From positions 30,657,707-30,721,706 of the forward strand of contig CM055894.1 of assembly GCA_029582155.1 (NCBI GenBank): DNA of 64,000 bases, in the 5' to 3' direction. This document shows positions 1-64,000 of this stretch, piece by piece. The stretch is from Panopea generosa. Taxonomy: Eukaryota; Mollusca; Bivalvia; Adapedonta; Hiatellidae. The position numbers and the translations under genes were made by a program. Positions within the stretch are counted from its first letter, which is position 1; every line of letters starts with the position of its first letter. The notes below the pieces were generated by a model. That model did no database searches, was not told the DNA's origin, and saw only the letters and a program-made list of their open reading frames with translations.

Positions 1-59
1 TTATCGTGAATTGTTTTATGATATTAAACTACGCCATATAGAGGGTTAAAGTATCAAAT

Positions 60-205
60 ATTAGCAAACATCTTTATTATTAATAAATTAGCAAACATTT
101 TTTTATAATAAAAAATTAGAAAACTTTTTTATTATTATTTAAAAATTAACAAACATCTTTATTATTCAAAAATTAGCAAATAACTTTATTATTTAAATAA
201 TCAAC
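60..205. repeat. AT-rich degenerate tandem repeat
   Basis: Four to five imperfect copies of a ~35-40-bp motif close to 'aaaaattagcaaacatcttt' followed by attatt. Spacing and sequence vary between copies, so this is an old or poorly homogenised array. No coding potential is seen. Confidence 0.6.
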
Positions 206-2817
206 CAAATCATCAACATTTTATGAACAAGTATAAAGATAACAGCAAAATTAAATTGATAAAATAATTCACGAGACAAAACAAAACTATATAAACGTAT
301 ATATGTCAATAAAGGTGTGGGGGGTAAATCGATATGAAATGTAACATTATCTAGTGTACTTTATTTTATATAGGTAAAATTATTGAAATATATATAAGTT
401 TATCATTGAATACTATATTGCTGTGAAACAAATTTTATGAAATAAAAAATATGTCAACATATTGGCTGAAATTATCAAAAATATGACACATGTATATTAT
501 TTATATATTTCTTGCTACACTATTTCGTGTACTTTCTATCAGATATTATCAGAAATAAAACTTAGTTTTAATCACCCATTGAATAGAGCAGCCACATGTA
601 TGTATATAGAAAGGAGGGTAGTGTAAATCATTATGTAAATATCAGCCCGTGAGGACGGCAGATATATTTTTGAAGAAATGGCCTTCATTAAAATATTAAC
701 GTGAAACATGTGAAAGATTATATGTTCATTGTGTGTTGTCTTAAAACATCGAGCTACATTTAATCCTTATTTATTATTGTATTAGTATATAGTTCAAAAG
801 CATAGTTTCCAGATAAACCTGATAAATTGATTATCTAGGTCATTTTATTATCTGATAATTTTAAAATGTCTCTTTTTGAACTTGTTGGTTCTTTGTTGTA
901 CATTCATGATATGATAAAATATACAATTCAATATAATAATTTGCGGTGACCAATGTGTATTCATTAAAAGGTTAATGTTGAAGGAACATCCCCAGATCTA
1001 ACTACTGTTATAAGCAAGACACAGTTCTCGGACCGTTTCTTCCTCCTCCTGTACATACATGGCTGCCCGGATAAGATGTAATACAGGACAATACTATTTG
1101 TTTATGATGTTATTGTCTATAGGCAGATACAAAATAGAGCTAATGCTTCTGGCGGCTGACATGGGCCAGAACATGAATCAGGTATGGAGTTCTATCCCAA
1201 ACATGCAGTATCCTCAGAGTCAGAAGATTCAGATATTCACCCATATGCCTCAGTGATTTAAAGGACCAAAAACCAACTATAATCAGATATTACAATACAC
1301 AAATATTACAGACGGTACGGCCACCAACCAAACAAACGACAAAGATCTAGCACACTTCCTGACCTAACTTAATTCCTGACACAAAGCAAAACAGGTAACA
1401 TATAACAGGTTTTAAAAAAATGTTTTACATACAATTATTAGTACATGTACAACTATTAACAGTCATCCGAACTATTTTACATAAATAAATTATACAAAAC
1501 ACAGTCATACACGTTCTTTAACCACGCACAGGACGGAAAATATTAATAATTATTGGTGGCTGAAAAAAACTAGTATCATTAAACAAATATTTTGGCTGTA
1601 AAATCTACATGTAGGTGCTCGTATTTTACTAAAGTTATTACTGAATTTATTCAACGATCGCCAAGTTTAATAAATTTAGTGATGATAAATGAGAACGAAT
1701 GCAATTTTATTTTTAACACATAACTCAAAGCAATGGTATACTTTTATATTTACGATTCATTTGTCAGATCTCCTCTATAAGGAACGAAAAGAAATCGAGC
1801 ATATTAGCTTTTGTCAGTCATGGTATGACGTAAAGTCCAAGACTAACCCAATAATACTATGACAAGTCGACGCCATATATGTACTCGGGCAAGTCGAACA
1901 GTTACTCGTCATTTAACGTACGAGAGCCGAGTTATACGGAAAAGGCCGTTACATGTATATTACACAAAGTTAATGTCAAATATATGTCATGTATTTATTA
2001 CACTCCTGTACAGTGAAGTGTGTGCTAAATATGTTTTTCTGTGGTTCATGTGAATAAAGTTTAACAAGTGACATCGAAACAACTATTTGATACATTAAGA
2101 TGACCTTGTTGTATCACGAAAATGCCAAAAGTAATACATTATGTGTATACGTAAATAAATAAAAAAACAGTACTTACCCTTTAGTTGATGGCAACACATT
2201 AGCAGTGTTAAGAAACATGTGGCATAGCGCAACATCATATCAGATTATGTCAGAATAATAATTACTGAAAATTAGCATGCACCATGATAAACTATATAAT
2301 GTTAATGTTCAAACTGCAGTAGTAAACACAAGATTACGGTTTATCTACATAACTTCCGCATTGTTATATAGGTTGTATAATATTATGCACACCACGTACA
2401 AAAAAATAGTTGCGTATATACGAATCATAGCATTCATTTGATGCTCGTATCGGTCAATAGTTTCCAGGTTTGGATCAATAGATGGATAAATAATCTTAAC
2501 CATTGTCAGTGTTTACCACTTAAAATTAAACTTTCATGATTTCCTCTATAATTGTGTAACGAATGGATGGACTGAAACCTCAAACGGACGGAGGCTCTAA
2601 ATCATCGTTATCTTGTCGTTTCTTTATTGTGTTATTCGTTTTCTACAGATGCATTGAGTACATCTGCGCATTACAACACGAGTTTATATATTATATTTAC
2701 ATGTTCGGTTTTTACGTCAAACGCACATCCATACATAGTTTTCAGATAATAATCATACGGGAATATCTTTATTTACACTGTAGTGTTTTGATATAATGAT
2801 TATGTTAGATCAATGTG
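206..2817. other. Non-coding stretch, no recognisable gene
   Basis: AT-rich sequence. The open frames are short and show no recognisable domain, signal peptide or conserved motif. A slightly more GC-rich island at about 990-1,250 was examined on both strands. It resembles no family I know, and the minus-strand reading is interrupted by stops. Confidence 0.6.
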
Positions 2818-2819
2818 TA

Positions 2820-2945
2820 TGTTTTTTGTGTGTGTCTGTGTGTGAGTGTGTGTGTTTGTGTGAGTAAATACATGCATGTGTGCGCGTGCGCGTGCGCGTG
2901 CGCGCGCGTGCGTGTGTGTGTGTGTGTGCGTGCACATATGCGTGC
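2820..2945. repeat. TG/CG alternating purine-pyrimidine microsatellite
   Basis: Long alternating run of tg, cg and tgcg dinucleotides with few interruptions. Its central part (about 2,878-2,930) is almost pure gcgtgc/gcgcgc. Such sequence can adopt left-handed (Z) DNA under supercoiling, and it stands out in an AT-rich setting. Confidence 0.9.
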
Positions 2946-3267
2946 ATAATTATTAAGTATTACGGTAACGTTTGAGATGTGATTAATCCTCTACTGGCCA
3001 TTTATTAAATTATTTTTGTAATATAGCCAATGGGCAAGAAGGTAGCTAAATAAGCAATGTGTCATGCGCTTTACATAATATCAAACTCTGTTGATGTATA
3101 GGCTATATACATTCATTACTATGCTGTTTCTCTAGTATTGTGTTACTGTTTTTTTCTCATCTCAATATTATTTATTAAAACATATCGATCTTAGACTGCT
3201 CTATATTGTTTTACATGTAGATGTGATTCACTTATGTGTTTGGTAAAACGAAAATGTTTAAACTTAA
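2946..3267. other. Non-coding spacer, nothing recognised
   Basis: AT-rich DNA between the TG/CG microsatellite and the SINE. No gene, repeat or motif is seen in it. Confidence 0.5.
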
Positions 3268-3475
3268 AAGCGGCGTGGTTCTGTGGTGGATACGGTGTGG
3301 GTCGCTCACGTTAGAGGCTACGTGTTCGATTCCCAGATAGATCTGATGATAATAATTCAATAACAATACTTAGTACTGGTTCTACCCACAAATAGGGCAA
3401 AAGACCAGTTAACAAAAAGTATGAGTTTAATTCGCCATCGACCTTAAAATAAATAAGTATAAAGTGTAACTTAAA
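3268..3475 (+). mobile_element. tRNA-derived SINE (copy next to repeat A)
   Basis: The 5' part looks like a decayed tRNA: an A-box-like stretch 'tggttctgtggtggatacg', then a B-box-like 'gtgttcgattccc'. The body follows and ends with 'aattcgccatcgacc' and 'aaaataaataa', a 3' tail type seen in molluscan SINEs. A matching sequence at 26,290-26,480 has the same tail and sits at the same place relative to the downstream repeat. The SINE was therefore probably present before that larger segment was copied. Confidence 0.7.
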
Positions 3476-4480
3476 CTGAAGAATGATGCATTACGATATA
3501 TGTCATAAGTTACACAAATCCTAAGTGTATTAGAATATTTATTTGTCAATGCCTATACAAATCAACTCTAAATCAGACATACATTTAACCCCATTTAACG
3601 GTTATATATTAATAATTACATCGCCAGAAAAGGAAGTTAATAAGAGTAAAGTGTAATGACAAACTCTAGTGTGTGTAATTACGACGTTATGTTTTAGGGG
3701 TCGAATCAAGATTCGCAATTCAGCATCATCAAACGTGAATATCTGATTTTATGCTTTTACTCAAATGTTTACAAATAAATAACAGAATACATTACAGTAC
3801 TGTAAATTATACCTTATTGAATAGCTGCCTGAGATTCGTGCAAACAAAATGCTTTTAAATTAGAAATATGCTTAATTTAACATTACCTGTTAAGATGTGT
3901 TGGAGATGGTCCCTATGACATTATCTGCTGTAATATAATACTTTTGTAACTAGTATTTTGCCAAATTCTTCAAGTTCTGGAAGGCGAGTAAAAACTGTAA
4001 ACGTTCATCAATCTTAAAATAAATATACAACAAGCGATAAAGAACTGCTCTATTGTAATTTGAAAGGTTTGTTTAATTTAAATTATTTTTGAAAATGATA
4101 TATCTAACTGATACCTTATTTTTATTCATTTGTTGTCTAATTGTAAAAGGGCACAACTCTGATAAATGCTCGAACAATATTCTATTTCTCACATTTGTGG
4201 CAATCTATGACAAAAGAAATTGTCCATTTGTAAAGTTAGAGATTTATTTTCAAAACCCTTGTCACACAATCGTTTATGGTGATTCTTCATCAATATGCGT
4301 TCATAGGCGAAAAGATTGTTTGGTGAGTAACATCAGTAAACTTAATTGCAACATTGTTTTATGTGATTCATTTGAAGAGGAACATTTTTATTCAGAATAT
4401 GAACCCATTTATATCAAGCATTTAATACATTCATTTATACATTTTTCAATAATTAATATTTGATAGTGCAATTGATCATT
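3476..4480 (+). repeat. Diverged dispersed repeat, copy A (partial)
   Basis: Colinear with 26,480-27,200 (copy B) and about 42,395-42,900 (copy C). Shared landmarks in order: an 'acacgaatcc' block, 'aaggaagtta...gtaaagt', 'cgacgttatgttttaggg', a 'ttgaatagct' block, 'gtgttgg.gatgg', 'aactagtatt', 'ctggaaggc'. Copies are clearly homologous but full of small indels, so they are old. An open frame at 4,089-4,463 begins with a signal-peptide-like stretch, but it is not kept in copy B or C and is probably chance. The family is unknown to me: no transposase, reverse transcriptase or terminal repeat is visible. Confidence 0.75.
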
Positions 4481-5637
4481 AATAGATGTCGATATATTTA
4501 AGACTTCTGTCAAAACACGACCGTAAAATCCGCAATAATTTTTGAAATAAATTACTTAGGGTAATCAATAATTTTGTTTCTGTTTGTGACATATTCAGAA
4601 CAAAAAAAATGTTTACCTTGAACAGCTACTTATTTTAAGTATCGTCCACCCAAGCGAATACTTTTTTCCATCCGTCAGTCCACGTGTTAAACACGTACAC
4701 CAGCCTGTAATGTGATGTTCCCGAATTCCTTCGTTATGGACACCGATAGCTTTTATCGGGACTCGTGCTTATTTTCCCAGTAGCATGTCATTCATTATTG
4801 GGAACAACCAAAAATCACAACTAACTTAACGGAAAAGACTGTTGTTAGTGACCTATATGTACACTCCCCTCTTCATCTTTAGGGCTTATACCAAACAGCA
4901 CAGCCTGTGGCTTTCAGCAGCCCATGGCCATATCCTATCCCATTCCTAAGAAAGAGAGATTCGTGCAGGCACAGGTTCGAAAGTTTATCCTTGTTGCCAT
5001 TAAAGTAACATCGGTCACCCATCCAAGAACTAACACTCCCCTAACACTGTACATCGTTGCTCAACTTCCAAAACAGTCAGTGCACTTTAACCATATCGCT
5101 GTAAAAGCTAGTTTAACAGCAAGACTGTTGTAAGTGACCAATGAACATTCACTACATCGGGTATGGTATTCAATTTCCTGCACAATTGGCAATATTTACA
5201 AATAGTATCCACGTGGTTGATTGTTTCATCGGCAATGTTGGTGATATATATACTATTGATTAGTGTTTTGCCTAAAATTGTTTTAATTAAATTAAAATAA
5301 ACTAATGCTCAATATTTTATTACTCATTAATACTTTTCAATTACATAATTATAGCCCAAGTTAGTTCAACAGACCATAACTGGTTCTCACCTATCCACAA
5401 TTGTCAGTGTTCTTGCTGTATATTTGGCGTGCCACATAACACTATACTAAATTAAGGTTGACGAAACCACTACCTGTTATTAACACAAAATTAAAGTAGA
5501 TGAACTGGTAGGTTGATGAAACCACCATCGTGGGCCACAGCATGTGACATTTAAGCTACAGTCGGACCCAAACTCACAGTGTGTTGAGAGAACATAAACC
5601 GCAACCAATTTTTTTATCACTAACCCAACATTTTACA
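4481..5637. other. Non-coding stretch, nothing recognised
   Basis: No gene-like frame, no clear transposon end and no structured RNA recognised. Short stretches around 4,660-5,150 are less AT-rich and may be remnants of dispersed repeats. Confidence 0.5.
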
Positions 5638-5952
5638 GACATAAACATCTACCATATGTTTAAATATCTGTATTTGTCATAGTGTGTGCTGCAAAAGTTG
5701 CTAACCTAAAATTTATGGACATAAACATCAAGGAATTATATAGAGATGGAAAGGTTACTAGTTGAGATTTTGTGAACGCTCATGCCAAATTAGTAATCCT
5801 TCGTGTGCTATTTTATCAACATTTAGTCAGGATATTCAAGTTTCCCATCCTTCTATACAAGTCCTTGTAAACATCAACACTTTTTTAATATCTGTAGTTG
5901 TCATGGTGTTTGGCGCGAAAGTAGCTTACCTACTTTTACGGACATAAACATC
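5638..5952. repeat. Degenerate tandem pair, ~224-bp period
   Basis: A ~66-bp block beginning 'aatatctg' and ending 'gacataaacatc' occurs at 5,663-5,728 and again at 5,887-5,952. A third copy of its last 12 bases lies at 5,638-5,649. The two full blocks differ at many positions. This looks like the inside of an old tandem-bearing element. Confidence 0.6.
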
Positions 5953-6029
5953 CCATATTGGCGATTACCCGAGAAGAGTGTTGATCTTTTTAGGTTCCAG
6001 GGGGATAGTGCAGGTTACAGATTGAAACC

Positions 6030-6203
6030 AACTGTATGTTTCTTCTGGTTCTTTAGTGTGCTCGGTGTAAAGCACCGCCACATGGATCCTTTCGCTACCT
6101 ATCGGAACGACTGTTTTTAATTGGCCAGCCCCGGGGATCTAACCCACAACCTTGATGCTAGAAGTTGTGTGATTTACCGAATGAGCTAATGGGGCTAACC
6201 AGC
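6030..6203 (-). mobile_element. tRNA-derived SINE, minus strand
   Basis: Read on the minus strand, the head at 6,203-6,125 looks like a tRNA: D-arm 'ttagctcattcggtaaatca', then an anticodon-arm-like segment, then the B-box 'gtgggttagatcccc'. The body contains 'gctttacaccgagcacac' and 'aaagaaccagaaga', a phrase I recognise from bivalve SINEs. The tRNA part cannot fold into a full cloverleaf, so this is not a working tRNA gene. Confidence 0.65.
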
Positions 6204-7050
6204 TTATACTGGTTATGCTGCCATCAAAACAGCTTTGTATTTTTGGACATCTTATCGAATACCATCTGGAGATAATTGAATGATAATTGATCCAGAGTAA
6301 TGATTAATTGGTCAGTGGTAATTAATCCTCATGTGTATGTGCACCAATTAAAGTTATTAAAGAGACTAAACATTTGTAAATGGTGACTTGTACAAATTTC
6401 TACTTGGCCAGTGACTTGTACAATTTTCTACTTGCTCAGAACATCTGGCTATAGGATTGTACAGCACTGTCAGGGGAAGGTATAACAACATTATAAGGCA
6501 TGGTACTGAAAGACTAAATATAGTATATAATTATATTAAATTTTGTCTATTATTACTGTTACATTGGGCATATATTCACATTCCTTGCATAATTCCGATG
6601 AGCAGGGCGTAACCGTTATCACTACTCAGAATTCATTTAGGCAGGGCATTATTACTACTCAGAATCCTAATTTTGATAACAGCCCCGGGCAAGGGATAAT
6701 AGCATGGGGGAAAAAGTGTGCATGTGGAAGTTGATAATTGGTGAACAGTGCCTTGTAGTGACAATGCAAGCTGTACTCTAGGTGCAATAATGAAGAAAAA
6801 CATAAATAGGTATCGGAAGGTCTCCTGTATATTCCAAAAAGTAACATAAGTCTGAGTAGAACCTTTCAGGGGAAATTGGTTAACTCTAATAAATTGTTTG
6901 TATATAGCTTAACGTGAACCAACAACTTAACATGTGACAGGTACGTGATCTTTAGCACGGAAGTGCTCTCAGTAATGGAGGGTTGCACTCTGGCAACAAA
7001 ATAAAACAAGTGGGACATGTGTTTGCTGTGCTCCTACCTACTCGCTAAAA
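6204..7050. other. Non-coding stretch before the LINE
   Basis: Contains short internal duplications ('gtgacttgtacaa.tttctacttg' twice at about 6,385-6,435; 'actactcagaat' twice at about 6,620-6,665). No gene was recognised. Confidence 0.5.
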
Positions 7051-7051
7051 A

Positions 7052-8505
7052 TTGCAGCTATTTAAACTTTTTATTGCCTTTCAAAGCGTTTACTTTTTAT
7101 TTTTTCATGATATCTTTTGTAATGATTATGATTTTAATTCAACTAATCGTTCTTTTGAAGAACTCGATATGCTAATTTCTGTGTCAGAAATAGAAAAATG
7201 TATAAAAAGTCTAAAGAAAAATAAAGCCTTTGCTGGTGACCTTCTACTAAATGAATATTTTATTGAATCTTGTGATATATTGGCTTCACATCTTGTTGAT
7301 ATTTTTAACTGTATTTTTAATTCTGGTAATTTTCCTGATAATTGGTCAGAAGTGATTATGGTGCCTATTTATAAGAAAAATGACCTGAACGTTGTCAATT
7401 ATTACAGAGGTATAAGCTTAGTCAGTTGTTTATCTAAGATATTTACGGGTATTTTGAATAAGCGAATTAATACTTGTATTGAAAATAATAATATTGTAAG
7501 TGACGCTCAATTTGGATTTAAACGTGGAAGGTCGACAGTTGATGCAACATTTGTACTTAATTCCATTATACAAAAAGTATTATTAAAAAATGACCGCTTA
7601 GCTTGTGCCTTTGTAGACCTAAAGAAAGCTTTTGATAGTATTTATCGAAATGGTTTATGGTTTAAACTTAATCGATTGGGTGTTAATGCTAAAATGTTAC
7701 GAATAATTCGTGACATATACTCAAATATGAAAACATGTGTTAAGGGATGTAACTCCTATTCCGAGTTTTTTGAATGTGCTATCGGTTTAAATCAAGGAGA
7801 AGTAATTTCTCCTCTGTTGTTTTTATTACTTTTGGAAGATCTAGATCTTTACTTGTGCAAAGATCCAAACTGTGGCATGAACTTGGATAACATTACATTT
7901 ATTTTAATGCTTTTTGCTGATGATATGGTGATATTAGGTAAAAACCCGACTAATCTGCAAAAAAGTATTAATCTTTTAAATAAATATTGTGAAACTTGAG
8001 GGTTAGAGGTGAATACTGCTAAAACCAAGATTGTTGTATTTCGAAAAAGGGGTCCTTTAAAAATCGATGAAAATTGGACTTTTAATAATCAACCTTTAGA
8101 AGTAGTGAATGATTTTACTTATCTGGGCACTGTTTTTAATTATACCGGTAACTATTCTCTTAATCGGAAGCATTGGCTGGAAAGGGTCTTAAATCATTAA
8201 AAATTTTACTGGCAAATACTCGTAAATATACATTGAAACCTAAAACTGCCTGTCAATTATTTGATGCCTTTGTTGGCTCAACTCTAAATTATGCCTGCGA
8301 AATATGGGGATTTTCCAAATCAAAAGAAATCGAAAGAATTCATCTGAAATTTTGTAAATATTTATTAAATGTTAAAACCTCGACAAGTAATATGGCTGTA
8401 TATATAGAGTTAGGTAGATACCCATTGTATATAAATAGATATGTTCGTATGATTAAATACTGGACTAAAATTGTTAAATCTGATTATATAAAACATTATA
8501 GTTAA
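7052..8505 (+). pseudogene. LINE reverse transcriptase and downstream region, broken
   Basis: The first frame (7,052-7,999) gives about 315 residues. It begins in the region before the RT ('LISVSEIEKCIKSLKKNKA') and runs through RT motif A ('CAFVDLKKAFDS', catalytic Asp), motif B ('NQGEVISPLLFLLLL') and the catalytic motif C ('FADDM'). The frame ends at a TGA at 7,997-7,999, where related proteins continue with Trp-Gly. The same reading goes on from 8,009 ('NTAKTKIVVFRKRG'). It shifts frame near 8,180, where 8,173-8,505 carries 'TLNYACEIWGFSKSKEIERI', the typical post-RT segment. A further stop lies at 8,503-8,505 and the sequence then reads on to the MITE insertion. With a premature stop, a frameshift and an insertion, this copy is dead. 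Confidence 0.85.
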
Positions 8506-8676
8506 ATATTTATATAATTTATTACTTATTGATTGTAATAAAGGTGGTAAGAATTGGGTAAAAAACATCAAAAACCTACTGGATAGTTATGGATTTTCGT
8601 ATGTGTGGTCAAGTACTGATGATGCAAATTTGTTAAACTTCCATATTGTTTTTAAAGAGAGAGTACTAGATAATTA

Positions 8677-9320
8677 TACCCCCGACAAACGAAGTTTGAG
8701 GGGGAATATTGGAGTCAACCTGTGGTCGGTCTCTCGGTCTGTCGGTCGGTCTGTCTGTTGCAATTTTCCTTGTCCGGAGCATCACTTGAACAGTACTGGA
8801 TGGAATTTCATCAAACGTCATACAATGGTAGAATATAATGAGAGGAAGTGCAGTGTACAAGAAAAATAACTATATTCTTGTTAACTACAGAGTTATTGCC
8901 CTTTGATATTTTTTCTTGTCCGGAGCATAATTTGAAAAGTACCGAATGGAATTTCATCAAGCTTCATACAATGGTAGAATATAATGAGAGGAAGTGCAGT
9001 GTCCAAGAAACATAACTCTATTCTTGCTAATTACAGAGTTATTGCCCTTTGATATATTTCCCTTGTCCGGAGCATTACTTTTAAAGTACTGGATGGAATT
9101 TCATCAAACTTCATACAATGGTAGAATATAATGACAGGAAGTGCAGTGTACAGGAAACATAACTCTATTCTTGTTTATTACAGAGTTATTGCCCTTTGAT
9201 ATATTTCCCTTGTTTTTGTCTGGAGCATAACTATTGGATATAATTTAATAAAACTTCATACAATGGTAAACCATTTTCTGTCATGGCGGCGTTCGGGGGT
9301 ATTCATCACCTTCAGTGATA
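8677..9320 (+). mobile_element. Tandem-bearing MITE inserted in the LINE
   Basis: Begins 'tacccccgacaaacgaag' and ends 'attcatcaccttcagtgata'. Inside is a short ggtc/tgtc simple repeat (8,725-8,757), then about 3.5 tandem units of ~147 bp; the landmark 'tccgg' falls at 8,773, 8,919 and 9,066, with a variant near 9,219. LINE coding sequence stops at the left end and resumes right after the right end ('FKQKWFNEIEN'). The insertion is therefore younger than the LINE. It encodes no protein, so it depends on enzymes made elsewhere. The end sequences match a MITE-like repeat common in bivalves (from memory). Confidence 0.8.
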
Positions 9321-9329
9321 GGTCTAGTT

Positions 9330-9770
9330 TTAAACAAAAATGGTTTAATGAAATCGAAAACAGTCGTTCACTATGTACTTATAAAATGTTAAAAACTACT
9401 TAAGAATTCGAAAATTATTTAGATATGCTTCCAAGAAAATAAAAAATTCCTATGTCAAGAATAAGATTATCTTCACATCAGTTGAAAGTTATCTGGTCAT
9501 TATGCACAGAACAGAATTGAACGTAACTTGCGTGATTGTACTCTATGTAACTTTAACGACATAGAAGATGAATACTATTTTGTGTTAATATGTCCTAGTT
9601 ATCAGGATATCCGTAAAAGCTTTATTAAATTATATTATTATAAACGGCCAAGTATGATAAAATTCATTGAGTTAATGCAAAGTAAGAAGTATTCAGTCTT
9701 GTTAAATTTGTGTAAGTTTATTCATCAAGCTTTTAGTACTCGCAATTCCTTGTACAATCAAAATACATAA
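9330..9770 (+). pseudogene. LINE C-terminal remnant
   Basis: Continuation of the LINE protein beyond the MITE. The last frame (9,528-9,770) contains the Cys motif 'CTLCNFNDIEDEYYFVLICP' followed by 'YYYKRPSMIKFIELMQS', the conserved C-terminal end of jockey-like polyproteins. The stretch from 9,330 to 9,527 carries related sequence in more than one frame. Confidence 0.8.
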
Positions 9771-10234
9771 TATATACATCTATCTTTTTGTGTTGATCTA
9801 CTCAAGTATTTAAATGTTTAATTTATATTTGTCCAACCTCAAAAACTATTAAAATATATGTATTTAAATAACGTAATATTCTAATTTAAAAGAATCCAAC
9901 ATAATATTGATATATTATCTTTGTGTCATGTGTTACATTTATTATCTGAATTTGTATGTAATGAGAAACATTATATGTTTAAATTACTGAATAAAGAATT
10001 TGAATCTTGAATCTCTTGAATCTGTCCATTTTTCTTTAAAATACTGAGTCGAGACACAGCAATTAAACATTCTTTTAGGATGACCTGGCCAATTATGGCA
10101 ATATAGCTTTGTCAATCTTTATGATAACAAACAATTGTATTGATACACATGGTGCGGCGGCATATTATAGTAGATATATTAGTTATAAAACTTAAATTGA
10201 TGAGAACAGTGATTTAAATGCATTTTTTTAATCG

Positions 10235-10453
10235 GGTTAAACGCCATGTTCAACACATTTCAGGTTATATGTGGCTTATCCAAGTTTGCTGGTGGAGGAA
10301 GACCTCAGACTGAGTACAACTACTGTCCTTCCGCAAGTAACTGGAAACTTTCTCACCTACAGTTTTGAGCTGGATTCAAACCTACGACCCTAGCGGTGAG
10401 AAGTAAGTGATCTTGAGATGTCGCCTGATACCACATGGCCACAGAGGACCCTT
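10235..10453 (-). mobile_element. tRNA-derived SINE, minus strand
   Basis: On the minus strand it begins 'gggtcctctgtggccatgtg', with a tRNA-like head and a B-box-like 'gtaggtttgaatcc'. The body holds 'cttccgtaag'-type and 'gaggtcttcctccacca'-type blocks and ends near 'aacatggcgtttaaccc'. It is clearly homologous to 44,335-44,575, also on the minus strand. The family is familiar from bivalves. Confidence 0.75.
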
Positions 10454-10508
10454 TAAATGCATTCAGTCTACCATTATGCTCTCAACTTTTATCTCAGTCG
10501 GTCTTTTT

Positions 10509-10935
10509 AGGTCACCTGAGACTTTGTCTCAGTGGACCTTTTGTCCATCATCATGCGTCCGTAAACAATTTACTTTTTGAGTTCTTCTCAAAACCGTAAT
10601 TGTAATGATATATTGTATGCAGCTTTGGTACACACGGGTGAATCAAAATTGTGAAAACGGTCATAGTAAGGTAAACTTTGAAAATCTTTTTCTCAATATA
10701 GGAGAAGCACTAGGAAACAAATAGTGAGCATGATTATGGACGTATATGGGTCATTTATAAAAATTGTGAATTGCATGTCCCTGGGTCACACGGTTTTGCC
10801 CTTGGAGTGAGGTCTACTTTACTAAATCAATATAAGAAAAAGTGACAAGAAGGTATTTCTTACGACTGAATAGATTTATGTGAATGTTTTTTGGATAATC
10901 AAATGACTGTTAAGGCCCATGGGCCTCTTACATTA
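10509..10935 (+). mobile_element. MITE-like element, 'ggtcacctga' family
   Basis: Begins 'aggtcacctgagactttgtc' and ends 'aaggcccatgggcctctt'. It has no coding capacity. An opposite-strand relative occupies 63,631 to the right end of the window and shares the order of internal blocks: 'ttggtac..acgggtgaatcaaa', 'ggagaagcactaggaa', 'ggtcacacggttttgccct', 'gaatagattt.tgtgaatg'. The family is very common in bivalves as I recall it. Confidence 0.75.
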
Positions 10936-11239
10936 TAAATTACGGTTTCCAACAATGTATGTATTCATATAATTATATAAATATAAGTCGGTAACCTCCC
11001 TGTTCATGTCATGATGTAATTTTTTCAATCAGAGACCAGTACTTATAACATACCTTTATTGTTTGTATGCCTTTTGCTTTGTTTTCATTAGAGTTTTGGT
11101 AAATACATTGTAAATTCTGACGGAGTTGTCTTTGTTAATGTAAACAATTTTCAAATTTTTTAGCTGGACTTTTGGAAGAATAAAGAGAGCTATTCTGCTC
11201 ACCCGGATGTCAGCGTCCGACCTTGGTTGAAGTTTTGTG

Positions 11240-11490
11240 TGCAAGTCCCAATCTCAATAACCATTGCATGTATTGACTTGAAACTTAACACAACACCTCC
11301 AAGTCATCAAACATACTATGATAACTAAGTTAGATAACTCTTAGATTAATGTAATGCAAATTATTGCCCTTGTTTGACTTAACTTAACGCAAGACTTCCC
11401 AGTCATAAAACATACTACAATGAATAAGTTAGATAACTCTTGCATGAATAGAATGCAAATTATTGCCCTTATTTGACATATTAAAATTTT
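11240..11490 (+). repeat. Two-unit tandem repeat of a dispersed family
   Basis: The block 'aagttagataactcttgcat' followed by 'gaatagaatgcaaattattgccctt' occurs twice (about 11,327-11,372 and 11,427-11,474), a period of ~100 bp. A diverged relative with 'taattaactcttggttgaat' and 'aatgcaaattacggccatt' lies at 29,040-29,260, so this is a dispersed family. Confidence 0.65.
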
Positions 11491-12139
11491 ACGAACAAGT
11501 ACCGTCAGCTGGAACTCACAACCCTTGAATTGACAGTCAGACACGTTATAGACTTAACGTATAACATGAATAAACTCCCAAGGTGTGATTCATTTTACAA
11601 AGGGGGCATTTATTTGGGACCGAGATATCCAAATTTAACCATTTTATAAAGTACATATATTTATGTGGAAAATACCATAAAACACACAGCTGATCTTTAG
11701 ATGTTTCAACCTGACTTGAAATCAATACCTGTATCGATTAAAGACTAGCTTCTAGATTGTTGAAGCGTTTTCCCCCATAAAAAAGAAGGAGTTGACCTGA
11801 TTTTTAATTTCACAAAATTTGATATTATACTACATGTATATAGTATTAGAAAACAAACATGTAGTGCTGTGTTACAAGAGTGCATTTTATTAATACAAAT
11901 TTGGGCTATTTTAAGTATTAATTTCTATTAATTAACATTATTTGATTTGGTAAATATTTAAGTCCATTATCTTAGTAGAACATGATATGCTTCTGTTGTG
12001 TAACTGGCAAACACATCTACACTTTTGTAGAAATTCTGGGTTCGAATCCCAGCAGTTGCGAACAACATGAAAAAAAATGGCTTAGATATGGTGAAAAAAG
12101 AAATGTTTGTTTTATTTTTTAATGAAATTATTCTCTTTT
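11491..12139. other. Non-coding stretch
   Basis: No gene found. At 12,036-12,058 there is a good B-box-like block ('ctgggttcgaatcccagcag') with a short hairpin before it, but no D-arm. It is probably a remnant of a tRNA-derived repeat. Confidence 0.5.
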
Positions 12140-13606
12140 AAAAAAGGCTCACAGGTGAGCTTTTCTGATCGCCTGGTGTCCGTCGTTCGTCGTCTGTTGT
12201 CCGTCGATAACTTTTAGCTTCTAACAACTTCTCCTCTGAAACCACAGGGCCAATTTTGATGAAACTTTACAGAAATGTTCCTTGGGTAACCCTCTACCAA
12301 GTCTGTTCAAGCCATCTTGATTCGTCAAAAAAACATGGCCGCCAGGGGGAGGGGCAAGTTTAATTAGTTAAAACTTAAAAAATATTCTTGTCAGAAACTA
12401 CTGGCTAGATTTTAAAATAATTTCACAGAAATGTTCCTTGGGTGACCCTCTACCAAGTTTGTTCAAGCCATTTTGATTCGTCAGAAAACATGGCGGCCAG
12501 GGGTTCGGGTTAGTTTACTATATAAGCTATAGTAAAAACTTAAAAAATCTTCTCGTCAGAAACTACTGGCTCGATTTTAAAATCATTTCACAGAAATGAT
12601 CCTTGGGTGACCCTCTACCAAGTTTGTTCAAGCCATCTTGATTCGTCAAAAAAACATTGCCGCCAGGGAGTGGGGTTAGTTTACTATATAAGCTATAGTA
12701 AAAACTTAAAAAATCTTCCTGTCAAAAACTACTGGCTCCATTTTTATATAATTTCACAGAAATGTTTCTTGGATGACCCTCTACCAAGTTTGATCAAGCC
12801 ATCTCGGTTCGTCAAAAAACATGGCGACCAAGGGGTGGGATAAGTTTACTATATAAGTTATATTAACAACTTAAAAAAAGTCTTCTTGTCAGAAACTACT
12901 GGCTCCATTTTAAAATAATTTCTCAGAAATGGTCCTTGGGTGGCCCTCTACCAAGTTTGTTCAAGCCATCTTGATTCGTTAAAAAACATGGCCGCCAGGG
13001 GATGGGGCATGTTTAATTAGTAAAAACTTAAAAAATCTTCTTGTCATAAACTACTGGCTCGATTTTAAAATAATTTCACAGAAATGTTCCGTGGAGGAAC
13101 TCCAACCAAGTTTGTTCAAACCGTAGTGGTTCGTCAAAAAACATGGCAGCCAGGGAGTGGGGTTAGTTTACTATATAAGCTAAAGTAAAAATTAAAAAAT
13201 CCTCTTGTCAGAAACCACCCAATCAATTTTAAAATAATTTCACAGAAATGTTCCTTGGGTGACCCTTTACCAAGTTTGTTCAAGCCGTTGTGATTTGTTA
13301 AAAAACATGACACCCACAGTGAGGAGCTAGTTTACTATATAGGCAGCTATAGTAAAAACTTCAAAAGCCTTCTTGTCAGAATCTACTGACCTGATTTCAA
13401 TGTAATTTCACTGACATTTACCACGGGTGAACCTCTACCAAGTTTGAACTCTTCTACACATCTGTTACATCTTCAAAACAAACAAAAATTCTTGCCCATC
13501 TCATTTTTCTGGAATTTTGAGTGTACATGTATTATATAATCTACTTAAGTTGGGTGACTCAATGTCAGTCAGGTGAGCGATATAGGGTCATCTTGGCCCT
13601 CTTGTT
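12140..13606 (+). mobile_element. Tandem-bearing MITE-like element, ~160-bp units
   Basis: Left end 'ggctcacaggtgagcttttc' with 'tccgtcgttcgtcgtctg'; right end 'caggtgagcgatatagggtc' and 'ttggccctcttg'. Between them are about eight units of ~158-168 bp. Landmark 'ctaccaagtttgttcaagcc' (or a variant) falls near 12,293, 12,451, 12,611, 12,779, 12,943, 13,105, 13,264 and 13,434. Each unit also carries 'ttcacagaaatgttccttgg', 'acatggccgccagggg' and 'gtcagaaactactggct'. The ends have inverted 'caggtgagc/gctcacctg' similarity. Non-coding; the end type is common in bivalves. Confidence 0.8.
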
Positions 13607-14390
13607 TTATAATGTTTGCTGCTGCATGGACAAAATGCTACTAATTTTTGCTTACTCTTTCTGACTGCCTTACATTCGAAAAGTATATTTTCAGTGGACT
13701 GCAGGCTATAATCATACATGGTCTATATTTTTTGTCTATTTTGTTTGTCTTGTTTAGTATTACAACCAGATTGTAGAAGTGTCTGGACAATAACTGAAGG
13801 GAACTTATGTCCAGATTGTATATTTCATATATATTTGAATGCCCCAGCTACTAATTTGGGAACTTAAGTAAATGTGTTGATTTATGTATGCAGTCATGCA
13901 CAATGCTGTTGTTTTTTCTTGGTACATGGGAGATAGAAGTTCAAATTACTGCCATGTCCAGAGACTTCTCTTCAATTTTAGTCTAGACCTGTGTCCTAGA
14001 CGTTTCCAACATTTGTACAGAAATATACATTTGGTTAAGTCATATTTAAACATTTAAACTGCAAGAACTCTATTTATGCTTGAATACAGTATGAATGTCT
14101 GGTGTTCAGAATTATACAAATGGTTCCTTCTGTGGCAGAGTTGTCCATAGTGTTATTGTCAAATTGCTTCTCACTGCCGAAGTTGTCGGAACAATCCTCT
14201 CTCCGGTAGTCTAAAAACATTTTGTGAGAAATTTAAGGTTACTTACAGAAGGACGGTGGCTGTACTGAGAATAGTTCCTTTGTCTTCTAGGTCTGTTTTG
14301 AAACCCCAGTAAAAATACATACTGGCTATCTGCACAGTGTAAACTATAGTATAGACATGTATTATGTTTATATAATAAGGCAAGACAAAT
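13607..14390. other. Non-coding stretch
   Basis: No open frame of note and no transposon ends recognised. Confidence 0.5.
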
Positions 14391-14397
14391 ATGCAGC

Positions 14398-14466
14398 CAT
14401 TGCAGACTCGAACTCGGGACCTTTCACTTACAGGACAAGTGCTCTACCGACTGAGCTAACGAGGTA
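14398..14466 (-). repeat. tRNA-like sequence, minus strand (SINE head or tRNA fossil)
   Basis: The minus strand reads 'cctcgttagctcagtcggta' (D-arm like), then a 5-bp stem 'cactt/aagtg' around a 7-base loop whose anticodon position is CCT. The T-arm-like 'gagttcgagt' follows. The T-stem and the acceptor stem do not pair, so it is not a functional tRNA-Arg(CCT). Confidence 0.55.
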
Positions 14467-14507
14467 TTTTGTGACCAGCATCCATTTATGTAGCTTGATT
14501 AAATATG

Positions 14508-14830
14508 ACCGCGGTGGGTCTAGTGGTAGAGCGTCCGCCTCGCATGCGGAAGGTCGTGGGTTCAATCGCCGGCCGGGTCATACCAAAGACTTTAAAAATG
14601 GTATTAGAAGTTTCCTCTCTTGTCGCTCAGCATTTAGAGGAGAGTTCTAGCTCTGGTCAGCCCGGTGTCAGTATAATGTGACTGGGTGGGATATCATACC
14701 ATGTGTTTGCGGCATGATACTCCAGTGTTACAGCGCTTCTAAAGAATACTGTCTCAAGTAGACACCGTCGCGATATGACTGAAAAATTGTTGAAAGCGAC
14801 GCTAAACACCATACAGCAACAACAACAAAA
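14508..14830 (+). mobile_element. tRNA-derived SINE with perfect target duplication
   Basis: The head (14,508-14,580) has a tRNA-like D-arm 'gggtctagtggtagagcg', an anticodon arm 'tccgc-ctcgcat-gcgga' with CGC at the anticodon, and a B-box 'gtgggttcaatc'. The body contains 'cccggtgtcagtataatgtg', a core I recognise from widespread bivalve SINEs. The tail is 'gcgacgctaaacaccataca' followed by caacaacaacaaaa. It is flanked by a perfect 13-bp duplication, 'ttgattaaatatg', at 14,495-14,507 and 14,831-14,843. The intact flanks point to a fairly recent insertion. Confidence 0.92.
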
Positions 14831-14843
14831 TTGATTAAATATG

Positions 14844-15409
14844 GCGTGAATGGACAGCTTCTTTATTATTTGGATATCCTTTCTGCTGTCCATAACTCGG
14901 GAGACGCAAAATAAAAAAAACTTTAAAAGGCTCCTAGAGATGTGCAATATGTCGCACTACCATTTATAATGCTAATAATGTTTGCTTTTGTTTTGCAAAC
15001 CAATGAATTAGAGATATAGTTCCTTGAATAAAGTTTCAATCATATAATAAGTTATTTATTTATGATAAACATAATACATATTAAATATATAATGGAAACA
15101 TCTGCAACATATAATACATGTACTATAAAGTTTATTTAGTATTTGTTTGTTTACTATACTTATAAAATTGAAGTACGACCCCAAGAGAGGCAATGCATTA
15201 GTTCATATTAGTACTTTACTTTCCGTCATTTCTTAACGACGCGCGCTTTTAATGACGTCTTCAAAATGACGTCACAATTACCACGATGACGTCAGACGCA
15301 CACCTTGTACATATTTGGCTTTTTTCAACACGATCCAAGCTTCATTGGCCAAGTTATATGCAAAATGAAACTTAATAACCCCACGTATTTACTCGTGTTT
15401 GTGTTTCAA
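14844..15409. other. Non-coding stretch with a CRE-like cluster
   Basis: AT-rich, no gene seen. Contains the three TGACGTC sites listed separately. Confidence 0.5.
15253..15294. promoter_or_regulatory. Cluster of three CRE-like (TGACGTC) sites
   Basis: TGACGTC at 15,253-15,259 and full palindromic TGACGTCA at 15,267-15,274 and 15,287-15,294. This octamer is the binding site of CREB/ATF bZIP factors. No gene start is visible nearby, so a regulatory role is inference only. Confidence 0.4.
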
Positions 15410-16680
15410 ATAAAATATGATCGACATGTATTTAATATATCAATAAAAGCACTTACGTATCTTGCCTGTAAACTTTAAAGAGCTCTTATAAATCTTTACA
15501 CTGAATGGAACAATGTTACGAATATGTCAATGTTAAGCTTTGTTGCTTGCCGCAACTATGATAAGAGAACCCCCCGTTCTTTGTATACTTATCATAAATG
15601 ACGCAGTCATCACATGTTTTTATGAAGATAGTGATCATGCGAAAATATGCATTTTAAAAGCAGCTATGTGGGTGTTATGTTATGTCCATTTGTTTCAAAT
15701 ATATTGAAAAAAAGGAAATAAGATGGGGTGAGGGGCTAAGAAAGGTCAAGTACTCCTGCTTGTGGTATCCGCCTCTCATATGCAATGATGTTGGTTTGAT
15801 CCAAGGCTTGTTCATGAGAAACACATTGTAAATAAAACTTGACCCTTTGTCGATATTCGTTCAGTTTTCGAAAATATATTTTAAACCCTTAAGTGTCTGG
15901 GTTATGTACTGAAGGACTCACACCACTATTATCGCCCTTGATGAAGGAGGTAAAAATAAAACTTTAGTTCTCTTTTTCTTTTTTTTCAGGGCTGTGTACT
16001 GCCGTGGTTTGCTAGCATGAGTTAAATGGTCAGTATTTTAGAAATCACCACTGAAAATTTGATGCTGATACCAGCTTTCTGGACAATTCTGTGTCATTTC
16101 AGAATTGTTGGTTCGAACCGCATCTAGGGCGAATAGTTGACATATTATTACTCTGGAAATTGATAGGTTTTACAAAAGCATTGAATTTAAAAAATACCAA
16201 CCAGGTCAAGGTATACATTTTTTCCTTTATAATTGCATATCTTGAACCAGTGAAGAATTTGAGCCCAGACACATGCTGCAGAATTTAATTTTTCACTCTG
16301 TTTTGGACATAAATGTTACAATGGAGCCCTATGGGAAATGTAATAGTTGTGTCAGACGTGAAAGGAAAAAATTAAGAGCCACATTATCAAAATATTGTAA
16401 GCGATATTTAGGCTTTCAGAATATGTATGTTAAGATGTTTCATTAAACAATTTGTTAATATGATCATTATTATTGACAAAACCATCAAGTTTATGAAATA
16501 TTTTCACATACAGTATAGAAAACTGTAAATATCTCTTACTATAGTTTGATAATGTTGCTCGGAAATTTATCCGGTGTTTGTTTATCCTTCAGTATATCAT
16601 ACCAAGTTTATTCTGCATACATTTTTTTTGTGTGCCAACGCTTTGAATACTTTTAATAGCAGACTCCGTCCGTCGTAAAG
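15410..16680 (+). repeat. Diverged dispersed repeat, copy M (body before the satellite)
   Basis: Matches copy C at 43,640-45,260 in order: 'gtgtttcaaa..aaatatgatc', 'ccccgttctttgtatacttatcataaatgac', a 'gtgatcatg.gaaaatat' block, 'atgttggttt..tcc', 'ggcttgttc', 'tcgatattcgttcag', and 'gcagactccgtcc' immediately before the array. A shorter inserted segment appears at about 15,900-16,400. No protein is encoded. Confidence 0.7.
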
Positions 16681-19600
16681 TAACAGATATTACTGTTTAT
16701 GTTGATGATGCTACTGTTACTGCTATTTCTGTTAATGTGTTAAAGTTACTACTGTATATATTGACGAAGCTACTGTAACTGCTGTTGTGTTAATGTGCTA
16801 TGATGATGACTGTGTATGTTGATGATGCTACCGTCACTAATGTTTATGTTAATGTGCTACTTTTATGACTGTTTATTTAAATGATGCTACCGTCACTGCT
16901 GTTTCTGACAATGTACTACATTTATGACTGTTTATGTTGATGATGCTACTGTAACTGCTATTTCTGTTTTTTGCTACAGTTGTTATTGTTTCTGTTTATA
17001 TGCGACTGTTACTGCTGTTGCTGTTAATTTGTTACTATTATTACTATTTGTGTTGATGATGCTACCATCACTGCTGTGTCATTCATTATGCTACTGTTAC
17101 ACTTATTTCCGTTGAAGATGCTACCATCACTGCTGTCATTCAATATGACTGTTTATGTTGATCATGTTACAGTTACTACTGTTTATGGGGACGATGATGC
17201 TACCATCACTGCTGTCAATCAATATGACTGTTTTTGTTGATCAGGTCACAGTTTCTACTGTTTATGATGACGATGATGCTACCATCACTGCTGCCATTCA
17301 ATATGACTGTTTATGTTGATCATGTTACAGTTACTATTGTTTATGGGGACGATGATGCTACATCACTGCTGTGTCATTCAAAATGATTGTTTATGTTGAT
17401 CATGTTACAAGTATTACTGTTTATGGGGACAATGATGCTACCAACACTGCTGTGACACTCAATATGACTGTTTATGTTGGTCATGTTACAGTTACTACTG
17501 TTTATGGAGACGATGATGCTACCATCGCTACTATCATTCAATATGACTGTTTATGTTGATCATGTTACAGTTACTACTGTTTATGGGGACGATGATGCTA
17601 CCATCGTTGCTGTCATTCAATATGACTGTTTATGTTGATCATGTTACAGTAACTACTGTTTATGGTGACGATGATGCTACCATCGCTGCTGTCATTCAAT
17701 ATGACTATTTATGTTGATCATGTTACAGTTACTACTGTTGATGGGGACGATGATGCTACCATCTCTGCTGTCATTCAATATGACTGTTTATGTTGATCAT
17801 GTTACAGGTACTACTGTTTATGGGGACGATGATGCTACCATCTCTGCTGTCATTCAATATGACTGTTTATGTTGATCATGTTACAGGTACTACTGTTTAT
17901 GGGGACGATGATGCTACCATCTCTGCTGTCATTCAATATGACTGTTTATGTTGATCATGTTACAGTTATTACTGTTTATGGTGACGATGATGCTACCATC
18001 GTTCCTGTCATTCAGTATGATTGTTAATGTTGATCATGTTAGAGTTACTACTGTTTATGGGGACGATGATGCTACATCACTCTGTGTCATTCAAAATGAT
18101 TGTTTATGTTGATCATGTTACAATTACTACTGTTTATGGTGACGATAATGCTTCTATCACTGCTGTGTCACTCAATATGACTGGTTATGTTGATCATGTT
18201 AGAGATACTACTGTTTATGGGGACGATGATGCTACCATCGCTGCTGTCATTCAATATGACTGTTGTTGTTGATTATGTCACAGTTACTACTTTTGAAGGC
18301 GACGATGATGCTACCATCGCTGCTGTCATTCAATATGACTGTTGTTGTTGATTATGTCACAGTTACTACTTTTGAAGGCGACGATGATGCTACCATCGCT
18401 GCTGTCAATCAATATGACTGTTTATGTTGATTATGTTACAGTTACTGCTGTTTATAGGGTCGATGTTGCTACCAACGCTGCTGTCATTCAATATGACTGT
18501 TTTTGTTGATCATGTCACAGTTACTACTGTTTATGGTGACGATGATGCTACCATCGCTGCTGTCAATCAATATGACTGTTTATGTTGATTATGTTACAGT
18601 TACTGCTGTTTATAGGGTCGATGTTGCTACCAACGCTGCTGTCATTCAATATGACTGTTTTTGTTGATCATGTCACAGTTACTACTGTTTATGGTGACGA
18701 TGATGCTACCATCGCTGCTGTCATTCAATATGACTGTTAATGTTGATCATGTAACAATTATTAACTTTTATGGGGACGATGATGCTACATGACTGCTGTG
18801 TCATTCAAAATGATTGTTTATGTTGATCATGTTACAATCATTACTGTTTATGGTGACGATGGTGCTTCCATCACTGCTGTGTCACTCAATATGACTGTTT
18901 ATGTTGATCATGTTACAGTGACTACTGTTTATGGTGACGATGATGCTACCATCAATGCTGTCATTCAATATGACTGTTTATATTGATCATGTTACAGTTA
19001 CTACTGTTTATGGGGACGATGATGCTCCCGTCGCTGTTATCATTTAATATGATATTGATGTTGATCATGTTACAGTTACTTCTGTTTATGGGAACATTGA
19101 TGCTACCATCGCTGCTGTCATTCAATATGTCTGTTTATGTTGACCATGTTACAATTACTAATGTTGATGGGGACGATGATGGTACCATCACTGCTGTGTC
19201 ACTCAATATGACTGTTTATGTTGATCTTGTTACAGTTACTACTGTTGATGGGGACGATGATGGTACCATCACTGCTGTGTCATTCAATATGACTGTTTAT
19301 GTTGACCATGTTACAGTTACTACTGTCTATGGTGACGATGATGCTACCATCAATGCTGTCATTCAATATGACTGTTTATGTTGATCTTGTTACAGTTACT
19401 ACTGTTGATGGGGACGATGATGGTACCATCACTGCTGTCACTCAATATGTCTGTTTATGTTGATAATGTTACAGTTACTACTGTTTATGGTGACGATGAT
19501 ACTACCATAAATGCTGCTATTCAATATGACTGTTGATGTTGATCATGTTACAGTTACTACTGTTGATGGTGACGATGATGCTACCATCACTGCTGTCACT

Positions 19601-20221
19601 CAATATGACTGTTTATGTTGACCATGTTACAGTTACTACTGTTTATGGGGACGATGATGCTACCATCACTGCTGTCATTTTATATGACTGTTTATGTTGA
19701 TCATGTTACAGTTACTACTGTTCATGGTGACGATGATGCTACCAACAATGCTGTCATTCAATATGACTGTTTATGTTGACCATTTTACAATTACTACTGT
19801 TGATGGGGACGATGATGCTACCATCGCTGCTGTCATTGAATATGACTGTTTATGTTGACCATGTTACAGCTACTTTTTATGGGGAAGATGATGCTACCAT
19901 CGCTGCTGTCATTCAATATGACTGTTTATGTTGACCATGTTATAGTTACTATTATTTATGCGGACGATGATGCTACCATCGCTGCTGTCATTCAATATGA
20001 CTGTTTATGTTGACCATTTTACAATTACTACTGTTGATGGGGACGATGATGCTACCATCGCTGCTGTCATTGAATATGACTGTTTATGTTGACCATGTTA
20101 CAGCTACTTTTTATTGGGAAGATGATGCTACCATCGCTGCTGTCATTCAATATGACTGTTTATGTTGACCATGTTATAGTTACTACTGTTTATGGGGACG
20201 ATGATGCTACCATCATTGCTG

Positions 20222-22217
20222 TCATCTAGTATGACTGTTTATGTTGATCATGTTACAGTAACTAATGTTCATGGGGACGATGATCATTTTATATGACGGT
20301 TTATGTTGATCATGTTACAGTTACTACTGTTCATGGTGACGATGATGCTACCAACAATGCTGTCATTCAATATGACTGTTTATGTTGACCATTTTACAAT
20401 TACTACTGTTGATGGGGACGATGATGCTACCATCGCTGCTGTCATTGAATATGACTGTTTATGTTGACCATGTTACAGCTACTTTTTATGGGGAAGATGA
20501 TGCTACCATCATTGCTGTCATCTAGTATGACTGTTTATGTTGATCATGTTACAGTAACTACTGTTCATGGGGACGATGATGCTACCATCGCTGCTGTCAT
20601 TCAATATGATTGTTTATGTTGACCATGTTACAGTTACTACTGTTTATGGTGACGATGATGCTACCATCAATGCCGTCATTCAATATAACTGTTTATGTTG
20701 ACCATGTTAAAATTTCTACTGTTTTAGGTGACGATGATGCTACCATCAATGCTGTCATTCAGTATGACTGTTTATGTTGACCATGTTACAGTTACTACTG
20801 TTTATGGGAACTATGATGCTACCATCACTGCTGTGTCATTCAATATGACTGTTTATGTTGATCATGTTACAGTTATTACTGTTTATGGGGAGGAGGATGC
20901 TACCATCACTGCTTTGTCATTCAATATGACTGTTTATGTTGATCATGTTACAGTTATTACTGTTTATGGGGACGATGATGCTACCATCACTGCCGTCATT
21001 CAAAATGACTGTTTATGTTGACCATGTTACTGTTACTACTGTTTTTGGTGACGATGATGCTACCATCACTGCTTTGTCATTCAATATGACTGTTTTTGTT
21101 GATCATGTTACAGTAACTACTGTTTATGGGGACGATGATGCTACCATCACTGCTGTCATTCAATATGACTGTTTATGTTGACCATGTTACAGTTACTACT
21201 TTTTATGGTGAAAATGATGCTACCATCACTGCTGTCATTCAATATGACTGTTTATGTTGATCATGTTACATTTACTACTGTTGATGGTGAGGATGACGGT
21301 ACCATCGCTGCTGTGTCATTCAATATGACTGTTTATGTTGACCATGTTACGGTTACTACTGTTTATGGTGACGATGATGGTACCATCACTGCTCTGTCAT
21401 TAAATATGACTGTTTATGTTGATCATGTTACAGTTACTACTGTTGATGGTGAGGATGACGGTACCATCTCTGCTGTGTCATTCAATATGACTGTTTATGT
21501 TGATCATGTTACAGTTATTACTGTTGATGGTGACGATGATGCTACCACCGCTGCTGTCATTCAATATGACTGTTTATGTTGATCATGTTACAGTTATTAC
21601 TGTTTATAGGGGCGATGATGCTACCATCGATGCTGTCATTCAATATGACTGTTTATGTTGACCATGTTACAGTTACTACTGTTTATGTGGACGATGATGG
21701 TACCATCACTGCTGTCAATCAATATGACTGTTTATGTGGACCATGTTACAATTACTACTGCTTATGGGGACGATGATAGTACCATCACTGCTGTCATTCA
21801 ATATGACTGTTTATGTTGATCATGTTAGAGTTAATACTGTTTATCTTGACGATGATGCTACCATCACTGCTGTGTCACTCAATATGACTGTTTATGTTGA
21901 CCATGTTACAGTTACTACGGTTTATGGGGACGATGATGCTACCATCACTGCTGTCATTCAATATGACTGTTTATGTTGACCATGTTACAGTGACTACTGT
22001 TTATGGTGACGATAATGCTACAATCAATGCTTTGTGTCTAAATATGACTGTTTATGTTGATCATGTTACAGTTACTACTGTTTATGGGGACGATGATACT
22101 ACATCACTGCTGTCATTCAAAATGACTGTTTACGTTGACCATTTTACTGTTACTACTGTTTATGGTGACGATGATGCTACCATCGCCGCTGTCATTCAAT
22201 ATGACTGTTTATGTTGA
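20222..22217 (+). repeat. Higher-order repeat within the satellite, copy 1
   Basis: This block is duplicated about 3,488 bp downstream with its individual unit variants in the same order. Examples: the 'tcatctagtatgactg' variant at 20,521 and 24,009; the 'ttttaggtgacgatgat' variant at about 20,724 and 24,212; 'ttgatggtgaggatgacgg' at about 21,280 and 24,768. Past about 21,330 the offset becomes 3,326 bp, a change of 162 bp, which is exactly two 81-bp units. Confidence 0.85.
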
Positions 22218-23709
22218 CCATGTTACAGTTACTACTGTTTATGGTGACGATGATGCTACCATCAATGCTGTCACTCAATATGACTGTTTATGTTGATCAT
22301 GTTACAGTTACTACTGTTTATGGTGACGATGATGCTACCATCGCTGCTGTCATTCAATATGACTGTTTATGTTGATCATGTTACAGTTACTTCTGTTTAT
22401 GGTGACGAAGATGCTACCATCGCTGCTGTCATTCAATATGACTGTTTATGTTGATAATGTTACAGTTACTACTGTTTATGGTGACGATGATACTACCATA
22501 AATGCTGCTATTCAATATGACTGTTTATGTTGATCATGTTACAGTTACTACTGTTGATGGTGACGATGATGCTACCATCACTGCTGTCACTCAATATGAC
22601 TGTTTATATTTACCCTGTTACAGTTAATACTGTTTATGGTGACGATGATGTTAGTATAAATACTGTCATTCAATATTACTGTTTATGTTGATCATGTTAC
22701 AGTTACTACTGTTTATGGGGACGATGATGCTACCATCGCTGCTGTCATTCAATATGATTGTTTATGTTGATCATGTTACAGTTACTACTGTTGATGGGGA
22801 CGATGATGCTACCATCGCTGCTGTCATTCAATATGACTGTTTATGTTGATCATGTTACAGTTACTACTGTTTATGGTGATGATGATGCTACCATCAATGC
22901 TGTCATTCAATATGACTGTTTATGTTGATCATGTTACAGTTACTACTGTTTATGGGGACGATGATGCTACCATCACTGCTGTCATTCAATATGACTGTTT
23001 ATGTTCACCATGTTACAGTTACTACTGTTTATGGGGACGATGATACTAGTATCAAAACTGTCTTTCATTATGACTTTTTATGTTGATCATGTTACAGTTA
23101 CTACTGTTTATAGGGACGATTATTCTACCATCGCTGCTGTCATTCAATATGACTGTTTATGTTGATCATGTAACAGTTACTACTGTTTATGCGGACGATG
23201 ATGCTACCATCGCTGCTGTCATTCAATATGACTGTTTATGTTGACCATGTTACTGTTACTACTGTTGATGGGGACGATGATGCTACCATCGCTGCTGTCA
23301 TTCAATATGACTGTTTATGTTGATCATGTTACAATTACTACTGTTTATGGTGACAATGATGCTACCATCAATGCTGTCATTTTATATGACTGTTTATGTT
23401 GATCATGTTACAGTTACAACTGTTCATGGTGACGATGATGCTACCAACAATGCTGTCATTCAATATGACTGTTTATGTTAACCATTTTACAATTACTACT
23501 GTTGATGGGGACGATGATGCTACCTTCAATGCTGTCATTCAATATGACTGTTTATGTTGATCATGTTACAGTTACTATTATTTATGCGGACGATGATGCT
23601 ACCATCGCTGCTGTCATTCAATATGACTGTTTATGTTGACCATGTTACAGTTACTACTCTTTATGGTGACGATGATGCTACCATCACTGCTGTCATTTTA
23701 TATGACTGT

Positions 23710-25543
23710 TTATGTTGATCATGTTACAGTTACTACTGTTCATGGTGACGATGATGCTACCAACAATGCTGTCATTCAATATGACTGTTTATGTTGACCA
23801 TTTTACAATTACTACTGTTGATGGGGACGATGATGCTACCATCGCTGCTGTCATTCAATATGACTGTTTATGTTGACCATGTTACAGCTACTGTTTATGG
23901 GGAAGATGATGCTACCATCGCTGCTGTCATTCAATATGACTGTTTATGTTGACCATGTTATAGTTACTACTGTCTATGGGGACGATGATGCTACCATCAT
24001 TGCTGTCATCTAGTATGACTGTTTATGTTGATCATGTTACAGTAACTACTGTTCATGGGGACGATGATGCTACCATCGCTGCTGTCATTCAATATGATTG
24101 TTTATGTTGACCATGTTACAGTTACTACTGTTTATGGTGACGATGATGCTACTATCAATGCTGTCATTCAATATAACTGTTTATGTTGATCATGTTAAAA
24201 TTACTACTGTTTTAGGTGACGATGATGCTACCATCAATGCTGTCATTCAGTATGACTGTTTATGTTGACCATGTTACAGTTACTACTATTTTTGGGAACT
24301 ATGATGCTACCATCACTGCTGTGTCATTCAATATGACTGTTTATGTTGATCATGTTACAGTTATTACTGTTTATGGGGACGAGGATGCTACCATCACTGC
24401 TGTGTCATTCAATATGACTGTTTATGTTGATCATGTTACAGTTACTACTGTTTATGGGGACGATGATGCTACCATCACTGCCGTCATTCAAAATGACTGT
24501 TTATGTTGATCATGTTACTGTTACTACTGTTTTTGGTGACGATGATGCTACCATCACTGCTTTGTCATTAAATATGACTGTTTTTGTTGATCATGTTACA
24601 GTAACTACTGTTTATGGGGACGATGATGCTACCATCACTGCTGTCATTCAATATGACTGTTTATGTTGACCATGTTACAGTTACTACTTTTTATGGTGAA
24701 GATGATGCTACCATCACTGCTGTCATTCAATATGACTGTTTATGTTGATCATGTTACATTTACTACTGTTGATGGTGAGGATGACGGTACCATCGCTGCT
24801 GTGTCATTCAATATGACTGTTTATGTTGATCATGTTACAGTTATTACTGTTGATGGTGACGATGATGCTACCACCGCTACTGTCATTCAATATGACTGTT
24901 TATGTTGATCATGTTACAGTTATTACTGTTTATAGGGGCGATGATGCTACCATCGCTGCTGTCATTCAGTATGACTGTTTATGTTGACCATGTTACAGTT
25001 ACTACTGTTTATGTGGACGATGATGGTACCATCACTGCTGTCAATCAATATGACTGTTTATGTGGACCATGTTACAATTATTACTGCTTATGGGGACGAT
25101 GATGGTACCATCACTGCTGTCATTCAATATGACTGTTTATGTTGACCATGTTAGAGTTAATACTGTTTATCTTGACGATGATGCTACCATCACTGCTGTG
25201 TCACTCAATATGACTGTTTATGTTGACCATGTTACAGTTACTATTGTTTATGGGGACGATGATGCTACCATCACTGCTGTCATTCAATATGACTGTTTAT
25301 GTTGACCATGTTACAGTGACTACTGTTTTTGGTGACGATAATGCTACCATCAATGCTTTGTCACTAAATATGACTGTTTATGTTGATAATGTTACAGTTA
25401 CTACTGTTTATGGGGACGATGATGCTACATCACTGCTGTCATTCAAAATGACTGTTTACGTTGACCATTTTACTGTTACTACTGTTTATGGTGACGATGA
25501 TGCTACCATCGCTGCTGTCATTCAATATGACTGTTTATGTTGA
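23710..25543 (+). repeat. Higher-order repeat within the satellite, copy 2
   Basis: Second copy of the block at 20,222-22,217, two 81-bp units shorter. Point differences between the copies are few compared with differences between neighbouring units. The block duplication is therefore more recent than the spread of the basic unit. Confidence 0.85.
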
Positions 25544-26289
25544 TCATGTTACAGTTACTACTGTTTATGGGGACGATGATGCTACCATCGCTGCTGTCAT
25601 TCAATATGACTGTTTATGTTGATCATGTTACAATTACTACTGTTTATTTGGACGGTGATGCTACCATCGCTGCTGTCATTCAATATGACTGTTTATGTTG
25701 ATCATGTTACAATTATTACTATTTATGGTGACGATGATGCTACCATCGCTGCTGTCATTCCAAATGACTGTTTATGTTGATCATGTTACAGTCACTACTG
25801 TCTATTGGGACGATGATGCTACCATCACTGCTGTCATTCAATGTGAATGTTTACGTTGATCATGTTACAGTTAGTACTCTTTATGGGGACGTTGATGCTA
25901 CCATCACTAATGGAATTCAATATGCTACTGTAGCTACTCTTTCCGTTGGTGATGCTACCGTCTCTGCTGTTTTTGTTAATGTACATATACGAGTGTTACA
26001 ATTGTTTCTGTTGATGTGTTAGTGTTATTACTGTTAATGTTGATGATGCTACCGTTACTGCTGCTTCTGTAAATGTGCTACTGCTATTGCTCTTGATGTT
26101 GATAATGATACTGTCACTGCTGTTTCTGTTATTTTTACTATCGGTTATGTTGCTCATGCTAAAAGTATTTTTTTTATCAAATAGGTTATTACATTTTAAT
26201 TATACAGCACAGTGCTTGATTTAAAGCTTCGTTCGATCCTTGCATTGGTCACTGTACTTTTAAAACTTAAATTACTAAACGTGTCAAAA

Positions 26290-26480
26290 TTTATCATAAA
26301 GTGTTCGCTCACGTTATAGGTTACGGGTTCAAATCCCATTTCAACATGATGATATTTCAATTAAATAACAACACTTAGAATTAGTTCTACATGTACTCTG
26401 AAAGCGGGTACAGTAACAGTTAAAACAAGATATGAGTTTATTTCGCCGTCGAGCTAAAATAAATAAGTGTAAAGTTAAAA
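26290..26480 (+). mobile_element. tRNA-derived SINE (copy next to repeat B)
   Basis: Homologous to 3,268-3,475. It has the B-box-like 'gggttcaaatccc', 'aacacttagaattagttcta', 'tgagtttatttcgccgtcga' and the 'ctaaaataaataa' tail. The A-box end is degraded. Confidence 0.65.
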
Positions 26481-28246
26481 TTAAACTCAAGATAAATATA
26501 TATATGAAATTAGGTACCCGAATCCCAAGTAGGTTTATTTTGTAAAAGGAATATGTATGTGTCATTGTCTGTACAACACATCTCTAAATAAGGCAGACAT
26601 TTGACCCCATTTACCGGTTATATACATATTTCACCAAACAAGGAAGTTACTGCGAGTAAAGTATAATGCCGAACTCTAATGTGTATTATACGACGTTATG
26701 TTTTAGGGATCGGCTCAAGATTTTCAATGTAATGTTATAAAGTATGACTATTTGATTTATTTTCATAACTAACTTTGTATATTACAAACACCTGCAGATT
26801 TTACGTAATTGAATAGCTACATGAGACCCATGTTAACAAAATGCCTAAATTATTTTGAAAATATGCTGAATGCAACATTACATGTTAAAACGTGTTGGTG
26901 ATGGTTCCTATGACATGATTTGCGGCAGTATACAATTCATGTAACTAGTATTTAATCAAAGTACTTAAAGTACTGGAAGGCAGGTAAAAAATGTAAACGG
27001 TCCTCGATCTAAACATTAATTTACAAAAGTTTACAATGTTAAAGGTTCGTTTACTTTAATCTATTTTTGAAATGATACACAGTTCAAATACCTCATATTC
27101 TATTCAGACCAATAATTGTGTTTCCGATTATGACATAACTCTGATAAATGTTTTGTTTTATGAACGAATGTTCATAATATCTTAAACTAAGTTATGCATG
27201 TAGTTGCAGTTAATATTATTATATCCATATGCATATACATAATATAAAGTTTATATAAGTATGTAGGCGGAAATGTTGATTTCGTACGTAAACATCAGTA
27301 AAATTGTTTGCAACATTGTTCTATGTAATTAATTTATACAGAACAAAGGAAACATATTATATATTCAGAACAAGACCCAAGCTATATCGTACAGTTAATA
27401 TGATTATTCATTCATACATTGTTTTAATAATTAGTACATGACAGTTTAGTGAGATCACTATTTAAACTACAGCTATCCAAACACGACCTTCAAAGCCAAG
27501 ATATATTTAGAAAGTGGTTATGTACTCTTGTTGATATATGATCAGCATAGAAAAATATAAATTGAAGCGCAAATATACGTCGGTATATTTTCAAGTGCAC
27601 TTATAAATCTTGAAACTATAAGTAAATCTACTCAAAAACGTAATTTATTGTCAATAAACATTGACTGTATAATGCATATCAGTCATATATTTTTGTACTT
27701 AACTTTAACGGATGATGTTGAACCGACATATTTAACCAAATGCATGTACGCCCTATAGTGGGAAATAGGGTACAACATCAACTTTTAAATACTATTCATC
27801 AAGTAACTTTAATATTTATAATAGGGTCACAGAACGTTGTATTTTAATGTTAAACATGGACTCTAGCGTGCTAAATGTGCTTTTATGTGTTAGGAAGTAC
27901 ATGTATATACCAAGTAATGGTTAATTTGAGCATTTGAAATTAACGTGCGTCATTACTTGTTGTCGTAAATTATTTCAAAAGTATGAAATAACTATAACTG
28001 GTGTCTAAGATTTTTTAATAGTTGTACTTTTGTACGTTTATACATTTGATTAGTTATGATGTTAAGCTAATTTTGATTGCATTGTGGCCCTTTAAGAAAT
28101 GCAATATTATCTAAATATTTGTTATAACGATCACAAAGAAATCCCCGTTTTTTTGTATGTCTGTCAAAAATAACACATATTTCACGTTTCAACAGAGGCG
28201 TTACAGGAACATACGTACAACGAGCCATTGTTTGCATATTCAAATA
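26480..28246 (+). repeat. Diverged dispersed repeat, copy B (left part)
   Basis: Colinear with copy A (3,476-4,480) and copy C (42,395 onward). Further right it shares 'gtgcacttataaatcttgaaac', 'ttattgtcaataaacattgact', 'tatttaacca', 'cccctttaa/ccctttaag' and the 'ccccgttttttgtatg' block with copies C and M. It is interrupted at 28,246 by the mariner insertion and resumes at 32,669. Confidence 0.75.
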
Positions 28247-28501
28247 CGAGGGGTGTTTTATAAATAATGCAACTCACCGTGTAAACATTTATTTATCGAC
28301 TTTGTTACAAATAAAATCAGTGCATTCCCTCGAACAAGAATAAGAACTCTTCTTTTGCCTTCACACACAATTTCAGTCTTTTATTCAGTTCTGAAAGCAT
28401 TTGTGATAGTACGCACTCTTAAAAACAACGTTTGTTATAGAATTTGACAATCACACGTCTACGGTGTACCTTTGGGAACATACACTTGTATTGCAGGTCC
28501 G

Positions 28502-28800
28502 TTAATTGAGAAGAAAATACAGAACAACGTCTTCTTTGCTGTTGAAGTTCCCCTTAGCATGTTCTGTAGCCCATACATGACTCGAGCATTTTTGATGTGG
28601 CTCAAAAAAGTGTATTAACGTGTCATCATCTGTTATTAAGTCAGAACAACTCTTATTGTCACATTTCAGGTACAACTTCAATAATTTCCTGGCCTTTTTA
28701 ACATGTTCGTGTTTCTGCTCTTTTGTCAACAAACTTATAAATTTGGATGTTCTCGTGGATAAAAAGAGTGAATTATAACTGGAAAATGTTGGTATACGAT
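28502..28800 (-). pseudogene. Mariner transposase, middle/C-terminal fragment
   Basis: The minus-strand reading gives 'LLTKEQKHEHVKKARKLLKL', then 'LITDDDTLIHFFEPHQKCSS' and 'HVWATEHAKGNF'. This matches the stretch around the first catalytic Asp of mariner transposases (family pattern TGDETW-hh-EP, followed by Trp-Ala-Thr-x-x-Ala-Lys). The last Asp of the D,D34D triad is not seen in frame, and the beginning of the protein is missing on this side. It is a dead copy. Confidence 0.85.
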
Positions 28801-29039
28801 ATATCGAGGAATTATACAATTCCTTGGATATATATATATATATATATAAAATGGCCGGTATGCTATAGATACGTTGTGTTATTGGTGATAACACGTGTGG
28901 TATCGGAATGGTGTTTGTTAGGATTGCCTTTCGTCAATGTACATGTAGTCGCTGTTTCACAAGTTAAGAATGCGATGAAGCATTCCTACATCAACTCTCT
29001 CTCTCTCTGTCTCCGTCTCTCTCTCTTTGTTACACGGGC

Positions 29040-29260
29040 ATCGGCGTCACATTTTCAGTTAAAAATGTGCATGCAAATTACTGTCATGCAAATATCTCAG
29101 TAACCACCTACTTGATTTATTTGAAACTTCACCAAGTATTCAGGGTTATCAGACAATCAAATTAATTAACTCTTGGTTGAATTTAATGCAAATTACGGCC
29201 ATTGTTCGACTGGTTAAAATTTTTCGTGCAACTTCATATCATGCGCATATCTCAGTATCT
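29040..29260 (+). repeat. Dispersed repeat related to 11,240-11,490
   Basis: Shares 'aatgcaaattacggccattg', 'aattaactcttggttgaat' and 'gttaaaatttttcgtgcaa' with the 11,240-11,490 family. It lies inside the DNA inserted in the mariner, just right of a (ct)n microsatellite at about 28,998-29,028. Confidence 0.6.
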
Positions 29261-30329
29261 TCATATACGATTGTCCCATACCTGCATTTGTATATTCTTC
29301 ATATTTAACACTCATCTGACCCACGGAGAGGGCAGAATTTAATCTTGGAAGAATTTGTGACCCAACCCAATTTCTATATTGTAAACAGAAATAGAATATG
29401 TTTAAACCACAAACGAACATCTTGGTTAAACTTATTTCCTGACTTAAAACGTTAAATAACTCAGAAACAGATATAGAACCCAAAACTTAATAACACGCAC
29501 TTGTGTGTGAAAAGTGCATGTGTTTAATATGTGTTAATATATATTCGTCATTTCTTAAATATATATTGACAAAGCAGTGCAACTAGTCCAACACGCTGTC
29601 TTACGGACATGTCTTGTTTTTCTACCAATACAATCCTATTTTTGATGCAAGTCATTAACTTTTTTGTAATATGTAAATATATTTAACATCATGAACATAA
29701 ACAAGAATGCAGGTTACACATCGCTGTTAAAGGGAGTTTTGCATTATATAATGATATGATTAAATTAAATGGTTCGCATGGATTTTGTCAATGTCAGTTT
29801 GAAAAAGAACTGTTTTTGTTTTGTTTTTATCACTAACTGCTATAGCAACCATTTGTAATCATAGCAACATGGGTCACTGCAGATGCAATGCCATATTACA
29901 AAATACAAAAAGTTTAGATTCCCATCTAGATTTTTTGAAGAAAATAACTCTGGAAGGTCGTGCACATTTTTTTTTATTTATAAGTGACATTGACTTCTCA
30001 AGGGTTTCGGACAAGTAGGAATGGGGAAGAGAATTTAAACTTTTTTTCTCTGGCCTAAAAACCTACAATCCCACAAAGTTTAGGACGAAATAACAACTTG
30101 TATAAATGTTGGTTATATTTTAATCAGACCTGGGTTATCTTTAACCAAAGGTTAAAAACACAGATATAAATGATATCTGGTATTTAGATATTAGTTATTT
30201 TAAAACTTAGGATAAATATAACCATGCGTTAAAATTAAACTAAAGTTTATACAATTGGCTGCTAAAGTCCAAACTATTCCACAGTTATACAAGTCGGGGG
30301 GAAATGAAATAGCTTCCGACTTGTACTTC

Positions 30330-30582
30330 TAACTGTGAATGCGAACCTGCAATGGTAGCAAACATGATTGTCAATTCAGAGGTCCCGGGTTCGATTCCCG
30401 ACGAAGACGTTCTTTGTGACAAAATGTTCTCCGCCTCTGTTTCAAGTGGGGAAGTTGTCAGTTACTTGCAAAGACCGATTAGTACTGAATTTCTGGAAAA
30501 CAGTTAGGATACCTGACCGCCATTATATAACTGAAAACTGTTGAAGTGTCATTAAACCCATTACACTCAATCAACTTGTAAA
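30330..30582 (+). mobile_element. tRNA-derived SINE
   Basis: The degraded tRNA-like head ends with a strong B-box ('ggtcccgggttcgattcccg'). The body has 'acaaaatgttctccgcctct', 'gtggggaagttgtcagttac' and 'ttgcaaagaccgattagtac'. The 3' end is 'tgaaaactgttgaagtgtca' followed by ttaaaccc. I recognise this body from a bivalve SINE family. It lies inside the DNA inserted in the mariner. Confidence 0.8.
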
Positions 30583-31537
30583 TGTCACCTTGAACTTCAA
30601 CCTATTGGTAGTTTTTTTCTCGTTCTTGCAAACGTCATATTTTCGTCTCGTCATGTGTAACTCATATGTACTTATTTGTAGCTTTTTCTAATTCGCCGGG
30701 GGAAAACATAGATTTGATAAAATGATACAAGTGAGTTGGTTTAATATATACATAAACCTTTCTGTTACTTCAGAGGCTCATTTTTGTTTATTACAAACAA
30801 AGAAAATAGACAACAAGGTCAAATCCTCGATATTTGCCCTTCTATATAAAAATAAGTTTATAAAGAATCCGGTTATAAGGAATTGTCAGGAAATAACTTT
30901 ACGTTTATATATATACGGATTTTAGTATATATACTTTAAGAGTTACTATTGCTAGCAATATACTTGTAAGTTACCTAAGGACAAAACAATAACTGCACAG
31001 TTTGATGTAATTTAATACAATGGGATTACAGCCAGTCTTCCGCGTCACAGAGAAGACTAAAAACATTAGGATCCGTCTAATTAATTGCAATTTGTTTTGT
31101 TCCTGTAATATCGTAGGGCTTATCCTTAACGGTGTAGCTGCAAGATACATAAAGAACTGTACATGGCGCACTGTACATGCCATCCACAACACACACATAC
31201 ACACCGGCGTAGCTACACGAAGGCACTGCAGGACGAGGCCTGCACTTTTTTCCAGAAAAATATAAATAATTGAGATATGTTTTTACAAAGAAATATATAC
31301 ACAAAGTCCCTGATAATGCACCAATGATCATTTACGTTTTAAACAAAATATGGCAGAGTACCTCAAAATGTCTAGACCTGCAGGTTTACTTTGACCAAGC
31401 AAACAGTTTGGAGTTAATAATAGTCATACCCTTCCCCCGTAAAACTCACTAGAATACATGATTTGATCCTTTACGTCTTGACTCGCAGTGTACTAGGTTT
31501 GATACTCGTTGAAGATTCGCTTTTAAATACATCTAAG

Positions 31538-31606
31538 TGCGCGCGCGCGTGTGTGTGTGTGTGTGTGCTTGCGCGCGTGCGTGCGTGCGTGCGTGCGTGC
31601 GTGTGA
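31538..31606. repeat. CG/TG microsatellite with tgcg tetranucleotide run
   Basis: Starts with gc repeats, passes through about ten tg repeats and ends in a (gtgc)n run. Fully alternating purine-pyrimidine, hence Z-DNA-prone, like 2,820-2,945. Confidence 0.9.
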
Positions 31607-32224
31607 GTTTACACAATAATGCTTAAAAGTAATGAAAAACATTGACGTACATAACAACCATATTTTCTAAGAAATTAGTAGAATGTAGCCGTTAAGTGTT
31701 TAAGATATCAAACATTGAAGTTTCGGAGCGGTTCCCCGTATCCCAATAGCGGAGGTAGAGTAGTATTACCGCTACAAGCGGGAGAGGGACACACTTCCCA
31801 CACACTACCCCAAGGTTGCCTCTCTGCAACAACTGAAGTGCTCTTACACCAATTCAAGTATCGTTTACCTACAAAATACGTGTAATTACGCTAAGTTATC
31901 AAAAAGGCAAGCCGTTTTTTTTAAAACGAAAATTTAATAATTTAAATGAAAACAGTATCTTGCATTTTGTGTGTTATAAATGGATAATAGATGGATTTTG
32001 TGTATTAAATGTCGATTGAAAAGCTTGCCATGGCTTATGTTTAATTGTTGCAACATGCGACATAAGTCATGTGATGTTTTGCTTGTATTTAATAAACCGT
32101 TAAAAAATGACCCATGTCTGATCAAAATTTAACACTGATAAGTTTTGTTTTCAACGACTGTTTTGCTCAGAATTTAATGTTGAAATGTGACCCGGGTCAA
32201 TTTTCATTTTTCAACGGGGTCAAC

Positions 32225-32530
32225 ATTTAATGTTACACCGGTGATATCCCTGATCGACGGGCAAGATCACGTGTAATTAACCGAGAATCGTTCTCTATTA
32301 AAGTCATAATTAACATTGTCCTTAAAGTCCAATGTCTTCTTACTGCTCCCTTCCAGATTTGAACTGAGATACCCCTCTCGTAACTGTACTATATTTCATT
32401 ATGCCTATATATATCACACATTTCATTGAAAATGTTTTATGCTCTAATTGCAATTTTTTTGCTTGGCTTGAATGTATGCTCAAATTTTTAGCCACTTTTC
32501 AGAACGTTTTCCAACCATTTTTGTACTAAA
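32225..32530 (-). pseudogene. Mariner transposase, N-terminal fragment
   Basis: The minus strand carries, in more than one frame, 'YSTVTRGVSQFKSGREQ' and 'LIENDSRLITRDLARRSGIS'. These match the two helix-turn-helix DNA-binding segments of mariner transposases (family patterns V-x-x-W-x-x-x-F-x-x-G and R-x-x-x-R-x-L-A). Similarity stops at about 32,225, where inserted DNA begins; the rest of the protein is at 28,502-28,800. Frameshifts and stops are present. Confidence 0.75.
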
Positions 32531-32668
32531 AAATGGTTCAATATATACAAAACTTCATATACGACTAGATAAATGATTGACAATGTATTGTAACCGGTTC
32601 AACAGGCTGTAGTGCATGTGTTTTTTCGAGATTTCATAACGGTTGCATTATTTATTAAACAGCCATCA

Positions 32669-32800
32669 TAGAATATCGCTCTTTAAACAAGTGCAATATA
32701 TTTAATTTTCGTGATCATGAAAATATAAGTTTTAAAAGTTTGTTATTTGTTATGTGAGTGCTAAGTACATGTAAACCAGTTTATATGTCTTACTGTATTG
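32669..32800 (+). repeat. Diverged dispersed repeat, copy B (right part after mariner)
   Basis: Resumes the match to copy C at 44,885-45,010: 'gaatatcgc', 'tttaaacaagtg', 'tttaattttcgtgatcatga' and 'tataagttttaaaagttt'. No satellite follows here, so copy B is truncated before its array. Confidence 0.75.
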
Positions 32801-35090
32801 GATCGATTTATAATTGAACACTGAACACATTGCCAATTGTTCTAAAAGTGTCTTGTTTCCATATATTGTCCTCTGTTAGTCCAGATATGCAGGAATAAAA
32901 CATAGGGTTGACCAGGTTGCTTTTTTAAAATTTTGATGTTTTAATGACATCCCTTCATTTTTGACAATTTTGCCCATTTGTGACAGTGTATCACTACGCA
33001 TCTTTAAACTGATATATCTTCATCCAGTAGAACCCAGTGGCACCCAAACTTGGCAGAACTCATGAAAATGTTCCAATGTTCTCATATTTACATAGGAATA
33101 TGACCATTCTAAGTATTTTCAACAAAAATAATGCCCAACCAATTTACACAGCTCTAATTTCTTGGGCGCAATAATCTTACCGTCACTAAGGGGAGGTAAT
33201 TGGTAAGTGAGACAATGAAGAGTATACATCGTCATTACATGTGGCTGAAATATTTGTCAAATGAACTTCTTCCATTTCTAGATAGAAAAATATGCCGTTT
33301 GAATTAATCGCACGACTGTTAATTCACGCCCCAAAATATGATGGCGGTCACTATGCATAAATCAGTTTCGGACGACTCGAAAATTCGCAGAATGGCCAAA
33401 CATATTAGGCATTGTACCTTAATAAAAATAGTTCTAGCTGAAGAAGTACTTTGAAAATGTCATTGCTTTGTCTTCTATAGTTTGCCTATCTAACTGCATA
33501 TCCATTTTATTGTATATGCAACATTACATAACATCATACCCATATATGGACAAATAATTGTTGTTTTGTTTACAAGTAATGCTATACAACATATTAATTT
33601 TGACCTTTTTTTATATTTATAACAAAAAGTATTAATTTCTGCCACAGCACTGATACTAACAATGCCCCCCTCGATACATAAATACATAACATACAGTGTA
33701 CTTATGTATATAGATAACATTCGTTTTCAACCGTAGATAGATGTCTTAGCAATTGAGATATTTATTAGACATACATTGATTTCCAATACTATTTTGTTTA
33801 TTTCAACCATTTAAATACAAATGAAAGTAAAGTATGCATAAAAGTAACTTTGAAACAAGGAAATAAATCAATGAATGAACGCGAGACATTGTTTGAATTT
33901 ATCTGGTTGCGCCACAAAGCACATTCTAAAAAGGCGGTCGATAAAGCCCGTCTTTATTTCGACAATGCAGATATAAATAAATATATCTGAGATTATGGTG
34001 TAAAACAGATACTTATCCCAAGAATAGTTTACAATGATACGTTAGTTTTCAGATTTTTTAAAAATTGTCAGCAGAAACTGGGCTTTCAAAATTGTTGCAG
34101 TTATTATATGAAAATAAAAAAAAATTAACCCATTCAGTAACAGATGGGGAAAAACAGCGGGTATTTTTATTAGAAAAACAAGTCAGAAGAACAACCGAAA
34201 GAAATCAGTTGATGGTACAGCAGTTGCATGCACCGGTTAGCTAAATGCTGAGAAATTATAACGAGAAATTGTTTTATGTCATTTAAGATATGTTGTCGCC
34301 TGCCACCATTTAACATAATGTCCAGAGTAGGTTGTTATGAGTGCCAGCCAGATCCAGCTGCATAAATACGAATAATGAGGTGAAAAAAAGAGACAGCAAA
34401 ATAAAATATCTATTCATACGCCATATCAATACAATGAAAAGCAACAATTTGGTGGTCGGTATATCGAAATATGGATACAAAACTATCGAAAACAAATATT
34501 TACGGAACAAATCAAAGGGTGAAAAAGTGAAACACGGTATTACCACATCGATATAAAACAACATCATTAATACGCGATCAAAAGTATTATCGAAAAGCAT
34601 TCGCTAATGAATAGAAACAATATTGCGACAAATGCTACTCTTTTTTAAGTTGGTGGAGTACGCATATTACATAACTACTGGATTTTTAAAACAACATATA
34701 TATTTTGAATTTCATGAACTATAAGATCCGGATACAATGAATGTTTTGGGCATGCTTTTGTTGTGATATAGTAGCATTCCTGTATTTCAATGTGACTGTC
34801 AAATGTGTTTAAGTCCAAACTTCTATTTGTTTGAGTCAGGATTTTAAGAAAGATCGCTGAAATCAAGGCTTATAGAAAGCTGCAAACCATATTTACACAC
34901 ATTTCTCTTTGAAATAAATGGATGATCTCACAGGGATGTTTCTTCTTTTAAATTGAATATATCCCTGATTACAACAAGTCCATGACAATTTTCAACTATT
35001 GCCGTTGCCCTGTTTATTTAAGCTCCAAATTCCATTCTGGGTTGTGAAAGCCTTTTCTATTTCTCTCAAAACCATCCATTTTCCACAAAA
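32801..35090. other. Non-coding stretch, possible unrecognised remnants
   Basis: Mostly AT-rich. A short frame at about 33,870-33,990 reads 'NERETLFEFIWLRHKAHSKK' and looks more protein-like than its surroundings, but it soon ends and I cannot assign it. Nothing else was recognised. Confidence 0.45.
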
Positions 35091-35099
35091 TGCAAAGCG

Positions 35100-38000
35100 T
35101 CATTCTCAGAGCCAGTAGGGCACCCGGTACAAGAAGGGGATAAATAATGAGAAACAACCTCCTGCGTTGGTAGATTCTGATGCGGTGGAGCCGTTAGCAG
35201 TTTCACAAGAGCTTGTACAGGAGGTTGTGAGGCAGATTACACCCCAATTAGTGGAGGGGTGATCTGGTACCATAACAAGCTCCTCTGGCACCGCTACATA
35301 GGAAAGACTCTGGTAAAATATTAAGTTACGATGACGATCATGGGTGTTAATGTAGGTGACATCACAAAGCTAAAATAATGAACGGAGAGTTTGCTGAGTT
35401 TGGACTGCTCATCAGCAATGCTACGCATCCGGGGGACTCCAGTAACAGAGTCTCTGTGAGGAGCAGCTGGTGTTGCAGCCACGGGTTCCCACTACAAAAA
35501 TCAATGTCAATAGGCAGTGGTCTGATGCCTTTTTAGTTTTCATTAGCATTTATACAATTAGCCAAGAAATGACTCAGGGTTTATTAAGATAAATGAGCAC
35601 AGTCCGCCTTGGTGGGCAGAGATATGGTGGCATAGATTGGAAGCTATATGGTGAACAATTTAAAAATAAAAGCTCGGGAACCTAATAAAAGTTGGATAAG
35701 TGTAGACCAGGAACTATGGTTGCTGTATATGTTTCATACGTCAGCGTCCAGTGACGTTTCGGAATCTGCTCGTAAATGCTTTGACTTCAATTATAGTTCT
35801 TGGAATAATCTTTATTGGCGTTGCAATGTAAACGGGTCAGCTCAGTTGGGTATGAATAGTTTTAATTAGTCAGCAAGTGCCCCTATTCACATCTACACAA
35901 AGTTTCCCCGTTCGACCAAGTTTCAGAGCCAATGCACTAGTTCAAGGTTCTCCCAGGGGATTCACGGAATGCGTTGGTCCTCGGTCAAACACCAATCAAA
36001 TTTTTGTCTTTATGTCCTGTTTCAAGCTTCTATCCTAAATTAGAAGCGAAAAAAGAATTAATAAGTGGTTTTAAAAACGGGGATCCTTTGCATTATACTG
36101 GTCCAAGAAACTTAACAGGTTGTAAAAATTGGATTTCTGTAAAATGTAATAAAAAACAAGCGTTGAACTTGGTACTTAAGGAAGTAGCTTTTGCTCAATG
36201 GCGTGCCCATTCGAAAACAAACACTTTACAAATATAAGGCTGTCTCCCATCAGCATTGTACCAAAAAAGCCTTTAAATCAATACATCACTTGTTATATCC
36301 TCAAGGAGAAAGTGTGAACGATTTTATTGATGATAACTTATATAGAGTTCATTACACATCTTTTGATAAAGCAGTTAAAATGGTCAGTTCACTTGGTCAG
36401 GGGGCATTATTAGGTAAAATGGACATTAAGTCTGCATTTAGACTGCCACCTGTTAATCAACAGGACTTCGATCTTTTAGGGTTTAGTCTAGAAAATAAAT
36501 ATTTTTATGATAAATGTCTACCGATGAGATGTTCTAAATCTTGCGCACTCTTCCAAAAATTCTTCACGTTTCTATGATGGGCAGTATTAACAAGAGCCAA
36601 ATGTGGACAAGTCCTTCATTATTGAACGATTTTTTTGTTCGGTGGTCGACGGAATTCAGGTGAATGTTGGGCCATAAAGGGTTCCTTTGTAGACCTTTGC
36701 TCAGAGATAGGTGTTCCTCTTGAACATGATAAGACGGTGGGTCCTACCCACATTCTGATATGTTTAGGTCTGCACATTGATTCAATTGAAATGAAGGTTA
36801 GAATCCCCAATGAAATGTTGGTTGTGCTAACGCATTTGTTATGTTATGTTTTGGACACGAAGAAAATAAATCTTAAAACACTTCAGTCACTAATCGGCTC
36901 GCTATTTTTTGTGCACGTGCAATACCCGCTGCTCGTGTCTTTTGTAGATGTTTCTATGACGCTATGTCTGAGATTGCTAAACCTCATCATTTCATAAGGG
37001 TTACATATCCCATTAGGGAGGACATTAAAACTAGGTTAACGTTTCTAGAATGTTTAAATGGTATTTGCTATTTTCCAGAGCATGAATGGTTAAGTAATTC
37101 GGAGTTACAGCTCTTCACAGATCCATCTGATAATGCTGTTCTTAGATGTGCCGCATATTTTGAGCCCTTTTGGATTTTTTCCGCATGACCTGATACCTGA
37201 CTGTCAACAGAGATATTAAAGGACATAAACTTCTTAGAGTTGGTGCTAACTGTATGGGCTTTTTGAGATATTTCTTTAGGGGCAAAAAGATTATTCTGAA
37301 TACCGATAACGTTGGTCTTGTTTCTATCCCGAACAAAAAGTCGTCCAAATCAAAGATAATAATGCATTTGTTACGACCATTCGTTTTGCAAACAATGCTT
37401 TGTAATGTACAGTGTAAAAGCATTGATATTGAAAGTATGCTTAATAGCATAGCAGATGCAATTTCACGAAGGCAATGGGTTCGTTTTCAGCAAATGGCAC
37501 CAAGGGCGGAGCGACACCCTTTCCCAGTTCCAGAGTCTTTCAAATTGATGATAGCAGGTGTGATCTCAAGTGCTATAAAATCATCTTTAGCGGGCAATAC
37601 TAGAGAGACTTATAACACCGGAGAAAAAGCCTTTCAAATATTAAGAGTTAGTTATAACATGGAGTTATTATGGCCTACAAAAATACAGCAGGTATCTAAC
37701 TTTAAAGCTCACTTGTCATTTAAAGGCAATTCCCCAGCAACATTTAGATCATATCTGGCAGGTGTGGGTTACAAATGCAAAATGAATCATGTTGATGATG
37801 TTACTCCGAATTTTGTTATTAAAAATTGGTTTCCGGTATGGAGCGCCTTGATAAGAGGGTTGATTTCAGATTACCAATTACCCCTGACTTGTTAAAAAGT
37901 ATAACAAGTAATTTACAGGTCTGCATATGAGTCCACATTGTTCTCAGCAACGTTTTCGTTGGCATATTTTGGATTGTTAAGGGTTTGGGAGCTTGTGGCC

Positions 38001-39350
38001 GATTCTAAACGTTTCCCATTTACGCTATATCTGTATCGGATGTCAAATTTACTTTTGAGAATTCGGGCGTTGAGTTGCGTATTCCGCATTCGAAGACATA
38101 TCAATCAGGCAAGGGTACTGTGATTTACCTGCAAGCATTAAATTCTGTCTTATGTCCAGTCAGCCGTCTGAAAACTTATTTAAAACTCCGGCCTTATAAA
38201 CCAGGGCAATTGTTAAATCATTTTGGTCTATCACAGTAGTAGGAATTGATCCGAGTAAACGTAAGTGGCATTCCTTCTGCATGGGAGCAGCCGCTACTGC
38301 CTCAGTTAAGGGTTTGTCCGACAACGATATAAAAGAAATAGATTGATGGGAGTCGAAAGCTTTTAATATTTATATAAGGATCCCAACTGAGTATTTGAAT
38401 TTTCATTCAAATCAATAATCTGACCTGCCAGTTAAGTATTGCAGATGTCTGATCTAGTGTATGGAATGTGGATTCCTCGTTGGTAAAAAGAGCATTCACC
38501 TTCGCAAGGCAATCTACATCTGCTGGTGTCAACCTTGGTTTTGAGAGAGGATCTTTCAATTTATTGTGACAAAGAAAAGGAGGCATGAGATAGCAGCAGG
38601 TGGAGGGAACAATTGAAATGCTGCTGACAGTGGAGGATCCTCCAAACATAATGGTACTACAGTACACGTAGGTGGTAATGACATTGGACTTATTCCTTCT
38701 GCTTATTTAAGAATCAGTATAGTCAAATTAATTCAGGTCATCAAGGACATAATACCTGTTTTACTGATCGTCTGGTCGCAAATAGTACCCGGTTAGTGTG
38801 GCGATATGAGACGGATCATAAAGCTTTGGGAAAAGTTAGGGTCAGGGTAAACAGTAAAGTTACCACTAAATTACTCAGATTAAGTGGAGCCTATATCATA
38901 TAACCGGAAATTTTAAAGTAGATAAGGGACTTTTCTGCGACGGAGTGTTAACCAACATTTTATATATGGTCTGAAAGAAGGGATTAACTGTTTTTTTAAC
39001 TCAAGTGTTCGGGTTTCCCAATCGGTTTAGTGAATAGGGTCATGGCTTTACTTAGTTCTTGTGCAGTCATTTACTTTGGAATTATATCATTGCATTTGTC
39101 ATTAATGGCTTTTGCTGTTAATCTTCCAGACATTTTTTTATTCTATCATAGTACATCAGTTTTCATCCATTTGAAGAGTTTGTGTTATATATGTTGGCCC
39201 GACAAATCGCTTTGATTTGAAGTGCGTCAGCCAAGCATCCATTTGAGGATCTCCTCCATTTAAGGAGTTTTTGTTGTTTGTTGGCGCGACAAATCGCTTC
39301 TATTTGAAGTGTGTCAGTCAGATCTCCACTTGAGGAGTTTGTATACGTAT
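35100..39350 (+). mobile_element. DIRS-type tyrosine-recombinase retroelement, broken fossil
   Basis: Parts in order: a gag-like ORF1 region (about 35,170-35,870); reverse transcriptase and RNase H (about 35,970-37,480; 'MDIKSAFRLPP' and 'NTIADAISR'-like blocks); tyrosine recombinase (about 37,500-38,400); a segment with a GGND motif resembling an SGNH-type hydrolase (about 38,650-38,990); and a 3' region with two ~100-bp direct repeats (39,175-39,340) sharing 'gacaaatcgctt' and 'gtgtcag'. Reverse transcriptase followed by a tyrosine recombinase rather than an integrase identifies the DIRS order. All regions are degraded, with on the order of ten breaks, so the copy is old. Exact termini were not determined. 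Confidence 0.85.
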
Positions 39351-39514
39351 GATTAAGTAATATGTCACATTCATTTGAGGTGCACTATGAACGTCTGTGC
39401 CCAGGGTGTTATGTAAAGAGTGTTGAATTAGATATTGAGAAGTTATTAAAGAATGTTATTAAAGAATGTTTAGTTGCTGCTTGTTCCCCACTTCCCCCAT
39501 TGTATGGCGGTGCA

Positions 39515-39539
39515 TCTAGTGGTATGTTATACCACTAGA
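39515..39539. repeat. Perfect 11-bp inverted repeat (hairpin)
   Basis: Arms 'tctagtggtat' and 'ataccactaga' with a 3-base gtt loop. It lies shortly after the DIRS fossil and may belong to its 3' end, or be the terminator-like end of another repeat. Function unknown. Confidence 0.8.
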
Positions 39540-39839
39540 GGCATATGACAGTATATCGCGGTCTCAGCAGCGTATAGTGATCGGTGTATAAAACATTTAG
39601 ATGATTGTGATTAAATGTTAAATAGCTGTCTTTGTGAATGTATGTTCCCAGGATTCATTAAGTCTGATATCTGATGTGCTTTCTAGATAAACTTTTAGTG
39701 ACTACACAATTATAATCATCCATATTTGCCAAACGTTCATTCTTATCTTGGGCCATTTATCCATGGCCATTTTATGCCAATAAATATAAACTATAACTAT
39801 TCATTTAATTATTTCATTATTATAACCAATTTTCAATAA

Positions 39840-40380
39840 TCTAGTGCATGTATAGTTATATGTTGAATAGTAGTCTAGTACAGTTATATGATGAAAAGTA
39901 ATCTAGTGTAGTTACATATTGAACAGTAATCTAATATAGTTATACATATATGTATGTTGAACAGTTATATATCATAATTTTTTGTTGAACCGTATTCTAG
40001 CAACATACTTATATGTTTAAAGGTAATCTAGTATTAAAGTTATAATAATGTTGAATAGTACAGTTATATGTTGAATAGTTATCTAGTATATTTATATGAT
40101 GAAACGTAATCTAGTGTAGTTATATATTGAACAGTAATCTAATATAGTTATACATATATGTATGTTGAACAGTAATCTATCATAATTATTTGTTGAACCG
40201 TATTCTAGCAACATACTTATATGTTGAATAGTAATCTAGTACAGTTATACTAGTATAATTATATGTTGAACAGTAATCTAGTAGAGTAATAAGTTGAATA
40301 GTAATCGAGAATAGTTATATGTTGAATAATAATCTAGTATAGTTATATGATGAATAGACATAGTCTATACTCAATATGTT
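39840..40380 (+). repeat. Minisatellite, ~28-40-bp units with a ~209-bp higher-order repeat
   Basis: Many copies of a motif near 'gttatatgttgaatagtaat' plus ctagta. A longer block starting 'tgatgaaaagtaatctagtg' at about 39,889 recurs at about 40,098 with the same order of variants, including 'gttgaaccgtattctagcaa'. This shows a second level of duplication of about 209 bp. Confidence 0.85.
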
Positions 40381-40904
40381 GAATAATTTAAGGGAGAAAG
40401 CATTCTGAACTTCAAAAATGAATATAAACAAACCTAAAACACTACTGAAATACATGTGATCTGTGACGTTGGAATATTAAGTCGAACTGTGTTTCGTTAA
40501 CGTCAACTGTGACACACTGGTTAGAATGATGGCTTTCTATGCATGCGGTTCGATCCCACACAGTAGTAAAAAACAATAATTTACACTATTTCGTTTGCTG
40601 TGTATTCCAATAAAAGATGAAATTATTCTTAATAAATATAAGAATCAAATGAAATAGAAATTAAAACAATGCAATACTGTTACTATGACAATAAGAGTTG
40701 CACTTATTAAACGTAATTTTGTAGGTTGGGTATATATACAATCAGTTTATGATTTACACGTGTATTATTATCAAAATATTGTATGTCAGACTCTTACATG
40801 AGCTATGGTTCATTATTTACCGTAAAATAAAGCTTTGTTTGACTTTTTCTGAATTAACAACGTTTCCGGTCATTAGACATCTACACAAAGTTACTTATTG
40901 CTGG
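40381..40904. other. Non-coding stretch with a weak tRNA-like remnant
   Basis: At about 40,495-40,560 there is 'ctgtgacacactggttagaa' followed by 'gcggttcgatccc', which suggests a decayed tRNA-derived repeat head. Nothing else is visible. Confidence 0.45.
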
Positions 40905-41312
40905 ACCTTGCATGAGATTGACCTTGAGCTATGACCTTGACTTTTGACGAACAGATCCAAGTCATTCCTATGACACATTGTCCTTGTGAACATTTGTGCC
41001 AAGTTATTTAAAATTCCATTCACAACGAAAGAAGATACGGTCCGAACAAATGGAAACACAGTGTATACATTGTATTTCCAAACACTTGACCTTGAGCTAT
41101 GACCTAGACCTATGACGAACAGACCCAAGTCATTCGCATGATACATCGGTTTGTCCCAGTGGACATTTGTGCTAACTTATTTAAGATTCTAATCACAACT
41201 GAAGGAGACACGGTGTGGACAGTAAGGGACGCACGCACGGATGCACGGACGAACGGACGGACGCAACCCATTCATATATCCCCCGTTCCGCTCTACGAGC
41301 GAGGGATAAAAA
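40905..41312 (+). mobile_element. Tandem-bearing MITE-like element, ~174-bp units
   Basis: Two units start with 'ttgaccttgagctatgacct' (about 40,918 and 41,091) and contain 'gacgaacag.cccaagtcatt'. They are followed by an acgcacggacgg simple repeat (41,228-41,265) and the end 'catatatcccccgttccgct' ... 'gcgagggata'. I recognise this ending from common bivalve repeats. Non-coding. Confidence 0.7.
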
Positions 41313-41930
41313 GTACCAGGGTTGGTTCGAAGATTACATGACATACTCTCAGAATAATACAGGCTTCACCTCTTTCACCAACAGGATCCCAACTAAATCT
41401 TCAAAAGCATACCTATACGCACCCAAAAGACTGTCTAGTTAAAGACACCTGTCTCAGATATTAATCTGTAGTGATGTAGGCAGTTGCTAACATACACGTC
41501 TCTTATCGACATAATGCTCATAAAATGATACACGGGCCTCAGCAATCTGGCACATCTCCTGTCCTGAGTGCTGATTGATCTTCCTTGATCCAAGAGCGTG
41601 TCAAGATTTTGATATATGGACCGACTATTTCAACTCAATTCTCAATCGCAGTTTAAACGATTGGGGCTAAAGCTTGCATCCCTTAAGTATGGACAAGTGA
41701 AGCTCTTGATGACATGCCCCAACCCTAGAAATAGAAACGATCACCATACAGCTCTTATGCGGCAAAGTTTTATAACATCGACCCTGGCACCATTACTTGT
41801 CACAACGTTCGAGATTCTGTTTCTGTAAAACCATGAATACATTTTGGGTAGCTTTATAACAGGTAAAACACGAGTAAGTGTGCTTTTGGTCTTCAGACCA
41901 GATATGTGATATCTACCTTGCAGTTACTCG
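41313..41930. other. Non-coding stretch
   Basis: GC content is a little higher than around it. The plus-strand frame at 41,616-41,828 (70 codons) has no recognisable domain. No transposon ends are seen. Confidence 0.4.
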
Positions 41931-41934
41931 TCTC

Positions 41935-42170
41935 ATTTACAAAGGCGAATCAATATTTTATGGGCACTTCTGTTGCACCGTGTGCAAACGTTCTTGACCA
42001 TTTGTGTTCCTGTTGCTGATATAAGTCGGCCAGATTTAGGATCACCATTTGTCGTATCAGTACCATATTTATTTTTACCAATCAAAACATGCATATAAGA
42101 GATCATAAGCAAGGCAAATTCATTTGCACACACGTCAATGGACAATGGATTTGTGATTAGGTCCTAATTC
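41935..42170 (-). pseudogene. Possible exon or gene fragment, unidentified
   Basis: The minus strand is open for over 70 codons with a protein-like composition. It includes 'ANEFALLMISYMHVLIGKNK', 'YGTDTTNGDPKSGRLISATG' and 'TQMVKNVCTRCN'. The frame is bounded by AG at its 5' side ('gaattag/gaccta') and by gtaaat at its 3' side ('cgccttt/gtaaat'), so it could be one internal exon. No neighbouring exon was found on this strand, so it may be a retained gene fragment. I do not recognise the family. Confidence 0.35.
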
Positions 42171-42394
42171 GTAATTACCAGTCGTTTTTGTGTCAGTGTA
42201 CAGGTTTTCATTCGATATATTAGAATTGATTAACATGTCAATACACGTATTTTGTCACAAATGTCTCCGTGGAAAGCAAATGTGTATTGCATCATGTACG
42301 TGACGTAGATAACGTGCATAATAATATGTTATTTAATATGCGAATAGCTTTACATATAGAACAACCGTCGTTATATTGGCTTAATATTTTGTAC
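42171..42394. other. Spacer before copy C
   Basis: No feature recognised. Homology with copies A and B begins at about 42,395. The SINE that precedes A and B is not seen here. Confidence 0.4.
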
Positions 42395-43847
42395 ACGAAT
42401 CCCATTGTGAAGTTGTTTGTAAAAGTACCTGTCCTTGCCTGATACAAATTATCGCTAAATAAGGAAGACATTTGACCTAGATAACCGGTTATAGAATTAT
42501 ATACATGTACTTCACAGAAGAAGGAAGTTTTAGATTGTAAAGTAAAAAGCCGAACTTAAGGTTGTATTATTACAGCGTTCAATGTTAGGGATTGATTCAA
42601 CATTCGTATTCAAAAAACATAAATGGTGAATATTTAATTTTCTATCATTATTCAAATTGTACAAGATCCATAATGACTATAAAATAATTCTACTTGAATA
42701 GACAACACTGCCATTGATACAAAAAATGCTTTTAATCATAAGATATGTTTATTTAATCCTACCTATTCATTCTAACGACAGGTTGAAGTATATAGTTTGC
42801 GACATCATTTGTTGTAGTTAGTTTTGACCAAAGCACTGAAAGCACTGAAAAACGAGTACATAAAGGTTAGGCCTACAATTCTTCAATCATATTAAGTAAA
42901 ACGCAGTCAAATGTGGTGAATGAATTCGAGATCATTGTATTTAAATGCAATATTATTCGTCTGAATACGTTGCAAGCTGCATATTTAACACAATATCGAT
43001 AAAGCTATGTAAAGACAAGAGAGCGAAGTCGACCCTTAATACTTGAACTTTATCGTAGTAATTACTATAGCACAATGATAATTAAATTTAAGTTTCCAAC
43101 TGAAAATACTAAAACTAATTTAAAACATTGAAAACATGAGACGCATGGTTATTTGAAGGTTAAATTAAATATTGATTTTGTAAATGATGTCTTCATGATC
43201 GAATAAAAATTCAGTAGTATATATTCGGACCATTATTGTTTTTTATTTCTATTTTTTAAAGGCACAAAACCCGGTAAAGGAATAAAAACGATCCTGTCTC
43301 GCACATTTGAGATCATCGATAGCAATATGAAATGCCTGTTTGTGGTTCAAGATATTGTATTTATAATATCAAAACTGATCTATGTCACATAACTTTCTTT
43401 TAAAAACTGTTCATAATTTGCTAAAAAGATCCAATTGATAATGATGGTTTCACGTCCATAGGCGGATATTTTGATCCAGTGCATAAATATCAGAAATAAA
43501 GTTGATAATCATTGCAATAGTGTAACATACATTTCAATTAATAAGCATATGCTAATTAAGGATCTCGAAATATATATTTTAATGTTTTATAAAAACATGA
43601 TTTCCTTAACGGCCCAATATCACCAAAATAAATATGCACCACTGTGTGTGTTTCAAATGAAATATGATCAACACAGGTTAATATAGAGTGTAGCCCAAAT
43701 CTGCGTCAGTTACTTCTCGTGCACTTATGTATATATCTTTAAACTAAATGTGAACATACTTTATTGTCAATATACCTTGACTATATCATGCAAAACGTAT
43801 TGTTGTACTTATAAGTTAAATATTTAACCGAGATATTTAACCACATA
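42395..43847 (+). repeat. Diverged dispersed repeat, copy C (left part)
   Basis: Colinear with A and B at its start ('gtacacgaatccca', 'ctaaataaggaagacatttgac', 'aaccggttata', 'gaaggaagtt', 'ttagggattgattcaa'). It is colinear with B and M further right ('gtgtttcaaatgaaatatga', 'gtgcacttatgtatatatct', 'ttattgtcaatataccttga'). Interrupted at 43,848 by mariner-like DNA. Confidence 0.75.
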
Positions 43848-44334
43848 CGAGGGACGTTCAATAATTATTTCTTTTTATAAATTATGAAACGTTAAAATGT
43901 AAATCGTAAAATTTCACAGCCATATAGATGTATTTGTTGTGCATCCAGTGATACCAAAAACAAATCCTGTGAGTTCCAGAACACTTTTTATCGAAGTCTT
44001 GACCACATACTGTCGTATACACGTCAGTCAAATATTGTTGGAAAAGGAGCTGCTTGTTTCATATGCGAAGCTGTATGAGTGCGCGTTGCCGACGTGGACT
44101 ACGTGAATCGTAGATTTGATATGTATGTGATATATAACAAGAAAATTAAACATGGTTCACTTTTTCGAGCCCCATACAAAGAATGGCAGCGAAGAATGGC
44201 TAACAAAGACAGACGAAGGTCTTGCAGTGTCTATACAATAAAGTAGATTATTTCAAAATATCAGATAGATATAAAATGCGGCTCAGTTTTCTATACAGTT
44301 TTACTTTTTGCGTCTATAGATGGTAGATGGATAG
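43848..44334 (+). mobile_element. Mariner-like fragment
   Basis: The left end 'cgagggacgttcaataatta' after a TA resembles the mariner ends at 28,247 and 52,813. Near 44,153 the plus strand reads 'MVHFFEPHTKNGSEEW', the segment after the first catalytic Asp in mariner transposases. No right inverted repeat was found, so the copy is partial. It disrupts copy C relative to copy B. Confidence 0.6.
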
Positions 44335-44575
44335 AATCTGGTTAAAAGCCATTTTCAACACTTTTCAGGCTATAGATTGGATATCCACGTTAAATTTAGT
44401 GTTGGACGAAAACCTCAGAATAAATTTGAGTAGAACATCCGTCTTTCTACCAACTTTCGCAAACTGTCTTACATAAAGTTTTTGGAGGGAGCGGGACTTG
44501 AACCAACGACCGTGGCGGTGAACGGTAATTGATCATGAGACAGCGCTTTAGACCATCCGACAACGAGGTCCTCCG
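44335..44575 (-). mobile_element. tRNA-derived SINE, minus strand
   Basis: Second copy of the SINE at 10,235-10,453. The minus strand begins 'ggacctcgttgtcggatggt', includes a B-box-like 'ggtcgttggttcaagtccc', and has 'gaggttttcgtccaacac' in the body. A TA microsatellite (about 44,580-44,608) adjoins its head end. Confidence 0.7.
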
Positions 44576-44599
44576 TTAATATATTATTATATATATATA

Positions 44600-45420
44600 T
44601 TATATTATGTTATGCTGAGAACGTAATTATAAGATCCCCATGTTCCCCTTTAAGTGTTGCGGCAATATCAAACATCCTAAGTGTGTACTGCATTTACCTA
44701 CAGATACGTAAAGGTGAAGTTTTGCGACTTATTTGTGTTGTAAACTGTTATTGTGATTAATTTTATATTATAAACCAGGGAAACCCCCGTATTTTGTATG
44801 TGTATCATAAATGACGAATGTTTCACATGTATCAATGTTTCAAACACTGGCTCGTTTTACGCGTCATTGTTTACTTTTCAAATAAAATATCGCATTGATA
44901 TTTAAACAAGTGACCTTTAAGACATTTAATTTGTTTTTCGTGATCATGTGAAAATATAGTTTCAAAAGTTTATAAATGGCTTATTTAGAGTTCTGTTTTA
45001 CCCATTTATATACATATATATGTATAACTAATTGCATTGTATCAATGTATTTTCTAGCGGTATGGTGTTCTCATCACATGAGGAAGAATGTTGGTTGTGT
45101 CCCTGGCTTGTTCCTAAAAAACCCTGAAACTTTCTCGATATTCGTTCAGTATTTGAGAATAATTTGATAATATGCTGGGCTTCTGTTTGGTTTTAAGTAT
45201 CATTCCAAGTATATTCGGCGTATAATTTCTGAGAACTGTTCAGAGCAGACTTCGTCCCTCTTGATATAAACGAACTTTTGTTGTAATATGATTTACATAT
45301 CACATCAATTTTAAGCGATGCAACAATCAAAACATCGTCATTGTGCATTAGTTTTTATTTTATTTGTGTTGTTTTTGATGAAGAAGCTAATCTTATGTTG
45401 ATTGTGTTAGCTACACTTTT
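44600..45420 (+). repeat. Diverged dispersed repeat, copy C (right part)
   Basis: Matches copies B and M: 'cccctttaag', 'gaaacccccgtattttgtat', 'tcataaatgacg', 'ttcaaataaaatatcgc' (the empty mariner site), 'ttttcgtgatcatgtgaaaa', 'atgttggttgtgtccctggc', 'tcgatattcgttcag', and 'gcagacttcgtccctc' before the satellite-like segment. Confidence 0.75.
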
Positions 45421-45910
45421 TTGACTGTTGCTGATGACACGGCTCTAACTTCTACTTCTAGCAATGATTCATTTGTCATTGCTGTTTATATTGATGATGC
45501 TACTGTTACTGATAATACAAATGTCTCTGTTGTGATCTCTATAAATGCTACAACTGTTGTTGGTGTTTCTATTGATGTGTTTCTGTTCATGACTGTTGCT
45601 AGCGTTGCCGAGGATGTCTTTAAGTAAGTTCGCGGCGTATGTTACTGGTACTGTTATTTCTGTTTATGGTGTTTCCTATATTTTATGATGAAGTGTTACT
45701 GTGTTAACTTACTGCTGTTGTTGTTTGATAGTGCTACCTGTACTGTTGTTTCTGCTGGTAGGTTACTGTTGTTTCTGTCGGTAGGTTACTGTTGTTTATG
45801 TTCATGATGTATCGTTGATGCTGTTTTTATCTTTGATGGTTTTATTATTAACGCTGTTTATGTTGATTTGCTACTGATGTTTTCGTTTCGGTTAAATATT
45901 TTGATGGCTG
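45420..45910 (+). repeat. Short, unamplified relative of the satellite
   Basis: Degenerate units of the type 'tttatattgatgatgctact' plus gttactg, 'ctgttgctgatgacacggct' and 'gtttctattgatgtgtttct'. They sit after the same 'gcagact.cgtcc' block that precedes the 9.5-kb array at 16,681. This is how the array end looks without expansion. Confidence 0.7.
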
Positions 45911-47246
45911 ATGTAACAGCTGTGTGTGGTTGTGTGTAGTGTTCTAATTATGAAACTAGTTAGCTGATTTTGTTCTTGTAGTTCATCTTTGTGTAAAGGT
46001 GGAACTTGCGTAACGTTTTGTTTGCAAAATGTATCTATACTATCTATTTTTTTTAAATGTCACCAGTAACTTCCTTTTTGTCTTAGTAAAGGAGTCAACA
46101 AAGTTAACAGACCACACCTAAGTGGTGTCATTTAATTTCATGGTTTTGTATTAGTTCATATAACGGAGCATTTATCATGTTTATCTCGTATTTTGCATTT
46201 ATTGCATGAGAAAGTGCCCGGTATGGCTAAATATACTGCTGCATTCATTTTTATTGTGACTGGGAGTTGAAGTGTAGTTAAGAAAACGCTGGCTAGGAGT
46301 TTATTGCATACATAATATAAATTAATTATGACAAAACAAACAAACAGACGACCGTTTTTGAAATTATTTATATATAAAGAGTATATAAAATGGAGAAAAA
46401 ATGTCTCAACCAACGTATACATTTAACTGGAATCTTCAAAACCAATGGCTAGGAAGGATAAATACAACATTATATTTGAAGCACACGTTCTCACTCTTTT
46501 ATGAAATGGTGTATTATATACTGTTTGGTGTATTTTCACAAGTTACATGTATTGGTGAAATATCTTAAAATCTTCACAACATTAATCATGATATTTCTCT
46601 TCAGCTACAAACACATTATATCATCCATAGTTTGATGCCACATCCTGTCATTTTATATTCAATTGTCAAGGGTCAGTGGATGTAGTAATCGCTAGCTTTT
46701 TAGTTAGGTATTACACTATTACATGTACCAATTATTTAATTCACATCAGTTTCATATTTCTCGAGATTACTTCAATATTCAATGCATAATACATTATAAG
46801 TTCACACATTAGTTATAAGTTATTTATAAGGCTCAATGATTTTAAAAAAAGTATTGTCTTTCGTCTGGTGCAAACTTCTTCAGGAGTTTTGTTATGAGTG
46901 GAATTCAGAATAATCAGAGTGATATTTGTTAACAGAATAATTCTTGATTACTTTTTATATGCATGTATATAATATCACTCTTATGCTGGAATGCACACAC
47001 TAGCATTCTAATAGTTCTTGAAAATGCCAATCTATCTGTGATATATGCTCTGTGCACAGTTTTCTCTGTCTAATGCATAGGTTTGAATTATACTGCATTG
47101 GCTACCACCACTAGTCCGAACTGCATACGTTGTATACATCTTCAACCTATATGCGTAAGTAAACACGTGGAAACCGCAGAAAAAATATTACATGAAACGT
47201 TTAATTTCCAAATATTAATCAAAGACGATCTCATCTAAATGTATTG
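45911..47246. other. Downstream flank of the Ig receptor gene
   Basis: On the minus strand this holds the 3' untranslated region of the receptor gene, but I could not settle on one polyadenylation signal. No other gene was recognised. Confidence 0.4.
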
Positions 47247-47311
47247 TTAACGACTCGTCTGAATTTTCAGGTTTTCATACATTTCCATTCCTGTTTGAGA
47301 AGTGCTCACAC
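47247..47311 (-). CDS. Ig receptor terminal exon with YENL and stop
   Basis: 65 coding bases to the stop codon TAA at 47,247-47,249. It encodes 'VSTSQTGMEMYENLKIQTSR'. YENL matches the Grb2-type YxN consensus and is also a YxxL. Acceptor 'atatttcag/gtgtgag'. The protein ends seven residues after the motif. Confidence 0.88.
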
Positions 47312-50300
47312 CTGAAATATACAACATATATAACATTAATAGCAATAGCCCAGATAGTTTGTGTGTGCTGTGTCCGATTATGTAACAATAGAACCAGTAG
47401 AAATAAATGCAGAATGAGATATCGACATTGACATAGAAGTTGAAACACATATAGTATGCTTTGTCAAAGTAGTATTGGTAGAATAATTATGCATGAGGTA
47501 GTAAAAATAGTAATAGTGAAATGCAAAATGATAATATGTGTATAATAAATGATAGCAACAAATAACTTGTTGCCGATATGGCATTACAATCTATATCATG
47601 AGAGTTGATTTAATTTAACAACACTTAAACATATTTTATTATATTCGGAGCTGTAAAACGAGATTTTTAAATTACAACTTACTGTGCACATCTCAAGATC
47701 AGACTTTTTGTTTGTTTGAGTATTTTGCGTCATGTTTTGCCATTGAGGGCTAACAGACGAACACTTTACCTAACCACACTTTCCTGAGTTCGTACTGGGT
47801 AATCTTATCTTCACAAACAACGTTTCTATTTGAATTAGCGGTGAGAGACGAATGGCAATGAGACGCATTGTCGTCTATCAATCATTATGAGGACTATAGC
47901 CGAGCTGGAGGTCGAACTCACGATCACTGGATGAATAATCAGACACTACCGACCGGGCTTACTAGGTCCGGTTTCAACATAAGTGCAATATCGGAAATAT
48001 CGCAGAATGGTTGTACATGAAGACTAATAGTAGATTTATATTGTATAGTAGTTTTATTATAATGATTTTAAAAACAGACTGTTTATTTTTAACATACATT
48101 TTAATCAATTCAAGAGTAGGTTTTCCCTCCTGAATTAAAAGTAATTTAGATATTTAAACAAATACCTTGTGGATGGATTTTAAGATCTGTATACACATGT
48201 TCTTTTGGATTACTAGAAATTGTAGATTCATAAGTGGCTGTACCGGTATCACTAAAATATATTACAGTATAGTAATACACTTAATATTATTATCAATACG
48301 CCATTATACATGTGTAAAATAAGAGAAATGTAACCAATTATATCTAACTTTTAGTTTGATATACTTACGAATAGCTTTGCGAATAGTCACATATCTAACG
48401 TAAAAACATAACTATTAAATGATCAATAATGGGATATATAATGTGTACATATAGGAATTGTACTATATTTTGTTAAAACTATACTATTGAGATGAACAAA
48501 CGATGAATGGAACTATTCTATTAACACATAAATTACATAAAATATGCAAAACAGCAAAATTTACATTAAAAAGTATGTTTCATACTTTAATTAACTAAAG
48601 TACAGTCAGACTTAACAAACGTAAAACTCCTTTTGCAACCGTATAAAAAAGAAAAGGTATAACATTTACATAACACGCTTGACCAAAAACAAAACAAAAA
48701 ATAGAAAATATACAAAATGACGTACCAGTCTGTCTCGTTTAAGATGATGTCGCCCGTAGCCTCAACTAAAATATATTATAAGCACAATGCAACTCAGATA
48801 CAAAGATACGCACTCTCAAGTTTATAAGCTATGTCCTATATAATAAATTGATCATGCCATGTGCAATTACTAATAATCATTGCCAATACCTCATTTATAT
48901 CGTATGATATATATGATAATATTGCAAAAAAGTCTATGTTAAGGTTTCTAACACAGACTTATGGAACTTCTTATGAATACTAATAATTTAAAGTACTTTA
49001 TACCGAACAGAGGCAGGCAACTGCGCCATTTCAAAAATGAAAAGCATTTCTAAAAATTGATTATATCAGAAATATATTATGTTTTAAATGCTTCATTTAC
49101 CTCAATCAAAATCATTAATTTGGTTCGGGAATGTGATAAGACGCTATTTCCAAAATATTAAAGCAGCATGTTATGTCATCCAATTATATTGGTGAAGTAA
49201 GATCTCTAAATCAATCCGTGAAAATCACGTGTTTTAACCGAGCTAGACAACATGACAACTGCGATGAGCTGTTATGAAACAACACTTTAGAGCACGCAGT
49301 CATTGAATACTTTCTTATATTGTTATTCAACATACTGGATTGTATTACTCTAACTAACACTGTACATGTCACGCACGATTGAATGCGTCAGGTGTATGTT
49401 TCTTACCTGTTGGAGACATGTTATAGTACACATGTTGCTCTTTAGGTACGTCTTCAAATTGTTTACTATTTTTGTTTAATGTGTTTAAACATGTACACTT
49501 TCCTACAATATAAACATACACACTATGTGTAATCTAAGAATACGAAATGATAATACAATAGTACATGATACACGAAGATGCTAGTAAAACTCCAGTTGTA
49601 TTTGTTTCACAGATCAATTTTATAATTATATAATAATATTCCACAATTCCTTACATATATTTTTTTTCTATATTTCCCTCATATTTTGAAATATAAATCT
49701 TAGTTTTTATCTTATTTCATACAAACCGAGGTTTCGCTGTCGTCGAAAGATAACTACAGCAGCAATAACAATAACAATTACTGCAATACTGCCCACAAAT
49801 GTTCCCACAAGTAATGCTGTATTATTGGGCTGCACTTGTACCGGAGTCTCTGAAAGTAGAATTTCTCATTATAGAAATATTATCCTTTTCATGTCATTAT
49901 TATATGTACTACTGTTTTTTGTTCGTACACTGATTATAATTCTGGAATTATATATTTTGCGTTAAAGCGAAGCTTCAAGAACAGTAACTGGTACTACCCG
50001 ATCGCTTATATAGCAAGTGTGGGTTAGTCTCACATGCCTAGAGGGGAAAGCAGCAATATAACTATTTATGTAAACAATTACTCATCGTATGACCCCTTCT
50101 TATGCAACAAACACTATCCCTTTCTTTGTTAGAGAAAACGTACCATATGAAAGACATTATAAGAAATTCGATATTCCAATTAAGTCGCTTGTCTTGTATA
50201 CGCTCATCAATCGCAGCTTTGATGCAATTGTCTAACGAGATCTGAGACACTGTAACAGTGTCGACTTTTGAATCGAAAATCTAGATTAAAGGCTCATCTG

Positions 50301-53300
50301 CTAGCTTTGGTAAATCGCCAATCTGTAAAATTATATCGTTGCTCACAGAAACATGTCTGAAATCTACAATATTTAAATTTTGAATCAATTCATCACTCAT
50401 TATGGTGTAGCGAAGACAGATTAGCGTACACTGAAACAGAGTCATCCAAATAGCCGTACGTCAATCATAAGGATTAACGGACACATCGACGGTAGGAAAT
50501 GATAACAACAAAAGGTTAACGGATAGTGATTACAGTCAAATCAGTGAATACGAATCCAAAAACTAAAACAACTGTCACAAATGTAAATACGATCGCTATG
50601 CAATTACATATTATAATTAGGATGAAGAAAAGGTATAATGATATGAAGACATTTTATTCTCATGGCTAGTGTATTTATAATATTTAGCAAATTGAATGTG
50701 AATTGCTTGTCTCAGATCATTTTCAAAGATTTTCTAATAAAAGAACTGCAAATACTACCTGGATGATTACAGTTTATTAACAATACATGTCACAATCAAA
50801 CAGTTAACATATATGTCTAATATCTGCTAGCTAAAGCTCAACACACATTTCTATGATAAATAGAAAGTATTTATTCTTGCATTTTGTTTCAAAATGTAAT
50901 ATTTAACATATTGAAACATGTTTCTGAATTAAATAAAACTACATCAATATTGAGTATTCAAATGTCATACATGTACCTGCTGTTTTAAAAACTTCTATTT
51001 CTGTAGAACTATTTGTTCCAATAGCATTATATGCGGATATTCGTACTTCATAAATCGTTCCAGTGGACAAGCCGTCGAGTGTTATATTAGTAGCCGGTTC
51101 TTGCAATATATTAATTGTCCATTGTTCGTCTGATTTTGCCTTATATTCAATTTTAAAGGTTTGATCCAAGCCGCCATTAAAACCTGACTTCCACATAATA
51201 GTTAATGATGAGAATGTTGTTAGCTCTGGAATGTGGCGAATATTAGTTGGTGCTTCTGGTTTATCTACAAAAAGAGAAACAATTTATAACACAAACTATG
51301 TATAATGAGAGTGGCTAGTAATGTTATATAAAGATATATAAAAGTATTATATATTTTGTGTTATAAAATCAATAATATTTATTATTATGTCAATGCGTCC
51401 AACGGATATTTCTACCAGATATTAGTAAAATGCCTATTAATATATTATTCTATACATACAGACCATGTACTGACGCCCGAGTATATAATTAAAAAGTATT
51501 ACAGTAACTTGAGATAATATTAAAATGATACACATTTTAAAGGAAAGAAATTAAATGAAACATAATTAACATAATATCATTATCATCAATAAGAGAAAAA
51601 AAATTATATACTGTGTTTTGATTCCTTGAAGAATATTATCCGTTAAGAATAACATGCGTTAATATTATCCACCTAATATATCTATTTTTGTGTCAAGTAA
51701 TTATGCATAATAAATTGAAACCGTACCGAAAGTCGATTTATTTGCAAAATGGATGCCATGATTACTTGTGGGATGCTAAAATATGCATTGGACCATTTTG
51801 TAATACAAACTCGTGTGTAAATGCTTTACATTTATTTAAATAATCATAATAGACATAGTTTTGTATACTAGGCACATATCATACGAATACATTTTAAAAT
51901 TCAACATGATTCTTACCTTCCAACACAATTTGTACAGGAACCACACCCTCTCCTATATTATTCTTTATAACTATAACATAAAATCCAAGTTGAGATGTTT
52001 GCGTGAGTGCCATTGTGATAGTTGTCATGGTCCCTTCGGTGTTTACCATCTGTGCAAACACAGGTAGTTGTACTACCACGGATTTGCTGTTAAATGTATG
52101 TACATTGGACGTTCGTCTTGTGTTATTGACCAGTTTATAACAGTTCACATTGGGTGTATCGCCATTGTTGTAATATTGCACAGATATGATTGCTGGGATA
52201 TGTGTGTCAAGTCGTGTTGACACTTTATGGTACTGACCATTGGGTACCACAGGTTCTGTGATAATCGGGAATGCTGCAATTAAATATGAAAATCAACATA
52301 CTTTAGCATACAGTGTAGCTACAAACAAATGTTGTTTTTTTTTTATGATCATGACAGAACTATTTCGAATAGTTTAAAGCAAATGTTATTTGTTATTAGG
52401 AAATTGAATGTTCGGTATATTATATCATCTGCGCATTTGTCAATAACAGGAAATAAAGTACTTACATTCCACTTTAAGGTGCACATCACCCTGACCAGCA
52501 TTACCGTTCATACTCTCAGTGACACCGTTACTAGCTCTACACGTGTATAAGCCAGAATGTTGGTATGATAAATCTGTTAATGTCAGTGTGGGTGAGTTAC
52601 CAAGTTGTGTCAGGAGAGGAACTGTATGACCATCAGAAATCCAAGCTTGTGTCCAGGGATGGTATGTATAAGATGCTGGAACACCAGACGGAGAACAAAA
52701 TATATCCACGTGACTGTCGTTAACGGTCACATTCTGAGTTGTTACGATTACACCTGGAGCATCTGTCAATAGTAATGTAAGAGTGAATGTATAACGTGAA
52801 TGGAGATATGTACGAGGGGCGTTTGTAAAGTCCGTGCACTTGGCCTGTATCTCTGTTAGTTTTTATTCAATAAATATAATTTGCATGTATATAGGAAGGT
52901 CATGAAATTTCCAATTCAGTGATCACGAATCTGCAAGTGCAAATCATAACAGTTAATATATCTTATTGTTTTGTTTTTTTCTCACCCAAGGTTATAGGCA
53001 TGCTGATTCTGACACAAGGCGGCTACACGGGGTGTGTATTGGTGACGATACATGGTTATCGCATTTTGAGCCGGAAGGAAAGGAAAATAATATAGTCTGG
53101 ATAGGTGAAAACGGGGAAAGGTATCAGATAGCAAGAAGACGTGTAATGTATGCTGTACTATGGAGACTCTGGTGCGGTAAGAGCCTGCTGTCCTCTGCTT
53201 TGTCCTGTCCTAGGTGTAGCTAGGATAAAAACAAACTGAAGCATTACAGTAAAAGTGAAAGATTATTATTATTATAGCATGTGTTTGGCAATTGGAGGAC

Positions 53301-56300
53301 ATATAATTTGTCTGAAAGGAAATTGATAAATGACATACAATTATAGAATGATGAAATAAAATATGCAGACCATATAGTAGGCATTTCAGTGATGTGAATG
53401 TCTGGATATATTTGGTATGTAGTGGACGATCCTGAACAAAAAAGAAATTAGAGGTAAGATTTGATGCAGTATGGTACAGTTTTGACGCGTATAACTTTCC
53501 TATTCCATACACTTATGCTCATTTTACTCAGCCCAAATATATGCATGTACTTGATTTTTTATCATGCGATATATACTTCACGTTTTCGTTGTTATTATTG
53601 AGAGACTACCCAGGTTTTCTAAACACATCCCCTGCATTCCCACATGGCTTGTACTTAACTGGAACTGCATATGGAGTTCGCGGACGGCGATTTTGTCTAT
53701 TTTGTGTATACTAGTGCATCAGCTGTTATATATGGGGAATAATCTTAAGTACAAGTTGCTGCACTAGTTGCATTTTTACGAAATGTTGTCACGTCAACTA
53801 GGTTTTCTAAAGACATGTTGAATGGTTTGTTCTACATCATCTATACCACACATTAAAAAATAACCTACATTGTACAACAACAGTCAGTGTACTGGTAGCC
53901 ACTTTGTTGTACTGTGAAGCGGTATTGCTAGATATACACCTATATCTTCCAGCATCATATCTTGTCACTTTAGCAAGGGAAATAACTCCATATGTTCCAG
54001 TAGGGGAATTATTAGTTATGTTTGTCCAGGAGAAAGAACAGCTTGGGTAGCAGTCTGCAGTACATCTTATAGTGATACCAGTGTTTCTCTCTGTGACCGT
54101 GTATGGTGACTCTCTATTGATAAGTGCAACATCTGGTCCATCTGCCAATAATGAAATAGTATAGGTTTGAATATTATACAATGTATAACAAGTATATAGT
54201 ATATAAGTAATTCCCTCTAGGTGAAAAAGTAACAGTACAATAGTTATCGCGTGAATCTAATTAAAATGGATATGTGTGTGCTGTTGAATATAATCAAATA
54301 ATAACCAGTTTTACAGTTAGATATATATCTATCATAACATGTCATTTGCTATGTAAATTCCCAGAGCTGTGTCAATTACCTTTTCAAAACGGTATATCCA
54401 TTATAATTGTGATCCTTTTACTATTGAATTCAATAATATTGTTTTCTATTAAAGCTACATATACTATAATTCAATTGCCATGTAGCATGTACCTTGTATA
54501 TGTAGTGATTTTACCATCATACAATTGACTATTTTTGTTACGGTTAGACGTTAACTGTAACATAAATCTTTGTGTTCTATAATATGTGTCAACATTTATA
54601 CTTATTAATACTGCATAAGATTTGATATGTATTAGGTTTATATTATATGTCATCAACATTTCATACTGTTAAGGTCGTTATAACACAAGAGGTGGCATAC
54701 TAATTAAGGGATTTATTACCGGTGGTGAAACCCCTATAACGGTCATATACATAGTTCCGATAAATTGCAAGTGATGGATGGATATATTCTTTTGTTAGTT
54801 AGGCACTGGTGAATAAAAAAAGGTTCAGTAATCAATTTCGTAAATTCTTGTTCCCGAGTTCTATAAATTGCTTAGTATTGCTGTCGTAGTGGCGATATGG
54901 AATTAGTTTCAAGTTTAAACTGTCAACTTAAAAAGGTAACGAATAAGGCTGGTATACACTTGCATGTTGTTTTTATACATAGTTAACAGTTCCTTAAAAG
55001 AAATAAGATAAAGTACAAAATAATATATTCAAAGTATTTGTAACATAATATACTATAGATTAAAACATTTGCATGGTGTAGTTAAAACGCAATCTAGCTG
55101 AAGATAAAATATTGAAGCTGTATTCCGATATCTAACACACATTTTAGGGAAATTACCATATTATTTATTGTCTTTATAAATAATGTGTTCGATTCGTGTG
55201 CAGTGAGAGTAGTTCCATCTGCACGTTGAAATTCTCACTAAACTTTTCTATGTCAATCAGTGATCAAAAAAGTGTAATTGGATAGATAGTTTTGCCCCAC
55301 GTTTATTGCGAAATAGCATTATGTTTGCGAATATTCTGCAAGGATTGTGTGATGTTTCTGATCAATTTGATTATTCTACATGTTTCACCATTCTTTATGT
55401 GCTATAAAGTGCATAGGCAATGTTAATACCCTTTACTTATAGACTGGTGAAATAAAATGAATAATAAAGTGCATGAATATTCGATTTCCGTTCTGTACAT
55501 AATCGTTATAAAAGTGTATACATATTACAGTAGAACATCGATGGGTCGATATAGACGGGACTGGACAAAATAGTTCGAGTTAAGCGTTGTTCGAGCCAAG
55601 TATTGTTCAACATCATACCATACATGTTTTTACATCGAAATAGGAATTTTGCCGGGATCAGTTAAATGGTTAGAGCTACAGTATATGTGGTGCTACAGCC
55701 ATTCGTATTCGAGCCAACTAAGTTCTACTGTATCTGAATGTTTCCTTACTATTAAAATGTTCGATTAATTTGATTTTTTTTTAAATAACTGGACAAAAGC
55801 AGTATAGTATAGTTCAACTTGAACAACTGCCGTCATATATTTTTCATCTTGACTCAGATTTTTATACATCGGATCTCAGCATAGTTCTTGTTTTTTAAAG
55901 GAAAATGTACTACATATGTCATCCGAAGTATTAATGTACCAATATATGTTTAAATTGTCCCACGTGTTATGTACAATGCGCTGCGTATGACGCTAAAGCA
56001 ACTTTCTGTCTTTCATTTTTACCTGGGCAAATTTGTCTAGGTCTAGTAGTCCTGTTTCAAAGCTTCTTAGGATAGATGTTCTATAAATAGTAACAACTTT
56101 CAAAAACCGAAGGAAAAAGTACCATATTTAAGTTACTAATCGCTAATTATTCTAATTTAGCTTGACGATATAAAACCATCCAGCTTGGACCTTTTTTCGG
56201 TACTTTGTAATATTATTATTGTATATTTGATTCATTATGTATTCTTTTCGTATTCATTTATCTAATAAGCCAAGCGGATGGATACATCGCAGATTGTCAC

Positions 56301-59300
56301 CCAGGCGACCCGAGCTAGAATCCAACAGTATTTTTTGTTAATTTCACTAGCAATACCATTTACTGACGATAATCCTATAAAAATAGGTTACAAAAAGACA
56401 AAATAAAAATGATTTGTCCATAGTTTGGACTCCATACATGTATATGCAATTGTATCTTTGCTCATATATAGCAACGTTTTATTTGGATATTATTTGCATA
56501 GTTTAACTAGGAGAATCAACATTTTTAAAAAATCAATATATACATACAAATATAATATATTGACTATGAGCTAACGATGTGCTGAGCGTAAAAAACTTTC
56601 TTTGAAATACATAATTCAACCTTTTTTAAAATATATTTTAATTTTGATGCTGTAAAATATATTGTAAATCATGGTTATGGGATTTTGTAATTAAACTTTT
56701 TCATGGAGATATGCTTTTAAAAAATGTAGATTAATCTAGATCATCTTGAAGATTGGACGTTCTTTAATACCTAATTCAACTTGGAGAACGGATTTTGTCA
56801 TAATATGTACGTGGGAATTGAACTTCTTAAATATATAATTCAACTTGGAGATTGAAACTTTCTACATATATACATCTAGGTCATCTTAGAGAGTGAATTT
56901 TTTTAATTCAATTTGGAGATTGAACTTTTATTGAAATACATCATACAACTTTGATATGGACTTTTGCATAGATCATTGAACTTGAAGATTGACTCTTTTG
57001 AAAATATATAATTCAATTCTAAGACATAACTATTTCTTTTTAAATTTACACATTTAGATCATTTTGCAGATTTTATTTAAAAAAAAAACAGTAATGTAAA
57101 CTTTGGTAGTAATTTTCATTAGTTGGGCATCTGAGAGATTGTTTAACTGTCTTTGAAAATATCGTTTTACTTGGAAATTGCACTTTCTTTGAAGCAAATA
57201 TTAAATATTTATCAACCTGGAGACTGAACTATGAAATATCATTTTTACAGCTAAACACTCTAAACAAATAAAATAAAATAGTTTCCTGTCTTATGTATTT
57301 TGTTGTACACATACAACAATCAGCGGTTTCTAAATACTTCTGCTATATCACTTTCCAACAGTATCCTTATATAATGTTCCGGGCTACATTTAACATCTAC
57401 TTAAACATTACTTCATTTCTACTTGACAACTGTTTTCCCAGGTTTCAGTACTTTAAGTACTTTGATTATAATTGTGTTTATACGAAAATATTTATATCTT
57501 AACATTCCTTATGTTTCTTTACAACTTCTATATACAAATAAGTGACACGACCCACAATGACCCTTCGAGTGAATGGGAAGTTGACTGCACATTTATGAAA
57601 AAATAAAACATATACTGATCGTTTATATTGAAACATATTTTTTGAAAGTTTCCTTTGTGGAGTGGAAATTCAATAACACACGTTTTGCCTAAACAGTAAT
57701 GACTAAAACACAATGTATATAATAGATAAAATAATATCACAATCTGCTATTTACCATCAATCCCATCTTCACATCCTCGCCAACAGCTCATTCTGGAAAT
57801 GCCTGCAATAGTAGCCCATTAGGACTTACCAGTATTAAAAGTTGTTTTTGTTTTCGTAAGTAATAATTGAGCCAGTAATATGTGTGCATATTGGTTAAAG
57901 ATACTTTTAAATTAATAACTTTCAAATTAGTTACATACATCTCACACTCAGTGACACTGTCTTCTTTGTCTGTGGACTGTTTGCTCTGTCAGGATTTCTA
58001 GCTGTACAAGTGTAGTTACCAGCCTCGGTACGGTTCAGCTGGCCAAGTGACAGAACACCATTTGTGGTTAATGTACCAGTACTGCCCGTCTTTGTCCATG
58101 TGTATGTACAACCAGGATAGCAAGTGTCACTACACATTATATTCTGTAGACTGGTACCTTCATTTCTTATGTAGGTAGTCAGGGATGGACTTAAAGCTAA
58201 CGATTCTGGTCCATCTGATAAAATATGCAGAAACAGTAAAATGGCAAACTATGCATAACATATTTCGTACTAGATATATAACGGACGGGAACATTTATAC
58301 CAAATTAAATTCATGGTAATTCTTTCGACACAATAAGAAAACATATCACTAGAAATTCGCTGAAAATAACTTTTATGGACAGATATATCTTATTAAGTAA
58401 ATAACCCCCCTAACATTGTACATAATGATATATACATTAAGTATTTCAGCACATTGTCGGCAAAATATCTCCATGCATACTAATATTGTTGTTGAGAATA
58501 AACGTTTTATACATATCAAAGTGAATTATATCATGAACAATAACACCACCCTAGTGTATGTTAATCTGTATTTGACTATGACAGCGGTTTTAAGTGACAT
58601 TCTATTCCAAATATTATCACTATTTTCGTTTGGTTATAATGAAAGAAACCTAGGGAATATCACACATTCAATTACTCAAATATTTGTTTTATACTGTTTA
58701 ACGGCATACCAATAATTATATTCCATGTTTGTTTACGTGAGAAAATATCTGTATTAAATAATTAATAATTCCGTTATCAAGAGAAACTTTAATAATATTT
58801 TTCCAAAAGCCTAAATAATAAACATGCAACGCTAGAATGGAGCAACGATACACATATCTAGAAGGCAGACTGCAAAGTGGACAATTTCACTAGTATAAAA
58901 CAAATACAAAGTTTAATATTGAAAGAAACATTGTTAGCTTACAAAAGAACGGTAATACAAAAATAAATAGATACATGGATCATCTAAATAATACAACAGA
59001 GTGTGATAATACATTATTCTGAAATTTCGTTCAATAAAAAGGGCAAATCATCCTCAATGCGTTCACAAATCAACAGAGACACTGACCTACAACACAGTCT
59101 AGAAGGAATCAGGATAATATAGCATAAACTTGCATCTGAAAATTTTGATGATTGTTATTTATCAAAAAGGCTGATAAGATGCTTACTCAGAACACAACTC
59201 ATCTAGATTTAGAAAAGCACATTCTTTGACCAAACATGGGTTGTGGAATGTACATGTTACATAACGTTCCTCAATTCATGAAAAAATCTGGAACATTTAA

Positions 59301-62131
59301 GCGCCTGTAATCTTTAAGAATCTGTTCTCATATATATCAAGTCAAAGAGTAAAGTTTACGTTTGTACAATAAACATTAATTTAACTTTTGACACGCATTG
59401 ACATAATGTTGACCTAAGGTAAACTATGGCATTCTCATACTGGTATGCGGAGTTGTATATCCGTTTGCGGGTACAATCTAACTTGTTTTTAATAAATCAG
59501 GGAGAAAGCAAAACAGTGACAATCTTAACATTGCCATATTATCATATTTATAGATGTTTTAGTATACATTAGCTTATGGTTTAGGAGATAAAGATTATTA
59601 TAACGATATTGATATATATGTTATTCAGGAGACATAAATAGTATTGTGTAAAAGTTCCCACTATTTAGTTGTTGTTATTGTTATTAAGATATATATTCAA
59701 AGCACAGCACAGTTATGAGATAGAACGACATACACACACATGTACACACACACAAACACACATGTACGTACAAACGTTATCAAGCAGACGATATAAAGAT
59801 ACACACAGAGGAGATATAACAACAACAACACACACAGTACGATACATGCATTGTATATGGGGAAACGATACATTACGATAAACACACTGAAACAGAAACA
59901 ATAAACAAAACTAACAGATGATAGAACAATATACACATACACAGGGCATAGAGCAACATACATACGTGGGGTTGAACAATATACCACAGGCATCATAACG
60001 ATATACACACAAAGGACAGAACGATACACACAGTGGAAAAAACAATATACACACAGGTTATAACAACAACAACGATAACAACAACATTTACTTTTTTACC
60101 ATCTGGGAGAGAGAGAACATTCCGACAAATATTCTTTCTTGCTATAGACTTCGGAAGGCTTGGAATTTAAGAATAACTTTTATGATGGAACTTGGTATTG
60201 TTTTTAATGCACATTATATTTTATTTTGGGGTTGAGATTTTAGCAGGAGACCGTTATCAAACATAATATTTGTGCTGGAACTAGGTATTGTTTCATGCGC
60301 ATGGTTTTGAATTTTTTTTTAACTTTAAAACGGTTCTCAACCATTTGCTGTTCAGGCACGTTGTCTGAACAGAAAGTCACCATATAAAATAGTGTTGAAC
60401 AACAGTTAGTCCAACAGTACTAGGGTTTGAAACCTTATATCGTATAAAGATAATTGATCGGATCATTTATTTGTATGTTTTCGTAATATTAGAATCATTT
60501 TATTTTGTTTGAAATTGACGAATTATGATGCAAAAAGCCTGAGGTTAATTTATATATTATTATAGTTTAAACAGAACAAGCTAGGCTGTTTTTAGCTAAA
60601 GTCAGTGACGCAGTTGCCTTATAGAAGATCCCGTTTAAAATTACGACAAAATCTTGACAAAATAAAAAAGTACTTGAATATGCATGTCACAAATTCTACA
60701 ATGAATGTGCTTTGTTATAATTAGGATAATATTACTTGACGGTTTGCACAAGAGCTTTTACAAAGTTATTTAGTTTATTTCTAATATGTATTATGGGTTT
60801 CGTCAGAAGTTCTTTATATTTTATTAAAATTGAGCGCTTGTGGAAACAACGTGGTATGAATATGCTACAGCTATGTTAATAGTCAGGGCATTTTGAAAAG
60901 TAGTGGAACTCGTCGCCAATATCGGAGTTACAATGTGTACACCACCTTAGGCTTTCATCAACATGAGTATATATTCCTGTTTCAATAGTTTGTCGGCGCA
61001 AAATTAAATAAATGTAAGTACATTGGTAACTTTATGTAATTTTTAATCAAATGATTATCTTAAAATAAATTGTATGTTTACCGTTTGATAACATGAAAAC
61101 ATTGGTCTAGCCAAATATGCTTAATAGTAATATGGATATTTTTATTGATGACAGATTTTAGATTTCAATATTGTGTTGACCCAGATTGAATGATTTCTTA
61201 CGCCGAATACAACTAGAGGATAGAACGATGTATACAGGAGTTATCACGATACAAACACAGGGATTACATTGTTATTATGATGCACATAATGCATACATGT
61301 AAAACGATCCACATACAAAGGATATATTGATACACACAGGGGGTAGAAGAATGCACACGCAAGACATGTTTCCGGTCCAAGATTGGAATAAATAGATGCA
61401 AAACAATTATTGATGACACTTATTCCAAGTCTTAAATATACGTGAATGATATCGCAAAAACTACAAAAGATGTGTCTGGGTATTTTTTAATTCGAAAAAA
61501 AAATAGTATTAAGACTCAAGAAATACATCACATGTTCACTTCAATTAGTTTACATTCATTTTAAACTTCAGACTTCTCTTTGTGAAATACAATTAATATA
61601 TAATATAAGTTATCCGTACACTCTCTATATCGTGTGAAGTTGTAGGAACCATACTTACATAATATTATTACAATAATAATCAAATATGCTAGTAATGCGA
61701 CATTTTGTTGCCAAAATATGTTTTATCATCATAGGAAAAAATGTTAAAATACAATTAAAATATAATAGACAATGCAACTATATTTAACACTATAACATGT
61801 TCATATATACTCTTTCTATAGAGTATGAACTAGTACGCATCATATTTACATATAACATTAACAACGACGTCTTTAGTCCCTGTGTACCCAGGTCGACCTG
61901 CCCTATTGGGGTTATTGGCTGTACATCTATAAGTACCTGCCTCAGAACTTTGAAGTGTTCCTAGGGTCAGTGTACCGTTAGTACCTATCTGTGAAGATTG
62001 ACCAAGTCTCGTCCACGTGTATGCACAACTCGGGTCACAATCAGCAGTACATCTGATGGGATCTAGTGTTGTTCCTTCTTCTTCTTCATACACAGTGGCT
62101 ACAGGTGTAAACTGAATGTTGTCGGGGCCGT
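47247..62131 (-). CDS. Ig-superfamily transmembrane receptor with tyrosine tail, 3' part, 11 exons
   Basis: A host gene read on the minus strand. Exons (high to low coordinate): 61,850-62,131; 57,939-58,214; 53,869-54,141; 52,466-52,762; 51,917-52,273; 50,977-51,264; 49,727-49,849; 49,407-49,502; 48,726-48,765; 48,166-48,251; 47,247-47,311. Each has AG before and GT after, and all join in one frame of about 628 codons. Order: three Ig domains, one canonical Ig domain, one divergent Ig-like domain, one FN3 domain, a membrane helix, and a tail of about 95 residues with YYNM, YTDL and YENL. Ig domains plus one FN3, a single helix and a tyrosine tail resemble the layout of nephrin-like adhesion receptors and of ITIM-type Ig receptors; I cannot assign orthology. 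It should sit in the plasma membrane, bind ligand outside and recruit SH2 proteins inside. The signal peptide and any earlier Ig exons are not seen. Confidence 0.9.
47742..47970 (-). mobile_element. tRNA-derived SINE in the last intron
   Basis: The minus strand starts with a tRNA-like head 'acctagtaagcccggtcggt' and a B-box-like 'cgtgagttcgacctc'. The body includes 'gtctcattgccattcgtctc' and 'gtacgaactcaggaaagtgt' and ends near 'ttagccctcaatgg'. I recognise this body from a bivalve SINE family. It is in the same orientation as the receptor gene. Confidence 0.75.
48166..48251 (-). CDS. Ig receptor exon: cytoplasmic tail 3 with YTDL
   Basis: 86 bp, phase 2 in, phase 1 out. It encodes 'DTGTATYESTISSNPKEHVY' followed by TDLKIHPQ. 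The motif Y-T-D-L-K-I echoes Y-E-N-L-K-I in the last exon, and 'KEHVY' echoes 'KEQHVY' two exons earlier. Acceptor 'atattttag/tgatac', donor 'cacaag/gtattt'. Confidence 0.82.
48726..48765 (-). CDS. Ig receptor exon: cytoplasmic tail 2, 40-nt microexon
   Basis: 40 bp, entering in phase 1 and leaving in phase 2. It encodes 'EATGDIILNETD'. Acceptor 'attttag/ttgagg', donor 'gactg/gtacgt'. Its length is not a multiple of three, so including or skipping it changes the frame of the rest of the tail. The next exon reads its tyrosine motif only when this exon is included. Confidence 0.7.
49407..49502 (-). CDS. Ig receptor exon: cytoplasmic tail 1 with YYNM
   Basis: 96 bp, phase 1-1. It encodes 'KCTCLNTLNKNSKQFEDVPK' followed by 'EQHVYYNMSPT'. 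YYNM fits both YxxM (PI3-kinase p85 SH2) and YxN (Grb2 SH2) consensus sequences, as does the YMNM of CD28. Acceptor 'tattgtag/gaaagt', strong donor 'aacag/gtaaga'. Confidence 0.85.
49727..49849 (-). CDS. Ig receptor exon: transmembrane helix
   Basis: 123 bp, phase 1-1. A short stalk 'TPVQVQPNNTA' is followed by the hydrophobic stretch 'LLVGTFVGSIAVIVIVIAAV' and then VIF and 'RRQRNL'. The basic stop-transfer cluster puts the C-terminus in the cytoplasm (type I topology). Acceptor 'ctttcag/agactcc', donor 'cctcg/gtttgt'. Confidence 0.92.
50062..50400 (-). pseudogene. Unidentified protein-like frame inside the FN3-TM intron
   Basis: On the minus strand an ATG at 50,400 opens 'MSDELIQNLNIVDFRHVSVS' and continues 'NDIILQIGDLPKLADEPLI' to a TAG near 50,280. 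The same frame then runs on as 'ISLDNCIKAAIDERIQDKRL' to a stop at about 50,062. The total is about 112 codons with one internal stop. Composition is protein-like and quite unlike the flanking intron. I recognise no family. It may be a captured gene fragment. Confidence 0.35.
50977..51264 (-). CDS. Ig receptor exon: fibronectin type III domain
   Basis: 288 bp, phase 1-1. It begins 'KPEAPTNIRHIPELTTFSS', has the B-strand Trp in 'LTIMWKSG', 'FKIEYKAKSDEQW', the C-terminal signature 'TIYEVRISAYNAIGTNSSTE' and ends 'VFKTAG'. Acceptor 'tttttgtag/ataaacc', donor 'agcag/gtacat'. This is the last folded domain before the membrane. Confidence 0.93.
51917..52273 (-). CDS. Ig receptor exon: divergent Ig-like domain
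   Basis: 357 bp, phase 1-1, about 119 residues and longer than the other Ig exons. It begins 'FPIITEPVVPNGQYHKVST' and ends 'VVPVQIVLEG'. A single Cys occurs in 'NVNCYKLVNNT'. The expected F-strand Tyr-x-Cys is replaced by Val in 'LGFYVIVIKNN', so the canonical disulfide is absent. Acceptor 'aattgcag/cattccc', donor 'ggaag/gtaaga'. Its place between Ig4 and FN3, and the FYV-x-x-x-NN pattern, suggest an Ig-like fold without its disulfide. Confidence 0.8.
52466..52762 (-). CDS. Ig receptor exon: Ig domain 4 (canonical)
   Basis: 297 bp, phase 1-1. It begins 'APGVIVTTQNVTVNDSHVD', has the B-strand 'VDIFCSPSG', a Trp at 'WTQAWISDG', and the F-strand 'YQHSGLYTCRASNGV', ending 'GDVHLKVE'. Acceptor 'attgacag/atgctcc' and a strong donor 'ggaat/gtaagt'. 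It lacks the extra Cys pair of the first three domains and looks like a standard I/C2-type fold. Confidence 0.92.
52813..53222 (+). mobile_element. Mariner remnant in the Ig3-Ig4 intron
   Basis: After a TA it begins 'cgaggggcgtttgtaaagtc', a mariner end. The plus frame at 52,966-53,222 includes 'GVCIGDDTWLSHFEPEGKEN' and 'NIVWIGENGERY', the stretch around the first catalytic Asp of mariner transposases (family pattern TGDETW-hhHFEPE). The N-terminal region, the other two catalytic Asp residues and the right inverted repeat were not found. It is an internally deleted, dead copy. Confidence 0.8.
53869..54141 (-). CDS. Ig receptor exon: Ig domain 3
   Basis: 273 bp, phase 1-1. It contains 'ITIRCTADCYPSCSFSWTNI' and 'YDAGRYRCISSNTAS', ending 'STLTVVVQ'. 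Acceptor 'ttggcag/atggacc', donor 'acaat/gtaggt'. The Cys cluster matches the two previous Ig exons, so the three form one subfamily made by exon duplication. Confidence 0.92.
55528..55730. mobile_element. 203-bp MITE with inverted repeats and TA target duplication
   Basis: Ends 'cagtagaac' and 'gttctactg' are perfect inverted repeats, flanked by TA at 55,526-55,527 and 55,731-55,732. The subterminal 'gttcgagccaa' type blocks also appear twice. A TA duplication and a CAGTAGAAC-type end suggest mobilisation by a Tc1/mariner-superfamily (pogo-like) transposase. Non-coding. Confidence 0.85.
56575..57240. repeat. Degenerate tandem repeat, 'aattcaacttggagattgaa' type
   Basis: About ten imperfect copies of a ~50-70-bp unit. 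Each has a version of 'aattcaacttggagattgaa' followed by a tttct/ttgaaat stretch. Spacing varies, so this is an old array. Confidence 0.65.
57755..57802 (-). other. Possible 48-nt cassette exon of the Ig receptor
   Basis: A minus-strand segment bounded by 'attgcag' and gtaaat. It is in phase 1 at both ends and, between the Ig2 and Ig3 exons, would add 16 residues including 'ISRMSCWRGCEDGI' without breaking the frame. The acceptor's pyrimidine tract is weak, so this may be chance. Confidence 0.25.
57939..58214 (-). CDS. Ig receptor exon: Ig domain 2
   Basis: 276 bp, phase 1-1. It contains 'IMCSDTCYPGCTYTWTKTG' and 'RTEAGNYTCTARNPDRANS', ending 'KTVSLSVR'. Acceptor 'tatcag/atggacc', donor 'tgagat/gtatgt'. 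It has the same extra Cys arrangement (C-x3-C-x2-C) as the first and third Ig exons. Confidence 0.92.
59690..60070. repeat. AC-rich degenerate repeat, 'gaacgatacacacag' type
   Basis: A (ca)n-rich start at about 59,730-59,770, then irregular copies of 'agaacgatacacacag' and 'gaacaatatacacatacac', ending in a caacaacaacg run. A related block lies at 61,210-61,370. Confidence 0.65.
61210..61370. repeat. AC-rich degenerate repeat, second block
   Basis: Contains 'ggatagaacgatgtatacag', 'cacgatacaaacacaggg' and 'gatacacacagggggtagaa', the same motif as 59,690-60,070. The two blocks are separated by about 1.1 kb of unrelated DNA. Confidence 0.55.
61850..62131 (-). CDS. Ig receptor exon: Ig domain 1 of those visible
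   Basis: 282 bp, phase 1 at both ends. It begins 'GPDNIQFTPVATVYEEEEG', has the B-strand region 'IRCTADCDPSCAYTWTRLG' and the F-strand 'EAGTYRCTANNPN', and ends 'KDVVVNVI'. Acceptor 'tttttcag/acggcc' and donor 'ttatat/gtaaat'. The extra Cys pair in CTADCDPSC lies between the usual B-strand Cys and the Trp. This is the most 5' exon I can support; a tandem array of partial copies of it lies directly upstream. Confidence 0.9.
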
Positions 62132-62133
62132 CT

Positions 62134-62995
62134 GAAAAATAAACAAATTGATTTATGTGCAGAACGATAGAAACAGTTCTTTCTTCTAAACGACGGATAC
62201 AGGGGAAATGGAATGTTGTCAGGGCCATCTGAAAAATAAACATATAACTGTATGTACAATACGGGCAGCAGCAATCAGCAGTACAGATGACGGTATCATG
62301 TTGTTTCTTCTTCTTCATATACAGTGTCTACAGGGGTAAATTGAATGTTGTCAGGGCCGTCTGAAAGATAAACAAATAACTGTATGTACAGTACGGGCAG
62401 CAATCAGCAGTACAGATGACGGTATCATGTTGTTCCTTCTTCTTCATACACAGTGTCTACAGGGGTAAACTGAATGTTGTCAGGGCCGTCTGAAAGATAA
62501 ACAAATAACTGTATGTACAGTACGGGCAGCAATCAGCAGTACAGATGACGGTATCATGTTGTTCCTTCTTCTTCATACACAGTGTCTACAGGGGTAAACT
62601 GAATGTTGTCAGGGCCGTCTGAAAGATAATCAAATAACTATATGTACAGTACGGGCAGCAATCAGCAGTACAGATGACGGTATCATGGTGTTCGTTCTTC
62701 TTCATACACAGTGTCTACAGGGGTAAACTGAATGTTGTGAGGGCCGTCTGAAAGATAAACACATAACTATATGTACAATACGGGCAGCAATCAGCAGTAC
62801 AGATGACGGTATCATGGTGTTCCTTCTTCTTCATACACAGTGTCTACAGGGGTAAACTGAATGTTGTCAGGGCCGTTTGAAAGATAAACAAATAGATGTA
62901 TGTACAGAACGCATAGCCATTAGCTTTACTGATAAAAACAGTTATTTCTTCTAAACGACAGATACAGGGAAAATGGAATGTTGTCAGGTCCATTG
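62134..62995 (-). repeat. 129-bp tandem array of a partial Ig exon with its splice acceptor
   Basis: The unit, read on the minus strand, is an acceptor 'tatctttcag' followed by the first ~40 codons of the Ig1 exon ('GPDNIQFTPVDTVYEEEG', then 'CTADCCPYCTYSY'). It stops where the Trp would be and goes straight into the next unit's acceptor. Exon-start points fall at 62,228, 62,360, 62,489, 62,618, 62,747 and 62,876. Spacing is 129 bp, except 132 for the first step because of an extra gca. The outermost unit (62,876) has lost its AG. Units are two bases short of the Ig1 exon after 'EGTT', so the Cys part is out of frame with the start. Diverged ~100-bp relatives flank the array at 62,134-62,229 and 62,880-62,995. 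Confidence 0.88.
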
Positions 62996-63630
62996 TTTGT
63001 GTACGATTTAAAGAAAATAATGTAACAAGTCAAGTCACGGTATCTTGTCTACAAATTTGTTAACGAAATAATTGAAAATAGGTAACCAGTTGTCTTCGAT
63101 GCTATAATTAATCTGGTCGATGTACAAAGCATGTTTTTATTCATTACCGGCAACATATTGACTCTGGGTCCGATGCTCTATCGGCCGACCATTCGTTACA
63201 TATGTTGCATGTTATGTTGCATGTTTAAATTATAACTGTATTTCTGTTTGAGTGGTACGCGATTAGTTATATATAAAATTTAGACAAAGCATATTGGCGG
63301 AATTAATAAGTTCTACAGAAGTATCAGTTCTTCCTTAAATATTATCTTGGTTTTGAGCCGTTAATTCGTATATTAGTTCTAACAGAGACATTTAATTAAA
63401 CATAATACTCTATATGTATTAAAACATTTTTTTTTTTTAAAATGGCATTAATTCCCAATGTACTGAATTAAACTGAATGCAAAAGCAAGACGAATACGCG
63501 CTAAATACATTGAAGTCACATTTTAAAAGAACATTTATCGTGTACTGGTATACATTCTTATTAGAAAGAGAAATAGGAATGTGCCACTTATTCAGGTGAC
63601 ACCTAATTATACTACTATTATATAAACAAA
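62996..63630. other. Upstream flank of the receptor gene, nothing recognised
   Basis: AT-rich. No signal-peptide exon, further Ig exon or promoter motif could be supported on the minus strand. Confidence 0.45.
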
Positions 63631-64000
63631 AGGCTAATGGGCCTTAACGGTCACCTGATTATCATAAAAACATTCACATAAGTCTATTCAGTCATACGAA
63701 ATAAGTTTTTTTTGTCAATTTCTCTTATATAGACTTAGTAAAGTAGACGCCACCCCAGGGCCAAACCGTGAGACACAGAGGCATGAAATCCCAAAATTAT
63801 ATTAAGGACCCACAGTCATCAATAATCATGCTCAATATTTCTTCCTGAGTGCTTCCTATAATAATAAGAAGATTCTTAAAGTTTACCTTGCGTTAGACTC
63901 TTTGGGTTCAACCCAAAGGCCGTAGTGGGGTGGGGACCATGCAATTCACATTTTGATTCACCCGTCGGTACCAAAACATTTAATTTCGATTGCTCTGACG
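63631..64000 (-). mobile_element. MITE-like element, 'ggtcacctga' family, cut by the window end
   Basis: Inverted relative of 10,509-10,935. On the minus strand it reads from the internal 'ttggtaccgacgggtgaatc' block to the end 'taaggcccattagcc'. It shares 'ggaagcactcaggaag', 'atgattattgatgactgtgg', 'cacggtttggccctgg' and 'gaatagacttatgtgaatg' type blocks. The other end lies beyond the window. Confidence 0.75.

Follow-up and report, generated by a model that had tools for sequence, protein, structure and literature searches.

The locus considered here raises the question of what the tail of a bivalve immunoglobulin (Ig) receptor is for. It lies in a 64,000-nucleotide stretch of the Panopea generosa genome (contig CM055894.1, positions 30,657,707 to 30,721,706), which is called the window below and whose own numbering is used throughout. 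On its minus strand, a receptor gene runs through Ig, fibronectin type III (Fn3) and transmembrane exons and ends in four tail exons (T1 to T4, 49502-47247) that carry several tyrosine motifs. Such motifs could dock SH2 proteins or endocytic adaptors, or could be the remains of a decaying gene.

Structure of the receptor gene

The exons of the gene are listed in Table 1. Ig domains, a membrane span and a cytoplasmic tail, the features of an Ig superfamily receptor, were all found, and every exon checked had an open frame and AG/GT ends. From order, strand and phase, we infer that all the listed exons belong to one transcript. Pfam Ig_3 was matched by four exons, all with E 9.7e-7 or better, one of which fell marginally short of the cut-off that the other three passed. 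The exon at 51917-52273 gave no Pfam match at E up to 0.1 and nothing significant against the PDB in a profile comparison (best E 0.56); it is 80-97% identical across seven aligned paralogues. The transmembrane exon encodes a 19-residue stretch with a mean hydropathy of 2.99. A scan for a signal peptide exon, over the 10,000 bases of the window that lie furthest upstream of the gene, gave weak candidates only, none of them certain, and the gene may start beyond the window.

Table 1. Exons of the receptor gene, in window positions, listed from the 5′ end of the gene.
Feature	Position	Strand	Basis
Ig domain exon (DGP type), phase 1-1	61850..62131	-	Pfam Ig_3 E 3.3e-9; splice ends read
Ig domain exon (DGP type), phase 1-1	57939..58214	-	Pfam Ig_3 E 4e-8; splice ends read
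Ig domain exon (DGP type)	53869..54141	-	Pfam Ig_3 E 9.7e-7, 29.6 bits (cut-off 30); splice ends
Ig domain exon	52466..52762	-	Pfam Ig_3 E 3.5e-8; splice ends
Extracellular exon without assigned fold, 118 whole codons	51917..52273	-	Conserved in paralogues
Fibronectin type III exon	50977..51264	-	Pfam fn3 E 1.4e-10, over cut-off; splice ends
Transmembrane exon, ending in RRQRNL	49727..49849	-	Hydrophobic span; splice ends
T1, HVYYNM (YxN and YxxM)	49407..49502	-	AG/GT ends, frame
T2, 40 nt, acidic, without tyrosine, phase 1 to 2	48726..48765	-	AG/GT ends, frame
T3, YEST and HVYTDL, phase 2 to 1	48166..48251	-	AG/GT ends, frame
T4, EMYENLKIQTSR (YENL), then stop	47247..47311	-	AG/GT ends, frame

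On the plus strand of the window, open frames built from a repeated VYVDHVTVTTVYGDDDATI-like unit occupy 18974-25543, and reverse-transcriptase-like retroelement frames were recognised by eye at 7049-7999 and 36188-38239, those at 36188-38239 being possibly DIRS-like, also by eye.

Motifs in the tail of the window gene

A first-pass annotation of this DNA had described four tail exons with the motifs YYNM, YTDL and YENL. This was borne out, as the exons join in frame with AG/GT ends and the interval assigned to them runs exactly from the start of T1 to the stop. The four exons join in a single frame, which is broken if T2 alone is left out. Counted from RRQR, the tail is 101 residues long; tyrosines occupy positions 32, 33, 59, 72 and 92, and the motifs follow in the order YYNM, YEST, YTDL, YENL.

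The tail of the window gene contains no match to the ITAM pattern YxxL/I-x(6-12)-YxxL/I, the spacer between YTDL and YENL being 16 residues, and none to the ITIM pattern [SIVL]xYxx[ILV]; on the spacing and on both patterns, our count agrees with the annotation. The GRB2-type arrangement YxN (Y with N at +2) occurs twice, in YYNM and YENL, and three motifs fit the endocytic pattern YxxPhi. Among 100,000 shuffles of the tail, 4.9% had at least two YxN and 4.8% had at least three YxxPhi, the two together occurring in 0.245%; because chance yields both at this last rate, composition alone makes the tail only moderately surprising, and conservation among copies is the stronger argument for its motifs.

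Candidate relatives of the tail were rejected, since they consisted of sub-cut-off Pfam matches (DUF7729, E 0.0059; HEAT_GCN1, 0.074; GAPT, 0.14) and a single PDB match at chance level (E 1.7). A second tail sequence gave no match in Pfam.

A family of tail copies

The genome searched comprises 1.47 Gb in 39 contigs. A protein search with T3 and T4 gave 81 matches, which by hand count are 54 T3 (window gene included) and 27 T4. Most of them lie on contig C1 (29-31, 40 and 43-50 Mb), and C5, C10 and C23 hold some too. Forty-one of the 54 T3 copies were read, again including the window gene, and the other 13 are outside the counts given below. T1 was located in 32 of these 41 copies and T4 in 32, some of the retrieved stretches ending before those exons. 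Broken copies are included in the motif counts (L012 has a stop just before the T1 motif and L041 a stop inside T3).

The order TM-T1-T2-T3-T4 was found in 18 of 20 whole loci (9.9 kb each, window gene included), the exceptions being L020, without a T2 match, and L022, without T1 and T2. Judged from these copies, the tail is a module of a large, locally duplicated family and not the peculiarity of one gene. The annotation's picture of an SH2-type tail with a CD28-like YxNM on an Ig receptor would stand, but for a multigene module rather than a single-gene curiosity.

The Ig exon 62131-61850, used as a genome query, gave 544 first-look candidates, 150 of which were scored and listed. Among the matches listed, all but one lie on contig C1, at about 1-7, 14-16, 29-32, 47-51 and 80 Mb, and those on C1 form a chromosome-wide array.

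In a tree of the tail exons, rooted on L036 by choice and drawn without support values, YYNM is present in the window gene and in the divergent subfamilies except the L036 group (YYNN), and YYNV, FHNM and deletions fall within the clade to which most closer copies belong. YYNM may be ancestral within the main clade.

Conservation of the motifs among copies

The motif YTDL is nearly invariant in T3, with the tyrosine in 40 of 41 copies, T at +1 in all 41, D at +2 in 38 and L, I or V at +3 in 40. The tyrosine of YEST, also in T3, is conserved in 40 of 41 copies as well; the three motifs first described are all present, but this fourth conserved tyrosine had been overlooked. In T4, 28 of 32 exons have no stop before the tyrosine of YENL (L020, where a stop follows directly after Y, is counted among them), and all 28 have both Y and N+2, with L at +3 in 25 and M in 3. 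In the remaining copies (L011, L012, L013 and L028), a stop lies two positions before the last tyrosine, the acceptor AG of T4 is displaced and YENL reads YEYL, with N+2 replaced by Y in all four. Loss of N+2 is expected there because the site is untranslated, and the change may be one event, all four copies belonging to one clade.

In 26 of the 32 copies, both splice sites that frame the 16-residue spacer between YTDL and YENL are where they should be, and the T4 acceptor is displaced in six (the four copies just named, L017 and L023). A spacer of 16 in 32 of 32 copies, as given by the ungapped alignment, is partly so by construction, and the figure from the splice-site check is the 26 of 32. 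The shared YxxLKI of the last two motifs, pointed out in the annotation, holds for the window gene and its closest copy; YTDLKI occurs in just 2 of 41 copies, and the repeat was discarded as a real feature.

T1 is more variable. Among its 32 exons, N+2 is found in 27, Y together with N+2 in 22 and Y, N and M together in 10, while +3 varies between M, V, L and N. The tyrosine is absent in 10 exons: it is F in five, which retain N+2, is removed by a 12-nt deletion in three (L018, L024, L025), is F alongside a 5-nt deletion in L019, and is lost with the frame in L046. Per-position entropies for T1 are inflated, since the alignment left out stop codons and some of its rows continue beyond a stop or reach into intron sequence. 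The ITIM pattern was matched among the T1, T3 and T4 exons of the copies only by T1 of L036 and L037, at the neighbouring tyrosine.

Selection and recent copying

Between TM and T4, 92-100% of the non-exon bases align in the closer copies L010, L015, L016 and L026, so the agreement of these four is partly recent ancestry and proves little. Five divergent copies were also compared, and four of them align over the exons but not over most other sequence: aligned bases were 370 of 410 in exons and 647 of 2440 elsewhere for L031, 282/410 and 279/2440 for L032, 387/410 and 288/2440 for L043, and 347/410 and 314/2440 for L045. The exception is L046, with 287/410 exon bases and about half of the other sequence (1289/2440). 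Less weight is given to L047, L048 and L049 (151/410 exon bases each), which were retrieved without TM to T2, and to L029 (189/410) and L036 (86/410).

Values of pN/pS, uncorrected and with 13 loci judged broken excluded, were 0.34 for T3, 0.39 for T4, 0.50 for Fn3 and 0.93 for T1 in the common subset of six loci with all exons. Larger sets gave 0.65 for T1 (21 loci), 0.55 for T3 (28) and 0.47 for T4 (20), which are not clearly below the value of Fn3 in its six loci. No synonymous change was found among copies in the Y codons of YTDL and YENL. These figures suggest moderate constraint on the tail, with hardly any on T1 in the six-locus subset; the likeness of the tail among copies is the result of both selection and recent copying.

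Proposed docking of GRB2 and alternative readings

The reading that we prefer, with slightly better than even confidence, is that of a GRB2-docking tail, with a second SH2 protein or an endocytic adaptor at YTDL, on a duplicated family of Ig/Fn3 receptors. When the ectodomain of this type I membrane receptor is engaged, a tyrosine kinase would phosphorylate the tail. The phosphorylated YxN sites, YYNM in T1 and YENL in T4, would then dock GRB2-type SH2 adaptors, leading to a Ras/ERK-type output, and YTDL in T3 would dock a second SH2 protein (of SHP2, PLC-gamma or Syk type) or an endocytic adaptor. The copies that keep YYNM, the window gene among them, are the only ones in which PI3K could be recruited. 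What was observed is the layout of the exons, their frame, the pattern of conservation and the matches to candidate partners in the genome; phosphorylation, binding, output and ligand we infer.

N at +2 is given as a requirement for GRB2 binding, and Y226 of LAT as a YENL site, in the available text of PMC5510181; the Ig tail tyrosine (ITT) motif YxNM of mIgG recruits Grb2, with YxN conserved and not YxxM, in that of PMC4263166. The paralogues of the window gene likewise keep YxN and not YxxM, which favours GRB2 over PI3K, although the rule is not strict, given the T1 exons that lack the tyrosine. The YxxM of PI3K-docking receptors is present in the window gene and is not kept across the family. 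YYNM had been proposed as a double PI3K/Grb2 site, and this does not hold for the paralogues, in which N+2 far outlasts the full YxNM; PI3K as the main partner was rejected, as M+3 is not conserved (Y with M+3 in 10 of 32 T1 exons). Against the GRB2 reading itself stand the loss of the T1 tyrosine in 10 of 32 exons, the displaced T4 acceptor in 6 of 32 and the stops in several copies. The pN/pS of 0.93 for T1, the tail values in the larger sets, the recent ancestry of the closer copies and the lack of synonymous change in the two Y codons count against it too.

Possible partners are encoded in the same genome. Exons with best PDB matches to PI3K p85, SHP2 and PLC-gamma were found, including tandem-SH2 exons. 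The GRB2 SH2 domain has two matches (62-63%) and a Syk-like N-SH2 domain a weak one on C8, both of these assignments being by search score. A single Syk-like gene plus SHARK is described for invertebrates (PMC10253181, available text).

It is also conceivable, if unlikely, that YTDL-x16-YENL is a stretched pair of fixed length that is gripped by one tandem-SH2 protein (SHP2, Syk type or PLC-gamma) and works in the manner of an ITAM. The absence of any length change in the 26 copies with both splice sites in place would fit such a pair, as would the SHP2, PLC-gamma and p85 tandem-SH2 exons and the weak Syk-like match; the stretch presumably echoes the ITAM sequence of FcR-gamma, and the tandem SH2 of Syk is said (Kumaran 2003) to adapt to different interphosphotyrosine distances. 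However, the tail of the window gene does not conform to the ITAM pattern, and duplication without indels also yields a constant spacer. Moreover, the invariant N+2 of YENL is characteristic of GRB2 sites and is not known to be required by tandem-SH2 proteins, and the residues at -2 (H and E) misfit what we take to be the preferences of SHP2.

Somewhat less probable still is that the motifs are YxxPhi signals read unphosphorylated by AP-2, which would set the surface level of the receptor and not its signalling. Three tail motifs fit YxxPhi, and the +3 residues of YTDL and YENL among the copies suit it too, but this leaves the conserved N+2 of T1 and T4 and the T+1 found in all 41 T3 copies unexplained. 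That the tail is the decaying relic of a fast-duplicating family, and the window gene no working receptor, seems to us improbable. A number of copies do have stops, deletions or displaced splice sites, T1 is weakly constrained and the window holds no certain signal peptide exon; against this, the checked exons of the window gene are open with AG/GT ends, pN/pS of T3 and T4 is low in the six-locus subset, and exons are conserved over introns in most of the divergent copies.

Relation to known receptors and meaning for the family

The GRB2-docking reading can be set beside several known systems. The ITT of mIgG and mIgE resembles the clam tail in having YxNM in the tail of an Ig receptor and in keeping YxN rather than YxxM (PMC4263166, available text). 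In contrast, the ITT is a single site on a receptor that stands beside ITAM-bearing chains, whereas the clam tail has several tyrosines on each chain and shows no match to the ITAM pattern.

LAT, a short adaptor with Y226 near its C-terminus, has no Ig ectodomain, and the ectodomain of CD28 differs from that of the clam receptor. We claim no relationship of descent between LAT and the clam tail. According to the available text of PMC5510181, LAT resembles it in having a tail with YENL and several YxN sites, and CD28 in having a YxNM to which GRB2 and PI3K can both bind; unlike in CD28, M+3 is not conserved in the clam paralogues. The tail had been called tuned in its own way, which undersells its closeness to known GRB2 sites, the YxNM of the ITT and the YENL of LAT.

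In the oyster, CgIgIT reportedly bears an ITIM and signals in an inhibitory manner. CgIgIT2 is described as a membrane-spanning protein that has five Ig domains, bears a classic ITAM and signals through ERK, an output that we also propose for the clam tail, and both oyster proteins resemble the clam receptor as transmembrane Ig receptors of a bivalve with a tyrosine motif in the tail (PMC11999971, available text). Tyrosine-motif Ig receptors are therefore not new in bivalves. The clam tail differs from that of CgIgIT2 in that it does not conform to the ITAM pattern, and the receptor has an Fn3 domain, the two being compared by description only. Bivalve genomes also hold abundant hemicentin-like multi-Ig genes of largely unknown function; these hemicentin- and nephrin-like expansions are similar in their abundance of multi-Ig genes, but no signalling tail is described for them in the available text of PMC13093298. 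A literature search, mostly outside subscription journals, found no paper on this series of tail motifs.

The tail is found again in dozens of related genes of this genome, so that this clam Ig family probably signals rather than just gluing cells together. A wider proposal, tentative and on balance doubtful, is that the series YxN(M)-YEST-YTDL-x16-YENL is an immunoreceptor-type cassette evolved in molluscs and common to dozens of duplicating Ig/Fn3 receptors, a germline-diversified repertoire with one signalling module in which YTDL and YENL would be the long-spacer counterpart of an ITAM. Should this long-spacer pair prove bidentate, evolution would have arrived independently at the function of ITAMs. 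The conserved phosphotyrosine-type tail leads to a concrete, testable claim, namely that many such multi-Ig genes would be signalling receptors, most likely coupled to GRB2.
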